Shown: one piece after another, positions 1-64,000 of the stretch | Layout of the letters: the number at the start of each line of letters is the position of its first letter | Position numbering within the stretch: position 1 is the stretch's first letter | From: Parasphingopyxis marina | Lineage (GTDB): Bacteria; Pseudomonadota; Alphaproteobacteria; Sphingomonadales; Sphingomonadaceae | Direction: 5' to 3' | Length of the DNA stretch: 64,000 bases | NCBI RefSeq assembly: GCF_014237875.1 | Contig: NZ_JACJVJ010000002.1 | Location: forward strand, 959,300 to 1,023,299 | Translations under genes and position numbers: made by a program | Notes under the pieces: generated by a model | What the model was told of the DNA's origin: nothing | The model's input: only the letters and a program-made list of their open reading frames with translations | Database searches by the model: none

Positions 1-1472
1 GTGGATGCTCCTGCATGAAGGGCGAGGCGGAAGCCCGGCCGTTCGATTACGATGTCGCGAGCGGCCGGACGGGCGGCGATTTCTTTCAAAAGCTCCAGCA
101 CCGGCGCGGCTTCGGGCGTATAGTGCGATCCGCTCGGCCCGGCGGCGAGCATCGCGTCGACCTGGTCCCCGGGCATTACCGCGCGGAGCAGAAACTCCTC
201 GTCGGGCATGGACTCGCCGAAGCGTTTGCGGAGATCCGCATAGTCGGGAAAGTCGGGTTCGCTCGCGATTTCCTTCGCGCGCGGCCGGTCCATGATGGCG
301 TCCAGCACTTCGGGATCGAGCGGACTGGTCGGCCGGCCGAGCTTGCCGAGCGCGTAGCGCAGGATCTGGTCGGACACCTGGCTGTAACGCTGGCCGCTGA
401 CGATGTTGGTCGTCGCCTGGGTCATCACCATCTGCGGGAAGGGCGTCACCATGATCGGATAGCCGAGCTCGGCGCGCACCCGTTCGGTCTCCGCGATCAC
501 GCGCGGAAAGAGATGGCCGAGCTGCAACTCCTCGAGCTGGCGCAAGGTGGTCGTCATCACGCCGCCGGCGATCTGGTGGCGCAGGAAGCTCGCGTCGAAG
601 GCCTGCGGGGTTCCCGGCGCGAGGTTCTGGGCTTCGGCCAGCCGCCACCAATAGTCCGAGACATTGGCGAGCGCCTTGTCGTCGATCGGCACCTCATGCC
701 CGGCCTCGCGCAGGTTCGCGACCATCCGCCCCGCTTCCGGCAGCGAACTGCCATCGCCGAGCGGCCCGATACCGACATGCACCGCATCGATGATGCCGAG
801 ATCGGCGGCGGCGAGGCTCGTCACCGGCCCATAGCCGATCGTGCAATGCGCATGGATTTCCAGCCGCTTGTCTCCGATCGCGGCCTTGACCGCCGGCGCG
901 AGGGTCCGCACCCGCTCGGGAGACATCAGCCCGCCCGGATCTTTCAGGTAGAACAGGTCGATATGCGGCGAGGTCGCGAGCTTGGCCGCGAAATCGGCAT
1001 AGAACTGGTCGTCATGGACTTCGCTCAAGGTGAAGGTCAGCGCGCCCATCACCTCGGCATCGCCTTCTTCCTTGGCGATGCGCGCGGCCTCGATCACGGC
1101 ATCGGCATCGTGCATCGGATCGAGGATGATGAAGCGGCGGATGCCGTTCTTCTGCAAGGTGCGATAGACGACGCGCATGAAATCCGGCCCCGCCTGCTGC
1201 CAGGCGATAAAGCGCAGGCCGGTGGTGATAAGCTGCAGCGGCGAATGGGGCATCGCGGCGCGGACCCGGCGGATGCGTTCCCAGGGATTGTTTTTGAAAT
1301 AGCGCACGGCAACGGCCATGTGCGTCGAGGAAGTGAAATCGATCGCATGGAAGCCGACCCGGTCGAGCTGGCCGGCAATCTCCAATATCTGCGCCGTATC
1401 GAGCCCGGTCGCACCCCAGAGCGACTGGTTGCCGTCGCGGATCGACACATCGACAAGCTTGATCTCAGCCAT
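1..1472 (-). CDS. Biotin-dependent carboxyltransferase subunit (OadA/PycB-like), 3' end cut by window
   Basis: Translating the minus strand from ATG at 1472 gives an open frame of about 490 residues that runs off the left edge. It opens with the HMGL-like TIM-barrel signature of oxaloacetate decarboxylase alpha and pyruvate carboxylase carboxyltransferases (RDGNQS at residues 12-17). Further in it has an HAHCT metal-binding segment followed by DAVHVGIGPLGDGSS, typical of this fold. The enzyme should move a carboxyl group from carboxybiotin to (or from) an organic acid or ketone. Its start overlaps the stop of the biotin carboxylase gene by 8 bases, so it is the fourth gene of a tightly coupled operon. 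The substrate cannot be read from the sequence. The C-terminus is missing, so a fused biotinyl domain cannot be excluded. Confidence 0.88.
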   Translation of the reverse strand, partial: MAEIKLVDVSIRDGNQSLWGATGLDTAQILEIAGQLDRVGFHAIDFTSSTHMAVAVRYFKNNPWERIRRVRAAMPHSPLQLITTGLRFIAWQQAGPDFMRVVYRTLQKNGIRRFIILDPMHDADAVIEAARIAKEEGDAEVMGALTFTLSEVHDDQFYADFAAKLATSPHIDLFYLKDPGGLMSPERVRTLAPAVKAAIGDKRLEIHAHCTIGYGPVTSLAAADLGIIDAVHVGIGPLGDGSSLPEAGRMVANLREAGHEVPIDDKALANVSDYWWRLAEAQNLAPGTPQAFDASFLRHQIAGGVMTTTLRQLEELQLGHLFPRVIAETERVRAELGYPIMVTPFPQMVMTQATTNIVSGQRYSQVSDQILRYALGKLGRPTSPLDPEVLDAIMDRPRAKEIASEPDFPDYADLRKRFGESMPDEEFLLRAVMPGDQVDAMLAAGPSGSHYTPEAAPVLELLKEIAARPAARDIVIERPGFRLALHAGAS

Positions 1473-2802
1473 GGGCGAACTCCCCGAAGAAGCGCGTGTC
1501 GACACCGCCTTCCATGAAGCGCGGATCGGCGGCGATGGCGGCGTGGAGGCCGGCGGTCGTTTCCATGCCTGCCAGCGCGAAATTGCCCAGCGCTGCGCCG
1601 AGCTTCGCCACCGCTTCGCCCCGGTCCTTGCCGTGAGCGATCAGCTTCCCCGCGAGGGAGTCATAGAAAGGCGGCACCTCTCCGCCGTCGAAGATATGGG
1701 TATCGACGCGAATGCCGGCGCCGGCAGGCCAGCGCACCGCTGACGCAATGCCGGGCGAAGGCTGGAAGTCCTTGCGCCAGTCCTCGGCGTTTATGCGGAC
1801 CTCGATGGCATGACCGAAAGGCCGGACCATCTCCTGGGTCAGCGACAGCGGCGACCCGTCCGCAATGATGATCTGCTGCTCGATCAGGTCGATACCGGTG
1901 ATCGCCTCGGTCACCGGATGTTCGACCTGGATGCGCGCGTTCATTTCCAGGAAGAAGAAATCGAAGGTTTCGGCGTCGACAAGAAACTCGACCGTCCCCG
2001 CCCCGCGATAGTCGAGATGTTCGGCGAGCCGCACGGCGGCCTGCTCGATCGCCGCGCGCTTGTCGTCGGGCAGGTTCGGCGCGGGCGCTTCCTCAACCAG
2101 CTTCTGGAAGCGCCGCTGGATCGAGCAATCGCGCGTCCCCAGATGGATGGCGCTTGTCCCATCGCCCAATATCTGCACCTCGACATGGCGGCCGCTCGCG
2201 ATGAAGCGCTCGACATAAACCCTCGGATCGCCGAACGCGGCCTGCGCCTCGGCCATCGCCATGTCGATCTGCGCGTCGAGATCGGCGGGCTCGTCGACCC
2301 GCTTCATGCCCTTGCCGCCGCCGCCCGACACCGCTTTCAAGAGCAGCGGATAGCCGGTCTCTTCGGCACGCGCCCGGGCGGCGTCCTTGTCCGCCGCCTC
2401 GCCGCCAGGAACCACGGGAAGCCCTGCCGCGATCCCGACGGTGCGCGCCATCAGCTTGTCGCCCATCGCTTCCAGACTCTCCGGGGCAGGGCCAACAAAG
2501 ACGATGCCCGCCTCGGCGCAAGCCCGCGCCAGCGCCACATTTTCGGCAAGGAAACCATAGCCGGGATGGAGCGCATCGGCGCCGCTCGCCTTCGCCGCCT
2601 TCACGACATTGTCGACCGAGAGATAGCTTTGCGCGGACGGCGCCGGGCCGACCGGCGCGACCCGATCCGCCAGCCAGGCCGCCGCGCTGCGCACATCCGC
2701 CTCGGAAACACCGAGCACCGTCTCGATGCCGAGCCGCTTTGCCGTCCGGATGACGCGGAGCGCGATCTCCCCGCGATTGGCAATGAACAGGGTTTTTATC
2801 AT
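1465..2802 (-). CDS. Biotin carboxylase subunit (AccC-like)
   Basis: A protein of 445 residues with all three parts of a biotin carboxylase: the N-terminal domain (ANRGEIALR at 8-16, HPGYGFLAEN at 79-88), the ATP-grasp glycine loop (SGGGGKGM, about 159-166) and the catalytic EMNARIQVEHPVTE segment at 286-299. It carboxylates biotin on the carrier protein using ATP and bicarbonate. Length matches AccC. Its ATG overlaps the stop of the biotin carrier gene (ATGA) and its stop overlaps the carboxyltransferase start, implying translational coupling. The dedicated carboxyltransferase partner is of OadA type rather than AccA/AccD or PccB, so this is probably not the housekeeping acetyl-CoA carboxylase component. 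Confidence 0.93.
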   Translation of the reverse strand: MIKTLFIANRGEIALRVIRTAKRLGIETVLGVSEADVRSAAAWLADRVAPVGPAPSAQSYLSVDNVVKAAKASGADALHPGYGFLAENVALARACAEAGIVFVGPAPESLEAMGDKLMARTVGIAAGLPVVPGGEAADKDAARARAEETGYPLLLKAVSGGGGKGMKRVDEPADLDAQIDMAMAEAQAAFGDPRVYVERFIASGRHVEVQILGDGTSAIHLGTRDCSIQRRFQKLVEEAPAPNLPDDKRAAIEQAAVRLAEHLDYRGAGTVEFLVDAETFDFFFLEMNARIQVEHPVTEAITGIDLIEQQIIIADGSPLSLTQEMVRPFGHAIEVRINAEDWRKDFQPSPGIASAVRWPAGAGIRVDTHIFDGGEVPPFYDSLAGKLIAHGKDRGEAVAKLGAALGNFALAGMETTAGLHAAIAADPRFMEGGVDTRFFGEFAHG

Positions 2803-3275
2803 TTGACGAGCATCAGCACCCGGCCCGCGGCGATCATCTCGGCATTGTCGACGCAGATCTCCGCAATCTCGCCGGAACAGCCCGCCGCTGCCGGATTGAA
2901 CAGTTTCATCGTCTCGATAATGCCGACCGGGGTGTCCGGTTCCACCATGTCACCGACCTCGACAAACGCATCGGCGCCCGGCGAAGGCGCGCGATAGAAG
3001 GTGCCGGGTAGCGTGGCGCGGATCGCGGTCATGCCTTCGGGGATTTCGCTTTCTTCGGATGCCGCCGCCTCGGCCTCGGCGGCCACGGGCTCATCGTCCT
3101 CCAGCGACCATTGCTGCGTCCACCCTCCCTTTTCTCCATCCGGCCCGTCTTCGGACCTAGCCACCCGCAACCGGAACCGTCCGGTCCGGATGTCGAGCCG
3201 GTCATATTGGCCGCCGTCGAGGATCGCGACGATTGCGTTCACATCGTCCGGTGTCAGGGGCAGGTCCCCCTTCAT
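2799..3275 (-). CDS. Biotin carboxyl carrier protein (AccB-like)
   Basis: A protein of 158 residues. The N-terminal part has the short AccB-like segment that precedes a charged Ala/Glu linker (about 40-80), and the C-terminal half is a biotinyl-lipoyl domain. The biotin attachment lysine is K124 in ETMKL, where most carriers have (E)AMKM, so the residue before Met is Thr. The ATG overlaps the stop of the Tm-1-like gene and the stop overlaps the biotin carboxylase start, so three adjacent junctions in this operon are overlaps. It would shuttle carboxybiotin between the two enzymes encoded downstream. An AccB for fatty-acid synthesis is possible but unlikely given the neighbours. Confidence 0.9.
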   Translation of the reverse strand: MKGDLPLTPDDVNAIVAILDGGQYDRLDIRTGRFRLRVARSEDGPDGEKGGWTQQWSLEDDEPVAAEAEAAASEESEIPEGMTAIRATLPGTFYRAPSPGADAFVEVGDMVEPDTPVGIIETMKLFNPAAAGCSGEIAEICVDNAEMIAAGRVLMLVK

Positions 3276-4498
3276 GCTTTCGCTCCAGCTTTCAGATAGT
3301 CGCGGGCCGCTGCAACGATCGTATCGGAGAATGCCTCGTCGTTGAAATGCGCGTCGACGGCATCCACGGGAACATCGTCCGGCACGACTTTGCGCAGATA
3401 GGCGGCGAACGGCCCGGGCTGACTGGTGTCGTAGAGATGGCCCTCGGGGCTGTCATGGTTGGAGAAGCCGCCCAGCGGCGTGAAGATGCGCACCGGCCCC
3501 GTCGCCTCGCCCACCATCTTCGCGAGATGATCGGCCAGTATCTCAAGCTCCTTTGCTTCGGTGCGAACTGCGGTCAGCGCCGGATTATGCACATGGTAGC
3601 GCTTGCCGGGAAACTGCTGCTCGGCGACGTCGATCGGCCCGGCGATGATGAAGTCCGCATTGCCCGGCGCGATGATGGTCGGCACGCCCTTGCGCAGGGC
3701 GGCCATGCCGCGCTCGGGGCCGGTATCGGCAAGGCCGCCGAGCAGATGGTCGACAATCTCGGTGGTCGAAAGATCGAGCGCAAGCGCAACGTTTCGGTCT
3801 TTCACGATCGCATCGAAGGTCGGCCCGCCGCCGCCCGAGCTGTGGAACACCATCACCTCGGCGCCATCGGCTTCCAGCGCCTCGCGGATGCGCCGCACCG
3901 ATTTCTCGGTCGTGCCCAGCGTCGTGATGAGGACCAGCGGCTTGTCGCCTTCATGGGCGGCGGGATCATATCCCTTGGCCATCCCGGCCATGGCGAGCGC
4001 GGCGTTGCGATACACGTCTCCGCTGATCGAATTGATGCCGGAAATGTCGGTAACCGCGTTGGACATGATGATGTCCTTCACGCCGACATAGGGCTGGGTG
4101 AAACCCGAAGCCATGGTCGAGACCATCAGCTTGGGAATGCCATAGGGAAAGGCCTGCATGATCGCGGTCGAGAGCGATGTGCCCATCGATCCGCCGACCG
4201 ATATGACGCCCGAAAAAGGCTCCGCTGCATGGCGTTCCAGCGCGATCTTCAGTGCGCCTTCGATCATCACCGCCTGGCACTTGCCTTCATGGCCGAGCGC
4301 GCGAACCTCTTCGATGGTCTTGCCGGCCGCCCCGGCTATCTCTTCGGGCGCGATCTCGGCGCCGCCCACCGTCTTGCGGATAGAAGGATCGAGATGGACC
4401 ACATCGACGCCGGCTTCCTCCATCACCGAACGCACGAAGCGGCCTTCCTCTTCCTTGGTGTCCTGGGTGATGATCAACAGCACCTTGGGCTTCGCCAT
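3272..4498 (-). CDS. Tm-1-like ATP-binding domain protein (UPF0261 family)
   Basis: A protein of 408 residues that fits the Tm-1-like/UPF0261 family along its length. It opens with a Rossmann-like strand (KVLLIITQDTKEEEGRF) and carries a Gly-rich ISVGGSMGTSL segment, an FHSSGGGGPTFD segment in mid-protein, and a C-terminal FTPLGGFSNHDSPEG motif. The family is named after a tomato protein that blocks tobamovirus replication; bacterial members bind ATP but their reaction is poorly known. Here it is the first gene of an operon of four overlapping cistrons with a complete biotin-dependent carboxylase. A role in ATP-dependent activation or binding of the carboxylase substrate is my inference. The IclR gene lies divergently 119 bases away and probably regulates it. 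Confidence 0.88.
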   Translation of the reverse strand: MAKPKVLLIITQDTKEEEGRFVRSVMEEAGVDVVHLDPSIRKTVGGAEIAPEEIAGAAGKTIEEVRALGHEGKCQAVMIEGALKIALERHAAEPFSGVISVGGSMGTSLSTAIMQAFPYGIPKLMVSTMASGFTQPYVGVKDIIMSNAVTDISGINSISGDVYRNAALAMAGMAKGYDPAAHEGDKPLVLITTLGTTEKSVRRIREALEADGAEVMVFHSSGGGGPTFDAIVKDRNVALALDLSTTEIVDHLLGGLADTGPERGMAALRKGVPTIIAPGNADFIIAGPIDVAEQQFPGKRYHVHNPALTAVRTEAKELEILADHLAKMVGEATGPVRIFTPLGGFSNHDSPEGHLYDTSQPGPFAAYLRKVVPDDVPVDAVDAHFNDEAFSDTIVAAARDYLKAGAKA

Positions 4499-4564
4499 CG
4501 CGCGCTTCCTCTCGCAATTATCTCGTTAATCCGATGATTCCCGCCCCGCGCCTCGCCATCAAGA

Positions 4565-4591
4565 TTGCCAGCTCGATTAGGCCGATATAAG
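4565..4591 (+). promoter_or_regulatory. Possible sigma70-type promoter in the divergent carboxylase/iclR spacer
   Basis: In the 119-base spacer between the Tm-1-like gene and the IclR gene, TTGCCA (4565-4570) and TATAAG (4586-4591) are 15 bases apart, about 26 bases upstream of the IclR ATG. Spacing is shorter than the usual 17. The spacer must also hold the promoter of the carboxylase operon and, by analogy with other IclR systems, the operator. I could not make out a convincing palindrome. Confidence 0.25.
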
Positions 4592-4617
4592 TTGCACAGA
4601 GTGAAATCGGGGTACAG

Positions 4618-5415
4618 ATGCTAGAACAGAAGGTCAAAACGATACGAGCGCTGGAGCGCGGCGTCGATGTGCTGATGGAAATCCGTCGCGCGCGCGCGGT
4701 GAGCCTGCACGATCTTCACGTCCGGCTCGGCCTGCCCAAGGCGACGCTGCTGCGCATCCTCGTCACGCTCGCGGGCAAGGGGCTGGTATGGCAGCGGCTC
4801 GCCGACGGCGCCTATCTTGCGAGCCACGTCCTCCAGTTCAGCCCGGCCGTCGATATCGCCGAGACCCTGGCCGAGGTCGCCACCGAACCGATGGCGGAAC
4901 TCTCGGCCAAGGCGAACTGGCCTTCGGTGCTTGGCGCGCCGCGGCTCGACCATATCGAGATCATCGAAACGAACAGCCCCTTGTTGCGGCTCGATTCCGC
5001 TACGCTCGGCCCGGTCGGGGTGCCGCTATCCTATATCCACACCGCCACCGGCCGCGCCTATCTCGCCGCCTGCGGCGAGCGAGAGCGCGATGCGATCATC
5101 GCGCGGCTGCGTCCGCCGGGCGCCAGCGACCAAAGCAAGGCGAAGCTCCACGCGATCCTCCGGGAAATCCGCGAGCGCGGCTATTCGCTCCGCGAGCCGC
5201 ATTTCGACTGGCCGGACCGGAACAAGCAGGCGGTCGTGCGGGACGGACGCCAGTCCATGGCGGTCGCCATCTATTCCCGCGACGAGGCGGTGGCGGCGCT
5301 CAACATCACCTGGCCGACCAAGCGGATCTCGACCGAGAAGGTGGTCGAGCGGCATTTGCAAACCCTCAGGGCGACCGCAGCGCGGATCGGCACCGCGCTG
5401 GAGCAGCTGAGTTAG
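4618..5415 (+). CDS. IclR-family transcriptional regulator
   Basis: A protein of 265 residues with an N-terminal winged helix (about 8-70, containing LHDLHVRLGLPKATLLRIL as helix-turn-helix) and a C-terminal IclR effector domain (HTATGRAYLAAC, then VVRDGRQSMAVAIYSRDEAVAALNITWP). These regulators usually control aromatic or organic acid catabolism and bind a pathway intermediate. The gene is divergent from the biotin-carboxylase operon and is followed at 109 bases by an MDR oxidoreductase and a VOC protein, so it may control both sides. The ATG at 4618 is preceded by GGGGTACAG. Confidence 0.93.
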   Translation: MLEQKVKTIRALERGVDVLMEIRRARAVSLHDLHVRLGLPKATLLRILVTLAGKGLVWQRLADGAYLASHVLQFSPAVDIAETLAEVATEPMAELSAKANWPSVLGAPRLDHIEIIETNSPLLRLDSATLGPVGVPLSYIHTATGRAYLAACGERERDAIIARLRPPGASDQSKAKLHAILREIRERGYSLREPHFDWPDRNKQAVVRDGRQSMAVAIYSRDEAVAALNITWPTKRISTEKVVERHLQTLRATAARIGTALEQLS

Positions 5416-5523
5416 GGCCTTTCACTTCGCCCTTCTCACTTCATCCTTTTCACCGGGCGAAACGCGATTCAATTGCGCCCACGCCCCCGCTTTGCCACTT
5501 CAGGGAAGAAGCAGGAGATGGAA

Positions 5524-6546
5524 ATGAAAGCGTGGCAACTCACCGAAGGCGCATCGTCGCTGGACGATCTTCACCTGGTCGAACTCGACAAGCCCGAGCC
5601 CGGACCCGGTGAGGTACTGATCAAGGTGCATGCCTGTTCGCTCAACTATCGCGACCAGGCGGTGATGACCGGCAATTATTTCGGCGGCCGCACGACGATG
5701 CCGCTGATCCCGCTGTCCGACGGCGCCGGAGAAGTCGAGGCGGTCGGTTCCGGTGTCACCCAGTTCGCGCCGGGCGACCGGGTCGCCGGCACCTTCTTCC
5801 AGAACTGGGACGACGGCCCGCCCAATCCTAGTGCCGGCCCCGCGCTCGGCGCGCCGCCGGCCAACGGCATGCTCGCCGAATATGTCGCGCTGCCCGAACA
5901 GGGCGTCGTCGCCATTGCCGAAAGCCTGAGCTTCGAGGAAGCGGCCACCCTTCCCTGCGCCGGCGTTACCGCCTGGCACGCGCTAATGGAGGGTCCGAAG
6001 GCGGCCGGGCCGGACTCGACCGTGCTGGTGCTCGGTACCGGCGGCGTCTCGCTGCTCGCGCTGCAGATCGCCAGGGCGCGCGGCGCAACCGTGATCGCGA
6101 CCTCGTCGTCGGATGAAAAGCTGGAGCGGGTAAAGGCGCTCGGCGCGGCCCAAGGCATCAACTATCGCGCAACGCCCGAATGGGGCGCGGAGGCCGCAAA
6201 GCTTTCGGGCAAGGGCGGCGCGGACCATGTCGTCGAGGTAGGCGGCGCGGGCACGCTCGCCCAGTCGATCGCCGCGGTCGGGTTCAACGGAGAGATTGCG
6301 CTGATCGGCGTGCTGACGCGCGAAGGCGATACTTCGCCGCACGGGCTGATGCTCAAGGGCGCATCGATCCGCGGCATCTTCGTGGGATCGCGCGGCATGG
6401 CCCGGCGGCTGAATGCTCTGATCGACGATAGCGGCTTCAAGCCGGTCGTCGACAAGGTCTTCCCGTTCGAAGAGGCCAAGGCCGCTTTCGAATATCAGTC
6501 CTCGCCGGAACTGTTCGGCAAGGTCGTCATCGCGGTTGGGAGCTAG
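5524..6546 (+). CDS. Zinc-type/MDR alcohol dehydrogenase family oxidoreductase
   Basis: A medium-chain dehydrogenase/reductase of about 340 residues, with a GroES-like N-terminal domain (PEPGPGEVLIKVHACSLNYRD) and a Rossmann domain (VLVLGTGGVSLLALQIARARGA). I see no structural-zinc cysteine cluster (the four closely spaced cysteines of classical ADHs), so it may be a zinc-free quinone-reductase-like or crotonyl-CoA-reductase-like MDR. It would reduce or oxidise an alcohol, ketone or enone with NAD(P)H. Two ATGs (5518, 5524) are in frame; I prefer 5524 because GGAG at 5514-5517 is then well spaced. The VOC gene follows after 5 bases, suggesting one transcript. Confidence 0.85.
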   Translation: MKAWQLTEGASSLDDLHLVELDKPEPGPGEVLIKVHACSLNYRDQAVMTGNYFGGRTTMPLIPLSDGAGEVEAVGSGVTQFAPGDRVAGTFFQNWDDGPPNPSAGPALGAPPANGMLAEYVALPEQGVVAIAESLSFEEAATLPCAGVTAWHALMEGPKAAGPDSTVLVLGTGGVSLLALQIARARGATVIATSSSDEKLERVKALGAAQGINYRATPEWGAEAAKLSGKGGADHVVEVGGAGTLAQSIAAVGFNGEIALIGVLTREGDTSPHGLMLKGASIRGIFVGSRGMARRLNALIDDSGFKPVVDKVFPFEEAKAAFEYQSSPELFGKVVIAVGS

Positions 6547-6551
6547 CGAAT

Positions 6552-7091
6552 ATGAAAACGCTTGGTTTCGGCCAACCCATCGGCGGCATCATGCAAACCA
6601 GCTTCGTCGTGAAGGATATTCGCGAAGCGATCGATTTCTGGGTGCGGGACGCCAATGTCGGCCCCTGGTTCCTGCTCGAAAGTTTCACGGGCGACGACCA
6701 GGTCTATCGCGGCGCGCAGTCCACTGCCGATGTCGCGATCGCGATGAGCTTTGCAGGCCATATGAATATCGAGCTGATCCAGCCCAAGGATGACAATCCC
6801 TCGGTCTATAAGGAAACCGTCGACCGGCTCGGCTATGGCTTCCACCATGTCGGCATCGCGCTCGAGGATGTCGATGCCGGCATCGCCGACTATGAAGCCC
6901 GCGGTTACGAACTGGCCTTTCGCGCCAAGGTGCCGACCGGCGGCGCGGTCGCCTATATGGACGGCGGGCCGGACAAGCCCGGTTTCGTCGAGCTGATCCC
7001 GGCCAATCCGGGGATGGACGCAGCGTTCACCGGCTTCTGGGAAGCCGCGCAGGGCTGGGACGGCAAGGACCCGATCCGCCCCTTCGGCTAA
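6552..7091 (+). CDS. VOC family protein (glyoxalase/dioxygenase fold)
   Basis: A protein of 179 residues with two beta-alpha-beta-beta-beta modules of the vicinal oxygen chelate fold. The first begins at MQTSFVVKDIREAIDFW and the second at GFHHVGIALEDVDAGIADYEARG. Family members are metal-dependent isomerases, epimerases, dioxygenases or resistance proteins; likely metal ligands here are the His of FHHVGI and the Glu of GFVELI. The ATG lies 5 bases after the MDR oxidoreductase stop. The pairing suggests a small catabolic or detoxifying unit under the upstream IclR regulator. The exact reaction is unknown. Confidence 0.85.
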   Translation: MKTLGFGQPIGGIMQTSFVVKDIREAIDFWVRDANVGPWFLLESFTGDDQVYRGAQSTADVAIAMSFAGHMNIELIQPKDDNPSVYKETVDRLGYGFHHVGIALEDVDAGIADYEARGYELAFRAKVPTGGAVAYMDGGPDKPGFVELIPANPGMDAAFTGFWEAAQGWDGKDPIRPFG

Positions 7092-7113
7092 GGCCCGTTG
7101 CTGCCGATAAAGA

Positions 7114-7150
7114 AAGGGGCGGGATCATCGCGATCCCGCCCCTTCTTTTG
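7114..7150. terminator. Strong bidirectional hairpin terminator
   Basis: A 13-bp perfect stem (AAGGGGCGGGATC at 7114-7126, complement at 7132-7144) with a 5-base loop is flanked by A-rich sequence on the left and CTTTT on the right. It sits between the convergent VOC gene and TonB-receptor gene, so it can terminate transcription from both sides. Confidence 0.85.
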
Positions 7151-7170
7151 GTTCGGCCTGGAAGCCGGCG

Positions 7171-9711
7171 CTAGAAGCTGCGCCGCACCGTCAGCGCCCA
7201 GGTACGCGGCCGGCCGGGCGAACCATAGACATGGCCCACCGCGAAGGCGTCGTTCACCTTGGTCGTCAGATAATAGCGATCGAAGATGTTCTGGACTTCG
7301 AGCGCCAGGCCCCAATCACCATTCCCCGATTCCCAGCTGATCCGGCCATTGGCGAGGAAATAGCCCTCGATCCGGTTATCCGCCGAAAGAACCGGGATCG
7401 GACCGCCGCCGCCGGGCTGGCTGAACGGCGCAACCGCGGCGACGTCGTTCGGCACCAGCAATTGGTCGACATTCCCCGCTTCGGTATAGATATGCGACTG
7501 GTAGGTGCCGTCGACCCGGAAGCTTAGCTCACCGCTGAAAACGTCCTGCACATCATACTGGATGCCGAAGCTCCACTGCCATTCGGGCGTGTAGGGCGTG
7601 ATATCGTCGATCGCCACGCCGGTGCTCGCCGTCGGGTCAATGCTCGTATACTGGAAATCGAGATAGCTGAGCGAGCCGTCGATGGTGAGATTGTCGATCG
7701 GGTTGATGAAGGTTTCGATCTCAAGCCCCTTCACCTCGGCCGAACCGACATTGGTCGGCCGCAGGCACGGCGCCTGCTGGCCGGCCGGAAGGTCGGCGCA
7801 GAAGGTGCTGAGCAGCACGATGTCGCTGTAATCGAAATAGAAGGCCGAAACGTTCAGCCGCATCATCCGATCGAACAGGTCGGATTTGAAGCCCAGTTCG
7901 TAGGAGGTGATGCTTTCGGGAACATGCGGCGTCGCCTGGCTCGGGAAGAAGGGCCGCGCATTGAAGCCGCCCGCCCGATAGCCGGTCGAAACCTGCCCGT
8001 AGATCAGGAATTCCGGTGAGAAGCGGTAATCGGCCGCGACGCGCCAGTCGAGCCGGCTGTTGGTGAAGACGGCGGTCGTGCCGTTGACCCCGAACAACAG
8101 GCAGTTGGGCTGGTTGCCGATATCCGTCGGGCCGGCCGTCGGCGCGCCGAGGAAGAAGTTACACGGCCCCTGAACCGGTGTCAGGTCCGGATTCCTCCGG
8201 CGGTACGCATATTCCTTCCGATCCCAGGACTGGCGAAGGCCGCCGGTCAGATGGAAATCGTCGGTGACGTTCACCGTGACGTTGGCGAACAGCGCCTCGT
8301 TCCGCGAGGGCGTCGGGTCCGGCCCGTGGATGAAGTCGAGCTCGGCATAGGGAAGATCGACGCGCGCGGTGTAGAAACCGTCGGTGTCGAAATAGAAGCC
8401 GCCGATCGTGAAATCGATCAGATCGTTGGCCAGCGTGCCGGACAGCCGGATTTCCTGGCTGATCTGCTCGTTGGTCTGGTTTTGGTTGAGGATATTGGCG
8501 GCCAGCGGTGCGCCGTCGACGTCATAGGACCAGTCGGATTCATATTCGCGCCACGAGGTAATCGACTTGAGCGCCAGATTATCGGCCAGATCGATATCGA
8601 CCGTCAGCGCGATGCCGTAATTGTCGAGGTCCGAATGCGGGTCGAGGGTCAGCGGGTGATACGGGAACTGGCTGTCGCCCGGATACAGATCGTTGAACGT
8701 CGAATAGGTGACGTAACGCCGATCGTAGCCGGTCAAGGTGTCGCAGCTGTTCTGGCCATAGGGCACGAACTGGCAGTTATAGGGAACCGTATTGCCGTCG
8801 GTGCCGCGCAGCCAGGGACGGGTGGGATCGTTGTTGAGCTCGCCCGCCGCATTGGCATAGAGCAAGGTCGCCACGCCGGCTTCGCTGCGTTCTCGCGTAT
8901 AATCCGCCGCGAGATTGACCTCGACCGAGGGGCTGGGCGTCCAGTTGAACGCGATCCGTCCGGCCGCGATCGAATGGCCGCCAAGCGTGCCCAATACCGG
9001 ATCGGAACCGGGGGCCTGGGTGGGTACGTTCGAGCCGGGATGGGTCAGCGCATAATCGAGCCGGGTAATATAGCCGTCCTGGTTGCGGCTGACGCCGGAA
9101 ACGCGCACCGCCAGATTGTCGGTCAGGCCGATATCCATCATGCCGCGGAAATCGAGCCGGTCGTAGGATCCGTAGGTCGCTTCGAGCCAACCCGAATTGT
9201 CGCCCCGGGGGCGCTGCGAGAAAATCTTGATCGCGCCGCCGATCGAGTTGCGCCCGGCAAGCGTGCCCTGCGGCCCGCGCAGGATCTCCACACGTTCGAC
9301 GTCGAGCAGGTCGAGCAGCGAACCGGTCAGGGTCGGCAGGTAGACATCGTCGATATAGATGCCGACGCCCGGTTCCAGCGCGAAGTTCGGATCGTTCTGG
9401 CCGATGCCGCGGATATAGGCGATCAGGCCCGAACCATATTCCTGGTTCTGCGCGGCAAGGGTGACGTTCGGCGCCTGCGCCGCGACACTGGAGATGTTGG
9501 TCTGTCCGCGTGCCTCCAGCATCTCCGCGTTGACGGCGGTGATGGCGAGCGGCGTATCCTGCAGATTCTGTTCGCGGAACTGCGCGGTAACGACGATCAC
9601 CGAGGAACCCGAGTTTTCGGTAGCGGCGCCTTCGGTCTGGGACCAGGCCGGGGTCGCCAACCCGGCGCAAAGCGCGAATGTAGAAATGGCGACGAGCGTG
9701 TTCTTCTTCAT
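7171..9711 (-). CDS. TonB-dependent receptor (outer-membrane uptake channel)
   Basis: A protein of about 846 residues. The signal peptide (MKKNTLVAISTFALCAGLATPAWSQ region) starts at ATG 9711, preceded by a clear GGGGAGGAT ribosome site; longer in-frame starts lack one. A TonB-box-like SVIVVTAQFREQNLQDTPLAIT segment leads into the plug domain (VGIYIDDVYLPTLTGS, VERVEILRGPQGTLAGRNSIGG), then a 22-strand-type barrel ending in the aromatic C-terminus (VRRSF) expected for Bam insertion. It would import a substrate in the nanomolar range using TonB-ExbBD energy. There is no STN signalling domain. It is divergent from a second receptor. The substrate is unknown, but a neighbouring catabolic operon suggests an organic compound rather than a siderophore. 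Confidence 0.93.
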   Translation of the reverse strand: MKKNTLVAISTFALCAGLATPAWSQTEGAATENSGSSVIVVTAQFREQNLQDTPLAITAVNAEMLEARGQTNISSVAAQAPNVTLAAQNQEYGSGLIAYIRGIGQNDPNFALEPGVGIYIDDVYLPTLTGSLLDLLDVERVEILRGPQGTLAGRNSIGGAIKIFSQRPRGDNSGWLEATYGSYDRLDFRGMMDIGLTDNLAVRVSGVSRNQDGYITRLDYALTHPGSNVPTQAPGSDPVLGTLGGHSIAAGRIAFNWTPSPSVEVNLAADYTRERSEAGVATLLYANAAGELNNDPTRPWLRGTDGNTVPYNCQFVPYGQNSCDTLTGYDRRYVTYSTFNDLYPGDSQFPYHPLTLDPHSDLDNYGIALTVDIDLADNLALKSITSWREYESDWSYDVDGAPLAANILNQNQTNEQISQEIRLSGTLANDLIDFTIGGFYFDTDGFYTARVDLPYAELDFIHGPDPTPSRNEALFANVTVNVTDDFHLTGGLRQSWDRKEYAYRRRNPDLTPVQGPCNFFLGAPTAGPTDIGNQPNCLLFGVNGTTAVFTNSRLDWRVAADYRFSPEFLIYGQVSTGYRAGGFNARPFFPSQATPHVPESITSYELGFKSDLFDRMMRLNVSAFYFDYSDIVLLSTFCADLPAGQQAPCLRPTNVGSAEVKGLEIETFINPIDNLTIDGSLSYLDFQYTSIDPTASTGVAIDDITPYTPEWQWSFGIQYDVQDVFSGELSFRVDGTYQSHIYTEAGNVDQLLVPNDVAAVAPFSQPGGGGPIPVLSADNRIEGYFLANGRISWESGNGDWGLALEVQNIFDRYYLTTKVNDAFAVGHVYGSPGRPRTWALTVRRSF

Positions 9712-10126
9712 ATTATCCTCCCCTTGTAGCGAGCCTTTCTTTTTTTGGGCGCCGGCACCGTGTCGTTCGGACATCGATACCGGGCCCTTGAAAGGTCTCG
9801 CTCAGCAAAGCCGCATGGGCCCTAAAGCTGCCGCACTCGCTCAAATAGTTAGTAGTGCGACATAACAATTTACTTGTATGCCGAAACGGAACGCTGCTCA
9901 ATAGGCGCGTAACATCCGTACAAAAATTGCCGCGCGATTATGGTGTTCTTGCAACGGTCGAGGCTTTTCGGGCGCGTTGAGGCTCTGGGAATCGACATTG
10001 CACGCAGTGAAATCCTTTCCGGATTTCCGTTTGTGTTGCGTACATAGACTTACGCAAATCCCCCCATTCGGTAGAATCCTATCCGAGATCGCCAAGACGA
10101 TCGTGAAATTAAGGTGGGAGGAAGCC
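9712..10126. promoter_or_regulatory. Divergent spacer between two TonB-receptor genes (415 bases)
   Basis: No gene is visible here. The centre (about 9840-9960) is clearly richer in A+T than the surrounding genes, as expected for back-to-back promoters. Each end has a strong ribosome site: GGGGAGG (minus strand, just upstream of 9711) and GGTGGGAGGAAG (upstream of 10127). I could not assign exact promoter hexamers or an operator. Confidence 0.5.
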
Positions 10127-12661
<2,535 letters not shown>

Positions 12662-12672
12662 ACGATACCAAC

Positions 12673-12709
12673 AAGGGGTCGGTCCTTCGGGGTCGGCCCC
12701 TTTTCTTTT
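12673..12709 (+). terminator. Rho-independent terminator after TonB receptor
   Basis: AAGGGGTCGG (12673-12682) pairs, with G-U wobbles, with TCGGCCCCTT, and the stem is followed by TTTTCTTTT (to 12709). It lies just after the receptor stop and before the cupin gene. Confidence 0.7.
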
Positions 12710-12738
12710 GACTACCGCCATCCGACGAGGAGCGCATC

Positions 12739-13272
12739 ATGCCCGAAGCCGCCGATTCCGAATTCTGGAAGGATATCAAGCCGATCCCGCAGGTCTTCCG
12801 CGAAGGTGCGATGCCCGAAGTCTATGCCTCGAAGATCGCCGAGGGCGATCCCCGCTATTGGGTGCCGATTTCGGAAACCGTGTCGTCGAAGCCGGTTTGG
12901 ATCAGCCTCGCCAAGAATATGTGGGCGGACGTGCTCATGGCCACCGAAGCGGGGCTGGTGAACCGTCACTATCACCCGCACCCGATCTGGGCGTACACGA
13001 TCAGCGGCAAATGGGCCTATCTCGAGCATGACTGGACGGCGACGGCCGGCGATTTCGTTTATGAAACGCCCGGCGAAAGCCATACCCTCGTCGCCTATGA
13101 CCATGAGGACCCGATGAAGGTGTTTTTCGTCGTGTCGGGCCCGCTGATGTGGCTCGACGAGACCGGCGAAACCGTCGGCCATTACGATGTGTTCGATTAT
13201 GTCGCCGCCGCCCGCGCGCATTATGACGCCGTCGGCATCGGCGCCGACTATGTCGATACGCTGATCCGCTAG
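12739..13272 (+). CDS. Cupin, 2,4'-dihydroxyacetophenone dioxygenase (DAD)-like
   Basis: A protein of 177 residues, the same length as the characterised DAD enzymes that cleave the C-C bond of 2,4'-dihydroxyacetophenone. The cupin barrel carries NRHYHPHPIW (His ligands of motif 1), a glutamate in WAYLEHDW and PGESHTLV (motif 2 His), a plausible Fe-binding set. It has no signal peptide, so it is cytoplasmic. It lies 77 bases after a TonB receptor and beyond a terminator, so it may have its own promoter. The family assignment is by overall resemblance; the reaction should be treated as family-level. Other DAD-like cupins act on unrelated substrates. Confidence 0.7.
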   Translation: MPEAADSEFWKDIKPIPQVFREGAMPEVYASKIAEGDPRYWVPISETVSSKPVWISLAKNMWADVLMATEAGLVNRHYHPHPIWAYTISGKWAYLEHDWTATAGDFVYETPGESHTLVAYDHEDPMKVFFVVSGPLMWLDETGETVGHYDVFDYVAAARAHYDAVGIGADYVDTLIR

Positions 13273-13316
13273 ACGGCGATGCCGGCATTGCCGGCCGGCC
13301 AGCGGCATTCGGCGGT

Positions 13317-13751
13317 TCAGGTCACCCGGGTGTCGAAATATTCGATCATCATCGCGATGCCCTCGATGGTCAGCGCATAGCCGAGCTCGCCGCCCTCTTC
13401 CGGGGCTTCTCCGCGCACCAGTGACTGGGCGATCAGCTGTTCGATGCAGCGCTCCGCGATGTCCCGCCCGACGCTGAGCTCCCGCACCAGATCGGAAATC
13501 GTCATCTTGCGGCCCTCGAACTCCGCATTCACGAGTTCGAGAAAGAAGCTCCAGCGATCGCCCTGGAACGTGCCCGGACCGAAAACGCGGTCGCGGCGCT
13601 TTCGCTGGGCGAGCTCGGACTGGAGATTGTGAACGGTCGACCAATAATCGGCCGGAGCCGCCGGGACCTTATCGAACTTGTCCCTGAGCGCGCCCGGGAT
13701 AGTTTCGCCGCGTTTGGGCGCTCCGTCTTCGTTTTCCGCCCGAGCGGTCAT
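13317..13751 (-). CDS. Winged-helix DNA-binding protein (MarR-like), coupled to the acyltransferase gene
   Basis: A protein of 144 residues whose C-terminal half looks like a winged helix (MTISDLVRELSVGRDIAERCIEQLIAQSLV, then a wing and ALTIEGIAMMIEYF). The N-terminal 40 residues are charged and probably disordered. The ATG at 13751 overlaps the stop of the upstream GNAT-type gene (ATGA), so the two are co-translated. A longer open frame extends upstream but would run through the GNAT gene and is discounted. It is a likely regulator, perhaps of the operon it sits in. I do not recognise a named family. Confidence 0.7.
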   Translation of the reverse strand: MTARAENEDGAPKRGETIPGALRDKFDKVPAAPADYWSTVHNLQSELAQRKRRDRVFGPGTFQGDRWSFFLELVNAEFEGRKMTISDLVRELSVGRDIAERCIEQLIAQSLVRGEAPEEGGELGYALTIEGIAMMIEYFDTRVT

Positions 13752-14983
13752 GCGCGCAGCATCCGCGAATTCTGACGGATCTGGGCGGCTACCTCGTCCG
13801 AGGCATGAAGGTTGGAAAGCTCCAGCGGCCCCTGCTCGTCCCAATGGCCTTCCTGGCGGATCGCGATCATCGGATCGCCGCCCCAGCGGATCGCTTCCGC
13901 GTCGGGCTCGAGATCGACGACGATTTCGCGATATTCGACATTGGCGAAGGAAAAGGGCTCGCTGTCCTCGACAACGCGAAATCCGAAAACGTTCCAGAAC
14001 CGGACGAGATCGGCCCGCGAATGGCCGTAGACGCGGGGGAAGCCCTTGCGGCGGCAATGGTTGAGCGCGGTGCGCGCCAGCCGGTAGGCAAGCCGCGTGT
14101 TGCGGTATTTGGGCAGCACCGCGACCCGTTCCAGCTTCGCAAATTCGCCGAAATAGCGGATCCGCGCACAGCCCGCCGCTTCGCCGTCGACAAGGCCCAG
14201 CAGATGCGTGCCGCAGAAATCGTTGCCGTCGAACTCCTCGCTATAGAGGCACAGCTGCTCTGCCATATAGGTGGCCGAGCGGACGGCGAAGACCTTCATC
14301 AGATCCTCCAGCGTCTTGACGCAGCGGACGGAGAGGACAGGTTTTTTGCGCTCGTCCCGCCGAGGGGGGAGTTCCGGCGGAGACGAGCGCATTTCGGGCA
14401 GCGAAACCAGTAACCAGCCCGGAGCACCGGGATAAAATTGACTGGCTGGCTGGAAGCCGACCGAACGGTTGAGCCGTTCAGCATGGGGATTGACGGCGCG
14501 CGAGAAGATCGCGCAGCCATCGGGGGCGAGTTCGTCGATACATTCGCCGATGGCGCCCATCGCGCGGGCCAGGCGGCCCGGCGCGTAGGTAAGCCAGAGA
14601 TAAATCGCTTCGGGCCGTTCGCCCGCCGCGCAAACCATGCCGGGATCGGGCCGCGCACCGACCAGATCGCCCGCGACCAGCGCCGAGGCGCCGCGTTCGT
14701 TGAGCGGCAGATAGGCGAAGAAGCCGAAGCATTTTTCCCCCCGCGCATCGACGATAAGCCGGATGGTTTCGGGGTTTTTGGCAAGCACGGCGCAGATTGC
14801 CTCGTCGCTCGCCAGGGCCAGATCGCCGCGCGCCTGGTCGATCCACGGTTTGATCCGATCCCACCCTACCCTTTCGAGATGGCAGCCCCGATGGGAGCGC
14901 GAAATCGAGTGTTCGACCTTCGCGGAGAACTGTCCCGCAGCGGCAAAGTCTGGATCGAAGCCTTGACCAAAGTCCTGTTTCAT
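13748..14983 (-). CDS. Tandem GNAT-fold acyltransferase (FeeM / autoinducer-synthase-like C-terminal domain)
   Basis: A protein of 411 residues with two acyltransferase-like halves. The C-terminal half (about 225-360) has AVRSATYMAEQLCLYSEEFDGNDF, CARIRYFGEFAKLERVAVLPKYR and a closing FWNVFGFRV. This pattern is shared by N-acyl amino acid synthases of the FeeM type and, more distantly, by acyl-homoserine lactone synthases. The N-terminal half (about 40-200) also looks GNAT-like (RLNRSVGFQPAS near its end) but is weaker. It may transfer an acyl group from acyl-ACP or CoA to a small amine. It is co-translated with a winged-helix protein and divergent from a LysR regulator. Substrate unknown. 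Confidence 0.72.
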   Translation of the reverse strand: MKQDFGQGFDPDFAAAGQFSAKVEHSISRSHRGCHLERVGWDRIKPWIDQARGDLALASDEAICAVLAKNPETIRLIVDARGEKCFGFFAYLPLNERGASALVAGDLVGARPDPGMVCAAGERPEAIYLWLTYAPGRLARAMGAIGECIDELAPDGCAIFSRAVNPHAERLNRSVGFQPASQFYPGAPGWLLVSLPEMRSSPPELPPRRDERKKPVLSVRCVKTLEDLMKVFAVRSATYMAEQLCLYSEEFDGNDFCGTHLLGLVDGEAAGCARIRYFGEFAKLERVAVLPKYRNTRLAYRLARTALNHCRRKGFPRVYGHSRADLVRFWNVFGFRVVEDSEPFSFANVEYREIVVDLEPDAEAIRWGGDPMIAIRQEGHWDEQGPLELSNLHASDEVAAQIRQNSRMLRA

Positions 14984-15102
14984 CGGTAGCTCATTCCCTG
15001 TTAACCAACCATCGGGCGATTTCAGCGATATAGCGTGTTCAAAAGCTAAAGAGGTGAGCCAAAAAATCGTCCGGGGTGGTCGAAACGTGGGTGAAAAGGG
15101 TA

Positions 15103-16086
15103 ATGCCCGAAGCGAATTATCATTGGGATGACATGAAAGCGTTTCAGGCCGTGGCCGACGCCGGAAGCATCCGTTCGGGCGCGGTCGGCCTCGGTGTAGC
15201 CGTCGCGACGATGCGATATCGTATCGAGCGGCTCGAGAAACAATGCGGCGAATGCCTGTTCCGGCGCACCAAGGCCGGCATCGAACTGACAGCGGCGGGA
15301 AAGAAAATGCGCCGCAGCGCGCTGGCGATGAAGGAAGCCGCCTATGCCTCTCCCGAAGGCCAGCAGGATATCCTCGTCAAACCCGGCCAGATAAGCATCG
15401 CCTGCAGCGAAGCGATCGGCTCGCTATGGCTGACGCCGCAGCTCAATTCCCTCAAATCCCTGCTGCCGGAGCTTACGATCGGCCTGCATTGCGATTTCAA
15501 CCTCTCCAACGATCTCAGCGAGAGCGCGGACATATCCATCGTCTTCACGATGCCCAGCGACGACGATCTCATCATTTCCCGTCTCGGGACGTTGCATTTC
15601 ATGTGCTACGCTTCGAACGAATATATCGAACGACACGGCGCGCCCCGATCGCTTGAGGATCTGCGCAACCATAATTTTATCGAGCAGGACGCGCCGGGCA
15701 TGAACGCCTCGATGCGCGATTTCCTGGTCGGCGGCGGCGGCGAGACAAATTTCGTTACCTTGCGGACCAATTCCAGCCCCGCGTTGTATTTCACGGTGGC
15801 CAATGGCAGCGGCATCGCCGCCATGCCGACCTATTTCTCGCATATCGCGCCCAAGCTGCGGCCGATCGACATCGGCGCGCGGCTGCGGTTCGACATGCAT
15901 TATTGCTATCACCGCGATGCCCGTAACAGTCCCTCGGTTCGCACCGCAATCGACTGGCTGAAATCGGCGTTCGATCCGGTCAAATATCCCTATTTCGGCG
16001 ACGAGTTCGTCCATCCGGACGATATCCGCCGCCCCGACCGCGACCAGAAGGTCGTGCCGCTCTTCCCGGGAATGGCCGAGCACTAA
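15103..16086 (+). CDS. LysR-family transcriptional regulator
   Basis: A protein of about 327 residues. The N-terminal helix-turn-helix (MKAFQAVADAGSIRSGAVGLGVAVATMRYRIERLEK, positions about 9-44) is followed by a periplasmic-binding-like effector domain. The usual LysR motif is slightly degenerate (AVGLGVAVATMRYRI instead of AARxLxxSQPAVSxxI). I start at the ATG at 15103 because translation from the upstream GTG adds nine residues ahead of the conserved domain. It is divergent from the GNAT-type gene and convergent with the A-PCP-TE gene, so it is a candidate regulator of this accessory block. Confidence 0.88.
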   Translation: MPEANYHWDDMKAFQAVADAGSIRSGAVGLGVAVATMRYRIERLEKQCGECLFRRTKAGIELTAAGKKMRRSALAMKEAAYASPEGQQDILVKPGQISIACSEAIGSLWLTPQLNSLKSLLPELTIGLHCDFNLSNDLSESADISIVFTMPSDDDLIISRLGTLHFMCYASNEYIERHGAPRSLEDLRNHNFIEQDAPGMNASMRDFLVGGGGETNFVTLRTNSSPALYFTVANGSGIAAMPTYFSHIAPKLRPIDIGARLRFDMHYCYHRDARNSPSVRTAIDWLKSAFDPVKYPYFGDEFVHPDDIRRPDRDQKVVPLFPGMAEH

Positions 16087-16114
16087 ACCCTCTCGATCAC
16101 GAGGGCCCCGCCGA

Positions 16115-18700
16115 CTAACGCGCCTCGGCCAACCGAATGTGCCTGATCAATTTCCCCGCCAGCGAATTCAGGTTGCTGCCGGTGAAATATTGGCCATGGC
16201 CTCCGCCGGTCCGTTCGATCGTCCGATTTTCGAAACCGGCAATACCCTCCGAACTGCCGTGCTTATCCGAGGAATAGACCTCCGCCGTCACGGAATCCTC
16301 TCCGTAGAGCAGCAAAGTGGGGCCGTCATAGTGCCGCTTGTTGAAGGTCCATTCGAGAAGCGCCAGCAAAGTGGGTTCGCGCCTGAGCTGCTGCAGCCGC
16401 CGCGCCAGTTGCACGGCCATGATGCCGCCCTGGCAGTTTCCCCCCAGCGAAAACCGTCCCGTCGGGCAAAGCGCGAGAATTTCCGAAAGATATAATTCGC
16501 AAACGATATCGAGCCCGGATTCGGCGTATTTCTCGAGCGGCACGAGGCCGACCAGCGACCGGAACCCGTAAATCGGCTGATCGGGCCCAAGTTGTTTCGC
16601 CAGCGACTTGAGTTCGCCCCCTGCCTGGCAAATCCAGAACAGCGGCGGCCGGGATCCGCCAAGATTATGGCCCACCGCGAAGCCGCCCTCGAACGGATGC
16701 TCGCCCGGCCAGCTCGCGCTGGCCGTCCGCAGCGCGCGATCCAGCGCCGCGATGTCGCGCGCTTGCGTAGGCAATCCTTCCGGTTCCGCAATCGCGACTT
16801 CGGCTTCGCCCGCACCGACCAGCTCGGCGAGATGACCGAGCGTCGGATTTTCGAAAAACCGGTCCGGGCTAATGTGCCGCTTCAGATGATGTTCGATTGC
16901 GACCATCAGATGCACGGCAGCCAGCGAGTCTCCGCCTTCCTTGAAGAAATCGCTGTCGCCGGCCGGCAGGGCCTTCAGGCCCAGGCTCTCCTGCCAGATG
17001 CGCGCCAGCCAATCGGGCGAGGCCGGATCGGGATGCGGCAGGCCGCCACGGGTTTCCGGGATGGGGAATGACGGCGAGGCGAGCAACGAAACCAGCGCCT
17101 GGCGATCGATCTTGCCCGTTCGCGTCCGGATGAAATGCCGTTCCCTGATCGGCATCACCGCATGGACCTTCACCCCCACGGCTTTCGCGACCGCGCGCTG
17201 GATATCCGCCGCGACCCGGGCGAGGTGATCATGGTCGAAGTATGTCGGCGTGTAGAAGACGACGATCCGGTCGGTATTATGCTCCGCCTCGCGATACGGT
17301 ATGGCGGCGACCAGCGTCGGCCGGACACCGTCGATGTTGCGGACGCAATATTCGATGTCCTCCGCCGAAATATTGCGCGAATTGACGATGATGACCGATT
17401 TTTCCCGGCCCGTCAGGACGAGCCCGGCATCGTCGATAAACGCAAGATCGCCGGTATCGAACCAGCCATCCACGGTGGCCGGCTCCCCGGACCCGAAATA
17501 GCCGGAGAACATGCGCGAGGACGATCGTGCGAGGATGCGGCCCACTTCGCCCCTCTTGGCGATTTCGCCGTCTTCCTTCGCGATCCGCAAGCTCCAGGAA
17601 AGCGCGCACTCGGAAAAGCGGGCCTTGCCGCCGGGCAGGTTGGCCGGATCCTTCAACTCGTCGGGCGAAAGGCGCGCCAGGCAGAGCGTGCCGGTCTCGG
17701 TCATCGAATAGACGAAGATGAATTTGACCTCGGTCCCGGCCGAAGCGCGGATATGTTCGGCGAGTTCGAGCAGCGTCTTGGGAACGATCATTTCCGTGCC
17801 GACGAAGATCGTCTTGAGCGGTGAGCCGGTCCATCGCCGGGGATCGGCGCGGAAACATTCATTGAGCTTTTCGGCGGTCGATGAACTCAGGCCGACATCG
17901 CTGACCTGGTAACGGGAAACCAGATCGAGCCAGGCCCCCGGATTGGCCATCATCCGTCCCGCGTTGAGGTAGATCGTGCGGACGCCGATCGGCAGCAACA
18001 GCCGGACTCCGCCGACGCTCGATATCGCCAGCTGGTTCAAATGCGTACGCCGGTCGATCACATCGCCGTCGAAAAACCGTTCGATCAGCGCCTGCGGCCC
18101 GATCCGGGCGAGTTTTGCCGTCCCCGTCGTGCCGGACGTCTGGATCAGCAACTCGCTGGCATGATGGATAAGGGTGCGCTCGTTATCCGTCGATACATCC
18201 GTCCGCAGTAGCGCGGCAATATCGAGAATGCTCGCCGGTTGCTCCGCAAGGCTGCCGAAAAACGGCGGTTCCGTTATGACGATGGACGCCCCGGTCGTCG
18301 CCACGAGTTGCTCGAAGCGCGTCATGAACTGATCGCGGTCCCGGTAGAAATACATGGTCGAAACCGGCAGGATGGAATAGCCGCTCATCAGGCAAGCCCA
18401 TGCCGCCTTTATGTAATTGATAGCGCTTTCGAAACAGAGAAGGACATGCGGCCTGTGCGGCCCTGCGTGCCGTTTCAGCCCGGCTATGACGCGCTCCGCG
18501 TCATCGTATAGCTCGCCATAGCTGATCGTATGCTCGATGCCGTCGAGCCCCACTTCGGTAAAAAGCCCGTGTCGATTGGCCATCGCCAGGGTGGCGATAT
18601 AGGCAGCCAGGGAACGCGGCAGTTTCGTGTCGGGATCGCGATCGCGGCCGCACATTTCCGCAAGATCGGTGGCGGATGGGACAAGGATATCGTCGATCAT
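16115..18700 (-). CDS. NRPS-like enzyme: adenylation - carrier protein - thioesterase (Cys nucleophile)
   Basis: A protein of 861 residues with three domains and no condensation domain. The adenylation domain has core motifs QTSGTTGTAK (A3), YSMTETG (A5), FDTGDL (A7), TGREKSVIIVNSRNISAEDIE (A8) and RTGKIDR (A10 lysine). The carrier domain has its phosphopantetheine serine at S592 (EGGDSL). The thioesterase has GGNCQGG, where C756 replaces the usual serine nucleophile, and a matching catalytic His in GGGHGQYF. The layout is like single-module aryl- or amino-acid dimerising synthetases, so it probably loads one carboxylic acid and releases it as an ester, amide or dimer. It is preceded by 34 bases from the GT51-fusion gene on the same strand, a likely operon. 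Confidence 0.9.
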   Translation of the reverse strand: MIDDILVPSATDLAEMCGRDRDPDTKLPRSLAAYIATLAMANRHGLFTEVGLDGIEHTISYGELYDDAERVIAGLKRHAGPHRPHVLLCFESAINYIKAAWACLMSGYSILPVSTMYFYRDRDQFMTRFEQLVATTGASIVITEPPFFGSLAEQPASILDIAALLRTDVSTDNERTLIHHASELLIQTSGTTGTAKLARIGPQALIERFFDGDVIDRRTHLNQLAISSVGGVRLLLPIGVRTIYLNAGRMMANPGAWLDLVSRYQVSDVGLSSSTAEKLNECFRADPRRWTGSPLKTIFVGTEMIVPKTLLELAEHIRASAGTEVKFIFVYSMTETGTLCLARLSPDELKDPANLPGGKARFSECALSWSLRIAKEDGEIAKRGEVGRILARSSSRMFSGYFGSGEPATVDGWFDTGDLAFIDDAGLVLTGREKSVIIVNSRNISAEDIEYCVRNIDGVRPTLVAAIPYREAEHNTDRIVVFYTPTYFDHDHLARVAADIQRAVAKAVGVKVHAVMPIRERHFIRTRTGKIDRQALVSLLASPSFPIPETRGGLPHPDPASPDWLARIWQESLGLKALPAGDSDFFKEGGDSLAAVHLMVAIEHHLKRHISPDRFFENPTLGHLAELVGAGEAEVAIAEPEGLPTQARDIAALDRALRTASASWPGEHPFEGGFAVGHNLGGSRPPLFWICQAGGELKSLAKQLGPDQPIYGFRSLVGLVPLEKYAESGLDIVCELYLSEILALCPTGRFSLGGNCQGGIMAVQLARRLQQLRREPTLLALLEWTFNKRHYDGPTLLLYGEDSVTAEVYSSDKHGSSEGIAGFENRTIERTGGGHGQYFTGSNLNSLAGKLIRHIRLAEAR

Positions 18701-18734
18701 TGAGCCCCCCAGCTCTCCGGAAGAAACCTTCCGC

Positions 18735-20288
18735 CTATCCCTGAGCGGGAGGCGTCAACGGCACCAGTGCGCGTCCCGGCTGCCGGGATGGCCCGCGATC
18801 GAGCCGCTGCAGGATAAATTCGACCCTGCGTTGCCGCATTTCGGGATTCCCGGCGGTTTGGCAACGGGGCACGGGATAGCGTAGTGAGGCGACCAGGAAC
18901 GCCGCCGTCTCGCGATCGGGTATGCCGACAATGTCGAGCCGCTGCCGCGCCTGCTCATAGCCGTTGGCCCGCCAGCCGAAATAGGCGATGTTGAGATATG
19001 CCGATGCGAGCGCATCCTTGTCGGCGGCGCTGGAGCAATGCAGCGCGAAGAGAATTTCCTGGACCTTGCGGCCGACGCTTTTCCTGCGCTTCCCGGTGAT
19101 GGTTCGCACCAGCTGTTGCTCGACCGTGCTCGCGCCCTGTTTCTTGCCGGCCGTCACGGTCTTGAACACAGCCCTGCATATGGCGATCAGGTCGCAGCCG
19201 CGGTGACGGCGATAGCGCTTGTCTTCGCCGGCGATCAGCGCGTCGATCATCACCGAGGGGATATTGTTACGCTTCCTGGCTTCGTCGCAAAGGATAGCCA
19301 GTTGCGCATCGAATGCCTTGCGCTGGCTCGGCCAGAGAAGTTTCGACAGTGCGCCGGCGGCAAAACCCGACCGGAGGCGGGCGGGCCGGGCCATATGGCG
19401 ATCATTGTACCAGAACCGATAGGCGCCGAATGATTTTCCCAGCCACCAGCACGCCGAGCCATCTCCCTGCGCGTTGCCGATTTCGGTTTGTGTTTGCACC
19501 GGCGTGACGACGGCTCCCTCTTCCCGGACCGCCCGTTCGGCTCCGGTTTCCGGAAGCACCATCGCAATATGGCCATGCTCGTCTTCGTCCAGCGTCTTGC
19601 CGACGATGAGTCCGCAATTTCCTGCATTGGCCCGTTCCTGCAGATCGGTCAGGTCGCGCGCGGGGCGCCAGCCGAAATGGCGTCCGTAGCTGACGAGCCA
19701 GTCGAACAGGTCGTTGGCGGGCAACTCTTCGAATAGCTCATGCCAGTGTGAGCCCCGGTCCCACGCGGGCATCTTCCACCATGTTCGCGGCAGGTAGCAA
19801 CCGGCCAAATAGCAAAAGTCGCTCGCATAGATGTTGCAGAAATTGTCCGTGCCGTCCGCTTGATAGCGGACCGAGCGCCGCACATCGAGATCGCCGGCGA
19901 TTTCCAAAAGGCTTTCGCGATCCCTGCGGCCGCTGGTGCGATGATGAAGCAGGCCGATTTCGCCGATGGGAAGGTTCCGCCCGGCAATGTCGCGACGGCA
20001 GGCCCAGGGCGCCGCTTCCTGAAGATAAATCGCGCGCAGGCGCGTGACGTCGAAAGCGCTCTGGAGATTGTGGCATTCGCCCGAAACCGGAGCCAGCTCG
20101 GATGGATCCTTGTCTAATAGCAAATGAAATCCATCGTTTAGCGTTGTTTTCTGTCTCCGGCAGTTATAAACGAGAAACCATATAACGCAACGTCTGCCGC
20201 ACCTTGTGCCGATGCGGGACTGTCTCGCGAGGACCGCGGCCCGGTGTCGGCGTCGGCGCGCTTTGCAAATGGCGCCCATCTGCCGCAT
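18735..20288 (-). CDS. Fusion of NlpC/P60-like (CHAP-type) hydrolase and GT51 peptidoglycan glycosyltransferase
   Basis: The maximal open frame is 517 codons. Residues about 140-295 resemble an NlpC/P60-superfamily peptidoglycan hydrolase: candidate catalytic Cys151 in FCNIYASDFCYLAG and His240 in EHGHIAMVLPE. Residues about 340-470 are a GT51 glycosyltransferase with all its motifs: GEDKRYRRHRG (catalytic Glu355), GASTVEQQL, the RKVQE segment (Glu411) and YLNIAYFG. Together they would join a cell-wall cutting and a glycan-polymerising activity. I see no transmembrane helix or signal peptide, unlike MtgA and class A PBPs. The first 55 codons look Arg-rich and shadow-like, and a TTG at 20123 may be the true start. 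It is likely the first gene of an operon with the A-PCP-TE enzyme. Confidence 0.78.
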   Translation of the reverse strand: MRQMGAICKARRRRHRAAVLARQSRIGTRCGRRCVIWFLVYNCRRQKTTLNDGFHLLLDKDPSELAPVSGECHNLQSAFDVTRLRAIYLQEAAPWACRRDIAGRNLPIGEIGLLHHRTSGRRDRESLLEIAGDLDVRRSVRYQADGTDNFCNIYASDFCYLAGCYLPRTWWKMPAWDRGSHWHELFEELPANDLFDWLVSYGRHFGWRPARDLTDLQERANAGNCGLIVGKTLDEDEHGHIAMVLPETGAERAVREEGAVVTPVQTQTEIGNAQGDGSACWWLGKSFGAYRFWYNDRHMARPARLRSGFAAGALSKLLWPSQRKAFDAQLAILCDEARKRNNIPSVMIDALIAGEDKRYRRHRGCDLIAICRAVFKTVTAGKKQGASTVEQQLVRTITGKRRKSVGRKVQEILFALHCSSAADKDALASAYLNIAYFGWRANGYEQARQRLDIVGIPDRETAAFLVASLRYPVPRCQTAGNPEMRQRRVEFILQRLDRGPSRQPGRALVPLTPPAQG

Positions 20289-20352
20289 GGCCGGGTGCGT
20301 GCTGTTCCATCGGCTTTCGGACTTCTAACGCGGCGACAGGAGCCATTTCGCG

Positions 20353-20937
20353 GTGATCCCAAAAGCGGCATGGCTGGCCAGTCGACTGGCGGTAAGAGCG
20401 CGGCGGCTCTTGCCCTACCGGCGTGCCATATGGCCGTTGACCGCTCCGCGCGAGGAACGCGCCAAAAATTTCGCCCGTGAACGTTTCAAGGCGCAAATCC
20501 GGCAAGCCGAAAGTGGGTTGGACGACGGTTTCGAGAGCGCGAACTCAAGCGCGGCCGGCCGTTACCAGTTCATCCGGTCCACTTTCATCAATGTCTACCG
20601 CGCCGCCTATCTGGCCGTCGATCCGTCCGACGATGAAATCTGGGCGCTGCGCCTGGATGTTTCCGTCCAGGAGCGTCTGATGGACCATTCACTCGATCAA
20701 TATGAACGGGCGCTCGGCCGCGCCGGGCTGCCCGTGACGTCCGGCAATCTCTACCTCATTCATTTTTTCGGACAGCGGACCGCCACGCATCTCCTTCGGG
20801 CGGATCGGGATTCGCCGCTCGCCGACCATGTTTCGGAGAAGGTGCTGGCGGTAAATCCGTTCCTTGGCGGAAAGACGGTGGGCGAAGCGGTCGAGGATAT
20901 CCGCGGCCGCGTCGGCGATCGCACGCCCTTTGCCTGA
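20353..20937 (+). CDS. Lytic transglycosylase-like (lysozyme-fold) protein
   Basis: A protein of 194 residues starting at GTG, with AGGAG (20338-20342) ten bases upstream. The probable catalytic glutamate is Glu53 in RQAESGLDDGFESAN, followed by SSAAGRYQFIRSTF. That is the Glu then Ser-rich, (G)xYQF pattern of SLT and phage-type transglycosylases. A later helix with LIHFFGQRTATHLL and the NPFLGGKTVGEAV tail are also seen in phage tail or lysis-associated transglycosylases. There is no signal peptide or membrane anchor, so it must be exported by another route or released at lysis. It lies between, and on the opposite strand to, two other peptidoglycan enzymes, and its stop is adjacent to the amidase stop. 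Confidence 0.72.
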   Translation: MIPKAAWLASRLAVRARRLLPYRRAIWPLTAPREERAKNFARERFKAQIRQAESGLDDGFESANSSAAGRYQFIRSTFINVYRAAYLAVDPSDDEIWALRLDVSVQERLMDHSLDQYERALGRAGLPVTSGNLYLIHFFGQRTATHLLRADRDSPLADHVSEKVLAVNPFLGGKTVGEAVEDIRGRVGDRTPFA

Positions 20938-21369
20938 CTAAAGGTCGGTCTCGACGTCGAAACTGGGGCAGGCCTTGGCGACGTTCGGAAAATCGCGATG
21001 GCCGCAGACCCGCGCATCGGGATATTTCTCCAGCAATTCTGCAACCACCCGTCGAAGCGCCTTTCTCTGCGCCGTCGTGCGCGTATCTTTCGGGCATTTG
21101 TCGGCATCGATCCCCCCGACATAGACGACGCCTATCGAATGGCCGTTATGGCCGTAGACATGCGCGCCGACCACATGTTCCGGCCGGCCGCTCTCCACCG
21201 TTCCGTCCAGGCGCACGACATAGTGATAGCCGATATCATCCCAGCCATTTTCCAGATGCAGCGCACGAATGTCGTCCGCCGATACATCGCGCCCTTCTTC
21301 GCTGGCGGTGCAGTGGATCACGATGTCGGTGATCCGCCGCTTTTCCGTTCCGTCGCCGGCCTCAGGCAA
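20938..21369 (-). CDS. N-acetylmuramoyl-L-alanine amidase (T7 lysozyme / Amidase_2 type)
   Basis: A protein of about 143 residues with the zinc ligands of T7 lysozyme: His in VIHCTA, His in VCGHRDF and Cys in KACPSFD. The DIGYHYVVRLDGTVESGRP and GAHVYGHNGHSIGVVYVGG segments are typical of phage endolysins. It should cut the amide between MurNAc and L-Ala. The only start I find is TTG at 21369, with no strong ribosome site, so translation may be weak. There is no signal peptide. It is convergent, stop-to-stop, with the lytic transglycosylase. Together they look like a phage-derived lysis pair. Confidence 0.85.
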   Translation of the reverse strand: MPEAGDGTEKRRITDIVIHCTASEEGRDVSADDIRALHLENGWDDIGYHYVVRLDGTVESGRPEHVVGAHVYGHNGHSIGVVYVGGIDADKCPKDTRTTAQRKALRRVVAELLEKYPDARVCGHRDFPNVAKACPSFDVETDL

Positions 21370-21682
21370 TATCAGCGAGGATATCCCTATGCGCTTTGAG
21401 ATTGTGAACCTCTCTTGCCGTGAAACCGGATGGTTTACAGTGGCCTAGTGCAGGCCGCTTTCCGAGACAACGAGTCTTCTCCGCAACGACCAAAGCCACG
21501 CCGCGCATGGGCGGTTTCTGGACATGCGGCGGCTAGATGAGGTGCGAAGCGGGGCCCAACATGGCCGCCAAGACATCGCGACTGCACGCGAATGGCGACG
21601 GACGCATCGATGAGATAGGCGTCATTTTTACCGGATTTCTAGGGTTTTTGCAAGCTTTGGCGGCTGCCTACGACCAACCAAA
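21370..21682. other. Spacer between amidase and tRNA-Leu
   Basis: About 310 bases with no gene I can support. Small open frames here have no ribosome site or family resemblance. The right half is lower in GC (for example the TCATTTTTACCGGATTTCTAGG stretch) than neighbouring genes. I saw no direct repeat of the tRNA 3' end, though I cannot search exhaustively by eye. Confidence 0.5.
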
Positions 21683-21767
21683 TGGTGCAGAAGAGGACTC
21701 GAACCTCCACGTCCATACGGACACCAGCACCTGAAGCTGGCGCGTCTACCAATTCCGCCATCTGGGC
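21683..21767 (-). tRNA. tRNA-Leu(CAG), acceptor stem two bases short on 3' strand
   Basis: The minus strand reads as a complete class II tRNA-Leu: D arm, anticodon arm (CCAGC-TTCAGGT-GCTGG, anticodon CAG), the long variable arm, and a T arm with GTTCGAGTCC. The encoded CCA is present. The 5' acceptor strand is GCCCAGA, so the 3' strand should be TCTGGGC, but the sequence reads TCTGC then A and CCA. Two G residues are missing, leaving only four good pairs. All other arms match the E. coli tRNA-Leu(CAG) in length. It may be a damaged gene, an assembly error or an altered functional tRNA. Confidence 0.85.
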
Positions 21768-21964
21768 ACGGCATTGGGTGAGGCGGCGCGTATCGTCGCC
21801 GGGGGAGCGATTGTCAATGCGGGATTGACGATCGGCGCGCCTTGGCCTGGTCCGTGTGCCGCCCGCCTCCGCTTCCCGCCTTCGCGCGCGGGGAAGCTTG
21901 CAACGCGCGGCGCGACAAGGCATTGCCACGGCCAGTTATTGCTACGCCAATTGAAGAGGCAAAG

Positions 21965-22912
21965 ATGAAGGACAAGCTGGTCACACTGTTCGGCGGCGGC
22001 GGTTTTCTTGGCCGCTATGTGGCGCAGGATCTGCTCAAGGCCGGCGCGCGCGTACGCATCGCCGAACGCAATCCGGCGGACGCCTGGTTCATCAAGCCGC
22101 TCGGGAATCTCGGCCAGACGCAGTTCGTGTCGACCGACATCACTAAGCCCGAAACCCTGCCCCGCGCGCTCCATGGCACGGATGTCGCGATCAATTTCGT
22201 CGGCCTTCTCAAGGGCGATTTCGAAGCGGTGCACGTAAAAGGCGCGGGGAACGCCGCCGCGGCGGCCAAGGCCGCGGGCGTTTCCGATTTCATCCAGATA
22301 TCCTCGGTCGGCGCAGCGCAGGACGCACCCTCGCACTATCTGCGGTCCAAGGCGGATGGGGAAGCGGCGGTACGCGCGGCGATGCCCGATGCCGTTATCG
22401 TCCGCCCCTCTATCGTCTTCGGGCCGGAGGACGGCTTCATCAACCGCTTCGCGACGATCGCACGGCTCGCGCCGCTAATGGTGCCGGTGCTGAAACCGCA
22501 AGCGAAGTTCCAGCCGGTCTATGTCGCTGATGTCGCCGAAGCCGTCACCAAGGCGGCGATGGAACCGGCCGCCTGTCGCGGCGAGACGTTCGAGCTGGGC
22601 GGACCGCAGGTCCTCAGCATGCGCGCTATCAACCGCTATATCCTCGATACGATCGGCAAGCCCGACAAGGATATCCTGGAGGTTCCGGACGCAATCGGAT
22701 CGGCGATGGCCAATCTCGGCTTCCTGCCCGGCGCGCCGATCACCCGGGACCAGTGGCTCTCGCTGTCGAAGGACAATGTGGTGCCGGAAGGCGCCAAGGG
22801 CTTCGCGGCCTTCGGGATAGAGCCCCGGCCGCTCGGTGCGGTCGCCGAAAAATGGCTTGTTCAATATCGCACCCATGGCCGCTTCGCCGGCAAGACCGCA
22901 AGCGCAGGCTAA
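21965..22912 (+). CDS. Complex I NDUFA9-family / NAD(P)-binding reductase
   Basis: A protein of 315 residues with an N-terminal dinucleotide-binding GGGGFLGRYV motif and the atypical short-chain dehydrogenase layout of NDUFA9-like proteins. Conserved parts include DVAINFVGLL, FIQISSVGA, YLRSKADGE and VRPSIVFGPEDGFINRF. In alphaproteobacteria these proteins are thought to be linked to respiratory complex I, though some act as quinone or sugar reductases. The ATG at 21965 is preceded by GAAGAGGCAAAG; longer frames run into the tRNA region. It is next to uppP, convergent. Confidence 0.88.
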   Translation: MKDKLVTLFGGGGFLGRYVAQDLLKAGARVRIAERNPADAWFIKPLGNLGQTQFVSTDITKPETLPRALHGTDVAINFVGLLKGDFEAVHVKGAGNAAAAAKAAGVSDFIQISSVGAAQDAPSHYLRSKADGEAAVRAAMPDAVIVRPSIVFGPEDGFINRFATIARLAPLMVPVLKPQAKFQPVYVADVAEAVTKAAMEPAACRGETFELGGPQVLSMRAINRYILDTIGKPDKDILEVPDAIGSAMANLGFLPGAPITRDQWLSLSKDNVVPEGAKGFAAFGIEPRPLGAVAEKWLVQYRTHGRFAGKTASAG

Positions 22913-22945
22913 GCGGCGGGCCATGTCCGCGGGAACGGGCAGCCT

Positions 22946-23740
22946 TTAGAACAACGCCAGCAGCACTATCCCCATCGCGACCCGGTAGATCACGAAGACC
23001 AGCATCGAGGCCTTGCGCAGGAAACGCATCAGGAAGGCCATAGTCGCGAGCGCCGCGACGAAGGTCATCGCGCCGGTGATCAGCGCTTCCATGGCGAGCT
23101 CGCCGCCAGCTTCCATGATTTCCGGGATGATCAGCACCCCCGCGCCAGCAACGGCGGGGATCGAGAGCAGGAAGGAAAAGCGCGCCGCCTCGACCCGCTC
23201 ATAGCCGAGAAAGCGCGCCGCCGTCATCGTCACACCTGAACGGCTGGTACCGGGGATCAACGCCAGCGCTTGCGCGCAGCCGACGATGATCGCATCCTTG
23301 AGGCTCATATCCTCATAGCGTTTTTCCTGCCGCCCCCAGCGATCGGCAGCGCCAAGCAGCAGGCCGTAAGCAATCAAGTTGATCGCCACGAGATCGGTGA
23401 TCCTGAGCTTGTCCATCAGGCCATTCATGTGCAAGAATGCACCAAAGGCAACGACCGGAACGGTACCGATCGCCACCCACCAGAACAGCCGGCGTTGCTG
23501 GGGCGCTTTGCCGATACCCACCGTCGCCAAACCACCCCGCGCCAGCCCCCAGGCATCCTTGAAGAAATAGACGATGATCGCCAGGAGGGTGCCGACATGG
23601 AGCGCCGCGTCGATCATCACGCCCTGATCCTCGGCGCCAAGGAAGATCGGCGTCAGGATCAGATGGCCGGACGAGGAAATCGGCAGGAACTCGGTTACGC
23701 CCTGCACGATGGCGGTGATCAGCATTTGCAGGAATGTCAT
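22946..23740 (-). CDS. uppP: Undecaprenyl-diphosphatase
   Basis: A protein of 264 residues and about eight membrane segments. It contains the family motifs EFLPISSSGHLIL near the N-terminus and LIPGTSRSGVTMTAARFLG in the middle. It dephosphorylates undecaprenyl pyrophosphate on the outer face of the membrane, recycling the lipid carrier for peptidoglycan and O-antigen synthesis, and gives bacitracin resistance. I start at ATG 23740 (MTFLQML), since the longer frame adds a non-conserved leader. It is convergent with the NDUFA9-like gene and divergent from gltD. Confidence 0.96.
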   Translation of the reverse strand: MTFLQMLITAIVQGVTEFLPISSSGHLILTPIFLGAEDQGVMIDAALHVGTLLAIIVYFFKDAWGLARGGLATVGIGKAPQQRRLFWWVAIGTVPVVAFGAFLHMNGLMDKLRITDLVAINLIAYGLLLGAADRWGRQEKRYEDMSLKDAIIVGCAQALALIPGTSRSGVTMTAARFLGYERVEAARFSFLLSIPAVAGAGVLIIPEIMEAGGELAMEALITGAMTFVAALATMAFLMRFLRKASMLVFVIYRVAMGIVLLALF

Positions 23741-23947
23741 GCAAATGCGCCTATCACAGGCGATTCCGGCTTGTCTTGCCAAAAATATAGGGCCGATACG
23801 GCCTTTTTAATTTCGTGCGCTTGGCGGATTTGCGTCGGAGGCGTAATAAAATTTCCTGAATAGGTAAGTTTTACTGACTTAAATTGCCAATTTCCACGTG
23901 ACTTGGCGGCTCTGCGCAGTTATAGGCCGCCGAATACGGAGATTGTG

Positions 23948-25426
23948 ATGGCTGATAACCCAATGCTCAAATTTGTGGGCGTTGAGCAGGATTACCCTGC
24001 GAAGCGTGCGCCCGGAGATCGCAAAGGCGACTTCGATGAAATCGCGCGTGCCTATGCGATGGAAAAGGCGGAAGAACAATCGGCGCGCTGCTCGCAATGC
24101 GGCGTCCCCTATTGCTCGGTCCACTGCCCGCTGCACAACCACATCCCCGACTGGCTGAAGCTAACCGCCGAAGGCCGGTTGCGCGAAGCGTTCGAACTTT
24201 CCAATTCGACCTCGACCATGCCCGAAATCTGCGGCCGCATCTGCCCGCAGGACCGGCTGTGCGAAGGCAATTGCGTGATCGAATTTTCCGGCCATGGCGC
24301 GGTCACCATCGGTTCGGTCGAAAAATACATCACCGACACCGCCTGGAAGGAAGGCTGGGTCGAGCCGATTACGCCGATGCGCGATCGTTCGAACCAGTCG
24401 GTCGGTATCATCGGGGCCGGTCCCGCCGGGCTCGCGACGGCGGAATATATGCGCGGCCATGGCTATGCAGTGCATGTCTATGACCGGCACGACCGGGCGG
24501 GCGGCCTCCTCACCTACGGCATCCCGGGTTTCAAGCTGGAGAAGGAAATCGTCATGCGGCGCGTGCGGCGCCTCAAGGATTCGGGCATCGAATTCCATGA
24601 AGGTTTCGAGGTGGGCAAGGATGCTACGCTGGAGGAATTGCGGGCCAAGCACGATGCGCTGCTGATCTCTACCGGCGTCTACAAGGCGCGACAGTTGAAA
24701 GCCCCCGGTGTCGGCGCGCCAGGCGTGGTCGAGGCGCTCGATTTCCTGATTGCGTCCAACCGCAAGAGCTTCGGCGAGACCGTCGAGCGTTTCGAAAATG
24801 GCGAACTGAACGCAGCGGGCAAGAATGTCGTCGTCATCGGCGGCGGCGACACCGCGATGGATTGCGTGCGTACCTCGGTCCGCCAGGGCGCGAAATCGGT
24901 GAAATGCCTCTACCGGCGGGACCGCGAAAATATGCCCGGTTCGCAGAACGAAGTTCGCAATGCCGAAGAAGAAGGCGTCGAGTTCGTCTGGCTTTCCGCG
25001 CCCCAGGCGTTCGAGGGGCAGGACGCCGTGAGCGGCGTGAAAGCCGTCGGCATGCGCCTCGGCGCACCCGATGCCTCGGGCCGCAGGACGCCGCAGGCAG
25101 ACCCCGGCAGCGAGTTCGATATCGACGCCGATCTCGTTATCAAGGCGCTGGGCTTCGACGCGGAAGACCTGCCGGGAATGTTCGGCTCACCCGATCTTTC
25201 GGTGACCCGCTGGGGCACCTTGCGGGTCGATCACAAGACGATGCAGACCAGCCTCGAGGGCGTGTTCGCGGCCGGCGATATCGTGCGCGGTGCGAGCCTC
25301 GTCGTCTGGGCAATCCGCGACGGCCGAGACGTTTCCGGTCACATGCACAGCTATCTGAAGGCCAAGGCCGCTTCGGCGCCGGCTCCGGCAAAGAAGAAGG
25401 CGGCGCGCAAGAAGGAAGCGGTGTGA
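23948..25426 (+). CDS. gltD: Glutamate synthase (NADPH) small subunit
   Basis: A protein of 492 residues with an N-terminal Cys-rich region binding iron-sulfur clusters (CSQCGVPYCSVHCPLHN and CGRICPQDRLCEGNC). Next is an FAD-binding GAGPAGLATAEYM and an NADPH-binding GGGDTAMDC. It feeds electrons to the large subunit, which makes two glutamate from glutamine and 2-oxoglutarate. The ATG at 23948 fits the conserved start; the C-terminal tail is Ala/Lys-rich. Its stop overlaps the next ATG (TGATG). Unlike many bacteria, gltD precedes gltB here, with two DUF2059-type genes between. Confidence 0.97.
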   Translation: MADNPMLKFVGVEQDYPAKRAPGDRKGDFDEIARAYAMEKAEEQSARCSQCGVPYCSVHCPLHNHIPDWLKLTAEGRLREAFELSNSTSTMPEICGRICPQDRLCEGNCVIEFSGHGAVTIGSVEKYITDTAWKEGWVEPITPMRDRSNQSVGIIGAGPAGLATAEYMRGHGYAVHVYDRHDRAGGLLTYGIPGFKLEKEIVMRRVRRLKDSGIEFHEGFEVGKDATLEELRAKHDALLISTGVYKARQLKAPGVGAPGVVEALDFLIASNRKSFGETVERFENGELNAAGKNVVVIGGGDTAMDCVRTSVRQGAKSVKCLYRRDRENMPGSQNEVRNAEEEGVEFVWLSAPQAFEGQDAVSGVKAVGMRLGAPDASGRRTPQADPGSEFDIDADLVIKALGFDAEDLPGMFGSPDLSVTRWGTLRVDHKTMQTSLEGVFAAGDIVRGASLVVWAIRDGRDVSGHMHSYLKAKAASAPAPAKKKAARKKEAV

Positions 25427-26223
25427 TGCTGGCCCTGGTCGCAACGTTGCTCGTCGTCCAACCGGAGGCGACAATTGACGCGCCGGTACCGGAAGCGGCC
25501 GTTTCCGTCGAAACCCCGGCCGAAGAAACAGCCGTCGAAACTGCGCCGAACCAGGAAATCGCGGCCGAAGAAACCGTTGCCGAGGGCATTCCCGCGGTCG
25601 AAACGCCGCAGTGGCATCTCGCCCGCCTCTCGGCCGCCGGCGAGGCGCAGTTGGCGATCATCGACGGCGATCTCGGCACGGACTGGCTCGAGGCGCTGCT
25701 CCAGTCGACCCCCTATTTCGCAGCGCTCGAGGCCGAGCATCGGGGCCTGATCGAAGATGTGGCCGAGGAGACGCAGCCGATATTCGTCGCGCTCTATCGC
25801 GCCAGCCTGCCCGGCTATGAAGCCGAACTCGCGGCGCTGTTCGGCGAGAATCTGACCGCAACCGAAATCGTCGCCGCCAACCGTTTCTTCGACACCGAGA
25901 CAGGCCGCCTGATCCTCGACACCCAGACCGAGATCAATCTGATCGGATGGATGTCGTCGCTCACCGTCCGGGAAGGCGACCCGCGCAGCGATCCGCTCGT
26001 GGGGCGCGCATTGCAGCGGGCGCAGCGGGCATTGTCCGATCTGTCGCGCAGCGAGCAGCTGCGTATCGGCGAATTCTACCAGTCCGGTGTCGGCCGTAAA
26101 ATCGGGCAGTTGCAAACGGCGATCGTGGAACTGGCCCGCGCGCTGGCCGAACGCAACCAGGCAGCGCTGCAGGAAGACGTGATGCGCCGCGCCGAAGACA
26201 TCGTCGCCGAACATGCGCGCTAA
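25426..26223 (+). CDS. DUF2059-like protein, first copy, between gltD and gltB
   Basis: A protein of 265 residues. It opens with a short hydrophobic leader (MLALVATLLVV), then an Ala/Glu/Thr/Pro-rich low-complexity linker to about residue 60. The C-terminal part is helical and recalls DUF2059: the PGYEAELAALFGENLTATEIVAANRFFDTETGRLILDT segment corresponds to the sub-motif also seen in the next DUF2059 gene. DUF2059 proteins are exported and of unknown role. The start overlaps the gltD stop (TGATG). The gene appears to be an older paralogue of the neighbour. Confidence 0.75.
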   Translation: MLALVATLLVVQPEATIDAPVPEAAVSVETPAEETAVETAPNQEIAAEETVAEGIPAVETPQWHLARLSAAGEAQLAIIDGDLGTDWLEALLQSTPYFAALEAEHRGLIEDVAEETQPIFVALYRASLPGYEAELAALFGENLTATEIVAANRFFDTETGRLILDTQTEINLIGWMSSLTVREGDPRSDPLVGRALQRAQRALSDLSRSEQLRIGEFYQSGVGRKIGQLQTAIVELARALAERNQAALQEDVMRRAEDIVAEHAR

Positions 26224-26242
26224 GAGAAACAGGGTTACGAAG

Positions 26243-26340
26243 ATGAACCATTCGATCGAAGCCGAACGCACCAGCATCACCCGGGACGGCATATGTCATT
26301 CCGATCCGGGTCTTGTCGCCTGCGGCCGCCGCAATCAGGG
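26243..26340 (+). pseudogene. Decayed duplicate of the gltB 5' end
   Basis: Read from ATG 26243, the translation matches the real GltB start (26986) over the propeptide and the active-site cysteine. Identical residues include M1, N2, E8, R14-D15-G16, H19-S20-D21 and A26-C27-G28, that is 13 of the first 28, with no gap. Similarity fades after codon 28. The remnant stays in frame with the DUF2059 ORF that begins at 26351. It cannot make GltB. The simplest explanation is tandem duplication of a DUF2059 gene with the start of gltB, then decay. Confidence 0.75.
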
Positions 26341-26350
26341 AGATAAAGGC

Positions 26351-26989
26351 ATGCGGGCCTTGTTCATTGCCGCCTCTCTTGCGACGGTGACCGTCGCGCT
26401 GCCCGCGCAGGCCCAACCGGCGCCCGAAGCGATGGCCGGACAGGCTGACGAAAATGCCGAAGCCCGGCTCTCGGTCGCGCGCGAAATCGTCGCGACGATG
26501 GGCGCCGAGCAGCAGATGGACATGATGGTCCAGACCCTGCGTCCGACGCTTGCCAGCAGCGTGGTGGGGAATCTTTCCACCTTGAACCCGTCGCGCGACC
26601 TACTCGCGGAAGTCGAGGAAAATTATCCCGGCGGCGCCAGCGCATTCGGAGAGGCCTTTGCCGATCGCTACGCCGTGAATTTCCGCACCCGCTATCCGGA
26701 GATCGTTGAAGAGATCGCCCACTATTACGCGTCGAACATGTCGCTCGAACAGCTGACGGCAACGCTGGCCTTCTTCCGCTCCGATAACGGCAGCGCCTGG
26801 GTGGAACTGATGCCCGCGGCCCAGCAGCATATGACACAGGTCGGCGCGCAATATGGCCTGCAGGCCAATATCCAGACCGCCGCGGAAATGCTGAGCGACC
26901 TGACGCATCGCGAACAGGGCGGAGCGCTGGATTCCAATCTCGACGCGATGCGGGATGGCGACGCCGAAACCGAAGAGACCGAAGAATGA
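26351..26989 (+). CDS. DUF2059 domain-containing exported protein, second copy
   Basis: A protein of 212 residues with a cleavable signal peptide (MRALFIAASLATVTVALPAQAQ) after GGGAGATAAAGGC. DUF2059 domain follows: YRTRYPEIVEEIAHYYASNMSLEQLTATLAFFRSDNGS pattern, conserved in this family. The C-terminus is acidic. The function is unknown; it is exported to the periplasm. The stop overlaps the gltB ATG (ATGA). An in-frame upstream start at 26243 would fuse the gltB remnant ahead of the signal peptide and is unlikely to be used. It is a paralogue of the DUF2059 gene at 25426. Confidence 0.82.
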   Translation: MRALFIAASLATVTVALPAQAQPAPEAMAGQADENAEARLSVAREIVATMGAEQQMDMMVQTLRPTLASSVVGNLSTLNPSRDLLAEVEENYPGGASAFGEAFADRYAVNFRTRYPEIVEEIAHYYASNMSLEQLTATLAFFRSDNGSAWVELMPAAQQHMTQVGAQYGLQANIQTAAEMLSDLTHREQGGALDSNLDAMRDGDAETEETEE

Positions 26990-29900
26990 ACCAATTCCCG
27001 ACTCCCGAACACGCCCGCATTGCCCGGGATGGCATGTACCATTCCGATCTGGAGCATGATGCCTGCGGCGTCGGCCTGGTCGCGGCGATCGACGGCCAGC
27101 CCTCGCGGCGCGTCGTCGAAGCGGGTATCGATGCGTTGCGCGCGGTGTGGCACCGCGGCGCTGTCGATGCCGACGGCAAGACCGGCGACGGGGCCGGCAT
27201 TCTTGTCGATCTGCCCGAGCGTTTCTTCGACGATGCCATTGCCGATAGCGGCCACAAGGTGCTGCCCAACCGGCTTGCGGTCGGCATGGTCTTTCTGCCG
27301 CGCACCGATCTTGGCGCGCAGGAAACCTGCCGCACCATCGTCGAGAGCGAGATCATCGATTTCGGCTACACCATCTATGGCTGGCGGCAGGTGCCGGTCG
27401 ACGTTTCGGTGATCGGCCAAAAGGCGCAGGCGACCCGGCCCGAAATCGAGCAGATCATGATCGCCGGCCCGATGCCCGACGATGTCGACGCAGCGGAATT
27501 CGAGAAGGACCTGTTCCTGATCCGCAAGCGTATCGAGAAGCGGATCGTCGAAGCGCAGGTGCGCGATTTCTATATCTGTTCACTGTCGTGCCGATCGATC
27601 GTCTATAAGGGCCTGTTCCTTGCGGAATCGCTGGCGACCTTTTATCCCGATCTCATCGACCAGCGGTTCGAAAGCCGGATGGCGATCTTCCACCAGCGCT
27701 ATTCGACCAACACCTTCCCGCAATGGTGGCTGGCCCAGCCGTTCCGCAGCCTTGCCCATAATGGCGAGATCAACACAATCCGCGGCAACAAAAACTGGAT
27801 GCAGAGCCACGAGATCAAGATGGCTAGCCTCGCCTTTGGCGAGCATGGCGACGAGATCAAGCCGCTGATTCCGGCGGGATCTTCGGACACCGCTGCGCTC
27901 GACGCGACCTTCGAAACGATCTGCCGCTCCGGCCGCGATGCGCCGACGGCCAAACTGATGCTGGTGCCCGAAAGTTGGCAGCATGACGACGACCTTCCCC
28001 AGGCGCATCAGGATATGTACGCCTATCTGGCGAGCATGATGGAGCCGTGGGACGGCCCTGCCGCGCTCGCCATGACGGATGGCCGCTGGATCGTCGGCGG
28101 CATGGACAGGAACGCGCTGCGTCCGCTGCGCACGACGCAAACGTCGGACGGGCTGCTGATCGTCGGATCGGAAACCGGCATGGTGGTCGTTCCCGAAAGC
28201 CAGATCGTGAAGAAGGGGCAGCTCGGCCCCGGCCAGATGATCGCCGTCGATCTCGACGAGGGCAAGCTCTACGACGACCGCGCGGTCAAGGATCGCATCG
28301 CCGCCGAACGCCCCTATGGCGACTGGGTGAAGGGCTTCAAGACATTCGAGGACCTGCCCAAGGCGAAGAAGGATTACGCACCCCATTGGGAACGCGCGGA
28401 ACTGCTGCGCCGCCAGGTCGCGGCCGGGCAGACCATCGAGGATATGGAGCTGATCCTCGCGCCGATGGTCGAAACCTCCAAGGAAGCCATCGGATCGATG
28501 GGCGACGATACGCCGCTCGCGGTCGTATCGGCCAAACCGCGTCTTATCAGCCAGTTTTTCCGGCAGAATTTCAGCCAGGTGACCAACCCGCCGATAGACA
28601 GTTTGCGCGAACGCCATGTGATGAGTCTCAAGACGCGCTTTTCCAATTTCGCCAACATCCTCGACCGCGAGGCCGAGCAGGACAGCGTGCTGGTGCTCGA
28701 TTCCCCGGTGCTCAACTGCGAACAATGGGGGCGGCTCAAGGAAGTATTCGGCGACAATGCCGCCGATATCGATTGCACCTTCGAAGCCGGATCGAGCCTG
28801 CGCGAGGCGATCGCCTGCGTTCGCAAACAGGCCGAACAGGCGGTGCGCGAAGGCCGGATCGAACTGTTCCTGTCGGACGAGGCATCGGGGCCGGAGCGGA
28901 TCGCGATCCCGATGGTGCTCGCGGCCGCCGCCGTCCATACGCATCTCAAGCGCAAGGGCTTGCGGTCCTACGCCTCGGTCAATGTCCGGTCCGCCGAGTG
29001 CCTCGACACCCATTATTTCGCGGTGCTGATCGGCGTCGGCGCGACCACGGTGAACGCCTATCTGGCCGAAGCCGCGATCGCCGAGCGCCATTCGCGCGAC
29101 CTGTTCGGCGATATGCAGCTGGAAGAATGCGTTGCCGCCTATCAGCAGGCGGTCGACGAGGGCCTGCGCAAGATCATGTCGAAGATGGGGATCGCCGTGA
29201 TCTCCAGCTATCGCGGCGGCTATAATTTCGAAGCGGTCGGCCTGTCGCGCGCACTCGTCAACGAGTTCTTTCCCGGCATGCCGGCGAAGATATCGGGCGA
29301 AGGCTATGGTTCGCTCCAACTCAATGCGGAACTTCGCCACGAAGCGGCCTGGGACCCGGCCGTCGTAACCCTGCCGATCGGCGGCTTCTACCGCCAGCGC
29401 GCGGGCGGCGAGCAGCATGCCTATTCGGCGCAGCTCATGCACCTGCTGCAAACCGCCGTTTCGACCGACAGCTATTCGACCTATCTGCAATTCGCGCGCG
29501 GCGTTCGCGATCTCGATCCCGTCTATCTGCGCGACCTGATGGAGTTCAACTGGGCCAAGGAACCTGTCCCGATCGACGAGGTCGAGGCGATCACAGAAAT
29601 CCGCAAGCGCTTCGTGACGCCGGGCATGAGCCTCGGCGCGCTCTCGCCCGAAGCCCATGAGACGCTGGCCATCGCGATGAACCGGATCGGCGCCAAAGCG
29701 GTTTCCGGCGAAGGCGGCGAGGATGCCGGCCGTTACCAGCCCAAGGCGAACGGCGACAACGCCAACAGCGTCATCAAGCAGATCGCCTCGGGCCGTTTCG
29801 GCGTGACCGCGGAATATCTCAACGCCTGCGACGAGATCGAGATCAAGGTCGCCCAGGGCGCCAAGCCCGGCGAGGGCGGTCAGCTGCCCGGCTTCAAGGT

Positions 29901-31500
29901 CACCGAATTCATCGCCAAATTGCGCCATTCGACGCCGGGCGTGACGCTGATTTCGCCGCCACCGCATCATGACATCTATTCGATCGAGGATCTCGCCCAG
30001 CTGATCTACGACCTGAAGCAGATCAACCCGCGCGCGCGGGTCTGCGTCAAGCTCGTCAGCTCGGCCGGCATCGGCACGGTCGCGGCCGGCGTCGCCAAGG
30101 CGCATGCCGACGTCATCCTTGTCGCGGGCCATGTCGGCGGCACCGGCGCCTCGCCGCAGACGAGCATCAAATATGCCGGTACGCCGTGGGAAATGGGGCT
30201 TTCAGAGGTCAACCAGGTGCTGACCCTTAACGGACTGCGCCACCGCATTCGCCTGCGTACCGATGGCGGGCTGAAAACCGGCCGCGACATCGTGATCGCC
30301 GCGATTCTCGGCGCCGAGGAATATGGTATCGGCACACTGAGCCTGGTCGCGATGGGCTGCATCATGGTCCGGCAATGCCATTCCAACACATGCCCGGTCG
30401 GCATCTGCACGCAAGACGAGAAGCTGCGCCAGAAATTCGTCGGCACGCCCGAAAAGGTGATCAACCTGATGACCTTCATCGCCGAAGAGGTCCGCGAGAT
30501 TCTCGCCCGCCTCGGCTATCGCAGCCTCGACGAGGTCGTCGGCCAGACCGAGCTTCTGCGTCAGGTGTCGCGCGGTGCCGAGCATCTCGACGATCTCGAT
30601 CTCAACCCGATCCTCGCTAAGGTCGATGCCCCCGACGAGGAGCGGCGTTTCAATATCGAGGGCTGGCGCAACGAAGTGCCCGACAGCCTCGACGCGCAGA
30701 TGATCGACGACGCGCGCGCCGTATTCGATCGCGGCGAGAAGATGCAGCTCACCTATACCGTGCGCAACACCCACCGCGCGGTCGGCACTCGGCTCTCCTC
30801 GGAGATCACCCGCACCTTCGGTATGTCCTCACTCGCGGACGATCATGTGAAGGTCCGTCTACGCGGATCGGCCGGCCAGTCGCTCGGCGCTTTCCTGTGC
30901 AAGGGCATCACCCTGGAAGTGTTCGGCGATGCCAACGACTATGTCGGCAAGGGCCTTTCGGGCGGGCACATCGTCGTGCGGCCGACCGTCTCTTCTCCTC
31001 TCGACGGCAGGGAAAACACGATAATCGGAAACACCGTCCTTTACGGCGCGACGGCGGGCAAATTGTTCGCCGCAGGCCGGGCGGGCGAACGGTTCGCGGT
31101 CCGCAATTCGGGCGCCGATGTGGTGATCGAGGGCTGCGGTGCGAATGGCTGCGAATATATGACCGGCGGAATCGCCGTTATCCTCGGCACGGTCGGAAAG
31201 AATTTCGGCGCGGGCATGACCGGGGGGATGGCTTTCATCCTCGACGAGGATGGCCATTTCGAACGCCATGCCAATCCCGAGAGCATCACCTGGCAGCGCC
31301 TCGCCTCCTCGCATTGGGAAGAGCGGCTTCTGGAACTGATCGGCGGCCACGCCAAGGCGACCGACAGCCCATGGGCGCACAATATTCTCGACGATTGGGA
31401 CCACTGGCAGACGCGCTTCTGGCAGGTGTGCCCGAAGGAAATGATCAGCCGGCTCGATCACCCGCTCAGCGACGAAGAGGAAAGCGTGGCCGCCGAATAG
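26986..31500 (+). CDS. gltB: Glutamate synthase (NADPH) large subunit
   Basis: A protein of 1504 residues, usual for the alpha subunit. It starts with a propeptide followed by Cys27 (DACGVGLVAAIDG), the N-terminal nucleophile of the glutaminase domain after processing. The central and FMN-binding synthase domains follow (GEGGEDAGRYQP, PGEGGQLPGFKVTEFIAKLRHSTPG). The [3Fe-4S] cysteines lie in CIMVRQCHSNTCPVGIC. A GltB beta-helix domain ends the protein (GANGCEYMTGG). It combines glutamine and 2-oxoglutarate to make two glutamate. Its ATG overlaps the stop of the DUF2059 gene, so translation is coupled. A decayed copy of its start lies about 740 bases upstream. Confidence 0.98.
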   Translation: MNQFPTPEHARIARDGMYHSDLEHDACGVGLVAAIDGQPSRRVVEAGIDALRAVWHRGAVDADGKTGDGAGILVDLPERFFDDAIADSGHKVLPNRLAVGMVFLPRTDLGAQETCRTIVESEIIDFGYTIYGWRQVPVDVSVIGQKAQATRPEIEQIMIAGPMPDDVDAAEFEKDLFLIRKRIEKRIVEAQVRDFYICSLSCRSIVYKGLFLAESLATFYPDLIDQRFESRMAIFHQRYSTNTFPQWWLAQPFRSLAHNGEINTIRGNKNWMQSHEIKMASLAFGEHGDEIKPLIPAGSSDTAALDATFETICRSGRDAPTAKLMLVPESWQHDDDLPQAHQDMYAYLASMMEPWDGPAALAMTDGRWIVGGMDRNALRPLRTTQTSDGLLIVGSETGMVVVPESQIVKKGQLGPGQMIAVDLDEGKLYDDRAVKDRIAAERPYGDWVKGFKTFEDLPKAKKDYAPHWERAELLRRQVAAGQTIEDMELILAPMVETSKEAIGSMGDDTPLAVVSAKPRLISQFFRQNFSQVTNPPIDSLRERHVMSLKTRFSNFANILDREAEQDSVLVLDSPVLNCEQWGRLKEVFGDNAADIDCTFEAGSSLREAIACVRKQAEQAVREGRIELFLSDEASGPERIAIPMVLAAAAVHTHLKRKGLRSYASVNVRSAECLDTHYFAVLIGVGATTVNAYLAEAAIAERHSRDLFGDMQLEECVAAYQQAVDEGLRKIMSKMGIAVISSYRGGYNFEAVGLSRALVNEFFPGMPAKISGEGYGSLQLNAELRHEAAWDPAVVTLPIGGFYRQRAGGEQHAYSAQLMHLLQTAVSTDSYSTYLQFARGVRDLDPVYLRDLMEFNWAKEPVPIDEVEAITEIRKRFVTPGMSLGALSPEAHETLAIAMNRIGAKAVSGEGGEDAGRYQPKANGDNANSVIKQIASGRFGVTAEYLNACDEIEIKVAQGAKPGEGGQLPGFKVTEFIAKLRHSTPGVTLISPPPHHDIYSIEDLAQLIYDLKQINPRARVCVKLVSSAGIGTVAAGVAKAHADVILVAGHVGGTGASPQTSIKYAGTPWEMGLSEVNQVLTLNGLRHRIRLRTDGGLKTGRDIVIAAILGAEEYGIGTLSLVAMGCIMVRQCHSNTCPVGICTQDEKLRQKFVGTPEKVINLMTFIAEEVREILARLGYRSLDEVVGQTELLRQVSRGAEHLDDLDLNPILAKVDAPDEERRFNIEGWRNEVPDSLDAQMIDDARAVFDRGEKMQLTYTVRNTHRAVGTRLSSEITRTFGMSSLADDHVKVRLRGSAGQSLGAFLCKGITLEVFGDANDYVGKGLSGGHIVVRPTVSSPLDGRENTIIGNTVLYGATAGKLFAAGRAGERFAVRNSGADVVIEGCGANGCEYMTGGIAVILGTVGKNFGAGMTGGMAFILDEDGHFERHANPESITWQRLASSHWEERLLELIGGHAKATDSPWAHNILDDWDHWQTRFWQVCPKEMISRLDHPLSDEEESVAAE

Positions 31501-31622
31501 GAAATAGAGCGCGCCCCTTTCCAACTCCTTTCCAGCCGCGCGCCAGCGCCTAAACGAACGATGGTCGTTTAGCGATCTTTGTGCCATATTCTCCCTCCTC
31601 GATCGCGGAAAAGGAGAGCGCT

Positions 31623-32798
31623 ATGCGCCGCAGCTCGGACAAGATACTCGTCACCCATGTAGGCGCGCTTCCCGCACCACCCGACGTTTGGGGCCAGACC
31701 GACATTCCCGATCAGCGCTTGGCAGAGGCCGTTGGCCAAGTTGTGGACCTGCAAAAGCGGGCCGGTGTCGATTTCGTCAACGAAGGCGAACTCACCAAGG
31801 GCGGCAACTGGTTGCAATTCGTTACCCATCGGCTGTCGGGCTTCGAGCCTTCGGAAAGCGCGGGCGCGGCCAGCCTGATGTTCGATAGCGCCGACTGGAA
31901 GGACTATGCGGAATTCTATCGCGACGCACTCGCCAGCGGCACCTTGTTCGAGGAAAGCGGGACGGCGCCTGCCCAGGGTACCGAAAGCCGTAGCCGCATG
32001 GACTGGAGCTGCACTGGGCCGATCGCCTATGTCGGCCAGGAGCTGCTCCAACGCGAGATCGACACGCTGAAAAGCGCGCTTGGCGATACGCCGCCCACCG
32101 ACGCCTTCCTGACCTCGACCGCGCCCTCCAGTCTCGAGGTCGGCCGCACCAACGAATATTATGACAGCGACGAAGCCTTCCTCTTCGCGATCGCCGATGC
32201 GATGGCCGTCGAATATGAAGCGATCGCCGCAGCCGGGCTGCAATTGCAGGTCGACGACGCCTGGCTTGCCGGCCTGTGGGACCGGATCGGCATCCCTATG
32301 GGGATCGATGCCTATCGCAAATATTGCGAGGTTCGCGTCGAGGCGCTGAACCATGCGCTGCGCAACGTGCCGGAGGAACAAGTCCGCTATCATATCTGCT
32401 GGGGCAGCTGGCACGGCCCGCACAGCCAAGATCTGCCGATGGCGGATATTGTCGACATCCTGCTGAAGATCGACGCGCAAACCTATCTGTTCGAGGCGGC
32501 GAATGTGCGCCATGAGCATGAAGCGGCAATCTGGGAAAGGGTGAAGCTGCCCGAAGGCAAGATCCTCGCCCCCGGCGTGGTAAGCCACGCGACCCGGCTG
32601 ATCGAGCATCCCGAACTTGTCGCCAATCGCATCGGGCAATTCGCGTCGATGGTCGGCCATGAGAATGTTATCGCCTCGACCGATTGCGGCCTCGGCCTGC
32701 GCTGCCACCCGCAAATCGCCTGGGGTAAACTGGCGGCGCTCGCGGAAGGCGCGGCGCTGGCGAGCGAAAAGCTCGCCGGAAAGCCCGTGGCGGCCTGA
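31623..32798 (+). CDS. Cobalamin-independent methionine synthase II (MetE C-terminal)-like protein
   Basis: A protein of 391 residues matching the catalytic half of MetE, that is, a stand-alone C-terminal barrel. It keeps HVGALPAPP, QLQVDDAWLA, the His and Cys of YHICWGSWHGP and the second cysteine region STDCGLGLRCHP, which supply the zinc ligands. Stand-alone members often use other methyl donors or acceptors (corrinoid proteins, methylated sulfur compounds), and the folate-binding N-terminal half is absent. The start at 31623 follows AAGGAGAGCGCT. It is monocistronic with no evident partner. Substrate unknown. Confidence 0.85.
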   Translation: MRRSSDKILVTHVGALPAPPDVWGQTDIPDQRLAEAVGQVVDLQKRAGVDFVNEGELTKGGNWLQFVTHRLSGFEPSESAGAASLMFDSADWKDYAEFYRDALASGTLFEESGTAPAQGTESRSRMDWSCTGPIAYVGQELLQREIDTLKSALGDTPPTDAFLTSTAPSSLEVGRTNEYYDSDEAFLFAIADAMAVEYEAIAAAGLQLQVDDAWLAGLWDRIGIPMGIDAYRKYCEVRVEALNHALRNVPEEQVRYHICWGSWHGPHSQDLPMADIVDILLKIDAQTYLFEAANVRHEHEAAIWERVKLPEGKILAPGVVSHATRLIEHPELVANRIGQFASMVGHENVIASTDCGLGLRCHPQIAWGKLAALAEGAALASEKLAGKPVAA

Positions 32799-32907
32799 AT
32801 CGAACCGTTGACCAAAGCCTGGCGCCGGAATAAGAACAAAGAAGGAACATTATGCGGCGGAGTCGCGATCCGCCTGTCCGGTACAAGCGCAAGAAGGAGG
32901 CGGCGCC

Positions 32908-33240
32908 ATGCAGAAACCCAATTATCTGGAGCTCTATACGGCCGATGTGGAGGCGATGAAGGCCTTTTATTCGGCCGTGTTCGGCATGGAATTCACCGAC
33001 TACGGCCCCGACTATGCGGGATCTTCGGGCGGTGCGGTCGAAATCGGTATTCATCGGGAGGATGCCGTCCGGCCGCCGCTACCGGGCTTCCAAACCGACA
33101 ATCTCGAAACCGCGCGGGAAAGCGTGATCGATGCCGGCGGCGAAATCCTGCAGGAGATATACGGATTCCCGGGCGGCCGGCGCTTCCATTTCCGCGATCC
33201 CGGCGGCAACGAAATGCTCTATTACATCTATGAAGAGTGA
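32908..33240 (+). CDS. Small VOC family protein
   Basis: A protein of 110 residues containing one VOC repeat pair (NYLELYTADVEAMKAFYSAVFG, then FRDPGGNEMLYY). Family members include glyoxalase I-like and fosfomycin-resistance-like enzymes; the likely metal ligands are the glutamates of LELYT and the C-terminal GGNEMLY. The gene is preceded by AGAAGGAGGCGGCGCC, a strong ribosome site. It is monocistronic in a 110-base spacer. Substrate unknown. Confidence 0.85.
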   Translation: MQKPNYLELYTADVEAMKAFYSAVFGMEFTDYGPDYAGSSGGAVEIGIHREDAVRPPLPGFQTDNLETARESVIDAGGEILQEIYGFPGGRRFHFRDPGGNEMLYYIYEE

Positions 33241-33344
33241 GCCGCCCTCCGGCAGCCGCACGCCGCAACCCGTTCAGCGCGGACTCATTTGGCGCTTGCT
33301 AATCTCGCGCTAATATAAAATCCCCGGTTTTCGAGGAGATTGCC

Positions 33345-33797
33345 ATGCGCCGCCTGTCCATCGCCGCCCCGCTGCTGATCGCGCTCGCCGCATCCGCACC
33401 CGCCGCCGCGCAGGATGATTGGCCCGGCGAGTCCTATGCGGACGACAGTGCAGGCGAGCTACCGCCGCCCACAAGCCCGGATATCTGGGACGACGACCCC
33501 TATGCGCAAAGCGACGAGACCGTACTCATGGTCGACAGGTTCGTGAGCACGCTGCTCGACATGCCGGTCGCCAGCATCGCCGCCGCGCTGCCCCAGGCCG
33601 ATATCGCCGGCGATGTGCGCCCGGGCGACACCCTGCGCGACGTGATGGAACGCGAAAACCCCGAGCTGGAGACGCAAATGCGCGGCGGCGCACGGGCGCT
33701 GACCGCGATGATCGGCGATATGTCCCGCCAGCTGACCACCATGATGCCCGAGCTCGAAAGCTGGAGCCGTCGGATGCGCCGCGATACCGACAATTAA
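33345..33797 (+). CDS. Exported protein of unknown function, Sphingomonadales-type
   Basis: A protein of 150 residues with a typical signal peptide (MRRLSIAAPLLIALAASAPAAAQ). The mature part begins with an acidic, Pro-rich stretch (DDWPGESYADDSAGELPPPTSPDIWDDDPYAQ region), then a helical segment with a methionine-rich core (MIGDMSRQLTTMMPELESW). It has no family I recognise. CGAGGAGATTGCC upstream is a good ribosome site, and a nearby promoter could lie in the AT-rich 33300-33330 segment. Confidence 0.7.
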   Translation: MRRLSIAAPLLIALAASAPAAAQDDWPGESYADDSAGELPPPTSPDIWDDDPYAQSDETVLMVDRFVSTLLDMPVASIAAALPQADIAGDVRPGDTLRDVMERENPELETQMRGGARALTAMIGDMSRQLTTMMPELESWSRRMRRDTDN

Positions 33798-33871
33798 TTG
33801 GGGCAGCCGATCGTCTCCTCTACCCCGAAAAGCGCTAGACGGCATCCACCGCAACGTTAATGTCCGGCGCC

Positions 33872-34543
33872 ATGTGGGAACTCTTCCAATTTCCGCTCTG
33901 TCCATTCAGTCGCAAGGTCCGCCTGCTCCTGGGTGAGAAGGGCATCGGCTACGATCTCGTGCGGGAATCGCCTTGGGAACGGCGGGACGAATTTCTCGAT
34001 ATCAACCCGGCCGGCAAAACGCCGGTGATGGTCGACAAGGACCAGGGCACGACCCTGATCGACAGCCGCGCGATCTGCGAATATTTCGAAGAAACGGTGG
34101 AGGCTGCGCGGATGATCACCGGCCCGGCCACCGCGCGCGCCGAGATCCGCCGCCTCGTCGCCTGGTTCGACGAGACGTTTTTCGCCGACGTCACCCTGCC
34201 GCTGATGCATGAGCGGATGTTCAAGCGACTGATCCACCGCGCCTCGCCCGACGGGACCGCGCTGCGCGAGGCGATGAAATCGGCCGACGCCCATCTCGAT
34301 TATATCGATTACCTGCTCGATCACCGCCGCTGGATCGGTGGCGCCACCTTAAGTCTCGCCGACCTCGCCGCTGCCGCGCAAATCTCGGTCGCCGATTATC
34401 TGGGCGGCTTCAACTGGTCGAGCCATGCCCAGGCCAAGGCATGGTATGCGGGCCTCAAATCCCGTCCCAGCTTCCGCCCCTTGCTTTCCGAGCGGATGGA
34501 GGTCATTTCCCCACCCGCCCATTACGACAAGGTCGATTTTTGA
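33872..34543 (+). CDS. fzlA: Glutathione S-transferase-like protein, FzlA-type
   Basis: A protein of 223 residues with an N-terminal thioredoxin-like GST domain (LFQFPLCPFSRKVRLLLGEKG, NPAGKTPVMVDKDQGTTLIDSRAICEYFEE) and an all-helical C-terminal domain. It ends in a conserved SPPAHYDKVDF tail. In Caulobacter the GST-like FzlA binds FtsZ and controls division, and its conserved C-terminal extension is needed for that. Length and tail favour FzlA over a detoxifying GST, but I cannot confirm this without alignment. Two in-frame ATGs exist (33860 and 33872); I prefer the second because it gives the family-typical start. Confidence 0.65.
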   Translation: MWELFQFPLCPFSRKVRLLLGEKGIGYDLVRESPWERRDEFLDINPAGKTPVMVDKDQGTTLIDSRAICEYFEETVEAARMITGPATARAEIRRLVAWFDETFFADVTLPLMHERMFKRLIHRASPDGTALREAMKSADAHLDYIDYLLDHRRWIGGATLSLADLAAAAQISVADYLGGFNWSSHAQAKAWYAGLKSRPSFRPLLSERMEVISPPAHYDKVDF

Positions 34544-34579
34544 CGGCCGGCGCCTGACAAGTCATCCCGCGGACAATCC

Positions 34580-35293
34580 ATGGCCTATATATCCAGAGAA
34601 TTTGGTTTCGCGTTTTTCGCCGCGCCTGCGACCGGCAGTTCGGCGGTGATCAAAGCCTTGCAGGATGCCGGCATCGGCGAATTCCTGCCCGCGCAGGATA
34701 TCGAGCGCGACGGCAAGCTGTTCGTATCCAGCAAGCACAGCACGCTGCAAAATCTGCAGGACGCCGGGCTGGCCGATGCCGTTGACGGGCTCACCAAGGT
34801 CGTCGGCGTCCGCAACCTGTTCAGCTGGTATGTCGCCAAATATCTGCGCAACACCAAAAGGCGTCTGCAGAGCGTGAACAACAAGAACAGCTTCATCCAC
34901 AAGCTGCCGGAAGTCGACAAGGCGGCTTATATCGAACGGCTGAAACGGCACGCCGGGATGACCTTCGCCGAATTCCTGGAAGAAAAGGTGGGCCGCCGCC
35001 AATCCCGCGATCCCCATGGCCGATTCCAGCGCAAGATGGACGTTTATCTGCATCAGGAAAGGCTGGACGCGGATTTTCGGGTTTTTGCCGATAAGGCGGG
35101 ATTGCCACCGGGCATCGCGATCAAGCCTTTCGGCGTCACCGGGGTCATGGAGCCAGGCAAGACCTATCGCGACTATTATACGCCGCAGCTGATCGACATG
35201 GTGTATGAGAAGGATGCGGTGTTCTTCAAACGCTTCCCCGAATACAGCTTTGACGGGCTCGACCAGCACGCGCTGCCCCGCGCAACAGGATGA
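34580..35293 (+). CDS. Sulfotransferase family protein (5'-PAPS-binding type)
   Basis: A protein of 237 residues. The N-terminal strand-loop FGFAFFAAPATGSSAVIKAL has the spacing of the 5'-phosphosulfate loop, although Pro-Ala-Thr-Gly-Ser-Ser replaces the common PxSGTT(S). The mid-protein part (KVVGVRNLFSWYVAKYLR) resembles the 3'-phosphate-binding RxP-like region. It may move sulfate from PAPS onto a carbohydrate or lipid. It opens a run with two methyltransferases and a convergent sulfotransferase. The GTG of the methyltransferase follows 8 bases later. No membrane helix. Confidence 0.65.
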   Translation: MAYISREFGFAFFAAPATGSSAVIKALQDAGIGEFLPAQDIERDGKLFVSSKHSTLQNLQDAGLADAVDGLTKVVGVRNLFSWYVAKYLRNTKRRLQSVNNKNSFIHKLPEVDKAAYIERLKRHAGMTFAEFLEEKVGRRQSRDPHGRFQRKMDVYLHQERLDADFRVFADKAGLPPGIAIKPFGVTGVMEPGKTYRDYYTPQLIDMVYEKDAVFFKRFPEYSFDGLDQHALPRATG

Positions 35294-35301
35294 TGTGAAC
35301 C

Positions 35302-36045
35302 GTGAAGATCGAAAACCCGCAGCTTCGCAGCTATATCCAGAACGGCTATCGTCAGGTCGAAGGCTGGCTGCAGCTGCCGGTGCTCTGGGCACTTTCGCGG
35401 GTTGCCGCTTTTCAGGCTGACCAGAAAATTGTCGGCGCCAGCTGCGAGATCGGCGTCCATCACGGCCGCTTTCTGCTCGCGATCGAGAATGTCACCCCAG
35501 CCGGACAGAAATGCTACGGCGTCGATATATTCGACAGCCAGCATCTCAACATCGACAGTTCGGGCAAGGGCAGTCACGATATCTTCGCCGAAAATGCCGC
35601 GACATATGCCGCCGAACCGGACCGGATCGAAACCCGCCATCTCGATTCCACATCGGCCGAGGCGCATGGATTTTTCCGGTCGATCGAAGGGAGGGTCGCG
35701 CTATTCTCGATCGATGGCGGCCATACGCGCGCCCACACGGTGAGCGACCTGATGGCGGCGGAAACCTGCCTGTGCGATGGCGGCGTCGTCTTTCTCGACG
35801 ATCTTTTCAATGTCGACTGGCCGGGCGTTACCGAAGGGCTGATCGACTATCTGCGCGGCCCCAGCCGGCTTGTCCCGTTCGCCTCTGTCGGCGGCAAGAT
35901 GATGCTGTGCGGCCTGAGCCAGGCCAAAAGCTATGCCGCCATTATTCGCCAAGCGGCGGTCGACGACGAGGAGATGCGCCCGAAGGCGGTGAAGATCTGC
36001 GGCGCCGATTATTTTTCCATCCGCCACATGCCCAAAAAAGCCTGA
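35302..36045 (+). CDS. Class I SAM-dependent methyltransferase (Methyltransf_24-like)
   Basis: A protein of 247 residues starting at GTG 35302, 8 bases after the sulfotransferase stop. It has a SAM site starting at CEIGVHHGRFLLAIENV and a second acidic SIDGGHTRAHTVSDL motif, typical of Methyltransf_24 enzymes that modify sugars or glycopeptides. The position right after a sulfotransferase, and 16 bases ahead of another methyltransferase, suggests a cassette. The acceptor is unknown. No signal peptide. Confidence 0.8.
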   Translation: MKIENPQLRSYIQNGYRQVEGWLQLPVLWALSRVAAFQADQKIVGASCEIGVHHGRFLLAIENVTPAGQKCYGVDIFDSQHLNIDSSGKGSHDIFAENAATYAAEPDRIETRHLDSTSAEAHGFFRSIEGRVALFSIDGGHTRAHTVSDLMAAETCLCDGGVVFLDDLFNVDWPGVTEGLIDYLRGPSRLVPFASVGGKMMLCGLSQAKSYAAIIRQAAVDDEEMRPKAVKICGADYFSIRHMPKKA

Positions 36046-36061
36046 TGGACCGGGGCCAGCC

Positions 36062-36799
36062 ATGGAACTGAAGGTCAAGCGCCAACGCTATGACGATGCA
36101 TCGCTGATCGAGCGTGGCGAGGCCCGGGCGAAGAATGTCGTCAACAAACTGAAGCTCGACCCTGAAACACTGCGCGGCAAGCGGTTTCTGGAGATTGGCT
36201 GCGGCTTCGGAGAGTTTTGCGCAGCGATCGAAGATCTGTTCGGCGCGGCGGCGGTGGGCGTGGATCCGACGCCCCGCTCGCTCAAGGGGCCGTTCGCGGA
36301 CCGACCCTTCTACAAAAGGATCGACATTACCAGCGACGAAGCGCTCACGCTCGGCCAGTTCGATCACGCGGCCTCTTTCGATGTTTTGGAGCATGTCGAA
36401 AATCCGAAAAGGGCGCTCGAAAACATCTTCGCCATGCTGAAGCCCGGCGGCACGGCGTTCCTGAAATATAATCTTCATCGCGGCGCGAGCGCATCGCACC
36501 TGATCCACCAGACCGGAGTGCCCTGGTGCCATCTCGTCATGTCCGACGAAGAGATCGAGGCGCTCACCCTGGAGCGGACCGGCGAAGCGCGAAAGCCGGC
36601 CTGGGTCAACAAGGCGACCTATGCGCACTATCTGATCTGGTTCGAAGAAATCGGCTTCATCCGCCGCAAAACGCATTACGTCACCTACCCTATGGAACCC
36701 GCCTTCTACGAGCAACACCGCGAAAAGCTCGAACGCTATCCGATGGACGATCTTGAGAAGAATTTCATGGTCGTCACCGTAGAAAAGCCCGGCGCCTAG
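36062..36799 (+). CDS. Class I SAM-dependent methyltransferase
   Basis: A protein of 245 residues with a clear SAM motif I (FLEIGCGFGEFCAAIEDLFG) and motif after it (HAASFDVLEHVENPKRALENI, LKPGGTAFLKYN). It belongs to the Methyltransf_11/23-like superfamily. It starts 16 bases after the preceding methyltransferase gene and ends only 3 bases before the convergent sulfotransferase stop. The substrate is unknown; its neighbours suggest a surface glycan or lipid tailoring role. Confidence 0.83.
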   Translation: MELKVKRQRYDDASLIERGEARAKNVVNKLKLDPETLRGKRFLEIGCGFGEFCAAIEDLFGAAAVGVDPTPRSLKGPFADRPFYKRIDITSDEALTLGQFDHAASFDVLEHVENPKRALENIFAMLKPGGTAFLKYNLHRGASASHLIHQTGVPWCHLVMSDEEIEALTLERTGEARKPAWVNKATYAHYLIWFEEIGFIRRKTHYVTYPMEPAFYEQHREKLERYPMDDLEKNFMVVTVEKPGA

Positions 36800-36802
36800 A
36801 TT

Positions 36803-37606
36803 TTATTGGCGCAGGCGCGCGGCCGGAATGCCCGTCAGCCGGCGCGTTTGCGCGAAATCCTCGGAAAACAGGCTGGCAAGTTCGCGCCGGATGCCGGGAT
36901 CGAGAGGACCGCCGCCGATCTTCTTCTGCGTCGAGCCGACGCGCGGCATCGTCGGCCGCGGCAGCTCCACGCCCAGCCATGCGGCCAGATCCGCGCAGAC
37001 GGTGCGGTTCTTTTCGACGATATCGTCGAACGCGATGATCTTCACATACCCAGCAGGAAAAACGTCCAGATAGCGCCGGACGGCGTCGTGATAGAAGCTG
37101 TGGCGCATATTCGCGACCGGGTGCCAGAAACGCGGCGGCTCGAAATCCGTATCGTAGCGCTCCAGCCCCTCGCGGAAATAGGCGTTGATGTCGTCATTCT
37201 TATGGTGCGGATAATGGTGCCTATAGTGCGACACCGCGCGCCGGACCGGATTGCGCAACTGGATGACGATCCGGCAATCGCCGCACAGCGCCTTGATCCG
37301 TCCGGGCGCTTCGGGGCTGTGGAGATATTGCGGGGAAATTTCGCCGCGAAAGCGCGCCGCTTCGCCGCCCAGGAAGAATTGCAGATATTCGGCGTCGGTC
37401 ATCCGGTCATAGCGGCTGGAGAAATAGGCGATCTCCTTGACCGGGCTCATGCGGATGTCCGGGGTATGTTCCAGCAGGTGATAGAGGGCGGTCGTGCCCG
37501 AGCGCGCGGCGCCCACGCCGATCAGGTTCGGCGGCTTCGGGGCCGCGTCCGGATAGCGCGCAGCAAGCTCCGTCCTCCAGGAAAGCAGTTCGTCGAGAGT
37601 GGGCAT
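36803..37606 (-). CDS. Sulfotransferase family protein, second copy in the cassette
   Basis: A protein of 267 residues with the canonical 5'-phosphosulfate loop (GVGAARSGTTALYHLLEHTP) and the 3'-phosphate-binding IVIQLRNPVRRAVSHYRHHYP. It keeps the C-terminal domain (AWLGVELP). It transfers sulfate from PAPS to a sugar, lipid or small molecule; substrate not readable. It is convergent with the SAM methyltransferase at 36062, only 3 bases apart. UbiG lies 36 bases upstream on the same strand, so they may be co-transcribed. Confidence 0.9.
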   Translation of the reverse strand: MPTLDELLSWRTELAARYPDAAPKPPNLIGVGAARSGTTALYHLLEHTPDIRMSPVKEIAYFSSRYDRMTDAEYLQFFLGGEAARFRGEISPQYLHSPEAPGRIKALCGDCRIVIQLRNPVRRAVSHYRHHYPHHKNDDINAYFREGLERYDTDFEPPRFWHPVANMRHSFYHDAVRRYLDVFPAGYVKIIAFDDIVEKNRTVCADLAAWLGVELPRPTMPRVGSTQKKIGGGPLDPGIRRELASLFSEDFAQTRRLTGIPAARLRQ

Positions 37607-37642
37607 GCAGGGTCCTTGGAAGCTCGTCGGCCGGGGCGCGGC

Positions 37643-38383
37643 CTATCCGGTTTTCCGGGCCGTCACCAGATAGTTGAGCGCCGTCCGGCTGGAAATCTCG
37701 AAACCGCGCAGCGGCGAGAAGCCGAGGCCGGAGATGTCCCCGACAACAAGGCCCGCCTCTTCCAGCAACGCCGTCAGCTCTTCGGGCGTCAGGAACTTGT
37801 TCCAGTCGTGCGTCCCTCGGGGGATGAGGCCGAGCCCCTCGCCCACCGTGATCATCGCGATCCGCGAGGCGGCGGTGCGGTTGGGCGTCGACATGACGAG
37901 CAGGCCATCGGACGCCAGCGCATCGGCGATGCCCTGCACGAACGCCGCGGGATCGGCGACATGCTCGACCACCTCCATGCAGGTGATAAGATCATAGGAT
38001 CCCGACGCCGCTTCGATCCCGCCAGCTCGATAGTCGATGACGAGGCCGGTCTCCGCCGCATGGGCCCTGGCCGCCTCGATATTCTCCGGCGCCGCGTCGA
38101 TGCCGGTAACGGCCGCCCCCAGCCGCGCCAGCGGTTCGGCGAGCAGCCCGGCGCCGCAGCCGATATCCAGTGCGCGCTTGCCGGCGAGCGGGTTGCGTTC
38201 ATGCTCGTCGATCCCCCAATGCCGGTTCACCGCATCGCGGATATAGCCCAGCCGCGAGGGGTTGAGCTTGTGGAGCATCGCCGAAGACCCCTTGGGATCC
38301 CACCAGTCGGCGGCCTGCTTGCCGAAATGTTCGGCTTCCTTCGGGTCGATGGACGGGGAGGACGAGGCTGCACTTGCGTTCAT
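37643..38383 (-). CDS. ubiG: Ubiquinone biosynthesis O-methyltransferase
   Basis: A protein of 246 residues. It opens with DPKEAEHFGKQAADWWDPKGSSAMLHKLNP, the UbiG signature, then SAM motif I (ALDIGCGAGLLAEPLARLGA) and VEHVADP, STPNRT, RGTHDWNKFLTP. It carries out both O-methylations in ubiquinone synthesis. It is divergent from lysC, 81 bases away, and upstream of the sulfotransferase on the same strand. Length and motifs are typical. Confidence 0.96.
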   Translation of the reverse strand: MNASAASSSPSIDPKEAEHFGKQAADWWDPKGSSAMLHKLNPSRLGYIRDAVNRHWGIDEHERNPLAGKRALDIGCGAGLLAEPLARLGAAVTGIDAAPENIEAARAHAAETGLVIDYRAGGIEAASGSYDLITCMEVVEHVADPAAFVQGIADALASDGLLVMSTPNRTAASRIAMITVGEGLGLIPRGTHDWNKFLTPEELTALLEEAGLVVGDISGLGFSPLRGFEISSRTALNYLVTARKTG

Positions 38384-38464
38384 AATCCGCCCTACCTATC
38401 AGGATCGCGCCCCGCTTCCTATGGGGCAAATGCTAGGTTTCTCGGGGGTATTTCGGACAGTTTA

Positions 38465-39721
38465 ATGGCTCGCATCGTGATGAAATTCGGCGGCACCTCC
38501 ATGGCCGGGATCGAACGGATCCGGGCCGTGGCCGAGCGCGTCAAAAAGGAAGTGGACGCCGGCAACGACGTCGCCGTGATCGTTTCGGCGATGGCCGGAG
38601 AAACCGACCGGCTCGTCCAATTCTGCCGCGAAGCCTCCTCGCTCTACGATCCGCGCGAATATGACGTGGTCGTGGCGAGCGGCGAGCAGGTTTCGGCCGG
38701 GCTGCTGGCGATCATGCTCCAGTCGATGGACGTCACCGCGCGCAGCTGGATGGGCTGGCAGCTGCCGATCAAGACGTCGGAAGCCCATGCCTCGGCGCGG
38801 ATCGCCGGCATCGACACCGATATCCTGGCGAAAGCCATCGAGGGCGGGCAGGTCGCCGTGATCCCCGGCTTCCAGGGCATGACCGAGGAAGGCCGCGTCG
38901 CGACGCTGGGCCGCGGCGGCTCCGACACGTCGGCGGTGGCCGTCGCCGCCGCGATGAAGGCCGATCGCTGCGATATCTATACCGATGTCGACGGCGTCTA
39001 TACGACCGACCCGCGTATCGTGCCGCGCGCGCGCAAGCTGGCCAAGGTTACCTATGAAGAGATGCTGGAGCTCGCCAGCGTCGGCGCCAAGGTGTTGCAG
39101 ACGCGCTCGGTGGGGCTGGCGATGAAACATGGCGTCCCGCTGCAGGTGCTCAGTTCGTTCGAGGACAAGCCCGGCACGATGATCGTCGGCGAAGAGGAAT
39201 TCGAGGAAAGCGAAATGGAAGAACAGCTCATCACCGGTGTCGCCTATGACAAGAACGAGGCGAAGGTCACCCTCACCTCGGTCGCCGACAAGCCCGGCTC
39301 GGTCGCGCATATCTTCACGCCGCTTGCCGAGGCCAATATCAATGTCGACATGATCGTGCAGAATTTCGCGCGCGAAACCGGCAATACCGACGTTACGTTC
39401 ACGGTGCCGCGCGCCGATCTCGCCCGCGCGCTCGACGTGCTCGAAAAGGCGCAGGACAAGATCGGCTATCGCGAAATTTCCAGCGACACCAATATCTGCA
39501 AGGTCTCGGTCGTCGGCGTCGGGATGCGCAGTCATGCGGGCGTCGCCTCCACGATGTTCCAGACGCTCGCCGATCGCGGCATCAACATCATGGCGATCAC
39601 GACATCGGAGATCAAAGTCAGCGTGCTGATCGAGGAGGATTATACCGAACTCGCCGTGCGCGTGCTGCACACCGCCTATGGGCTGGATTCCGAAGACGTT
39701 CCGGCCGAGGAAGGCGCGTGA
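38465..39721 (+). CDS. lysC: Aspartate kinase
   Basis: A protein of 418 residues. It opens MARIVMKFGGTSMAG, the ATP and aspartate-binding segment, and continues with VIPGFQGMTEEGRVATLGRGGSDTSAVAVAAAMKADRCDIYTDVDGVYTTDPR. Two C-terminal ACT domains (about 260-410) are expected to bind lysine or threonine as feedback inhibitors. It makes aspartyl phosphate at the start of the Lys/Thr/Met/DAP pathway. I start at ATG 38465; earlier in-frame codons would run through ubiG. Its stop overlaps the GTG of the next gene (GTGA). Confidence 0.97.
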   Translation: MARIVMKFGGTSMAGIERIRAVAERVKKEVDAGNDVAVIVSAMAGETDRLVQFCREASSLYDPREYDVVVASGEQVSAGLLAIMLQSMDVTARSWMGWQLPIKTSEAHASARIAGIDTDILAKAIEGGQVAVIPGFQGMTEEGRVATLGRGGSDTSAVAVAAAMKADRCDIYTDVDGVYTTDPRIVPRARKLAKVTYEEMLELASVGAKVLQTRSVGLAMKHGVPLQVLSSFEDKPGTMIVGEEEFEESEMEEQLITGVAYDKNEAKVTLTSVADKPGSVAHIFTPLAEANINVDMIVQNFARETGNTDVTFTVPRADLARALDVLEKAQDKIGYREISSDTNICKVSVVGVGMRSHAGVASTMFQTLADRGINIMAITTSEIKVSVLIEEDYTELAVRVLHTAYGLDSEDVPAEEGA

Positions 39722-40764
39722 GCGCTTTCCCGACGACCACGGGCCTCGACACCGTTCGCGCGATGATGGCGCGGGGCTGCGAATTTCTCGGCACCGACTA
39801 TGCGATCATGGGCGGCGCGATGAGCTGGATTTCGGAACGCAATCTCGTCTCGGCCATCTCCAATGCCGGCGGCTTCGGCGTGATCGCCTGCGGGGCGATG
39901 GAACCGCACATGCTCGACACCGAAATCGCCGAGACGAAAAAGCGCACCGACAAGCCGTTCGGTGTGAACCTCATCACCATGCACCCGATGCTCGACGAAC
40001 TGATCGACGTCTGCGCGCGCCATGAAGTCTCCCATATCGTGCTCGCGGGCGGCCTGCCCCCGGGCAAGGCGATCGAGAAGATCAAGGGCTTCGGCGCAAA
40101 GCTTGTCTGCTTCGCCCCGGCGCTTGCGCTAGCGAAAAAGCTCGTCCGCTCCGGCGTCGACGCGCTGGTAATCGAAGGCATGGAGGCCGGCGGCCATATC
40201 GGCCCGGTCAGTACCAGCGTCCTCGCCCAGGAAATACTGCCCGAACTGGCGCAGGAGCTGCCGATCTTCGTTGCCGGCGGCATCGGCCGCGGCACGGCGA
40301 TGCTGGGCTATCTGGAAAGCGGCGCGGCGGGCGTCCAGCTCGGCACGCGTTTCGTTTGCGCCACCGAATGCATCGCGCATGCAAATTTCAAAAAGGCCTT
40401 TATCCGCGCCCCCGCGCGCGACGCGATTGCCAGCACCCAGATCGATCCGCGCCTGCCCGTGATTCCCGTCCGCGCGCTCAAGAACAAGGGCACCGAGGAG
40501 TTCAACCGCAAGCAGATCGAAGTCGCCAAGCTGCTCGACGCCGGCGAAATCGAGATGGGCGAGGCGCAGCTCCAGATCGAACATTTCTGGGCCGGCGCCC
40601 TGAAACGCGCGGTGATCGACGGCGATGTCGAAAACGGATCGATCATGGCCGGGCAGTCGGTCGGCATGGTCAAGGCCGAAGAGCCGGTCGCGGACATCAT
40701 CGCGACGTTGATGCAGGAAGCGGCGACAGCGATCGAGGAACGAAGGGCGGCGACGGCAGCCTGA
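39718..40764 (+). CDS. Nitronate monooxygenase / 2-nitropropane dioxygenase family (FMN)
   Basis: A protein of 348 residues starting at GTG 39718, overlapping the lysC stop (GTGA), so it is probably co-translated with lysC. The FMN-binding TIM barrel shows FLGTDYAIMGGAMSWIS near the N-terminus, LVIEGMEAGGHIGP in the middle and FVAGGIGRGTAMLGYLESGAAGVQLGTRFVCATE. Family members oxidise toxic nitronates (propionate 3-nitronate) or act as FabK-like reductases. The class and link with lysine biosynthesis are unclear; the fusion of expression may be only positional. Confidence 0.88.
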   Translation: MSAFPTTTGLDTVRAMMARGCEFLGTDYAIMGGAMSWISERNLVSAISNAGGFGVIACGAMEPHMLDTEIAETKKRTDKPFGVNLITMHPMLDELIDVCARHEVSHIVLAGGLPPGKAIEKIKGFGAKLVCFAPALALAKKLVRSGVDALVIEGMEAGGHIGPVSTSVLAQEILPELAQELPIFVAGGIGRGTAMLGYLESGAAGVQLGTRFVCATECIAHANFKKAFIRAPARDAIASTQIDPRLPVIPVRALKNKGTEEFNRKQIEVAKLLDAGEIEMGEAQLQIEHFWAGALKRAVIDGDVENGSIMAGQSVGMVKAEEPVADIIATLMQEAATAIEERRAATAA

Positions 40765-40873
40765 TCGCGAAACGCCGCGAAATTATCGGCAAGGCGCTTG
40801 AAAACCGGCTATTTTTACGATTTGTTAACCCTGCGCGCCGTACCGGTAAATCGACAACAGGGGTCGAGTTTGC

Positions 40874-43453
40874 GTGTCGCGCTTTTTCTGCAATCCATTT
40901 TCCGTACCGACAGACCAGCCCGATCTTCTGATCGCGCAAGCCAAGGCCTTCACGCGCCAAATTCCGCTGATGCATGTCGTGCTCCTGGCCAATACCTTGG
41001 CGCTGAGCCTGACGCATCTCTCGGTCGCGCCGCCGTTGCTTGCCGCGACCCCACCCGCACTGATGGCAGTCATCTGCCTTAGCCGTACCTTCGACTGGTG
41101 GCGGCTGCGTCACACCGAGATCGACGCCGCGCTGGCCGAACGCAAGCTCAAGCGGACGATCTGGACGACCCTCGCCCTGGCGCTCGCTTTTCCCAGCTGG
41201 GCGCTGGCATTGCTGCCTTATGGCGATGCCTATCAGCAGGGCCATGTCGTATTCTTTCTCGGGCTTACGATCCTCGCCTGCATCTTCTGCATGATCTATC
41301 TTCGCGGCGCCGCGATACTCACGGCGCTGATCGGCCTTCCGCCCTTTGTCGGCTATCTTGCGCTGTCGAGCGCACCGGTGTTCCAGGCGATCGCGGTGAA
41401 CATGACGATGATCGGCATCATGACGATCTTCATCGCCTTGCGGCAAAACAGGGAGTTCGCCAATCTCGTCGCGTCGCGCCGCGACTTGGCGAGCCAGGCG
41501 GCACAGGCCGAGGCACTCAGTGCGGAACTGAGGCGCAGCAACACCGAACTTCAGATGATCCTCGACAATATCCCGCTTCATATCTTCTACAAGGACGACA
41601 AGAACCGCATCTTGCGCCTGAACAAGGCCGCCGCCCATATGTTCGGCAAGCCGGTCGAGGAAATCGAGGGCCGGAGCACCTACGACCTCCTCCCCCACAA
41701 GGCCAAGGAGGTTCACAAGGACGATCTTGAGGTTATCGAATCCGGGCGACCCCGGCTCGGGCAGGTCGACGTCAATATCCTGCCCGACGGCAGCGAGACC
41801 TGGCTGCGTATCGACAAGGTGCCCTATGTCGATCCGGTATCCGGCGAACGCTTCGTGTTCGCGGCCGTTACCGACATGACCGCGGAAAGACTCGCCTGGG
41901 ACGGCCTGCGCGCGAACGAGGAGCGCTACCGGAGCCTCTACAACAACGCGCCGGTCATGATGCACTCGATCGGGCCCGATTATCGCATCCAGAATGTCAG
42001 CGACCTGTGGCTGGAGACCCTGGGCTATGCCCGCGAAGAGGTGGTCGGCAAACCGGCCACGAAATTCATGGCCGCGGAAACCGCGAAGAAGATCGTACAG
42101 GAATGGCGCCCCGCCTTCCTGCGCGGCGCACCGATCAAAGAGATCGAGATGCAGTTCGTCAAAAAGTCCGGCGAGACGCTCGACGTTCTGGCTTCCGGTT
42201 CTCCGCAGCATGACGAAGAGGGAAAGATCGTGGGCGGTCTGGCCGTGCTTATCGACATCACGGAACGCAAGGCGATCGAAAACCAGCTGCTCCAGGCCCA
42301 GAAGATGGAATCGGTCGGCCAGCTGACCGGCGGCATGGCACATGATTTCAACAATCTGCTCGGTGTCATCATGGGCAATCTCGAACTGGTCGAGCGCAGC
42401 ATCAGCGGCGATCCGGCAACGCAGCGCAGGCTTGCGGCGGCGAGCATGGCCGCCGAGCGCGGCGCCGAACTGACACGGCGGCTGCTCGCCTTTTCGCGCC
42501 AGCAGAAGCTGGAAATCGAAACCGTGTCCCCGGGCGCGATGGTTTCGGACATCGAGCATCTGCTGCGACGGACGCTGGGCGAGAATATCGTCCTAGATTG
42601 CCAATTCGACGCAAACTTGCCGCCGATCTGCGCCGACAGGGTCCAGCTCGAATCGGCCATCCTCAACCTCGCCGTGAACGCCCGCGATGCCATGCCCGAC
42701 GGCGGCACATTGGCGATCAAGGGCGAAACCGTGACCCTCGATACGGATTTCGGCTCACCGGATCTTCCGGTCGATCCCGGCGACTATGTGATGATCGCGG
42801 TGAGCGATACCGGTACGGGCATTCCCGAAGACGTGCTCGCCAAGGTGTTCGAACCCTTTTTCACGACCAAGGAGACCGGCAAGGGCAGCGGCCTAGGCCT
42901 CAGCATGGTGTACGGTTTCATGAAACAGTCGGGCGGCCAGATCCGGATAGCCAGCCGGGCCGGCAGGGGAACCGCGGTCCGCCTCTATCTGCCGGTGGCG
43001 CGCGAAGCCGTGGAAGCGGCGGAAACACGGGCGCGATATGAGAGCCAGACGCGCGTGCCGCAGGAAACGATCCTCGTCGTCGAGGACCAGCCCGATCTGC
43101 GCGCCGTCGCCGTCGAGAATCTCGAACATCTCGGCTACCGGGTCATCGAGGCCGAAAACGGTGTGAGCGGCCTCCAGCGGCTGATCACGCATCCCGAGAT
43201 CGACCTGCTGTTCACCGACGTCGTGATGCCCGGCGGGATCGACGGCACCAAGCTCGCGGAAGCGGCCGCAGCGCTGCGTCCGGACCTGCCGATCGTTTTC
43301 ACCACCGGGTTCGCCGGTCATTCGATGTTCAACGAAAAGGCGCTCGAAGCCCATCGGAACGTCCTGATGAAACCCTATCCCCTGGCCAGCCTGGCGGAAA
43401 AGATCATGGCCGCGCTTCATCCCCAGGAGGGCCGAAGGTCGAGGGCCGCCTAG
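40874..43453 (+). CDS. Membrane hybrid sensor histidine kinase with two PAS domains and a receiver domain
   Basis: A protein of 859 residues starting at GTG. The N-terminal 200 residues contain about six membrane helices without an obvious periplasmic domain. Next are a coiled-coil stretch, two PAS domains (starting at ILDNIPLHIFYKDDKNRI and SLYNNAPVMMHSIGPDY), a HisKA domain with phospho-accepting His in GMAHDFNNLLGVIMGN, an HATPase_c domain (N, G1 and G2 boxes: NLAVNARDAM, DTGTGIPED, GKGSGLGLSMVYGF) and a receiver domain (TILVVEDQPDLR, LLFTDVVMP, VLMKPY). No partner regulator is next to it. The signal is unknown. The stop is followed by 69 bases, then the GNAT gene. Confidence 0.93.
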   Translation: MSRFFCNPFSVPTDQPDLLIAQAKAFTRQIPLMHVVLLANTLALSLTHLSVAPPLLAATPPALMAVICLSRTFDWWRLRHTEIDAALAERKLKRTIWTTLALALAFPSWALALLPYGDAYQQGHVVFFLGLTILACIFCMIYLRGAAILTALIGLPPFVGYLALSSAPVFQAIAVNMTMIGIMTIFIALRQNREFANLVASRRDLASQAAQAEALSAELRRSNTELQMILDNIPLHIFYKDDKNRILRLNKAAAHMFGKPVEEIEGRSTYDLLPHKAKEVHKDDLEVIESGRPRLGQVDVNILPDGSETWLRIDKVPYVDPVSGERFVFAAVTDMTAERLAWDGLRANEERYRSLYNNAPVMMHSIGPDYRIQNVSDLWLETLGYAREEVVGKPATKFMAAETAKKIVQEWRPAFLRGAPIKEIEMQFVKKSGETLDVLASGSPQHDEEGKIVGGLAVLIDITERKAIENQLLQAQKMESVGQLTGGMAHDFNNLLGVIMGNLELVERSISGDPATQRRLAAASMAAERGAELTRRLLAFSRQQKLEIETVSPGAMVSDIEHLLRRTLGENIVLDCQFDANLPPICADRVQLESAILNLAVNARDAMPDGGTLAIKGETVTLDTDFGSPDLPVDPGDYVMIAVSDTGTGIPEDVLAKVFEPFFTTKETGKGSGLGLSMVYGFMKQSGGQIRIASRAGRGTAVRLYLPVAREAVEAAETRARYESQTRVPQETILVVEDQPDLRAVAVENLEHLGYRVIEAENGVSGLQRLITHPEIDLLFTDVVMPGGIDGTKLAEAAAALRPDLPIVFTTGFAGHSMFNEKALEAHRNVLMKPYPLASLAEKIMAALHPQEGRRSRAA

Positions 43454-43522
43454 CGCCATCTCCCGTTGCGCCGGCGACCATGATAGAAGGGCAGCGCTTC
43501 CCTTCGCCGGAGATTGCAGAGC

Positions 43523-44116
43523 ATGACAGCCCCGCCCGAAATCCGCCCCGCCTCCCCCGAGGAGCGCGCCCGCGCCATCGACACCATCGTCCTGGGCTTT
43601 GCCGCCGATCCGCTGTGCCGCTGGATCTGGCCCGAAGGGCAGACCTATCTCTCGGCGATGGCGAAGCTGACCGAAGCCTTTGGCGGCAAGGCGTTCGACG
43701 AGGCTACGGCATACATTACGCCGGATTTCGAGGCGGCGGCGCTCTGGCTGCCGCCGGGCGTCGAGCCCGATGCCGAGACGATGGGCGCGCTCGTCGCCGA
43801 AACCGTGGCGCCCGAACGGCTGGAGGAAATCGGCACCTTCATGGCGATGCAGGACGACTATCATCCCGAGGGCGAACATTGGTACCTGCCGCTGATCGCC
43901 GCCGATCCCGCGCATCTCGGCAAGGGGCTGGGCGGCGCGCTGATGAAGCATGCGCTGGCGGTCTGCGACGAAACCGGCACGACCGCCTATCTGGAAAGCT
44001 CCAACCCGCGCAATATCTCGCTCTACCAGCGCCACGGTTTCGAGATCATGGGCGAAATCCAGCATGGCAGCTCGCCGGTGATGACGCCGATGATCCGGGA
44101 AGCGCGCCAAGGCTAG
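43523..44116 (+). CDS. GNAT family N-acetyltransferase
   Basis: A protein of 197 residues. The C-terminal half holds the acetyl-CoA motif (WYLPLIAADPAHLGKGLGGALMKHALAVC) and the closing YLESSNPRNISLYQRHGFEIMG. The N-terminal part looks like proteins of the YhhY/YoaP kind and is likely cytoplasmic. The substrate is unknown; similar proteins include putative toxin or antibiotic modifiers. I start at ATG 43523, as the upstream TTG adds only three residues. Confidence 0.87.
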   Translation: MTAPPEIRPASPEERARAIDTIVLGFAADPLCRWIWPEGQTYLSAMAKLTEAFGGKAFDEATAYITPDFEAAALWLPPGVEPDAETMGALVAETVAPERLEEIGTFMAMQDDYHPEGEHWYLPLIAADPAHLGKGLGGALMKHALAVCDETGTTAYLESSNPRNISLYQRHGFEIMGEIQHGSSPVMTPMIREARQG

Positions 44117-44170
44117 GGACGGCCGTCATTTCGTGTACAGTCGCCGCTCGCAACCCCGGGAAGGGATCAC

Positions 44171-44353
44171 ATGGCAGAGAAGCGTTTCGAACGGCACAAA
44201 CAGGCCTGGACCAGCGAAGAGACCCAGAAGCTCCACACGCTCGCGCGCAAGGGGATGACCCGCCGCGCCATCGCCAAAGCGCTGACGCGCAGCGAGGAAT
44301 CGGTCAAGGCCAAGGCCAAGGCCGACAGCCTGAAAATCGCCAAGCTGCATTGA
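44171..44353 (+). CDS. Small SANT/Myb-like DNA-binding protein
   Basis: A 60-residue basic protein with a single helix-turn-helix-like SANT/Myb repeat: W19-S-x-E-E beginning (KQAWTSEETQKLHTLARKGM), and R-A-I-A-K-A-L-T-R-S-E-E-S-V-K as the recognition-helix region. It is rich in lysine and short. Similar proteins are common in sphingomonads and other alphaproteobacteria near metabolic genes; function is unproven. The start follows GGGAAGGGATCAC. Confidence 0.75.
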   Translation: MAEKRFERHKQAWTSEETQKLHTLARKGMTRRAIAKALTRSEESVKAKAKADSLKIAKLH

Positions 44354-44487
44354 AATCCGGGGCAGACCGGGCGCCTCGACGCCCCCGGGCTTGGCGAAAC
44401 CATGGCTTTTCCAACTCCTTCAAGGGGTTAGGGAACCAATTCAAAATTTGAAAGTTGTCTTAACCGGTTCATCGAAAGGAACATGTT

Positions 44488-44934
44488 ATGGCAACCACTG
44501 TTACCGATTCCGGTCTTGTGAAGCTTCTCCAGGACCTTGTTCATCTCGATTACGATGCGATCCGGGCCTATGAAGCGGCCATCGACCGGCTTGAAGACGA
44601 CAGCTTCAAATCGACGCTCGCCCGTTATTGCGCGGACCATCGGGCCCATACCGAAAATCTCGGTGCCCATTTGCGGGCGCTCGGCGCGGACGTGCCCGAC
44701 GGCGCGGACTGGAAGAAGATCCTGACCAAGGGCAAGGTCGTCATTGCCGGGCTGATCGGCGACCGCGCCATCCTCGCTGCCATGCTCGCCAATGAGGAAG
44801 TGACCAACAAGGCCTATGAAGCGGCGTTGGAGCATGAGGCCGCGGATCCCGGCGTGCAGCAGACCTTGCGCGCCAATCTCGAGGACGAACGCCGCCATCG
44901 TGCCTGGATCGAAGGGACGCTCGAACGCCTGTGA
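44488..44934 (+). CDS. DUF2383 (PA2169-like) four-helix-bundle protein
   Basis: A protein of 148 residues in the ferritin-like PA2169/DUF2383 family. Helices carry Glu and His of a possible metal site (HLDYDAIRAYEAAIDRLED, CADHRAHTENLGAHL, ANEEVTNKAYEAALEHE, LEDERRHRAWIEGTLE). Function is unknown; related proteins are stress-linked. The start at 44488 follows AAAGGAACATGTT. Its stop overlaps the GTG of the next gene (GTGA), so it is co-translated with the YqcI/YcgG and DUF1989 genes. Confidence 0.88.
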   Translation: MATTVTDSGLVKLLQDLVHLDYDAIRAYEAAIDRLEDDSFKSTLARYCADHRAHTENLGAHLRALGADVPDGADWKKILTKGKVVIAGLIGDRAILAAMLANEEVTNKAYEAALEHEAADPGVQQTLRANLEDERRHRAWIEGTLERL

Positions 44935-45695
44935 CCAATATCGCCACCCCCGAACGCACGCGCCCCGGATCGAAATTCCGGGGCGCCGCTTCCAGCCCCG
45001 TGCGCACCCTGCGGCGGCCGGCAAAGCAGTTGCGCGAAATCGAGCGCCGTTTCGAACGGTTCATTTCCAACCCCGCCTATCCTTGCGTCGGCGCGAAAAG
45101 CGCGGTCGCCCAAGGGCAGGTCGAATATTATCACGGAAGCAACCTCTGCTCCGCATGGGACGACCTGGCGCTGATAATGGCGCTACAGGAGTTCGGCCGT
45201 CGCTACCGGCGCAACCCGCGCCTTTTCACGAGCTTCGTCGCGATTTTCGATACGCCGGTGATGCTCAACGAGGCGGCCTTCGAGCGCAATCTGTGGGCGC
45301 GTGTCCAATCGCTTCACGACAAGGATATGTGGCTGAGTTCGTCCTATGACGAGCGTGTCAGCCCGGATCCCGACAGCCCGGATTTCGCCCTGAGCATCGG
45401 CGGCAATGCCTTTTTCATCGTCGGGCTGCATCCCCGTGCCAGCCGCAAGGCGCGGCGTTTCGAGAAACCGACCTTGGTCTTCAACCTGCACGATCAGTTC
45501 CACCGGTTGCGCGCCGATGGCCGGTACGAGAAAATGCGCAAGGCGATCCTGGGCCGCGACGAACGCTGGTCGGGATCGGTCAATCCGATGCTGGCCCGTC
45601 ACGGCAGCGTTTCGGAAGCCCGCCAATATAGCGGCCGCAAGGTCGATGAGGACTGGAAATGCCCCTTCAATCCGCGCACGGGCGAAAAGCGATGA
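44931..45695 (+). CDS. YqcI/YcgG family protein (GntA-like heme-dependent N-hydroxylase)
   Basis: A protein of 254 residues with family landmarks: FERFISNPAYPCVGAKSA near residue 40, then VAIFDTP, ALSIGGNAFFIVGLHPRASRKARRF and a C-terminal WKCPFNP. A characterised member, GntA, is a heme-dependent oxygenase that N-hydroxylates a guanidine in guanitoxin biosynthesis; others make N-oxides or nitroso groups. The start is GTG overlapping the DUF2383 stop, and its stop overlaps the ATG of a DUF1989 gene. Family assignment is solid; reaction and substrate are inferred. Confidence 0.82.
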   Translation: MTNIATPERTRPGSKFRGAASSPVRTLRRPAKQLREIERRFERFISNPAYPCVGAKSAVAQGQVEYYHGSNLCSAWDDLALIMALQEFGRRYRRNPRLFTSFVAIFDTPVMLNEAAFERNLWARVQSLHDKDMWLSSSYDERVSPDPDSPDFALSIGGNAFFIVGLHPRASRKARRFEKPTLVFNLHDQFHRLRADGRYEKMRKAILGRDERWSGSVNPMLARHGSVSEARQYSGRKVDEDWKCPFNPRTGEKR

Positions 45696-46273
45696 TCCAG
45701 CATATCCCGCCCCGTTCGGGGGCCGCCTTTCGCTTGCGAAAGGGCCAGCGGCTAACGGTCATCGATCCCGAGGGCGGACAGGTGGCGGACCTGTGCGCAT
45801 TCAGCGCAGCCGACAGCCGGGAAGTGATCTCCAACGGCCGGACGATCGACTATGCTTCGCGCATTTTCTTCACGACCGGCGATCCGGTCTATTCCAACCG
45901 CAGCAATGTGATGTTCGAGATCGTCGAGGACGATGTCGGCCGACACGATTTCCTGCTTACGCCCTGTTCCGCCGAGATGTTTCGCAAGCTTTACGGAGAC
46001 GACCAGCCCCATCGCGGCTGCTTCGGAAACCTCGCCGCCGCGCTGGAACCTTTCGGCATCGCTCCGGACCAGATACCCGTCGCCTTCAATATTTTCATGA
46101 ATGTTCCGGTCGACGGAGAGACAGGGGCCATCAGCGTCGAGCCGCCACTCAGCAAGGCGGGAGACCGTTTCGTCATCGAAGCGCGGATGGACCTGATTAT
46201 CGGCCTCACCGCCTGTTCGGCGCCGCTCTCCAATGGCGGTTCGTTCAAGCCGATAGATTATCTGATCGCGTGA
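45692..46273 (+). CDS. DUF1989 / urea-carboxylase-associated family protein
   Basis: A protein of 193 residues with motifs of DUF1989: PEGGQVADLCAFS, IDYASRIFFTTGDPVYSNRSNVMFEIV, HRGCFGNLAAALEPFGI, FNIFMNVP and LIIGLTACSAPLSNGGSFKPI. Members lie in operons with urea carboxylase or with YqcI/YcgG N-hydroxylases. The Cys and His residues probably bind a metal. The ATG at 45692 overlaps the YqcI-like stop (ATGA). The pair suggests nitrogen compound oxidation or degradation. Confidence 0.88.
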   Translation: MIQHIPPRSGAAFRLRKGQRLTVIDPEGGQVADLCAFSAADSREVISNGRTIDYASRIFFTTGDPVYSNRSNVMFEIVEDDVGRHDFLLTPCSAEMFRKLYGDDQPHRGCFGNLAAALEPFGIAPDQIPVAFNIFMNVPVDGETGAISVEPPLSKAGDRFVIEARMDLIIGLTACSAPLSNGGSFKPIDYLIA

Positions 46274-46354
46274 GGCGGTGGCATGAGAGAAACCCCGTCG
46301 CCGTTCACACATCCGCAATAGCGCCGCCCGGCCTGCTCTGCTAACCGCTTTGCC

Positions 46355-48631
46355 ATGAGTTTCGCCGAAGCAACGACCTCCTCTCGCGAAATCCTGACCG
46401 GCCTTCACGATGTGATGGCCTCGCGCACCCATGCGCAGGGCAAGCTCAACCGGGTCGTCGAGATCATCGGCGAGGCGCTGGATAGCGAAGTCTGCTCGAT
46501 CTACCTGCTCCGCGAGGGCGTGCTCGAACTCTATGCGACGCGCGGCCTGAACCAGGACGCCGTCCATGTGACCAAGATGGCGCTGGGCGAAGGGCTGGTC
46601 GGCGTGATCGCCAAGTCCGGTCGCATCCTGAACCTCGACGAGGCGACCTCGCATCCCGATTTCGCCTACAAGCCGGAAACCGGCGAGGAAATGTATCACA
46701 GCTTCGCGGGTGTTCCGATCATCTACCGCGAGCGTCCGGTCGGCGTGCTCGCCGTCCAGCATACGGATCCGCGTCCCTATGAGGACGTTGAGACCGAAGC
46801 CCTGCAAACCGTTGCCATGGTGCTTGCCGAATTGATCTCGAACGCCGAACTGATCGACGACAGCGCGAGCGAGTCCGATGCCGCGCGGGAAACCGGCGCG
46901 ATGCGGCTCGACGGGCAAAAGCTCGTCATGGGCATGGCGCGCGGCACGGCCGTGTTCCACCAGCCGCGCGTCAATGTAGAACACACGGTCGCCGAGGATA
47001 CCGAGGCCGAGCGCCAGCGCGTCTACGCCGCCTTCCGCAAGATGCGCGAGCAGATCGACGCGATGACCAACCAGGCGGAGTTCGGCGCCGGCGGCGAACA
47101 TGCCGATGTGCTCGAAACCTACAAGATGTTCGCCTATGACGAGGGCTGGAGCCGCCGGATCAACGCGGCGATCGATTCCGGCCTCACCGCCGAAGCCGCC
47201 ATCGAGCGCGTCCAGCAGCGCACCCGGTCGCGGATGCACGAGATCGACGATCCGCTGCTCGCCGAGCGGATGCATGACCTTGAGGATCTGTCGAACCGGC
47301 TGATCCGGATCGTCGCGGGGCAACTGGGAACGGCGGCGCAGCTGGGCCTGCGATCGGACTCAATCCTGATCGCGCGCAATCTGGGGCCTGCCGAACTGCT
47401 CGAATATGACCGGCGGCGGCTGAAGGGCGTGATCCTCCAGGAAGGATCGCTGACCGCCCATGTCACCATCGTCGCGCGCGCGATGGGCGTGCCGGTGCTC
47501 GGCCGCGTGGCGCATGTCCGCCGCCTGATCCACGAAGGCGACGAGCTGCTGCTGGATGTCGAGGAAGGCAGCGTGGATGTTCGCCCCTCGGCGACCATGG
47601 TCGAAGCGTTCGAGGCGAAACTCGCCCGGATGCAGCAGAAGCGCGCCGAATATGCCGCGCTGCGCGATGTCGAGCCGATCAGCAAATGCGGGAAGCGCAT
47701 CACCGTGATGGTCAATGCCGGACTGCGCGAGGATGTCGCGGGGCTGGAAGTGGCCGGCGCCGACGGCATCGGCCTGTTCCGCACCGAATTCCAGTTCCTC
47801 GTTTCCGATACCCTTCCCCGCCGCGAAGCGCAGCTGCGACTGTACAAGGACGTGCTCGATGCGGCGGGCAAGAAGCCGGTCATCTTCCGCACGCTGGATA
47901 TCGGCGGCGACAAGGCCGTGCCCTATCTGCGCCAGGAAGCGGGCCAGGAAGAAAATCCGGCGATGGGCTGGCGCGCGCTGCGGCTGGCGCTCGACCGTGA
48001 AGGCCTGATGAAGGTGCAAGCGCGCGCGCTGATCGAGGCCGCGGCGGGCAAGGTGCTGAACGTCATGTTCCCGATGGTTTCCGAACCCTGGGAATTCGAC
48101 GAGGCCCGGGCCCTGGTCGAAGCGCAGCGGGTGTGGCTCGAGGATCATCACCACATGCTTCCGAGCGAGATCCGCTATGGCTGCATGCTCGAAGTTCCCG
48201 CGCTCGCCGAGATGCTCGATGTCCTGTTGCCGCGGCTCGACTTCCTGTCGATCGGCACCAACGATCTCACCCAGTTCCTGTTCGCCGCCGACCGCGCGGA
48301 TCCGCGCATCGCCGACCGCTACGACTGGCTGAGCCCGGCGATCCTGCGCTTCCTGCGCCGCGTCTCGAAAGCGACGAACGAGGCGGGCGTGCCGACCACG
48401 GTATGCGGCGAAATGGGCGGACGGCCGATCGAGGCGATGGCGCTGCTGGGCCTCGGCATCGACCGGCTGTCGATCACGCCGGCAGCGGTGGGTTCGATCA
48501 AGGCCATGGTCCGCTCGCTCGATTGCGGCGCGCTGGAAGAGCAGATGGACGAATGGCTGGCCTATCCGCCCGACGACATGCGCGAAGCGCTGCTCGACTG
48601 GGCGACGCAGAGATCCGTCGCAATCGCCTGA
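46355..48631 (+). CDS. ptsP: PTS enzyme I-Ntr (phosphoenolpyruvate-protein phosphotransferase, GAF-containing)
   Basis: A protein of 758 residues with an N-terminal GAF domain (about 10-160, HDVMASRTHAQGKLNRVVEI, EGLVGVIAKSG), followed by the enzyme I domains: HPr-binding helices, the phosphohistidine segment (LTAHVTIVARAMGVPVLG) and the C-terminal PEP-binding barrel (GADGIGLFRTEFQFL, IGTNDLTQFLFAADR, VCGEMGG). In the nitrogen PTS it phosphorylates NPr in response to glutamine and 2-oxoglutarate. Its partners (NPr, EIIA-Ntr) are not in the window. Monocistronic. Confidence 0.96.
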   Translation: MSFAEATTSSREILTGLHDVMASRTHAQGKLNRVVEIIGEALDSEVCSIYLLREGVLELYATRGLNQDAVHVTKMALGEGLVGVIAKSGRILNLDEATSHPDFAYKPETGEEMYHSFAGVPIIYRERPVGVLAVQHTDPRPYEDVETEALQTVAMVLAELISNAELIDDSASESDAARETGAMRLDGQKLVMGMARGTAVFHQPRVNVEHTVAEDTEAERQRVYAAFRKMREQIDAMTNQAEFGAGGEHADVLETYKMFAYDEGWSRRINAAIDSGLTAEAAIERVQQRTRSRMHEIDDPLLAERMHDLEDLSNRLIRIVAGQLGTAAQLGLRSDSILIARNLGPAELLEYDRRRLKGVILQEGSLTAHVTIVARAMGVPVLGRVAHVRRLIHEGDELLLDVEEGSVDVRPSATMVEAFEAKLARMQQKRAEYAALRDVEPISKCGKRITVMVNAGLREDVAGLEVAGADGIGLFRTEFQFLVSDTLPRREAQLRLYKDVLDAAGKKPVIFRTLDIGGDKAVPYLRQEAGQEENPAMGWRALRLALDREGLMKVQARALIEAAAGKVLNVMFPMVSEPWEFDEARALVEAQRVWLEDHHHMLPSEIRYGCMLEVPALAEMLDVLLPRLDFLSIGTNDLTQFLFAADRADPRIADRYDWLSPAILRFLRRVSKATNEAGVPTTVCGEMGGRPIEAMALLGLGIDRLSITPAAVGSIKAMVRSLDCGALEEQMDEWLAYPPDDMREALLDWATQRSVAIA

Positions 48632-48735
48632 CCGTCCACGCTCTGGACTGCGGAGCGCTTGACAGAAACGCGCCGGGGTTGCGAAAGCTTTAATGGAGGT
48701 AGCGCGCCCGAAAGCGCCCGCCCAAGGGGACGCAA

Positions 48736-49569
48736 ATGTCGGAAGAAAGTGGCGAAGACGCCGCATTGTTCGAGACCAGGGTCGGAACGCAGCTTCGCGA
48801 AGCCCGCGAGAGCCAGGGCGTCGCGCTGGACGAAATCGCCCGATCGACCCGTATTCCCTTGCGAGCGCTCGAAAATATCGAGGCCGGCAATTACGACGCC
48901 CTCCCCGCCCCCACCTACAGCACCGGTTTCGTCAAATCCTATGCGCGCGCCGTCGGGCTCGATGCGGAAGCGCTGGGCCGGGCGTTTCGCGAGGAAATCG
49001 ACTATCGCCCGGTCAGCGAGACCGTCGGCGATTATTTCGAACCGACCGATCCGGCGCGCGTGCCGCCGCGCAGCCTTGCCTGGATCGCTGCCGCGATCGC
49101 ACTGCTGCTGATCGCCGCCTATGCGCTGTGGCGCAGCGGCCTGTTCGGCATGGACGAAGACGACCGCGCGAGGATGGCCGCCGGCACCGACGCCCAGCCG
49201 ACCGCGGAAGCCCCGCCTGCCACCAGAAGCGCCGCGCCGCCGGCACGGGCGCCGGCCAATGGAACAGTCGTGCTGGAGGCGACCGACACCGTCTGGCTGC
49301 GGATAGACGAAGGGGAAAGCGGCGTCCGCATCTATGAAACCGAGATGCAGGCCGGCGACCGCTACGAAATCCCGGCGACCGCGCGCCAGCCCGTGATCCG
49401 CACCGGCCGCGCCAATGCCTTGCGCGTCACCGTCGGCGGGACGGCCGTGGATCCGCTCGGCCCGCCCGATACGATCATCTCCGGTATAAGCCTGCTGCCG
49501 GCAGACCTTGCGCGGCCAAGGCCGCAGCCTGCGCCGCCCGAAATCGACACGCCCGCCGGGCCGGAATAA
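48736..49569 (+). CDS. RodZ-like protein (helix-turn-helix + TM + DUF4115)
   Basis: A protein of 277 residues. The N-terminal HTH_25 domain (about 10-80) includes LREARESQGVALDEIARSTRIPLRALENIEAGNYDALPAPTYSTGFVKSYARAVGL; this is a RodZ signature. One membrane helix follows near 115-135 (IAAAIALLLIAAYALWRSG). The periplasmic C-terminal part is Ala/Pro-rich with a DUF4115 fold (VWLRIDEGESGVRIYE). In E. coli RodZ links MreB to the cell-wall machinery. Domain order fits, but the identity as RodZ rather than a regulator is inferred. The start follows AGGGGACGCAA. Confidence 0.8.
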   Translation: MSEESGEDAALFETRVGTQLREARESQGVALDEIARSTRIPLRALENIEAGNYDALPAPTYSTGFVKSYARAVGLDAEALGRAFREEIDYRPVSETVGDYFEPTDPARVPPRSLAWIAAAIALLLIAAYALWRSGLFGMDEDDRARMAAGTDAQPTAEAPPATRSAAPPARAPANGTVVLEATDTVWLRIDEGESGVRIYETEMQAGDRYEIPATARQPVIRTGRANALRVTVGGTAVDPLGPPDTIISGISLLPADLARPRPQPAPPEIDTPAGPE

Positions 49570-49657
49570 CCCGAACCTGTGCTTCATGGTGCCGACAGGA
49601 TAGCGGCGTCAAAAGACGCATGTTAGGCATGACCGGAATGGATCGAGGGAGATACGC

Positions 49658-50539
49658 ATGCGCCACCTGCTGATTGTCGCACTTTTGACGACGAGCCTTG
49701 CCGCGCCCGCTATGGCGCAGAGCGGCGATGTCGAACGCCGCGTCGACAGGATCGAACGCGAGGTCCGCGCGTTGCAGCGCCGCATCTTCCCCGGCGGCAG
49801 CCCCGAATTCTTCGAGCCCGAAATCCAGCCCGGCGCCCAGGCCGGCCCCGCCGGCAGCCCCGCCGGATCGCCGATCACCGGCCTGACCGACCGGGTGAAT
49901 TCGCTCGAACGCCAGCTCGCCACGCTGACCGGCCAGGTCGAGGAAAACAGCTACGAACTGCGTCAGCTGCGATCGATGGTGGAAGCGCTGCAGGGCGGCG
50001 GAACCACGGCGAATGTCGCGCCGTCGCTCGAACTCGAACCGCCGGTGCAAGGCGAAACCCTCACCGCGCCCGAAGGCGAAGCGGCGGAGACCACGCTGCC
50101 GCCCGATGCGCCCGTCCGGGCCGCCGGTACCGAACCGCCTCTGCCCGACGATCCCGGCGAAGCGTCCTATGTTCGCGGCTATCGCCTGTGGCGCGACGGC
50201 CGTTTCGAGGAAGCCCGCGTCCAGTTGCGCAACACGGTCGATCAATTCCCCGGCCACCGGTTCGAAAGCTATGCGCGCAACCTGCTCGGCCGCGCCTATC
50301 TGGACGATGCCAAGCCCGCCAATGCGACCGAGATCTTCGTGCGCAACTATCAGGAGCTTCCCAATGGCGATCGCGCGGCCGACAGCCTGTTCTTCCTCGG
50401 CGTCGCGCTGACCGAACTCAACTATAACGATCGCGCCTGCCTGGCCTTCGACGAACTGGAAGATGTCTATGGCGAGGGGCTGCGCAGCACGATCCGCGAA
50501 CAGGTCCCCGCGGCGCGCGAAACCGCGGGGTGCCGCTAG
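49658..50539 (+). CDS. cpoB: Tol-Pal system protein CpoB (YbgF), TPR-type
   Basis: A protein of 293 residues with a signal peptide (MRHLLIVALLTTSLAAPAMAQ), a coiled coil (RRVDRIEREVRALQRRI, LTDRVNSLERQLATLTGQVEENSYELRQLRSMVEAL) and, after a linker, three or so TPR repeats (YVRGYRLWRDGRFEEARVQLRNTVDQFPGH, SYARNLLGRAYLDDAKPANATEIFV, LFFLGVALTELN). It is periplasmic and joins the Tol-Pal system with peptidoglycan synthesis during division. tilS and ftsH follow, the usual sphingomonad order. The upstream tol-pal genes are not in the window. Confidence 0.88.
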   Translation: MRHLLIVALLTTSLAAPAMAQSGDVERRVDRIEREVRALQRRIFPGGSPEFFEPEIQPGAQAGPAGSPAGSPITGLTDRVNSLERQLATLTGQVEENSYELRQLRSMVEALQGGGTTANVAPSLELEPPVQGETLTAPEGEAAETTLPPDAPVRAAGTEPPLPDDPGEASYVRGYRLWRDGRFEEARVQLRNTVDQFPGHRFESYARNLLGRAYLDDAKPANATEIFVRNYQELPNGDRAADSLFFLGVALTELNYNDRACLAFDELEDVYGEGLRSTIREQVPAARETAGCR

Positions 50540-50579
50540 GCGCTTCGCAATTCCGCCGATGCGGGGCTAAAGCAACCCG

Positions 50580-51527
50580 ATGGCCCCGTTGCCCGACCGA
50601 TTCCGCGACGCTCTCGAAGCGCTGACCGGCGCCGCGCCGAGCCCCGGCACGCGTCTTGGCCTGGCCGTGTCGGGCGGACCGGACAGCCTGGCCCTGCTGC
50701 TGCTCGCCCATGCGGCCTGGCCCGATGCCATCGCCGCCGCGACTGTCGATCACGGTCTGCGCGCGGAAGCCGCCGCGGAGGCCGCCCATGTCGCGCGGAT
50801 TTGCGAGGGGCTGAACGTGCCGCACGCCATCTTGTCGCCGCCCGAGCCGATCGCCGGCAATATCCAGTCGGCGGCGCGCGCCGCGCGCTACGCCCTGCTC
50901 GATGCGTGGAGCGAGGCAGAGAGCCTTGCCTGGGTCGCGACCGCCCATCATGCCGACGACCAGATCGAAACCGTGCTGATGCGCCTGATGCGCGGCAGCG
51001 GGATCGAAGGCCTTTCCGCCATCCGCCCCGTCAACGGCCGCTATGTCCGCCCCCTGCTTGCCATGCGGAAAGCCGCGCTTGTCGAATATGTCCGGGCGCA
51101 CGGCATCGCGGCGATCGAGGATCCGAGCAATAGCGATGACGGTTTCGACCGCGTCCGGTTGCGCAAGGCCCTCCGCGATCTGCCCGACTATGATCCCGCT
51201 CTCGTCGAGCGGGCGATGACGGCCGCGCGCGAAGCGGGGGAGGCGCTGCAATGGGCCCGTGACCGGGAGGCGAAAGCCCATGTCGAGCGCGTCGGCGAAA
51301 ATCTGATTCTCGCCCGGACCGACTATCCGCGCGATCTCCTCCGGCGGCTCGTGCTCCACTGCCTCGAATCCCTCGATCCGGATATCGCGCCGCGCGGCCC
51401 GGCGCTCGACCGGCTTCTCGCGACGCTCCGGCGCGGCGAAAAGGCGACGATCGGTGAAATTCTCTGCGCCCCGGATAAGCAGGGAAATTGGCGATTTTCC
51501 AAGGCTCCCGCCCGCCGGACGGGATAG
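50580..51527 (+). CDS. tilS: tRNA(Ile)-lysidine synthetase
   Basis: A protein of 315 residues. The N-terminal ATP pyrophosphatase has [18 protein letters not shown] (the P-loop), [10 protein letters not shown] and [29 protein letters not shown]. It converts the wobble cytidine of tRNA-Ile(CAU) to lysidine and is essential. The C-terminal specificity domains are short, as in other alphaproteobacteria. The start lies 40 bases after cpoB. Downstream is ftsH, the usual order. Confidence 0.95.
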
Positions 51528-51618
51528 TCCGCCCCGCTCACACGCTATTCATCTTTACCCGTTGATTGTCTTTTCACCGCAAAATCCTATTTTGGCTGCA
51601 ACTAAAGGGCCAATTATT

Positions 51619-53574
51619 ATGAATGACGATCGCGATCCGCAGGAAGGCGGCACGAATCCCTGGGTGAAAAGCCTGTTCATCTGGGCGGGCATTCTTGTCG
51701 CCCTGATCCTGTTCGTGACCATGTTCGACAGCGGCGGCGCCACCGCCGACGATACCTTGAGCTATACCGAGTTCATGGACCGCGTCGAACAGGGCGAGGT
51801 CCAGTCGGTCGAGATCAACGAAACCTTTCTCCAGGGCATGCTGACCGACCAGACGACGTTCCGCACCAACCGCCTGCCCGGCGTCCCGCTGCCCGAGGAA
51901 ACGCTGCGCGACAACGGCGTCGAGGTGAGCGGCCGTACCGAGGAGCGCATGGGCATCTGGGGCTATATCCTCGTCAACCTTCTGCCCTTCGTACTGATCT
52001 TCGGCATCGCCTTTTTCATCATCCGCCAGATGCAGAAAAATGCCGGTTCCGGTGCCATGGGCTTCGGCAAGTCCAAGGCCAAGATGCTCACCGAACGGCA
52101 AGGCAAGGTGACCTTCGACGACGTCGCCGGCATCGACGAGGCACGCGAAGAGCTGCAGGAGATTGTCGAGTTCCTGAAGGATCCCGGCAAATTTTCCCGG
52201 CTTGGCGGCCAGATCCCCAAAGGCGCGCTGCTCGTCGGCTCGCCCGGCACCGGCAAGACGCTGCTTGCACGCGCGATCGCGGGCGAAGCGGGCGTGCCCT
52301 TCTTCACCATTTCCGGCTCCGACTTTGTCGAGATGTTCGTCGGCGTCGGCGCCAGCCGCGTCCGCGACATGTTCGAACAGGCCAAAAAGAACGCGCCGTG
52401 CATCGTCTTTATCGACGAGATCGACGCGGTCGGCCGCCATCGCGGCGCCGGGCTCGGCAACGGCAATGACGAGCGCGAACAGACGCTCAACCAGTTGCTC
52501 GTCGAGATGGACGGCTTCGAGGCGAATGAAGGCATCATCATCATCGCCGCGACCAACCGCCCCGACGTTCTCGATCCGGCGCTGCTGCGCCCGGGTCGTT
52601 TCGACCGCCAGGTCGTCGTGCCCAAGCCGGATATCGAAGGCCGGGAGAAAATCCTCGACGTCCATATGAAAAAAGTGCCGCTGGCCCCCGATGTGGATGC
52701 GCGCACGATCGCGCGCGGCACGCCGGGTTTCTCCGGCGCCGATCTCGCCAACCTGGTCAACGAGGCCGCGCTGCTTGCCGCACGCAAGGGCAAACGCCTG
52801 GTCGCGATGGACGAGTTCGAGGAAGCCAAGGACAAGGTGATGATGGGCTCGGAGCGGAAATCCATGATCATGACCGAAGACGAAAAGCGCGCGACCGCCT
52901 ATCACGAAGCCGGCCATGCGCTCGTTTCGCTCCACGTCAAAGGCTGCGATCCGCTCCACAAGGTGACGATCATCCCGCGTGGACGCGCGCTCGGCGTGAC
53001 CTGGAACCTCCCCGATCGCGATCGCTATTCGATGTCGATGGAGCAGATGAAGGCGCGGCTCGCCCTCGCCTTTGGCGGGCGTATCGCCGAGCAGCTGATC
53101 TATGGCGAAGATTCGCTCAACACAGGCGCGGCGAACGACATCCAGCAGGCGACCGACATGGCCCGCGCAATGGTGATGGAATATGGCATGAGCGAGAAGC
53201 TCGGCTGGCTGCGTTATCGCGACAATCAGGACGAGGTGTTCCTCGGCCACAGCGTCGCGCGCAACCAGCAGGTTTCGGAAGAAACCTTCAAGGTCATCGA
53301 TTCCGAAATCCGCCGCCTGATCGAGGAAGCCGAAGGGACTGCGCGCGCGGTGCTGACGGACAATCTCGACGAGCTCCACAAGCTGGCCGGCGCCTTGCTG
53401 GAATATGAAACGCTGAGCGGCGAGGAAGCGAAGCTCGCCATTGCGGGCGAGGATATCGGCCGGGGCGACGATCGCGGCAACATGCCGGCGCCGCAAACCT
53501 CCGGCGGTTCCAGCATTCCCAAAACCACGCCGCGAAAACGGCCATTCGGCGGCCCCGCGCCCGAAGGCGCCTGA
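51619..53574 (+). CDS. ftsH: ATP-dependent zinc metalloprotease FtsH
   Basis: A protein of 651 residues with two membrane helices around a periplasmic loop (about 15-35 and 110-135), then an AAA domain with Walker [12 protein letters not shown], Walker B ([15 protein letters not shown]), an SRH region and Arg finger (RPGRFDRQV), and a zinc protease domain with HEAGH. It degrades membrane and cytosolic regulators, including LpxC and heat-shock sigma factor. The ATG at 51619 is preceded by AAAGGGCCAATT. Tight after tilS (91 bases). A strong terminator follows at 53602. Confidence 0.97.
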
Positions 53575-53601
53575 TCGCCGGCGACGCGTGAATCGATCGA
53601 A

Positions 53602-53630
53602 GGCCCGCCCTCACCGGCGGGCCTTTTTTT
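53602..53630 (+). terminator. Rho-independent terminator after ftsH
   Basis: A perfect 8-bp stem (GGCCCGCC at 53602-53609, GGCGGGCC at 53616-53623) with a 6-base loop is followed by seven T residues (53624-53630). It ends the cpoB-tilS-ftsH run; the convergent DUF3667 gene ends within its tail. Confidence 0.9.
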
Positions 53631-54765
53631 AGCCCAGCGCGCCGATGCCGAGCAGCATCACGAAGAAGATCGATGCGGTAATGAAACAGAAATTGGCAAG
53701 CAGGGCCGTGCGTATCAATGCGCCGAGGCGCGTCAGACGATAGCCATATTTGAGCTGCTTATACATGTGCAGCAGCGGAATGATCGACACGGCACCGACG
53801 ATCCATCCGCCGCCCAGTCCCATAAAACCCAGCACCGTCAGCACCACCGCGAACAGCGACATGAAGGCCAGCGAATAGGTGACGAAGACCGCATGGTCGT
53901 ACATGCGGAACCGCCGCGTCCAGAAGAACAGGATCCACACGAACGGCACCGATAGCGGGATCAGCAGCCAGGAAAATTTATAGCCGTTGGCCTGCAGTTT
54001 GTAGAGCGCGAGGCTCGGATTTTCGCGGATTTTCTCGATCCCGTAATCCAGCCGATCCCAGCCAGTACTGAGGTTGCGCAAATCGTTGGTGCCGGTTGGG
54101 TTGCCGTTACCATCGACTGGTCCCACATTTTCGCCGGTCGTGCTTGAAATCACGGTGTCCAGATGCCTCTGTCCTATGTCGAGTTCCTCGATACGGCCGT
54201 CGAAATTTTCGAGCCGCGTCCGAAGCGCATCGGCGTCCGCTTGCCGATCCGGCTGGCTTTCGAGCACAGCCAGCTCTCGATCGAGACGGGCGCGTTCCTC
54301 ACGCACGTTGGCAATTTGGTTTTCGAATTCCTCCTGCGCGAGCTCGGTCGATACACTGTCGACATCGATATTGGAGAGCGACACGCCGTAAATCTGGAAC
54401 ACCGCGAACATCAGGAAGATCGCGAACAGGAACATGCCGAGCGGCGAAACGAATTTCGCGCGCTCGCCATCTACAAAGCGGCGGGTCAGCTCACCGGGAC
54501 GGAGGATCAGCAGCGGCATGGTGCGCCAGAACTTGCCGTCGAGATGCAGCACGCCGTGCATCAGGTCATGCCCGATCGCGCCGATCGAACGGTGGATATG
54601 CGCCTTCTGGCCGCACAAATGGCAATGGGTGCCGATCAGGACGGTCGAACAATTGGCGCAGAGCCGTTCACCCTCTGAACCGCCCTCGCCATGCGCAGGT
54701 TCCACCGCGCGCGCGGCCAGCGCGCCGGTAACGGCTTCGCCAATGCCTTCGATGTCATTGTCCAT
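53629..54765 (-). CDS. DUF3667 membrane protein
   Basis: A protein of 378 residues. The N-terminal cytoplasmic part has a zinc-ribbon like CANCSTVLIGTHCHLCGQKAH, followed by the DUF3667 signature (LRPGELTRRFVDGERAKFVSPLGMFLFAIFLMF). A coiled-coil stretch (ENQIANVREERARLDRELAVLESQ) lies about residues 145-190, and about four membrane helices fill the C-terminal half. Function is unknown; the family is widespread in sphingomonads. It is convergent with ftsH and divergent from proA. The stop lies in the ftsH terminator. Confidence 0.88.
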   Translation of the reverse strand: MDNDIEGIGEAVTGALAARAVEPAHGEGGSEGERLCANCSTVLIGTHCHLCGQKAHIHRSIGAIGHDLMHGVLHLDGKFWRTMPLLILRPGELTRRFVDGERAKFVSPLGMFLFAIFLMFAVFQIYGVSLSNIDVDSVSTELAQEEFENQIANVREERARLDRELAVLESQPDRQADADALRTRLENFDGRIEELDIGQRHLDTVISSTTGENVGPVDGNGNPTGTNDLRNLSTGWDRLDYGIEKIRENPSLALYKLQANGYKFSWLLIPLSVPFVWILFFWTRRFRMYDHAVFVTYSLAFMSLFAVVLTVLGFMGLGGGWIVGAVSIIPLLHMYKQLKYGYRLTRLGALIRTALLANFCFITASIFFVMLLGIGALG

Positions 54766-54853
54766 AGGCAGCCCCCGATCCGCTTATTAGCGCGTTTCGC
54801 GCCTTCGTCGATAGCCGTTCACGCCCAGCATCCGCCATGTTATGGGCGGGGCC

Positions 54854-56125
54854 ATGAACCAACATAGCCCCATCCAGGACCCCGAAGCACTGATCGACGA
54901 TATGGGACGGCGCGCCCGCAAGGCCGCCGCAACGCTCGCCCAGACGCCAACCGCGACCAAGGCGGCAGCGTTGGAGGCCGCCGCACGCGCCCTGCGCGCC
55001 GCGGAGCAAGCCGTGTTGGCGGCGAATGTCGGCGATGTAGAGCGCGCCACCCAAAATGGTCTCAGCGCAGCGATGCTCGATCGGTTGAAGCTCGACCCCA
55101 CCCGCATCGAAGGCGTCGCCTCGGCGCTCGAAGCCGTGGCCAGGCTCGACGATCCCGTCGGCCAGTTAATCGATGAAAGCACGCCGCCTAACGGCCTGAA
55201 GCTCAGCCGCGTTCGCGTTCCGCTGGGCGTTGTCGGCATCATCTATGAAAGCCGGCCCAATGTGACGGCCGATGCCGGCGCGCTCTGCATGATGGCCGGC
55301 AATGCCGCGATATTGCGGGGCGGCTCCGAAGCGATCGAAACCAATCGCGCGATCCATGAGTGCCTGATGGCGGGCCTCGGGGAAGCCGGCCTGCCCGAGG
55401 ATGCGATCCAGCTCGTGCCGACCACCGATCGCGCCGCCGTCGGCGCGATGCTGCGTGCAAGCGGGCTGATCGACATCATCGTGCCGCGCGGCGGCAAGGG
55501 GCTTGTCGCCCGCGTGCAGGAAGAGGCGCGCGTCCCGGTGCTCGCCCATCTCGACGGTATTTGCCACGTTTACCTCCATCCCGCCGCCGATCCGGAAATG
55601 GCCGAAGCCATTGCGGTCAACGCCAAGATGCGCCGCACCGGCATTTGCGGGGCGATGGAGACCTTGCTGATCGACAAGGGCTTTGCCGATCCCGCGCCGG
55701 TTATCGGCGCGCTGATCGAAGCCGGCTGCGAAGTGCGCGGCGATGCGGCGGTACAGGCGCTCGACGGTCGGGTTGCCGCCGCCAGCGACGAAGATTGGGA
55801 CACCGAATATCTGGAGCCCATCCTTTCGGTCGCCATCGTCGAGGATATGGACGCTGCGACAGGCCATATCGCCGCCCATGGTTCGGGCCATACCGACGCC
55901 ATCGTCACCGAGGATGCGGATGCCGCAGCGCAATTCCTGAACCGCGTCGACAGCGCCATCGTCATGCACAATGCCTCGACCCAGTTTGCCGATGGCGGCG
56001 AGTTCGGGCTGGGCGCCGAGATCGGCATCGCCACCGGGCGGCTCCACGCGCGCGGCCCGGTCGCGCTCGAAGGGCTCACCACCTATAAATGGATCGCCCG
56101 CGGCGACGGTGCGATCCGCCCCTGA
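54854..56125 (+). CDS. proA: Glutamate-5-semialdehyde dehydrogenase (gamma-glutamyl phosphate reductase)
   Basis: A protein of 423 residues with the family motifs LSRVRVPLGVVGIIYESRPNVTADAGALC, the catalytic cysteine region RRTGICGAMETLL and FADGGEFGLGAEIGIATGRLHARGPVALEGLTTYKW at the end. It reduces gamma-glutamyl phosphate in proline synthesis. I prefer the ATG at 54854 because GGGCGGGGCC lies just upstream; the ATG at 54842 would add four residues. proB is not seen next to it. Confidence 0.96.
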   Translation: MNQHSPIQDPEALIDDMGRRARKAAATLAQTPTATKAAALEAAARALRAAEQAVLAANVGDVERATQNGLSAAMLDRLKLDPTRIEGVASALEAVARLDDPVGQLIDESTPPNGLKLSRVRVPLGVVGIIYESRPNVTADAGALCMMAGNAAILRGGSEAIETNRAIHECLMAGLGEAGLPEDAIQLVPTTDRAAVGAMLRASGLIDIIVPRGGKGLVARVQEEARVPVLAHLDGICHVYLHPAADPEMAEAIAVNAKMRRTGICGAMETLLIDKGFADPAPVIGALIEAGCEVRGDAAVQALDGRVAAASDEDWDTEYLEPILSVAIVEDMDAATGHIAAHGSGHTDAIVTEDADAAAQFLNRVDSAIVMHNASTQFADGGEFGLGAEIGIATGRLHARGPVALEGLTTYKWIARGDGAIRP

Positions 56126-56150
56126 ACCTTTCAAAAAGGCAGAAATTTCG

Positions 56151-57176
56151 ATGCGCTACAACAAACTCGGCACGACCGGCCTCTTCGTTTCCGAGCTGTG
56201 CCTCGGCACCATGACGTTCGGCGGCAAGGGCCTGTTCAAGGTTGTCGGCCAGGTGCCGCAGGACGAAGCCGACGAACTGGTGAAGACGGCCATAGACGGC
56301 GGAATCAACTTTCTCGATACGGCCAATGTCTATTCCGAGGGCATGTCGGAGGAGATCACCGGCCAGGCGCTCAAGAATCTCGGCATCGCGCGCAGCGACG
56401 TGGTGATCGCGACCAAGGTGCTCGGCCCGATGGGCGAAGGCCCCAACGACAAGGGCCTGTCGCGCTATCACATCATGAACCAGGCCGAAGCGAGCCTCGA
56501 ACGCCTGCAGACCGATCATATCGACCTCTACCAGATCCATGGTTGGGACCCGGCGACGCCGATGGAGGAAACGCTGCGCGCCTTCGAGGACCTCGTGTCC
56601 TCCGGCATGGTCCGCTATATCGGCGTATCGAACTGGGCGGCTTGGCAGATCGCCAAGGCGCTCGGCATCGCGGCGACCAACGGCTATTCGCGCTTCGAAA
56701 CCGTCCAGGCCTATTACACGATCGCCGGGCGGGATCTGGAACGCGAAATCGTGCCGATGATGCAGTCCGAAGGGCTCGGACTGCTCGTCTGGAGCCCGCT
56801 CGCCGGCGGCCTGCTCTCGGGAAAATATTCGCGCGAGGACGAAGCCGGAACCGACGGCCGCCGCGCCAGTTTCGATTTCCCTCCGGTGGACCGGGACCGC
56901 GCCTATGACGCGATCGACGTCATGCGGGAAATCGCCGCGGCGCACGGCGCGACGGTACCCCAGATCGCCATCGCCTGGCTGCTGAAGCAGGATGTGACGA
57001 CCAGCGTCATCGTCGGCGCCAAGCGCAAGGACCAGCTGGACGACAATCTGGGCGCCTGCGGCGTCGCGCTGACCGATGCGGACATGGAAAAGCTCGACAC
57101 GGTCAGCCAGCTGCCGAAGGAATATCCGGGCTGGATGTTCGAGCGACAGGGCAGCTACCGGGATCCCAACGCGTAG
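56151..57176 (+). CDS. Aldo/keto reductase
   Basis: A protein of 341 residues with the AKR barrel. The catalytic tetrad is visible: Asp and Tyr in NFLDTANVYSEG, Lys in VVIATKVLGP, His in DLYQIHGWDP. The C-terminal IGVSNWAAWQ and the NADPH-binding QDVTTSVIVGAKRKDQL complete the fold. It reduces aldehydes or ketones; likely AKR11/12-like. It lies 25 bases after proA and 5 bases before nadD, so it may be part of the same run. Substrate unknown. Confidence 0.92.
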   Translation: MRYNKLGTTGLFVSELCLGTMTFGGKGLFKVVGQVPQDEADELVKTAIDGGINFLDTANVYSEGMSEEITGQALKNLGIARSDVVIATKVLGPMGEGPNDKGLSRYHIMNQAEASLERLQTDHIDLYQIHGWDPATPMEETLRAFEDLVSSGMVRYIGVSNWAAWQIAKALGIAATNGYSRFETVQAYYTIAGRDLEREIVPMMQSEGLGLLVWSPLAGGLLSGKYSREDEAGTDGRRASFDFPPVDRDRAYDAIDVMREIAAAHGATVPQIAIAWLLKQDVTTSVIVGAKRKDQLDDNLGACGVALTDADMEKLDTVSQLPKEYPGWMFERQGSYRDPNA

Positions 57177-57181
57177 CGCCC

Positions 57182-57814
57182 GTGAAGCCGACAGGCCTTC
57201 TTGGCGGATCCTTCAATCCCGCCCATGGCGGGCACCGCGCGATCAGCCTGTTCGCGATGGACGCGCTCGGGCTGGACGAGCTGTGGTGGCTGGTCTCTCC
57301 GGGAAATCCGCTGAAAGACGGCGCGAAGGATATGGCGCCGCTCTCCGCGCGGCTCGCCTCCGCCCGCAGGCAGGCGCGTCGATCGCGCATCCGGCCGACC
57401 GCGATCGAGCGCGAATTGGGCACGCGCTACACGGTCGACACCCTGGAAAAACTGATCAGGCGCTATCCGAAACGGCAGTTCGTCTGGATCATGGGCGCGG
57501 ACAATCTCGGCCAGTTCCATCGCTGGAAAGCGTGGCGCCGCATCGCCCGGCATATTGTGATTGCCGTGATTGCCCGCCCGGGCTATGATGACGACGCCTT
57601 GGCCGCCCCGGCCATGGCTTGGCTGCGGCGCTTCGTCCGGCCCGTAAGCCAGTCGCGTAACTGGACGGATTGGAGACCGCCAGCGCTCGTGCTTTTGCGC
57701 TTTCGACCCGATCCCCGTTCCGCCACGAGCCTGCGGCGCGACAACCCGTCTTGGCATCTTGCATTTCGCTCAACAGCCTCGCGCGACCCCGTCACGCGAA
57801 GGCGCATCCCATAG
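57182..57814 (+). CDS. nadD: Nicotinate-nucleotide adenylyltransferase
   Basis: A protein of 210 residues starting at GTG (57182). The N-terminal adenylyltransferase motif GGSFNPAHGGHR contains the HxGH signature, and a second FVWIMGADNLGQFHRW is conserved in NadD. The C-terminal part (residues about 150-210) is more Arg/Pro-rich and longer than usual. It makes deamido-NAD in NAD biosynthesis. It is followed by rsfS after 8 bases, the common pair. Confidence 0.94.
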   Translation: MKPTGLLGGSFNPAHGGHRAISLFAMDALGLDELWWLVSPGNPLKDGAKDMAPLSARLASARRQARRSRIRPTAIERELGTRYTVDTLEKLIRRYPKRQFVWIMGADNLGQFHRWKAWRRIARHIVIAVIARPGYDDDALAAPAMAWLRRFVRPVSQSRNWTDWRPPALVLLRFRPDPRSATSLRRDNPSWHLAFRSTASRDPVTRRRIP

Positions 57815-57822
57815 GAGACATC

Positions 57823-58212
57823 TTGCCCGCTTCATCTGCTGCGACGCTCAAGAGTTCAGAGGCCATGCCGGCCGAAGACCTTCACCAGCTCATTTTGCAG
57901 TCCTTGGATGACGATCAGGCGCAGGACGTGACCTCGATCCCGCTCGCCGGTAAATCGTCGATCGGCGATTACATGGTCATCGCCAGCGGCCGTTCGACCC
58001 GTCATGTCGCCGCCGTCGCCGAAAAGCTCGCCGAACGCATCAAGGCCGAAACCGGCCATCCCGTGCGCATCGAGGGGCTGCCGACCGCAGACTGGGTGCT
58101 GCTCGACGCCGGAGACGTGATCATCCATCTCTTCCGGCCGGAAGTGCGCAGCTTCTACAATCTGGAGCGCATGTGGGGCTTCGGCGAAGTGGCCGAAGCC
58201 GCCGATAGCTGA
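57823..58212 (+). CDS. rsfS: Ribosome silencing factor RsfS
   Basis: A protein of 129 residues from TTG 57823, with AGGAGA at 57813-57818 well placed upstream. Conserved parts are VTSIPLAGKSSIGDYMVIASGRSTRHVAAVAEKLAERIK, IEGLPTADWVLLDAGDVIIHLFRPEVRSFYNLERMW. It binds ribosomal protein L14 and blocks subunit joining under starvation. An ATG at 57865 would give 115 residues and lacks a good ribosome site. Its stop overlaps the proposed CTG start of rlmH (CTGA). Confidence 0.93.
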   Translation: MPASSAATLKSSEAMPAEDLHQLILQSLDDDQAQDVTSIPLAGKSSIGDYMVIASGRSTRHVAAVAEKLAERIKAETGHPVRIEGLPTADWVLLDAGDVIIHLFRPEVRSFYNLERMWGFGEVAEAADS

Positions 58213-58637
58213 GCCTTTCGCTCCACATCGTTGCCCGCGGCAAGATCGGCCGTGGGCCCGAGGCGGAACTCGTGGATCGCTACGTCGAGCGGATCGCCTG
58301 GCCCGTGACCCTCACCGAATTGCCGGACAGCGGCGGCAAGACGCCGCCCGCACCGCCCTCCGCCAAAACCGTCGCGCTTGACGAAAAGGGCAAACAGCTC
58401 GGCTCGGTCGAGCTCGCCCGGCAGATCGAACGCTGGCGCGACGAAGGCGCGCGCGAAATCCGCTTCCTGATCGGCGCCGCCGACGGGCTGTCGATCGAAG
58501 AACGGGGCAGCGCCGACCTGCTGCTGGCCTTCGGCAAGGCGACCTGGCCGCATCTGATGGCCCGCGCGATGCTCGCCGAGCAATTGTGGCGCGCAAGCTC
58601 GATCCTTGCCAACCATCCCTATCATCGCGAAGGATAG
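58209..58637 (+). CDS. rlmH: 23S rRNA (pseudouridine1915-N3)-methyltransferase RlmH, apparent CTG start
   Basis: A protein of 142 residues of the SPOUT class, with the conserved N-terminus LHIVARGKIGRGPEAELVDRY, then FLIGAADG and HLMARAMLAEQLWRASSILANHPYHREG at the C-terminus. The reading frame has TAG at 58206 just ahead, so no ATG, GTG or TTG lies before the conserved N-terminal strand. The first usable codon is CTG at 58209, overlapping the rsfS stop (CTGA). The GTG at 58272 would remove the first 21 residues of the fold. Translation is likely coupled to rsfS. Confidence 0.9.
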   Translation: MSLSLHIVARGKIGRGPEAELVDRYVERIAWPVTLTELPDSGGKTPPAPPSAKTVALDEKGKQLGSVELARQIERWRDEGAREIRFLIGAADGLSIEERGSADLLLAFGKATWPHLMARAMLAEQLWRASSILANHPYHREG

Positions 58638-58641
58638 CGCG

Positions 58642-59853
58642 ATGTGGGTGCGACTTCTTGCCATGACTGCGCTGTTTTCGATGGCGCTCGCGCCGTTCGC
58701 CTTCGCCCAGGATAGCGCGCTCGTCGCGACCAGCGCGAGCGAAGGCGAAGCCCTGCAGGAAGCGCTGCGCCAGCGCGCCATCGCCCGCCGCCGGGCCGAG
58801 CAGTTCCAGACCCAGGCCGAAGAGGCCGAGAGCGAGGCCGAACGCGCCGCCGCCGCCCAGGCCGCCGCCGCCGCGGAAGTCCAGGCCGCCGAGGCGGATC
58901 TCAGCGCCGCACAGAGCCGTATCCGGCTGATCGAGGAACTGCGCCGCGAACAGCGCGCCCGGCTCGCCGAGCGGCAGGGCGCGATCATCGGGTTCACCGC
59001 CGCGCTCCAGACCATGGCCCGCCGCCCGCCGGGCCTCGCGCTCGTCCAGCCGGGCAGCATCCGCGACATCGTCCATGTCCGCTCGCTATTCGCAACGACC
59101 CTGCCCGTCGTCCGCGAGCGCACCCAGGGGCTGCGCGCCGAAGTTGCGCGCGGCGCCAATCTCCGCCTCCAGGCCGACCGCGCTGTCGCCGTGCTGGAAC
59201 AGCGCCAGGGCGATCTCGAAGGGCGGCGAACCCGGCTGGCCGCGCTCGAACGGACCTCGCGCCAGCAGGCCGAACGGCTGGCGGGCGCGGCGATGATGGA
59301 GACGGACCGGGTACTGGCGCTCGGCGAAGACGCGCACGATATCCGCCAGCTGATGAGCGAACTCGATCGCCAGGCCGAGATTCGCGACGACCTGATCGAC
59401 CTGCCCGGCCCCCGACTCCGGCCCCGCCAGCCCGGCGAAGCGAACGCCCCGCGGCAGCAGGCATCCCGGCCCCGTGCGCGCCAGCGCCCGCCCTATCGCC
59501 TGCCGGTAATGGGCGAGGTCGTCGAAGGCCTGGGCGAAATTTCCGATGCCGGCGTCCGTTCTCGCGGCCTCACCATCGCCACCCAGCCCGGCGCGCAGGT
59601 GATCGCGCCGACGGCGGGCCGGGTAAGCTATGCCGGGGATTTTCGCGGCTATGGCCGGATCGTGATTATCGATCATAGCGGCGGCTGGACGACGCTGATC
59701 ACCGATCTGGCGACGATTAGCGTCCGTGTCGGCGATGTCGTGCGACAGGGCGCCCCGATAGGCCGTGCCGGCGATGATCGCCCGACTGTCAGCGTCGAAT
59801 TGCGCCGGGATGGACGCCCGGTCGATATTTCCTCGCTTGTAAGCCGAGGTTAA
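58642..59853 (+). CDS. envC: EnvC-type murein hydrolase activator (degenerate LytM/M23)
   Basis: A protein of 403 residues with a signal peptide (MWVRLLAMTALFSMALAPFAFAQ), a long coiled coil (about residues 35-240, rich in Ala, Glu and Arg) and a C-terminal LytM domain. The M23 active site is lost: TTLITDLATI replaces the usual Y(A)HL and VSVELRRDG replaces the HxH strand, so it should not bind zinc. EnvC-type activators turn on amidases during cell division. It starts 4 bases after rlmH. ctpA follows. Confidence 0.85.
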   Translation: MWVRLLAMTALFSMALAPFAFAQDSALVATSASEGEALQEALRQRAIARRRAEQFQTQAEEAESEAERAAAAQAAAAAEVQAAEADLSAAQSRIRLIEELRREQRARLAERQGAIIGFTAALQTMARRPPGLALVQPGSIRDIVHVRSLFATTLPVVRERTQGLRAEVARGANLRLQADRAVAVLEQRQGDLEGRRTRLAALERTSRQQAERLAGAAMMETDRVLALGEDAHDIRQLMSELDRQAEIRDDLIDLPGPRLRPRQPGEANAPRQQASRPRARQRPPYRLPVMGEVVEGLGEISDAGVRSRGLTIATQPGAQVIAPTAGRVSYAGDFRGYGRIVIIDHSGGWTTLITDLATISVRVGDVVRQGAPIGRAGDDRPTVSVELRRDGRPVDISSLVSRG

Positions 59854-59948
59854 GCCGCTGGTGGCATAGTATCGGCCGTTGGCAGCATATGCTTTGCCCT
59901 GCCCCGAAAAAGGGCTATTTAGCCGCGATCAGTTGAGAGAGTAGAGCC

Positions 59949-61286
59949 ATGGCAAGACCGTTTATCAGTGCATTGGGTGCCGTCGGCACCTTGGCGCTCA
60001 TTCCCGCCTTCACGGCGACCCTCGCGGCCGTCGATGTCGATACCTATCGCGAGCTGGACCAGTTCATGGACGTGTTCGAACGGGTGCGCGCCGAATATGT
60101 CGACGAAGTCAGCGACGAAGAGCTGATGCGCGGCGCCATCAACGGCATGCTCAACAGCCTCGATCCGCATAGCTCCTTCCTCGACGAAACCGGGTTCGAA
60201 CGGCTGAACACGCAAAGCCAGGGCGAATATGGCGGGCTGGGCCTCACCGTCGTCATGGAAGACGGCGCGGTGAAGGTTATTGCCCCGTTCGAAGGCACCC
60301 CGGCCGACCGAGCCGGCATCCGCGCGGGCGACTATATCACCCATCTGGACGGCGAGCTGATTTTCGGCGGCACGCTCGACGAAGCGGTCGAAGAGATGCG
60401 CGGCGAGCCCGGCACCTCGATCGAGGTCCGCGTCGTCCGCCCGGGCGCCGACGAGCCGCTCAACTTCACCCTCGTGCGCGAGGTGATCGAGCTGCACGCC
60501 GTCACCTCCACGGTCGAAGACCGGGTCGGCATCATCAACATCAACACCTTTAACCGGAACACGGCCGAAGAGGTTCGCGCCGCGATCGCGTCGATCAACC
60601 AGGAAACCGGCAACCGGACGCTCGGCTATGTCATCGACTTGCGCTCGAACCCCGGCGGCCTGCTCAACCAGGCGATCGCCGTATCGGACCTGTTCCTCGA
60701 ACGCGGCGAAGTGGTTTCGCAACGCGGACGCCATAGCGCCGATATCGAACGCTATTATGCGCGACCCGGCGACGACACCAATGGTGCGCCATTGGTCGTT
60801 CTGGTCGATGCGGGCTCCGCCTCGGCATCGGAGATCGTCGCCGGCGCGCTGCAGGACCATCGCCGCGCGCTCGTGATCGGCGAGCGGACCTTCGGCAAGG
60901 GTTCGGTCCAGACGATCCTGCCCTTGACCCAGGACACTGCCCTCAGGCTCACCACGGCGCGCTATTACACGCCGTCGGGCCATTCGGTGCAGGAAGGCGG
61001 CATCGAGCCCGATATCGCGGTGCCGCAGCTCAGCAATGCCGATTGGCGGGATGCCCCGCGCTTCCGCGAGGCCGATCTCCGGCGCCATCTGATCAACGAG
61101 GCCGAGGTCCAGGAAGACGTGATCGAGGAAGACGTCCGCGACGATCCCCGCTTTTCGGCCACGCCCGAGGAACTGACCGAGCAGGGCATTTCGGATTTCC
61201 AGCTTCATTACGCTGTGGAAACGATTTCCCGGCTTGCGCGGCAGCCCCGCACGGCCGTCGCCTCCGCTCCGCGCCGCAGCAACTAG
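59949..61286 (+). CDS. ctpA: Carboxyl-terminal processing peptidase (S41 family)
   Basis: A protein of 445 residues with an N-terminal signal/anchor, a PDZ domain (GLGLTVVMEDGAVKVIAPFEGTPADRAGIRAGDYITHLDGE) and an S41 protease domain. The catalytic Ser lies in DAGSASASEIVAGALQDH and the Lys in GERTFGKGSVQTILPL. It cleaves periplasmic proteins at hydrophobic C-termini. Start at ATG 59949 after GAGAGAGTAGAGCC. It follows envC, as in other alphaproteobacteria, and dsbB lies 16 bases downstream. Confidence 0.96.
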   Translation: MARPFISALGAVGTLALIPAFTATLAAVDVDTYRELDQFMDVFERVRAEYVDEVSDEELMRGAINGMLNSLDPHSSFLDETGFERLNTQSQGEYGGLGLTVVMEDGAVKVIAPFEGTPADRAGIRAGDYITHLDGELIFGGTLDEAVEEMRGEPGTSIEVRVVRPGADEPLNFTLVREVIELHAVTSTVEDRVGIININTFNRNTAEEVRAAIASINQETGNRTLGYVIDLRSNPGGLLNQAIAVSDLFLERGEVVSQRGRHSADIERYYARPGDDTNGAPLVVLVDAGSASASEIVAGALQDHRRALVIGERTFGKGSVQTILPLTQDTALRLTTARYYTPSGHSVQEGGIEPDIAVPQLSNADWRDAPRFREADLRRHLINEAEVQEDVIEEDVRDDPRFSATPEELTEQGISDFQLHYAVETISRLARQPRTAVASAPRRSN

Positions 61287-61302
61287 GACACCGCACCTGC
61301 CG

Positions 61303-61767
61303 ATGACGTCTGACGCGCTCGCCCGCACGCTTGCTCTCGCCACACCCGTGGCGCTGCTCGCGGGCGCGCTGGGTTCGCAATATATCGGCGGCCTTTATCC
61401 CTGCGATATGTGCCATTGGCAGCGCTGGCCGCATTATGCGGCGGTGCCCCTCGCCCTGCTCGCGATTCTCCTGCGCGCCCAGCCGATCGGGACGATCATG
61501 CTCTGGCTCGCCGCGCTCGCAATCTTCGCGAGCGGCGCGATCGGCCTGTTCCATGCCGGTGTCGAATATGGCTGGTGGGAAGGGCTGACGACCTGTTCGA
61601 CGACGAGCAGCGGGGGCGATTTCATGAACGATATCCTCGCCGCGCCGATCATCTCCTGCGACCAGCCCCAATGGACGTTGTTTGGAATTTCGCTTGCCGG
61701 ATTCAACGCGATTATTTCGATCGGCGCTGCTATGGTCATCGCATGGCTGACGACCCGCAAGGCGTAA
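61303..61767 (+). CDS. dsbB: Disulfide bond formation protein B
   Basis: A protein of 154 residues with four membrane helices. The first periplasmic cysteine pair is in YPCDMCHWQRW and the second is made of TTCSTTS and ISCDQPQW. It reoxidises DsbA and passes electrons to ubiquinone. I start at ATG 61303. The 3' end overlaps coq7 by 25 bases. Confidence 0.92.
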   Translation: MTSDALARTLALATPVALLAGALGSQYIGGLYPCDMCHWQRWPHYAAVPLALLAILLRAQPIGTIMLWLAALAIFASGAIGLFHAGVEYGWWEGLTTCSTTSSGGDFMNDILAAPIISCDQPQWTLFGISLAGFNAIISIGAAMVIAWLTTRKA

Positions 61768-62294
61768 CCCCGCACCCTACCCCGCGGCCCGATACCGAAT
61801 CGATGATCCGGGTGGACCAGGCCGGCGAATATGGCGCGACGCGCATCTATGCAGGGCAGCTTGCGGTGCTGGGCGATCGCCATCCGGCCTCGCGCTCGAT
61901 CGCGCGCATGGCCGAACAGGAACGCCGCCACCGCGAACGGTTCGACGAACTGACGGTGGAGCGCGGCGTCCGCCCTACCCTGCTCCAGCCCTTCTGGAAT
62001 CGCGCCGGCTTCGCGCTCGGCGCGGCATCGGCGCTGCTCGGCCCGCGTGCGGCGATGGCCTGCACCGCGGCGGTCGAGACCGAGATCGACCGGCATTATG
62101 CCGAACAGCTGGACGAATTGGGCGAATCGGACCCCGAACTCAGCGACATGATCGCCGAATTCCAGGCCGAAGAGGTCGAACACCGGGAAACGGCGATCGC
62201 CGAAGGTGCCGAGGAAACACCCGGATACCCACTCTTTTCGGGCGCTATCCGCCTCGGCTGCCGGCTCGCCATCGCCGCCGCCAAGCGGATTTGA
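61743..62294 (+). CDS. coq7: Demethoxyubiquinone hydroxylase Coq7
   Basis: A protein of 183 residues with the diiron carboxylate ligands of Coq7: IRVDQAGEYGATRIYAGQL, MAEQERRHRERF, VETEIDRHYAEQL, and FQAEEVEHRETAI. It carries out the penultimate hydroxylation in ubiquinone synthesis and is membrane-associated. The ATG at 61743 lies within the dsbB 3' end (25-base overlap). The family function is secure. Confidence 0.95.
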   Translation: MADDPQGVTPHPTPRPDTESMIRVDQAGEYGATRIYAGQLAVLGDRHPASRSIARMAEQERRHRERFDELTVERGVRPTLLQPFWNRAGFALGAASALLGPRAAMACTAAVETEIDRHYAEQLDELGESDPELSDMIAEFQAEEVEHRETAIAEGAEETPGYPLFSGAIRLGCRLAIAAAKRI

Positions 62295-62394
62295 ACGGTT
62301 GGCGGCAATTCAGGCACAGGCAATATTGGATAGGCCATCTTGCGGGAACGCTTCGAATGGCTGTAGCGTTGACGCTGCGAAAGGGAGGAAGAGT

Positions 62395-62769
62395 ATGACG
62401 CGCATTCTGGGAATTTCGGCGCTGGCTGTTGCCGCGGCCGCCCTCCCTGCCGCGCCCGCCACGGCGCAGAACAATGTCCGAATGCAGATCGTCTATGGCG
62501 ACGAGGAATGCGCGACCAGCAACGGCGAAATCATCGTCGTCTGCGTGCGCCGCGACGAAAGCGAGCGTTACCGTATTCCGCCGGAATTGCGGGACACCCG
62601 CGATCTTGCCGCGAATGAAAGCTGGCTCTCCCGCTCGCAAAGCGTGGAATATGTCGGTCGCGGCGGCACGATGAGCTGCTCGCCGGTCGGCCCCGGCGGC
62701 TTTACCGGCTGCACCGAGCAATTGCTGACGGCCGCGCGTGCCGAACGCGGCTCCCTGCTCGAATTCTAG
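62395..62769 (+). CDS. Exported protein of unknown function, cysteine-containing
   Basis: A protein of 124 residues with a signal peptide (MTRILGISALAVAAAALPAAPATAQ) and AAGGGAGGAAGAGT as ribosome site. Four cysteines (DEECATS, VVCVRR, MSCSP, GCTEQ) could form two disulfides, consistent with DsbB just upstream. Motif EIIVVCVRRDESERYRIPPELR is conserved in sphingomonad proteins of unknown function. It is probably periplasmic. Confidence 0.75.
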   Translation: MTRILGISALAVAAAALPAAPATAQNNVRMQIVYGDEECATSNGEIIVVCVRRDESERYRIPPELRDTRDLAANESWLSRSQSVEYVGRGGTMSCSPVGPGGFTGCTEQLLTAARAERGSLLEF

Positions 62770-62835
62770 CCTTTTCGGGAGCCAAACCGGCCCCTCCTTC
62801 GTTCTCCCCCTGTCTCCCAACGGAAAGGACAGGAT

Positions 62836-63045
62836 ATGAGCGATAGCATCTACAAGATCACCGAGGTCGTCGGCACGTCGAAGACGAGCATCGAAGACGC
62901 GGTCAGCGGCGCCGTCGAGCGCGCGGCGAAAACCGTTCACGATATCGGCTGGTTCGAGGTCACCGAAACCCGCGGCCATGTCGAAGGCGGCAAGGTTGCC
63001 CATTATCAGGTGACCCTCAGGATCGGCTTCCGACTGCAGGACTGA
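62836..63045 (+). CDS. Dodecin family flavin-binding protein
   Basis: A 69-residue protein matching dodecin along its whole length: YKITEVVGTSKTSIEDAVSGAVERAAKTVHDIGWFEVTETRGHVEGGKVAHYQVTLRIGFRL. It has the Trp used to stack flavins (GWFEV). Dodecins form dodecamers that store FMN, FAD or lumichrome. The start follows GGAAAGGACAGGAT. A hairpin terminator lies after it. Confidence 0.93.
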   Translation: MSDSIYKITEVVGTSKTSIEDAVSGAVERAAKTVHDIGWFEVTETRGHVEGGKVAHYQVTLRIGFRLQD

Positions 63046-63074
63046 CGTCGCCCTTCCCGCCTCAAGAAATCCAG

Positions 63075-63098
63075 GCCGGGCTGCAACCGCAGCCCGGC
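63075..63098 (+). terminator. Hairpin after dodecin gene
   Basis: A 10-bp perfect stem (GCCGGGCTGC at 63075-63084, GCAGCCCGGC at 63089-63098) with a 4-base loop. Only TT follows directly, so it may be a weak or factor-assisted terminator. Confidence 0.55.
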
Positions 63099-63139
63099 TT
63101 GCGCGTTTATGGGGGAGGAAAAGCAAAAGGAACCCATCA

Positions 63140-63595
63140 ATGGCAGACGAAACGATTTTCGCGCGGCTCAAGGAAGATCATGACAAGCATCGCGCGCTTC
63201 TCGACCAGATCGACAAGACGCATGGCGACAGTGACGGCCGCAAGGAGCTGTTTTCACGCTTCAAGACCGAAGTGACGGCCCATGCCGCGGCGGAAGAAGA
63301 AACGCTCTATGCGACAATGCTCGAAAAGCCCGACCTGCGCGACGATGCCCAGCATTCGGTCGCCGAGCACAAGGAGATCGAGGATTATCTCGAAGAGCTT
63401 GAGGAGATGGATTTCTCCTCGACCGGCTGGCTCACCCGGTTCCGCACCATGAAGGACAGCTACCTTCATCATATCGACGAGGAGGAGGACGAGATGTTCG
63501 TCCATGCGGCCAAGGATCTTTCCAAGGCGACCGAGGAAAAACTCGCCGCAAAATTCGAGCGGCGCAAACCCGACGAACTCGAACGCGCCGGATAG
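63140..63595 (+). CDS. Hemerythrin HHE domain-containing protein
   Basis: A protein of 151 residues with an HHE four-helix bundle: KEDHDKHRALLDQIDKTHG, HAAAEEETLYATM, HSVAEHKEIEDYLEEL, YLHHIDEEEDEMFVHAAKDL. The His and Glu ligands of a non-heme diiron centre are visible. It may bind O2 or NO, or have a role in stress response. It is strongly acidic. The start follows AGGAAAAGCAAAAGGAACCCATCA. Confidence 0.9.
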   Translation: MADETIFARLKEDHDKHRALLDQIDKTHGDSDGRKELFSRFKTEVTAHAAAEEETLYATMLEKPDLRDDAQHSVAEHKEIEDYLEELEEMDFSSTGWLTRFRTMKDSYLHHIDEEEDEMFVHAAKDLSKATEEKLAAKFERRKPDELERAG

Positions 63596-63665
63596 GGCTT
63601 GTCAACTTGCCCCTTGTGGGGCCACGCCCAACCGCTAGTCTCTCCTCCCGAGAGGGGATGACGAG

Positions 63666-64000
63666 ATGAGCGTCAGCGAAGCCAATGAAGCGGTCGCCGC
63701 CATGGAGGAACCGGTCGGCGACCGCTCCTTTCTGGGCCACCCGAAAGGGCTCGGCTATCTCGCCTTTACCGAAGCCTGGGAGCGCTTCTCCTTTTACGGG
63801 ATGCAGGCGCTCCTCGTCCTCTACATGGTCAACTATCTGCTGCTCGACGGGCGCGAGGAGGGCGTGCTCCTGTTCGAGCCGTTCAGCCGGCTCTATGGCG
63901 GCATCGAGGGGCAAGCGCTCGCTTCGGCGGTGTTCGGCACCTATGCCGCATCGGTCTATCTGACGCCGATCCTCGGCGGCTGGCTCGCCGACCGGATACT
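63666..64000 (+). CDS. Peptide MFS transporter (POT/PTR family), 3' end cut by window
   Basis: The first 111 residues of a proton-dependent oligopeptide transporter are seen. The N-terminal motif FLGHPKGLGYLAFTEAWERFSFYGMQALLVLYMVNYLL is the conserved PTR signature with the ExxER (EAWERFS) proton-coupling segment. SAVFGTYAASVYLTPILGGWLADRI is the next two helices. The start at 63666 follows GAGAGGGGATGACG. The gene runs off the right edge. Confidence 0.92.
   Translation, partial: MSVSEANEAVAAMEEPVGDRSFLGHPKGLGYLAFTEAWERFSFYGMQALLVLYMVNYLLLDGREEGVLLFEPFSRLYGGIEGQALASAVFGTYAASVYLTPILGGWLADRI

Follow-up and report, generated by a model that had tools for sequence, protein, structure and literature searches.

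A phage-lysin-type Cys/His domain joined in frame to a GT51 glycosyltransferase domain beside a tRNA-Leu integration hot spot: a candidate wall-attack protein

In the 64,000-nucleotide stretch of DNA analysed here (the window), one unbroken reverse-strand frame of 517 aa (18735-20288), with neither a stop nor a frameshift, joins an N-terminal Cys/His half to a C-terminal GT51 half, and such a fusion of lysin and GT51 was met once, only here, among the genomes, plasmids and phages searched. The preferred reading, held tentatively and with slightly less than even confidence, is that the gene is phage-derived wall-attack cargo, in which a phage-lysin-type Cys/His hydrolase and a small soluble GT51, two genes of mobile elements, were joined in frame within a cassette at a tRNA-Leu hot spot. 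The kinship of both domains appears well supported by sequence comparison; the mechanism, and with it the enzymatic activity, localisation, lethality and purpose of the fusion, is presumed. A polypeptide that combines a wall polymerase domain lacking any anchor with a wall cutter of phage type would represent a new architecture, and the protein would offer a test of whether GT51 enzymes can work on the cytosolic side or as factors of wall attack. Open-licence papers, as far as their titles and the beginnings of their abstracts tell, describe neither a lysin-GT51 fusion nor a small mobile GT51 system.

The features of the locus, in window positions, are:
16115..18700, reverse strand: AMP-binding/carrier/thioesterase-like gene, starting 34 bases past the stop of the fusion gene
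18735..20288, reverse strand: full open reading frame of the fusion
18735..20123, reverse strand: probable coding part of the fusion gene, with a TTG start at 20123 and a codon score that is coding from near residue 60
18801..19274, reverse strand: GT51 domain, residues 339-496, with E355, GASTVEQQL, E411 and YLNIAYFG
19392..19394, reverse strand: in-frame ATG (M299) at the domain junction, near the start position of stand-alone small GT51s
19401..20033, reverse strand: putative phage-lysin-type Cys/His domain, residues ~86-296 as drawn from alignments, with C151, H240 and E247
20353..20937, forward strand: divergent 194-aa gene of phage lytic-transglycosylase type (phrog_4067, E 4.1e-15)
20938..21369, reverse strand: Amidase_2 gene of phage endolysin type (phrog_822, E 3.1e-61)
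21684..21767, reverse strand: tRNA-Leu(CAG), an integration hot spot in congeners

Open frame and domain junction

The first-pass annotation had claimed a Cys/His half and a GT51 half in one frame, and this was borne out, the 517 aa being uninterrupted and C151, H240, E355, GASTVEQQL, E411 and YLNIAYFG all standing at their numbered positions. From about residue 60 onward most of the frame shows coding-like codon use, and codon scores are non-coding for residues ~21-60; the first ~55 residues are probably non-coding. These non-coding scores make it probable that the start of translation is near an in-frame TTG at 20123 (residue 56), upstream of which no clear ribosome-binding site was seen that would fix the start. 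A membrane-helix-like stretch is absent from the fusion, whose Kyte-Doolittle maximum over 19-residue stretches is 0.97 in comparison to 2.0-2.5 in the four other GT51 proteins of the genome, so that the lack of a membrane anchor noted earlier is upheld, and the hydropathy scan revealed no signal-like stretch either. PADLOC, covering known defence families, returned no match for the fusion and likewise none for the 194-aa neighbour, the Aliarcobacter GT51 P0003, the N-domain protein of L039 and the neighbour gene of L008; P0004 gave a weak Cyclase match (E 0.0054).

The main rival explanation takes the gene for a remnant that no longer functions: in the lysis region of a decaying prophage, a stop codon would have been lost by chance and a lysin gene thereby joined to a moron GT51 gene. 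It is considered rather unlikely. The codon score of the fusion gene, 0.167 per codon, is the second lowest among the genes listed in the window, the phage-type neighbours come without a recognised holin or integrase, and the fusion was seen once, all of which would fit decay; nevertheless, the long frame has remained uninterrupted through both domains, each half retains its catalytic-type residues, and codon use is coding-like from about residue 60 on, though weak at the junction (0.06 for residues 301-320).

The junction bears also on whether the halves might be separate genes, a point raised by the first-pass annotation: no stop or frameshift parts them, whereas M299 leaves room for split translation. 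The frame would then give rise to two proteins: a lysin, whose end would lie near residue 296, and a GT51 translated from M299 onward. N-domain relatives do end at about the matching position and stand-alone small GT51s begin near M299 in alignments, but there is no stop codon between the halves and no clear ribosome-binding site was seen by eye before M299, and split translation is regarded as quite improbable.

The two domains and their relatives

No family for the N-terminal domain itself was found in Pfam, NCBIfam or PHROG. Its relatives are encoded on Hymenobacter and Azospirillum plasmids (38-40% identity, tblastn) and in the genomes G039 (43%) and G203 (41% identity), to which profile searches add genome G487 and ten viral contigs; in the scan of viral contigs a single sequence as query returned no locus and an alignment as query returned the ten. 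The readable phage proteins are stand-alone and measure about 200-235 aa. Across 15 aligned rows, one of them the window's, only the phage row L052 departs at the positions of C151 and H240, each of which is thus conserved in 14. Two genes upstream of the N-domain gene a PHROG holin was recognised in L045 and L050 (E about 1e-10), that of L045 being matched by Pfam as well, and in L044 the two small genes upstream of the N-domain gene had no PHROG match. In L047 the N-domain gene precedes a tail sheath gene (Pfam) and does not lie within a lysis cassette. Among the bacterial relatives, L043 carries an SH3_3 domain above the Pfam cut-off, and the L007 and Hymenobacter proteins have SH3-like stretches below it.

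Because of the stand-alone phage relatives, the holin neighbours, the kept Cys and His and the SH3 domain in a bacterial relative, the N-terminal domain is read as a plausible phage-lysin-type Cys hydrolase, on its kinship with phage lysins and not on NlpC homology. Against this reading it can be said that no named family or structure backs hydrolase activity of the domain: solved structures gave no credible match by sequence and no match whatever by profile. A profile-profile comparison with NlpC and CHAP, in which one N-domain row (L039) was mis-framed, had no match, and its CHAP against NlpC control had none either, NlpC against NlpC succeeding. The domain had earlier been called NlpC/P60-like, of which a Cys/His wall hydrolase remains plausible and membership of the NlpC/P60 family was given up at the level of profiles, none of ten domain members matching PF00877 at E<=1. 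CHAP (PF05257) was rejected in the same way (0 of 10 members at E<=1). When the own genome was searched, PF00877 matched at two other places only and PF05257 at one other place only, none of them at the fusion. With phage endolysins (NlpC/P60, CHAP and related Cys hydrolases) the fusion shares the conserved Cys and His, the lack of a signal-like stretch and relatives in phage lysis cassettes; it differs from them in an N-terminal domain outside the Pfam, PHROG and NCBIfam families and in the GT51 at its C-terminus.

Some companions of the N-domain genes were noticed besides. In L047 and L053 the gene lies inside a tail gene cluster (L047:5863-6495 and L053:5863-6495), the sheath neighbour in L053 being similar by eye. 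The companions in L007, L008, L039 and L052 look lysozyme-like by eye; no lysozyme-type Pfam and no PHROG match was obtained for them, and in BLAST against the 194-aa protein of the window they never did better than E 0.77. In G039 the genes for a phage sheath and a gp19-type tube lie roughly 3 kb away from a protein of the N-domain family (L073:8071-9867 and 12966-15658), a locus that is possibly an extracellular contractile system.

A further explanation makes the fusion an antibacterial effector, injected or secreted, whose two domains both act on the wall; it could draw on this nearness, about 3 kb, of the L073/G039 protein to contractile-tail sheath and tube genes, as well as on the fusion having no anchor or signal-like stretch. 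The own genome, however, has no match to phage sheath (PF04984) or VipB (PF05943), which disfavours the contractile form of the effector idea put forward in the first-pass annotation, and no immunity or delivery gene was recognised near the fusion; an effector is therefore held to be improbable.

The C-terminal half is matched by PF00912 over residues 339-496 (E 1.3e-30, 106.5 bits against a cut-off of 27), and the full set of catalytic motifs claimed for it earlier was confirmed: the glutamates of ED.R and RKxxE (E355, E411), GASTVEQQ and YLNIAYFG are all present. The two motif glutamates are presumably the catalytic ones known from work on PBP1b. PBP1A is the closest solved relative (E 1.2e-15), and the half would be expected to polymerise lipid II. 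Loss of catalytic residues in homologues, which the first-pass annotation had weighed, is not borne out, catalytic-type residues being kept in relatives of both halves. With MtgA/Mgt and class A PBPs the fusion has in common that it matches PF00912 and contains the two glutamates and the motifs of the lipid II site; in contrast to these enzymes, the fusion has no membrane helix, carries a joined Cys/His domain and possesses the motifs Q[LFV]VR and [KR]YP, which are absent from 34 of 34 comparison GT51s.

GT51 enzymes were matched in 394 of the 396 genomes of the order sample (taken as Sphingomonadales), and among the matches listed there all but the window and two N-domain hits lie in PBP-sized frames of at least 628 aa. 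The small GT51 kin of the fusion include a 202-aa protein of an Aliarcobacter plasmid, a 185-aa protein of a viral contig that also bears a GPD tail gene, and a 246-aa frame in G977, the one genome among 397 others of the phylum sample to match at E<=1e-30, together with an E. coli plasmid gene and further viral contigs. The small mobile GT51s are:
viral contigs L075 and L081-L088
plasmids L040 and L079
genome G977

A profile built from eight small GT51s, with the window left out and the near-identical rows L079, L084, L086 and L088 omitted, ranked the window first of 35 (149.3 bits, the next reaching 105.3), and Q[LFV]VR and [KR]YP occur in eight of eight small GT51s and the window versus none of 34 other GT51s. 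In a tree of 44 rows (near-identical L084, L086 and L088 omitted), for which the program warns of long branches including that of the window, the window and nine small GT51s split from the 34 others with support 100/97; the nine without the window hold together at 90/76, and the window joins between the small ones and the others. Against a place in the small lineage it must be noted that the window is the most PBP-like of the small GT51s, scoring 115.7 bits with a profile of the 34 others where the rest score 80-114. It nevertheless appears well supported by these comparisons that the GT51 half belongs with a lineage carried mostly by phages and plasmids. Maximal hydropathy is below 1.5 in the window, L040, L075 and L081 (L081 being less clearly without a membrane segment) and 1.7-2.6 in the small GT51s L077, L079, L082, L083, L085 and L087. 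The fusion resembles the small mobile GT51s in giving their profile its best score, in the common motifs and in lacking a membrane segment (as L040 and L075 do, and L081 less clearly); it differs from them in that no nucleotidyltransferase-like or transmembrane (TM) partner was recognised in the window and a lysin-type domain is fused instead.

Neighbourhood, occurrence and proposed working

The divergent 194-aa neighbour has phage matches of up to 42.5%, and the amidase neighbour is up to 55.9% identical to phage amidases. Next to the fusion neither holin nor integrase was seen, and two weakly hydrophobic small ORFs near it had no Pfam match. The tRNA-Leu surroundings were compared with those of five of nine congeners, over 11-18 kb in each on the fusion side of the tRNA gene. 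The gene across tRNA-Leu from the fusion is common to all five, and none of the 16 window genes between 1465 and 21369 was matched in these stretches (tblastn E<=1e-8). Each of the five carries an integrase beside tRNA-Leu, standing directly at the tRNA in L067, L068, L069 (where the match is in pieces) and L070 and about 10 kb off in L066. Relatives of three of these congener integrases had no match in the window at E<=0.01, and no att repeat of the tRNA-Leu was found in the window.

Since both halves of the fusion and both hydrolase neighbours are of mobile-element type and stand at an integration hot spot, a mobile origin is the simplest account, and the fusion, the amidase and the lytic-transglycosylase-like gene most likely form a wall-attack cassette, either cargo or the remnant of an integrated element. 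The first-pass annotation mentioned neither the mobile-element character of the two halves nor these two neighbours. A host enzyme of wall or glycan remodelling, working with the downstream adenylation/carrier/thioesterase gene, would account for that gene being on the same strand 34 bases further on; the absence of any match to the 16 window genes (1465-21369) beside tRNA-Leu in the five congeners (11-18 kb, tblastn E<=1e-8), however, and the largely phage and plasmid kin of both the N-domain and the GT51 make such a role highly improbable.

The census of the fusion in other genomes that the first-pass annotation had suggested gave no second case in the genomes, plasmids and phages searched. 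GT51 is fused to the N-domain in one of 16 N-domain loci (the own, G039, G203, G487, two plasmids and ten viral, L051 having no readable ORF). The first genome census scored three candidates per genome, and the N-domain was then searched by itself; with the own genome counted, it occurs in 3 of 396 genomes of the order and 2 of 385 of the class, the two samples overlapping. When the whole fusion was run as a tblastn query against 72,556 plasmid and 50,697 phage records, nowhere was 80% of its length matched, and a pattern scan of genome contigs, which may omit the own genome, found two loci, both GT51-only.

Under the preferred reading of phage-derived wall-attack cargo, the protein would be made in the cytosol with no signal and no anchor. 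Its N-terminal half would cut wall peptides once the wall is reached through a holin, membrane damage or lysis, and its GT51 half would bind lipid II and polymerise it to glycan without cross-links, so that the cutting of the wall would be coupled to the loss of lipid II, the precursor for its repair.

A side observation concerns the genes beyond the fusion: at 13748-18700 the window has the adenylation/carrier/thioesterase-like gene and a GNAT gene that matches FeeM weakly (E 0.076), with a LysR-type gene lying between the two, and together they may be a small cluster for acyl conjugates.

Partner genes of the small mobile GT51s

In L075, L040 and L081 a conserved protein of about 220 aa is encoded directly downstream of the small GT51, with 46% and 32% identity to the Aliarcobacter one. 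It is termed nucleotidyltransferase-like after a GS...SDLD motif and a weak NTP_transf_2 Pfam match (E 0.012) in one member, the other two having none. In the TM-anchored group of small GT51s, a gene for a TM protein of about 180 aa precedes the GT51. The pairs are:
GT51 and nucleotidyltransferase-like protein, on two viral contigs and one plasmid: L075:4935-6177; L040:4971-6225; L081:5854-7166
TM protein and TM-anchored small GT51: L082:5375-6525; L083:5271-6465; L085:5327-6489; L087:1-1187; L079:5324-6486

When the two partner families served as queries against viral contigs, 2 and 7 loci respectively were obtained, all on contigs that also have a small GT51, the two of the nucleotidyltransferase-like partner being the L075 and L081 contigs themselves, and therefore each of the nine viral small-GT51 loci has one partner. 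A phage- and plasmid-borne lineage of small GT51s with tightly linked partners is in this way exposed (9 of 9 viral contigs, which include three near-identical copies and so represent about six distinct sequences). Neither partner family was recognised in the window (best E 0.17), and the nucleotidyltransferase-like query had no match in the own genome at E<=0.001.

The pair of GT51 and nucleotidyltransferase-like protein is a candidate toxin-antitoxin or defence pair, and systems of small GT51 and partner could be wall-directed phage defence, exclusion or toxin systems. It may further be proposed, as an unlikely generalisation, that small mobile GT51s are the active part of undescribed wall-directed accessory systems in three architectures, two of them pairs with either a nucleotidyltransferase-like or a TM protein and the third a fusion with a lysin. 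A GT51 without a membrane segment would then act from the cytosol on lipid II of the inner leaflet, trapping both precursor and carrier lipid, and would therefore be a lipid II-consuming toxin or an abortive-infection effector, of which the nucleotidyltransferase-like protein might be the controller.

Two minor observations concern the TM-anchored group. The L082 pair lies just upstream of a Pfam phage holin, and for the gene after this holin, a lysozyme by eye, Pfam gave nothing at E<=0.1. Of 5426 E. coli genomes, 2 contain a near-identical copy of the L079 pair.
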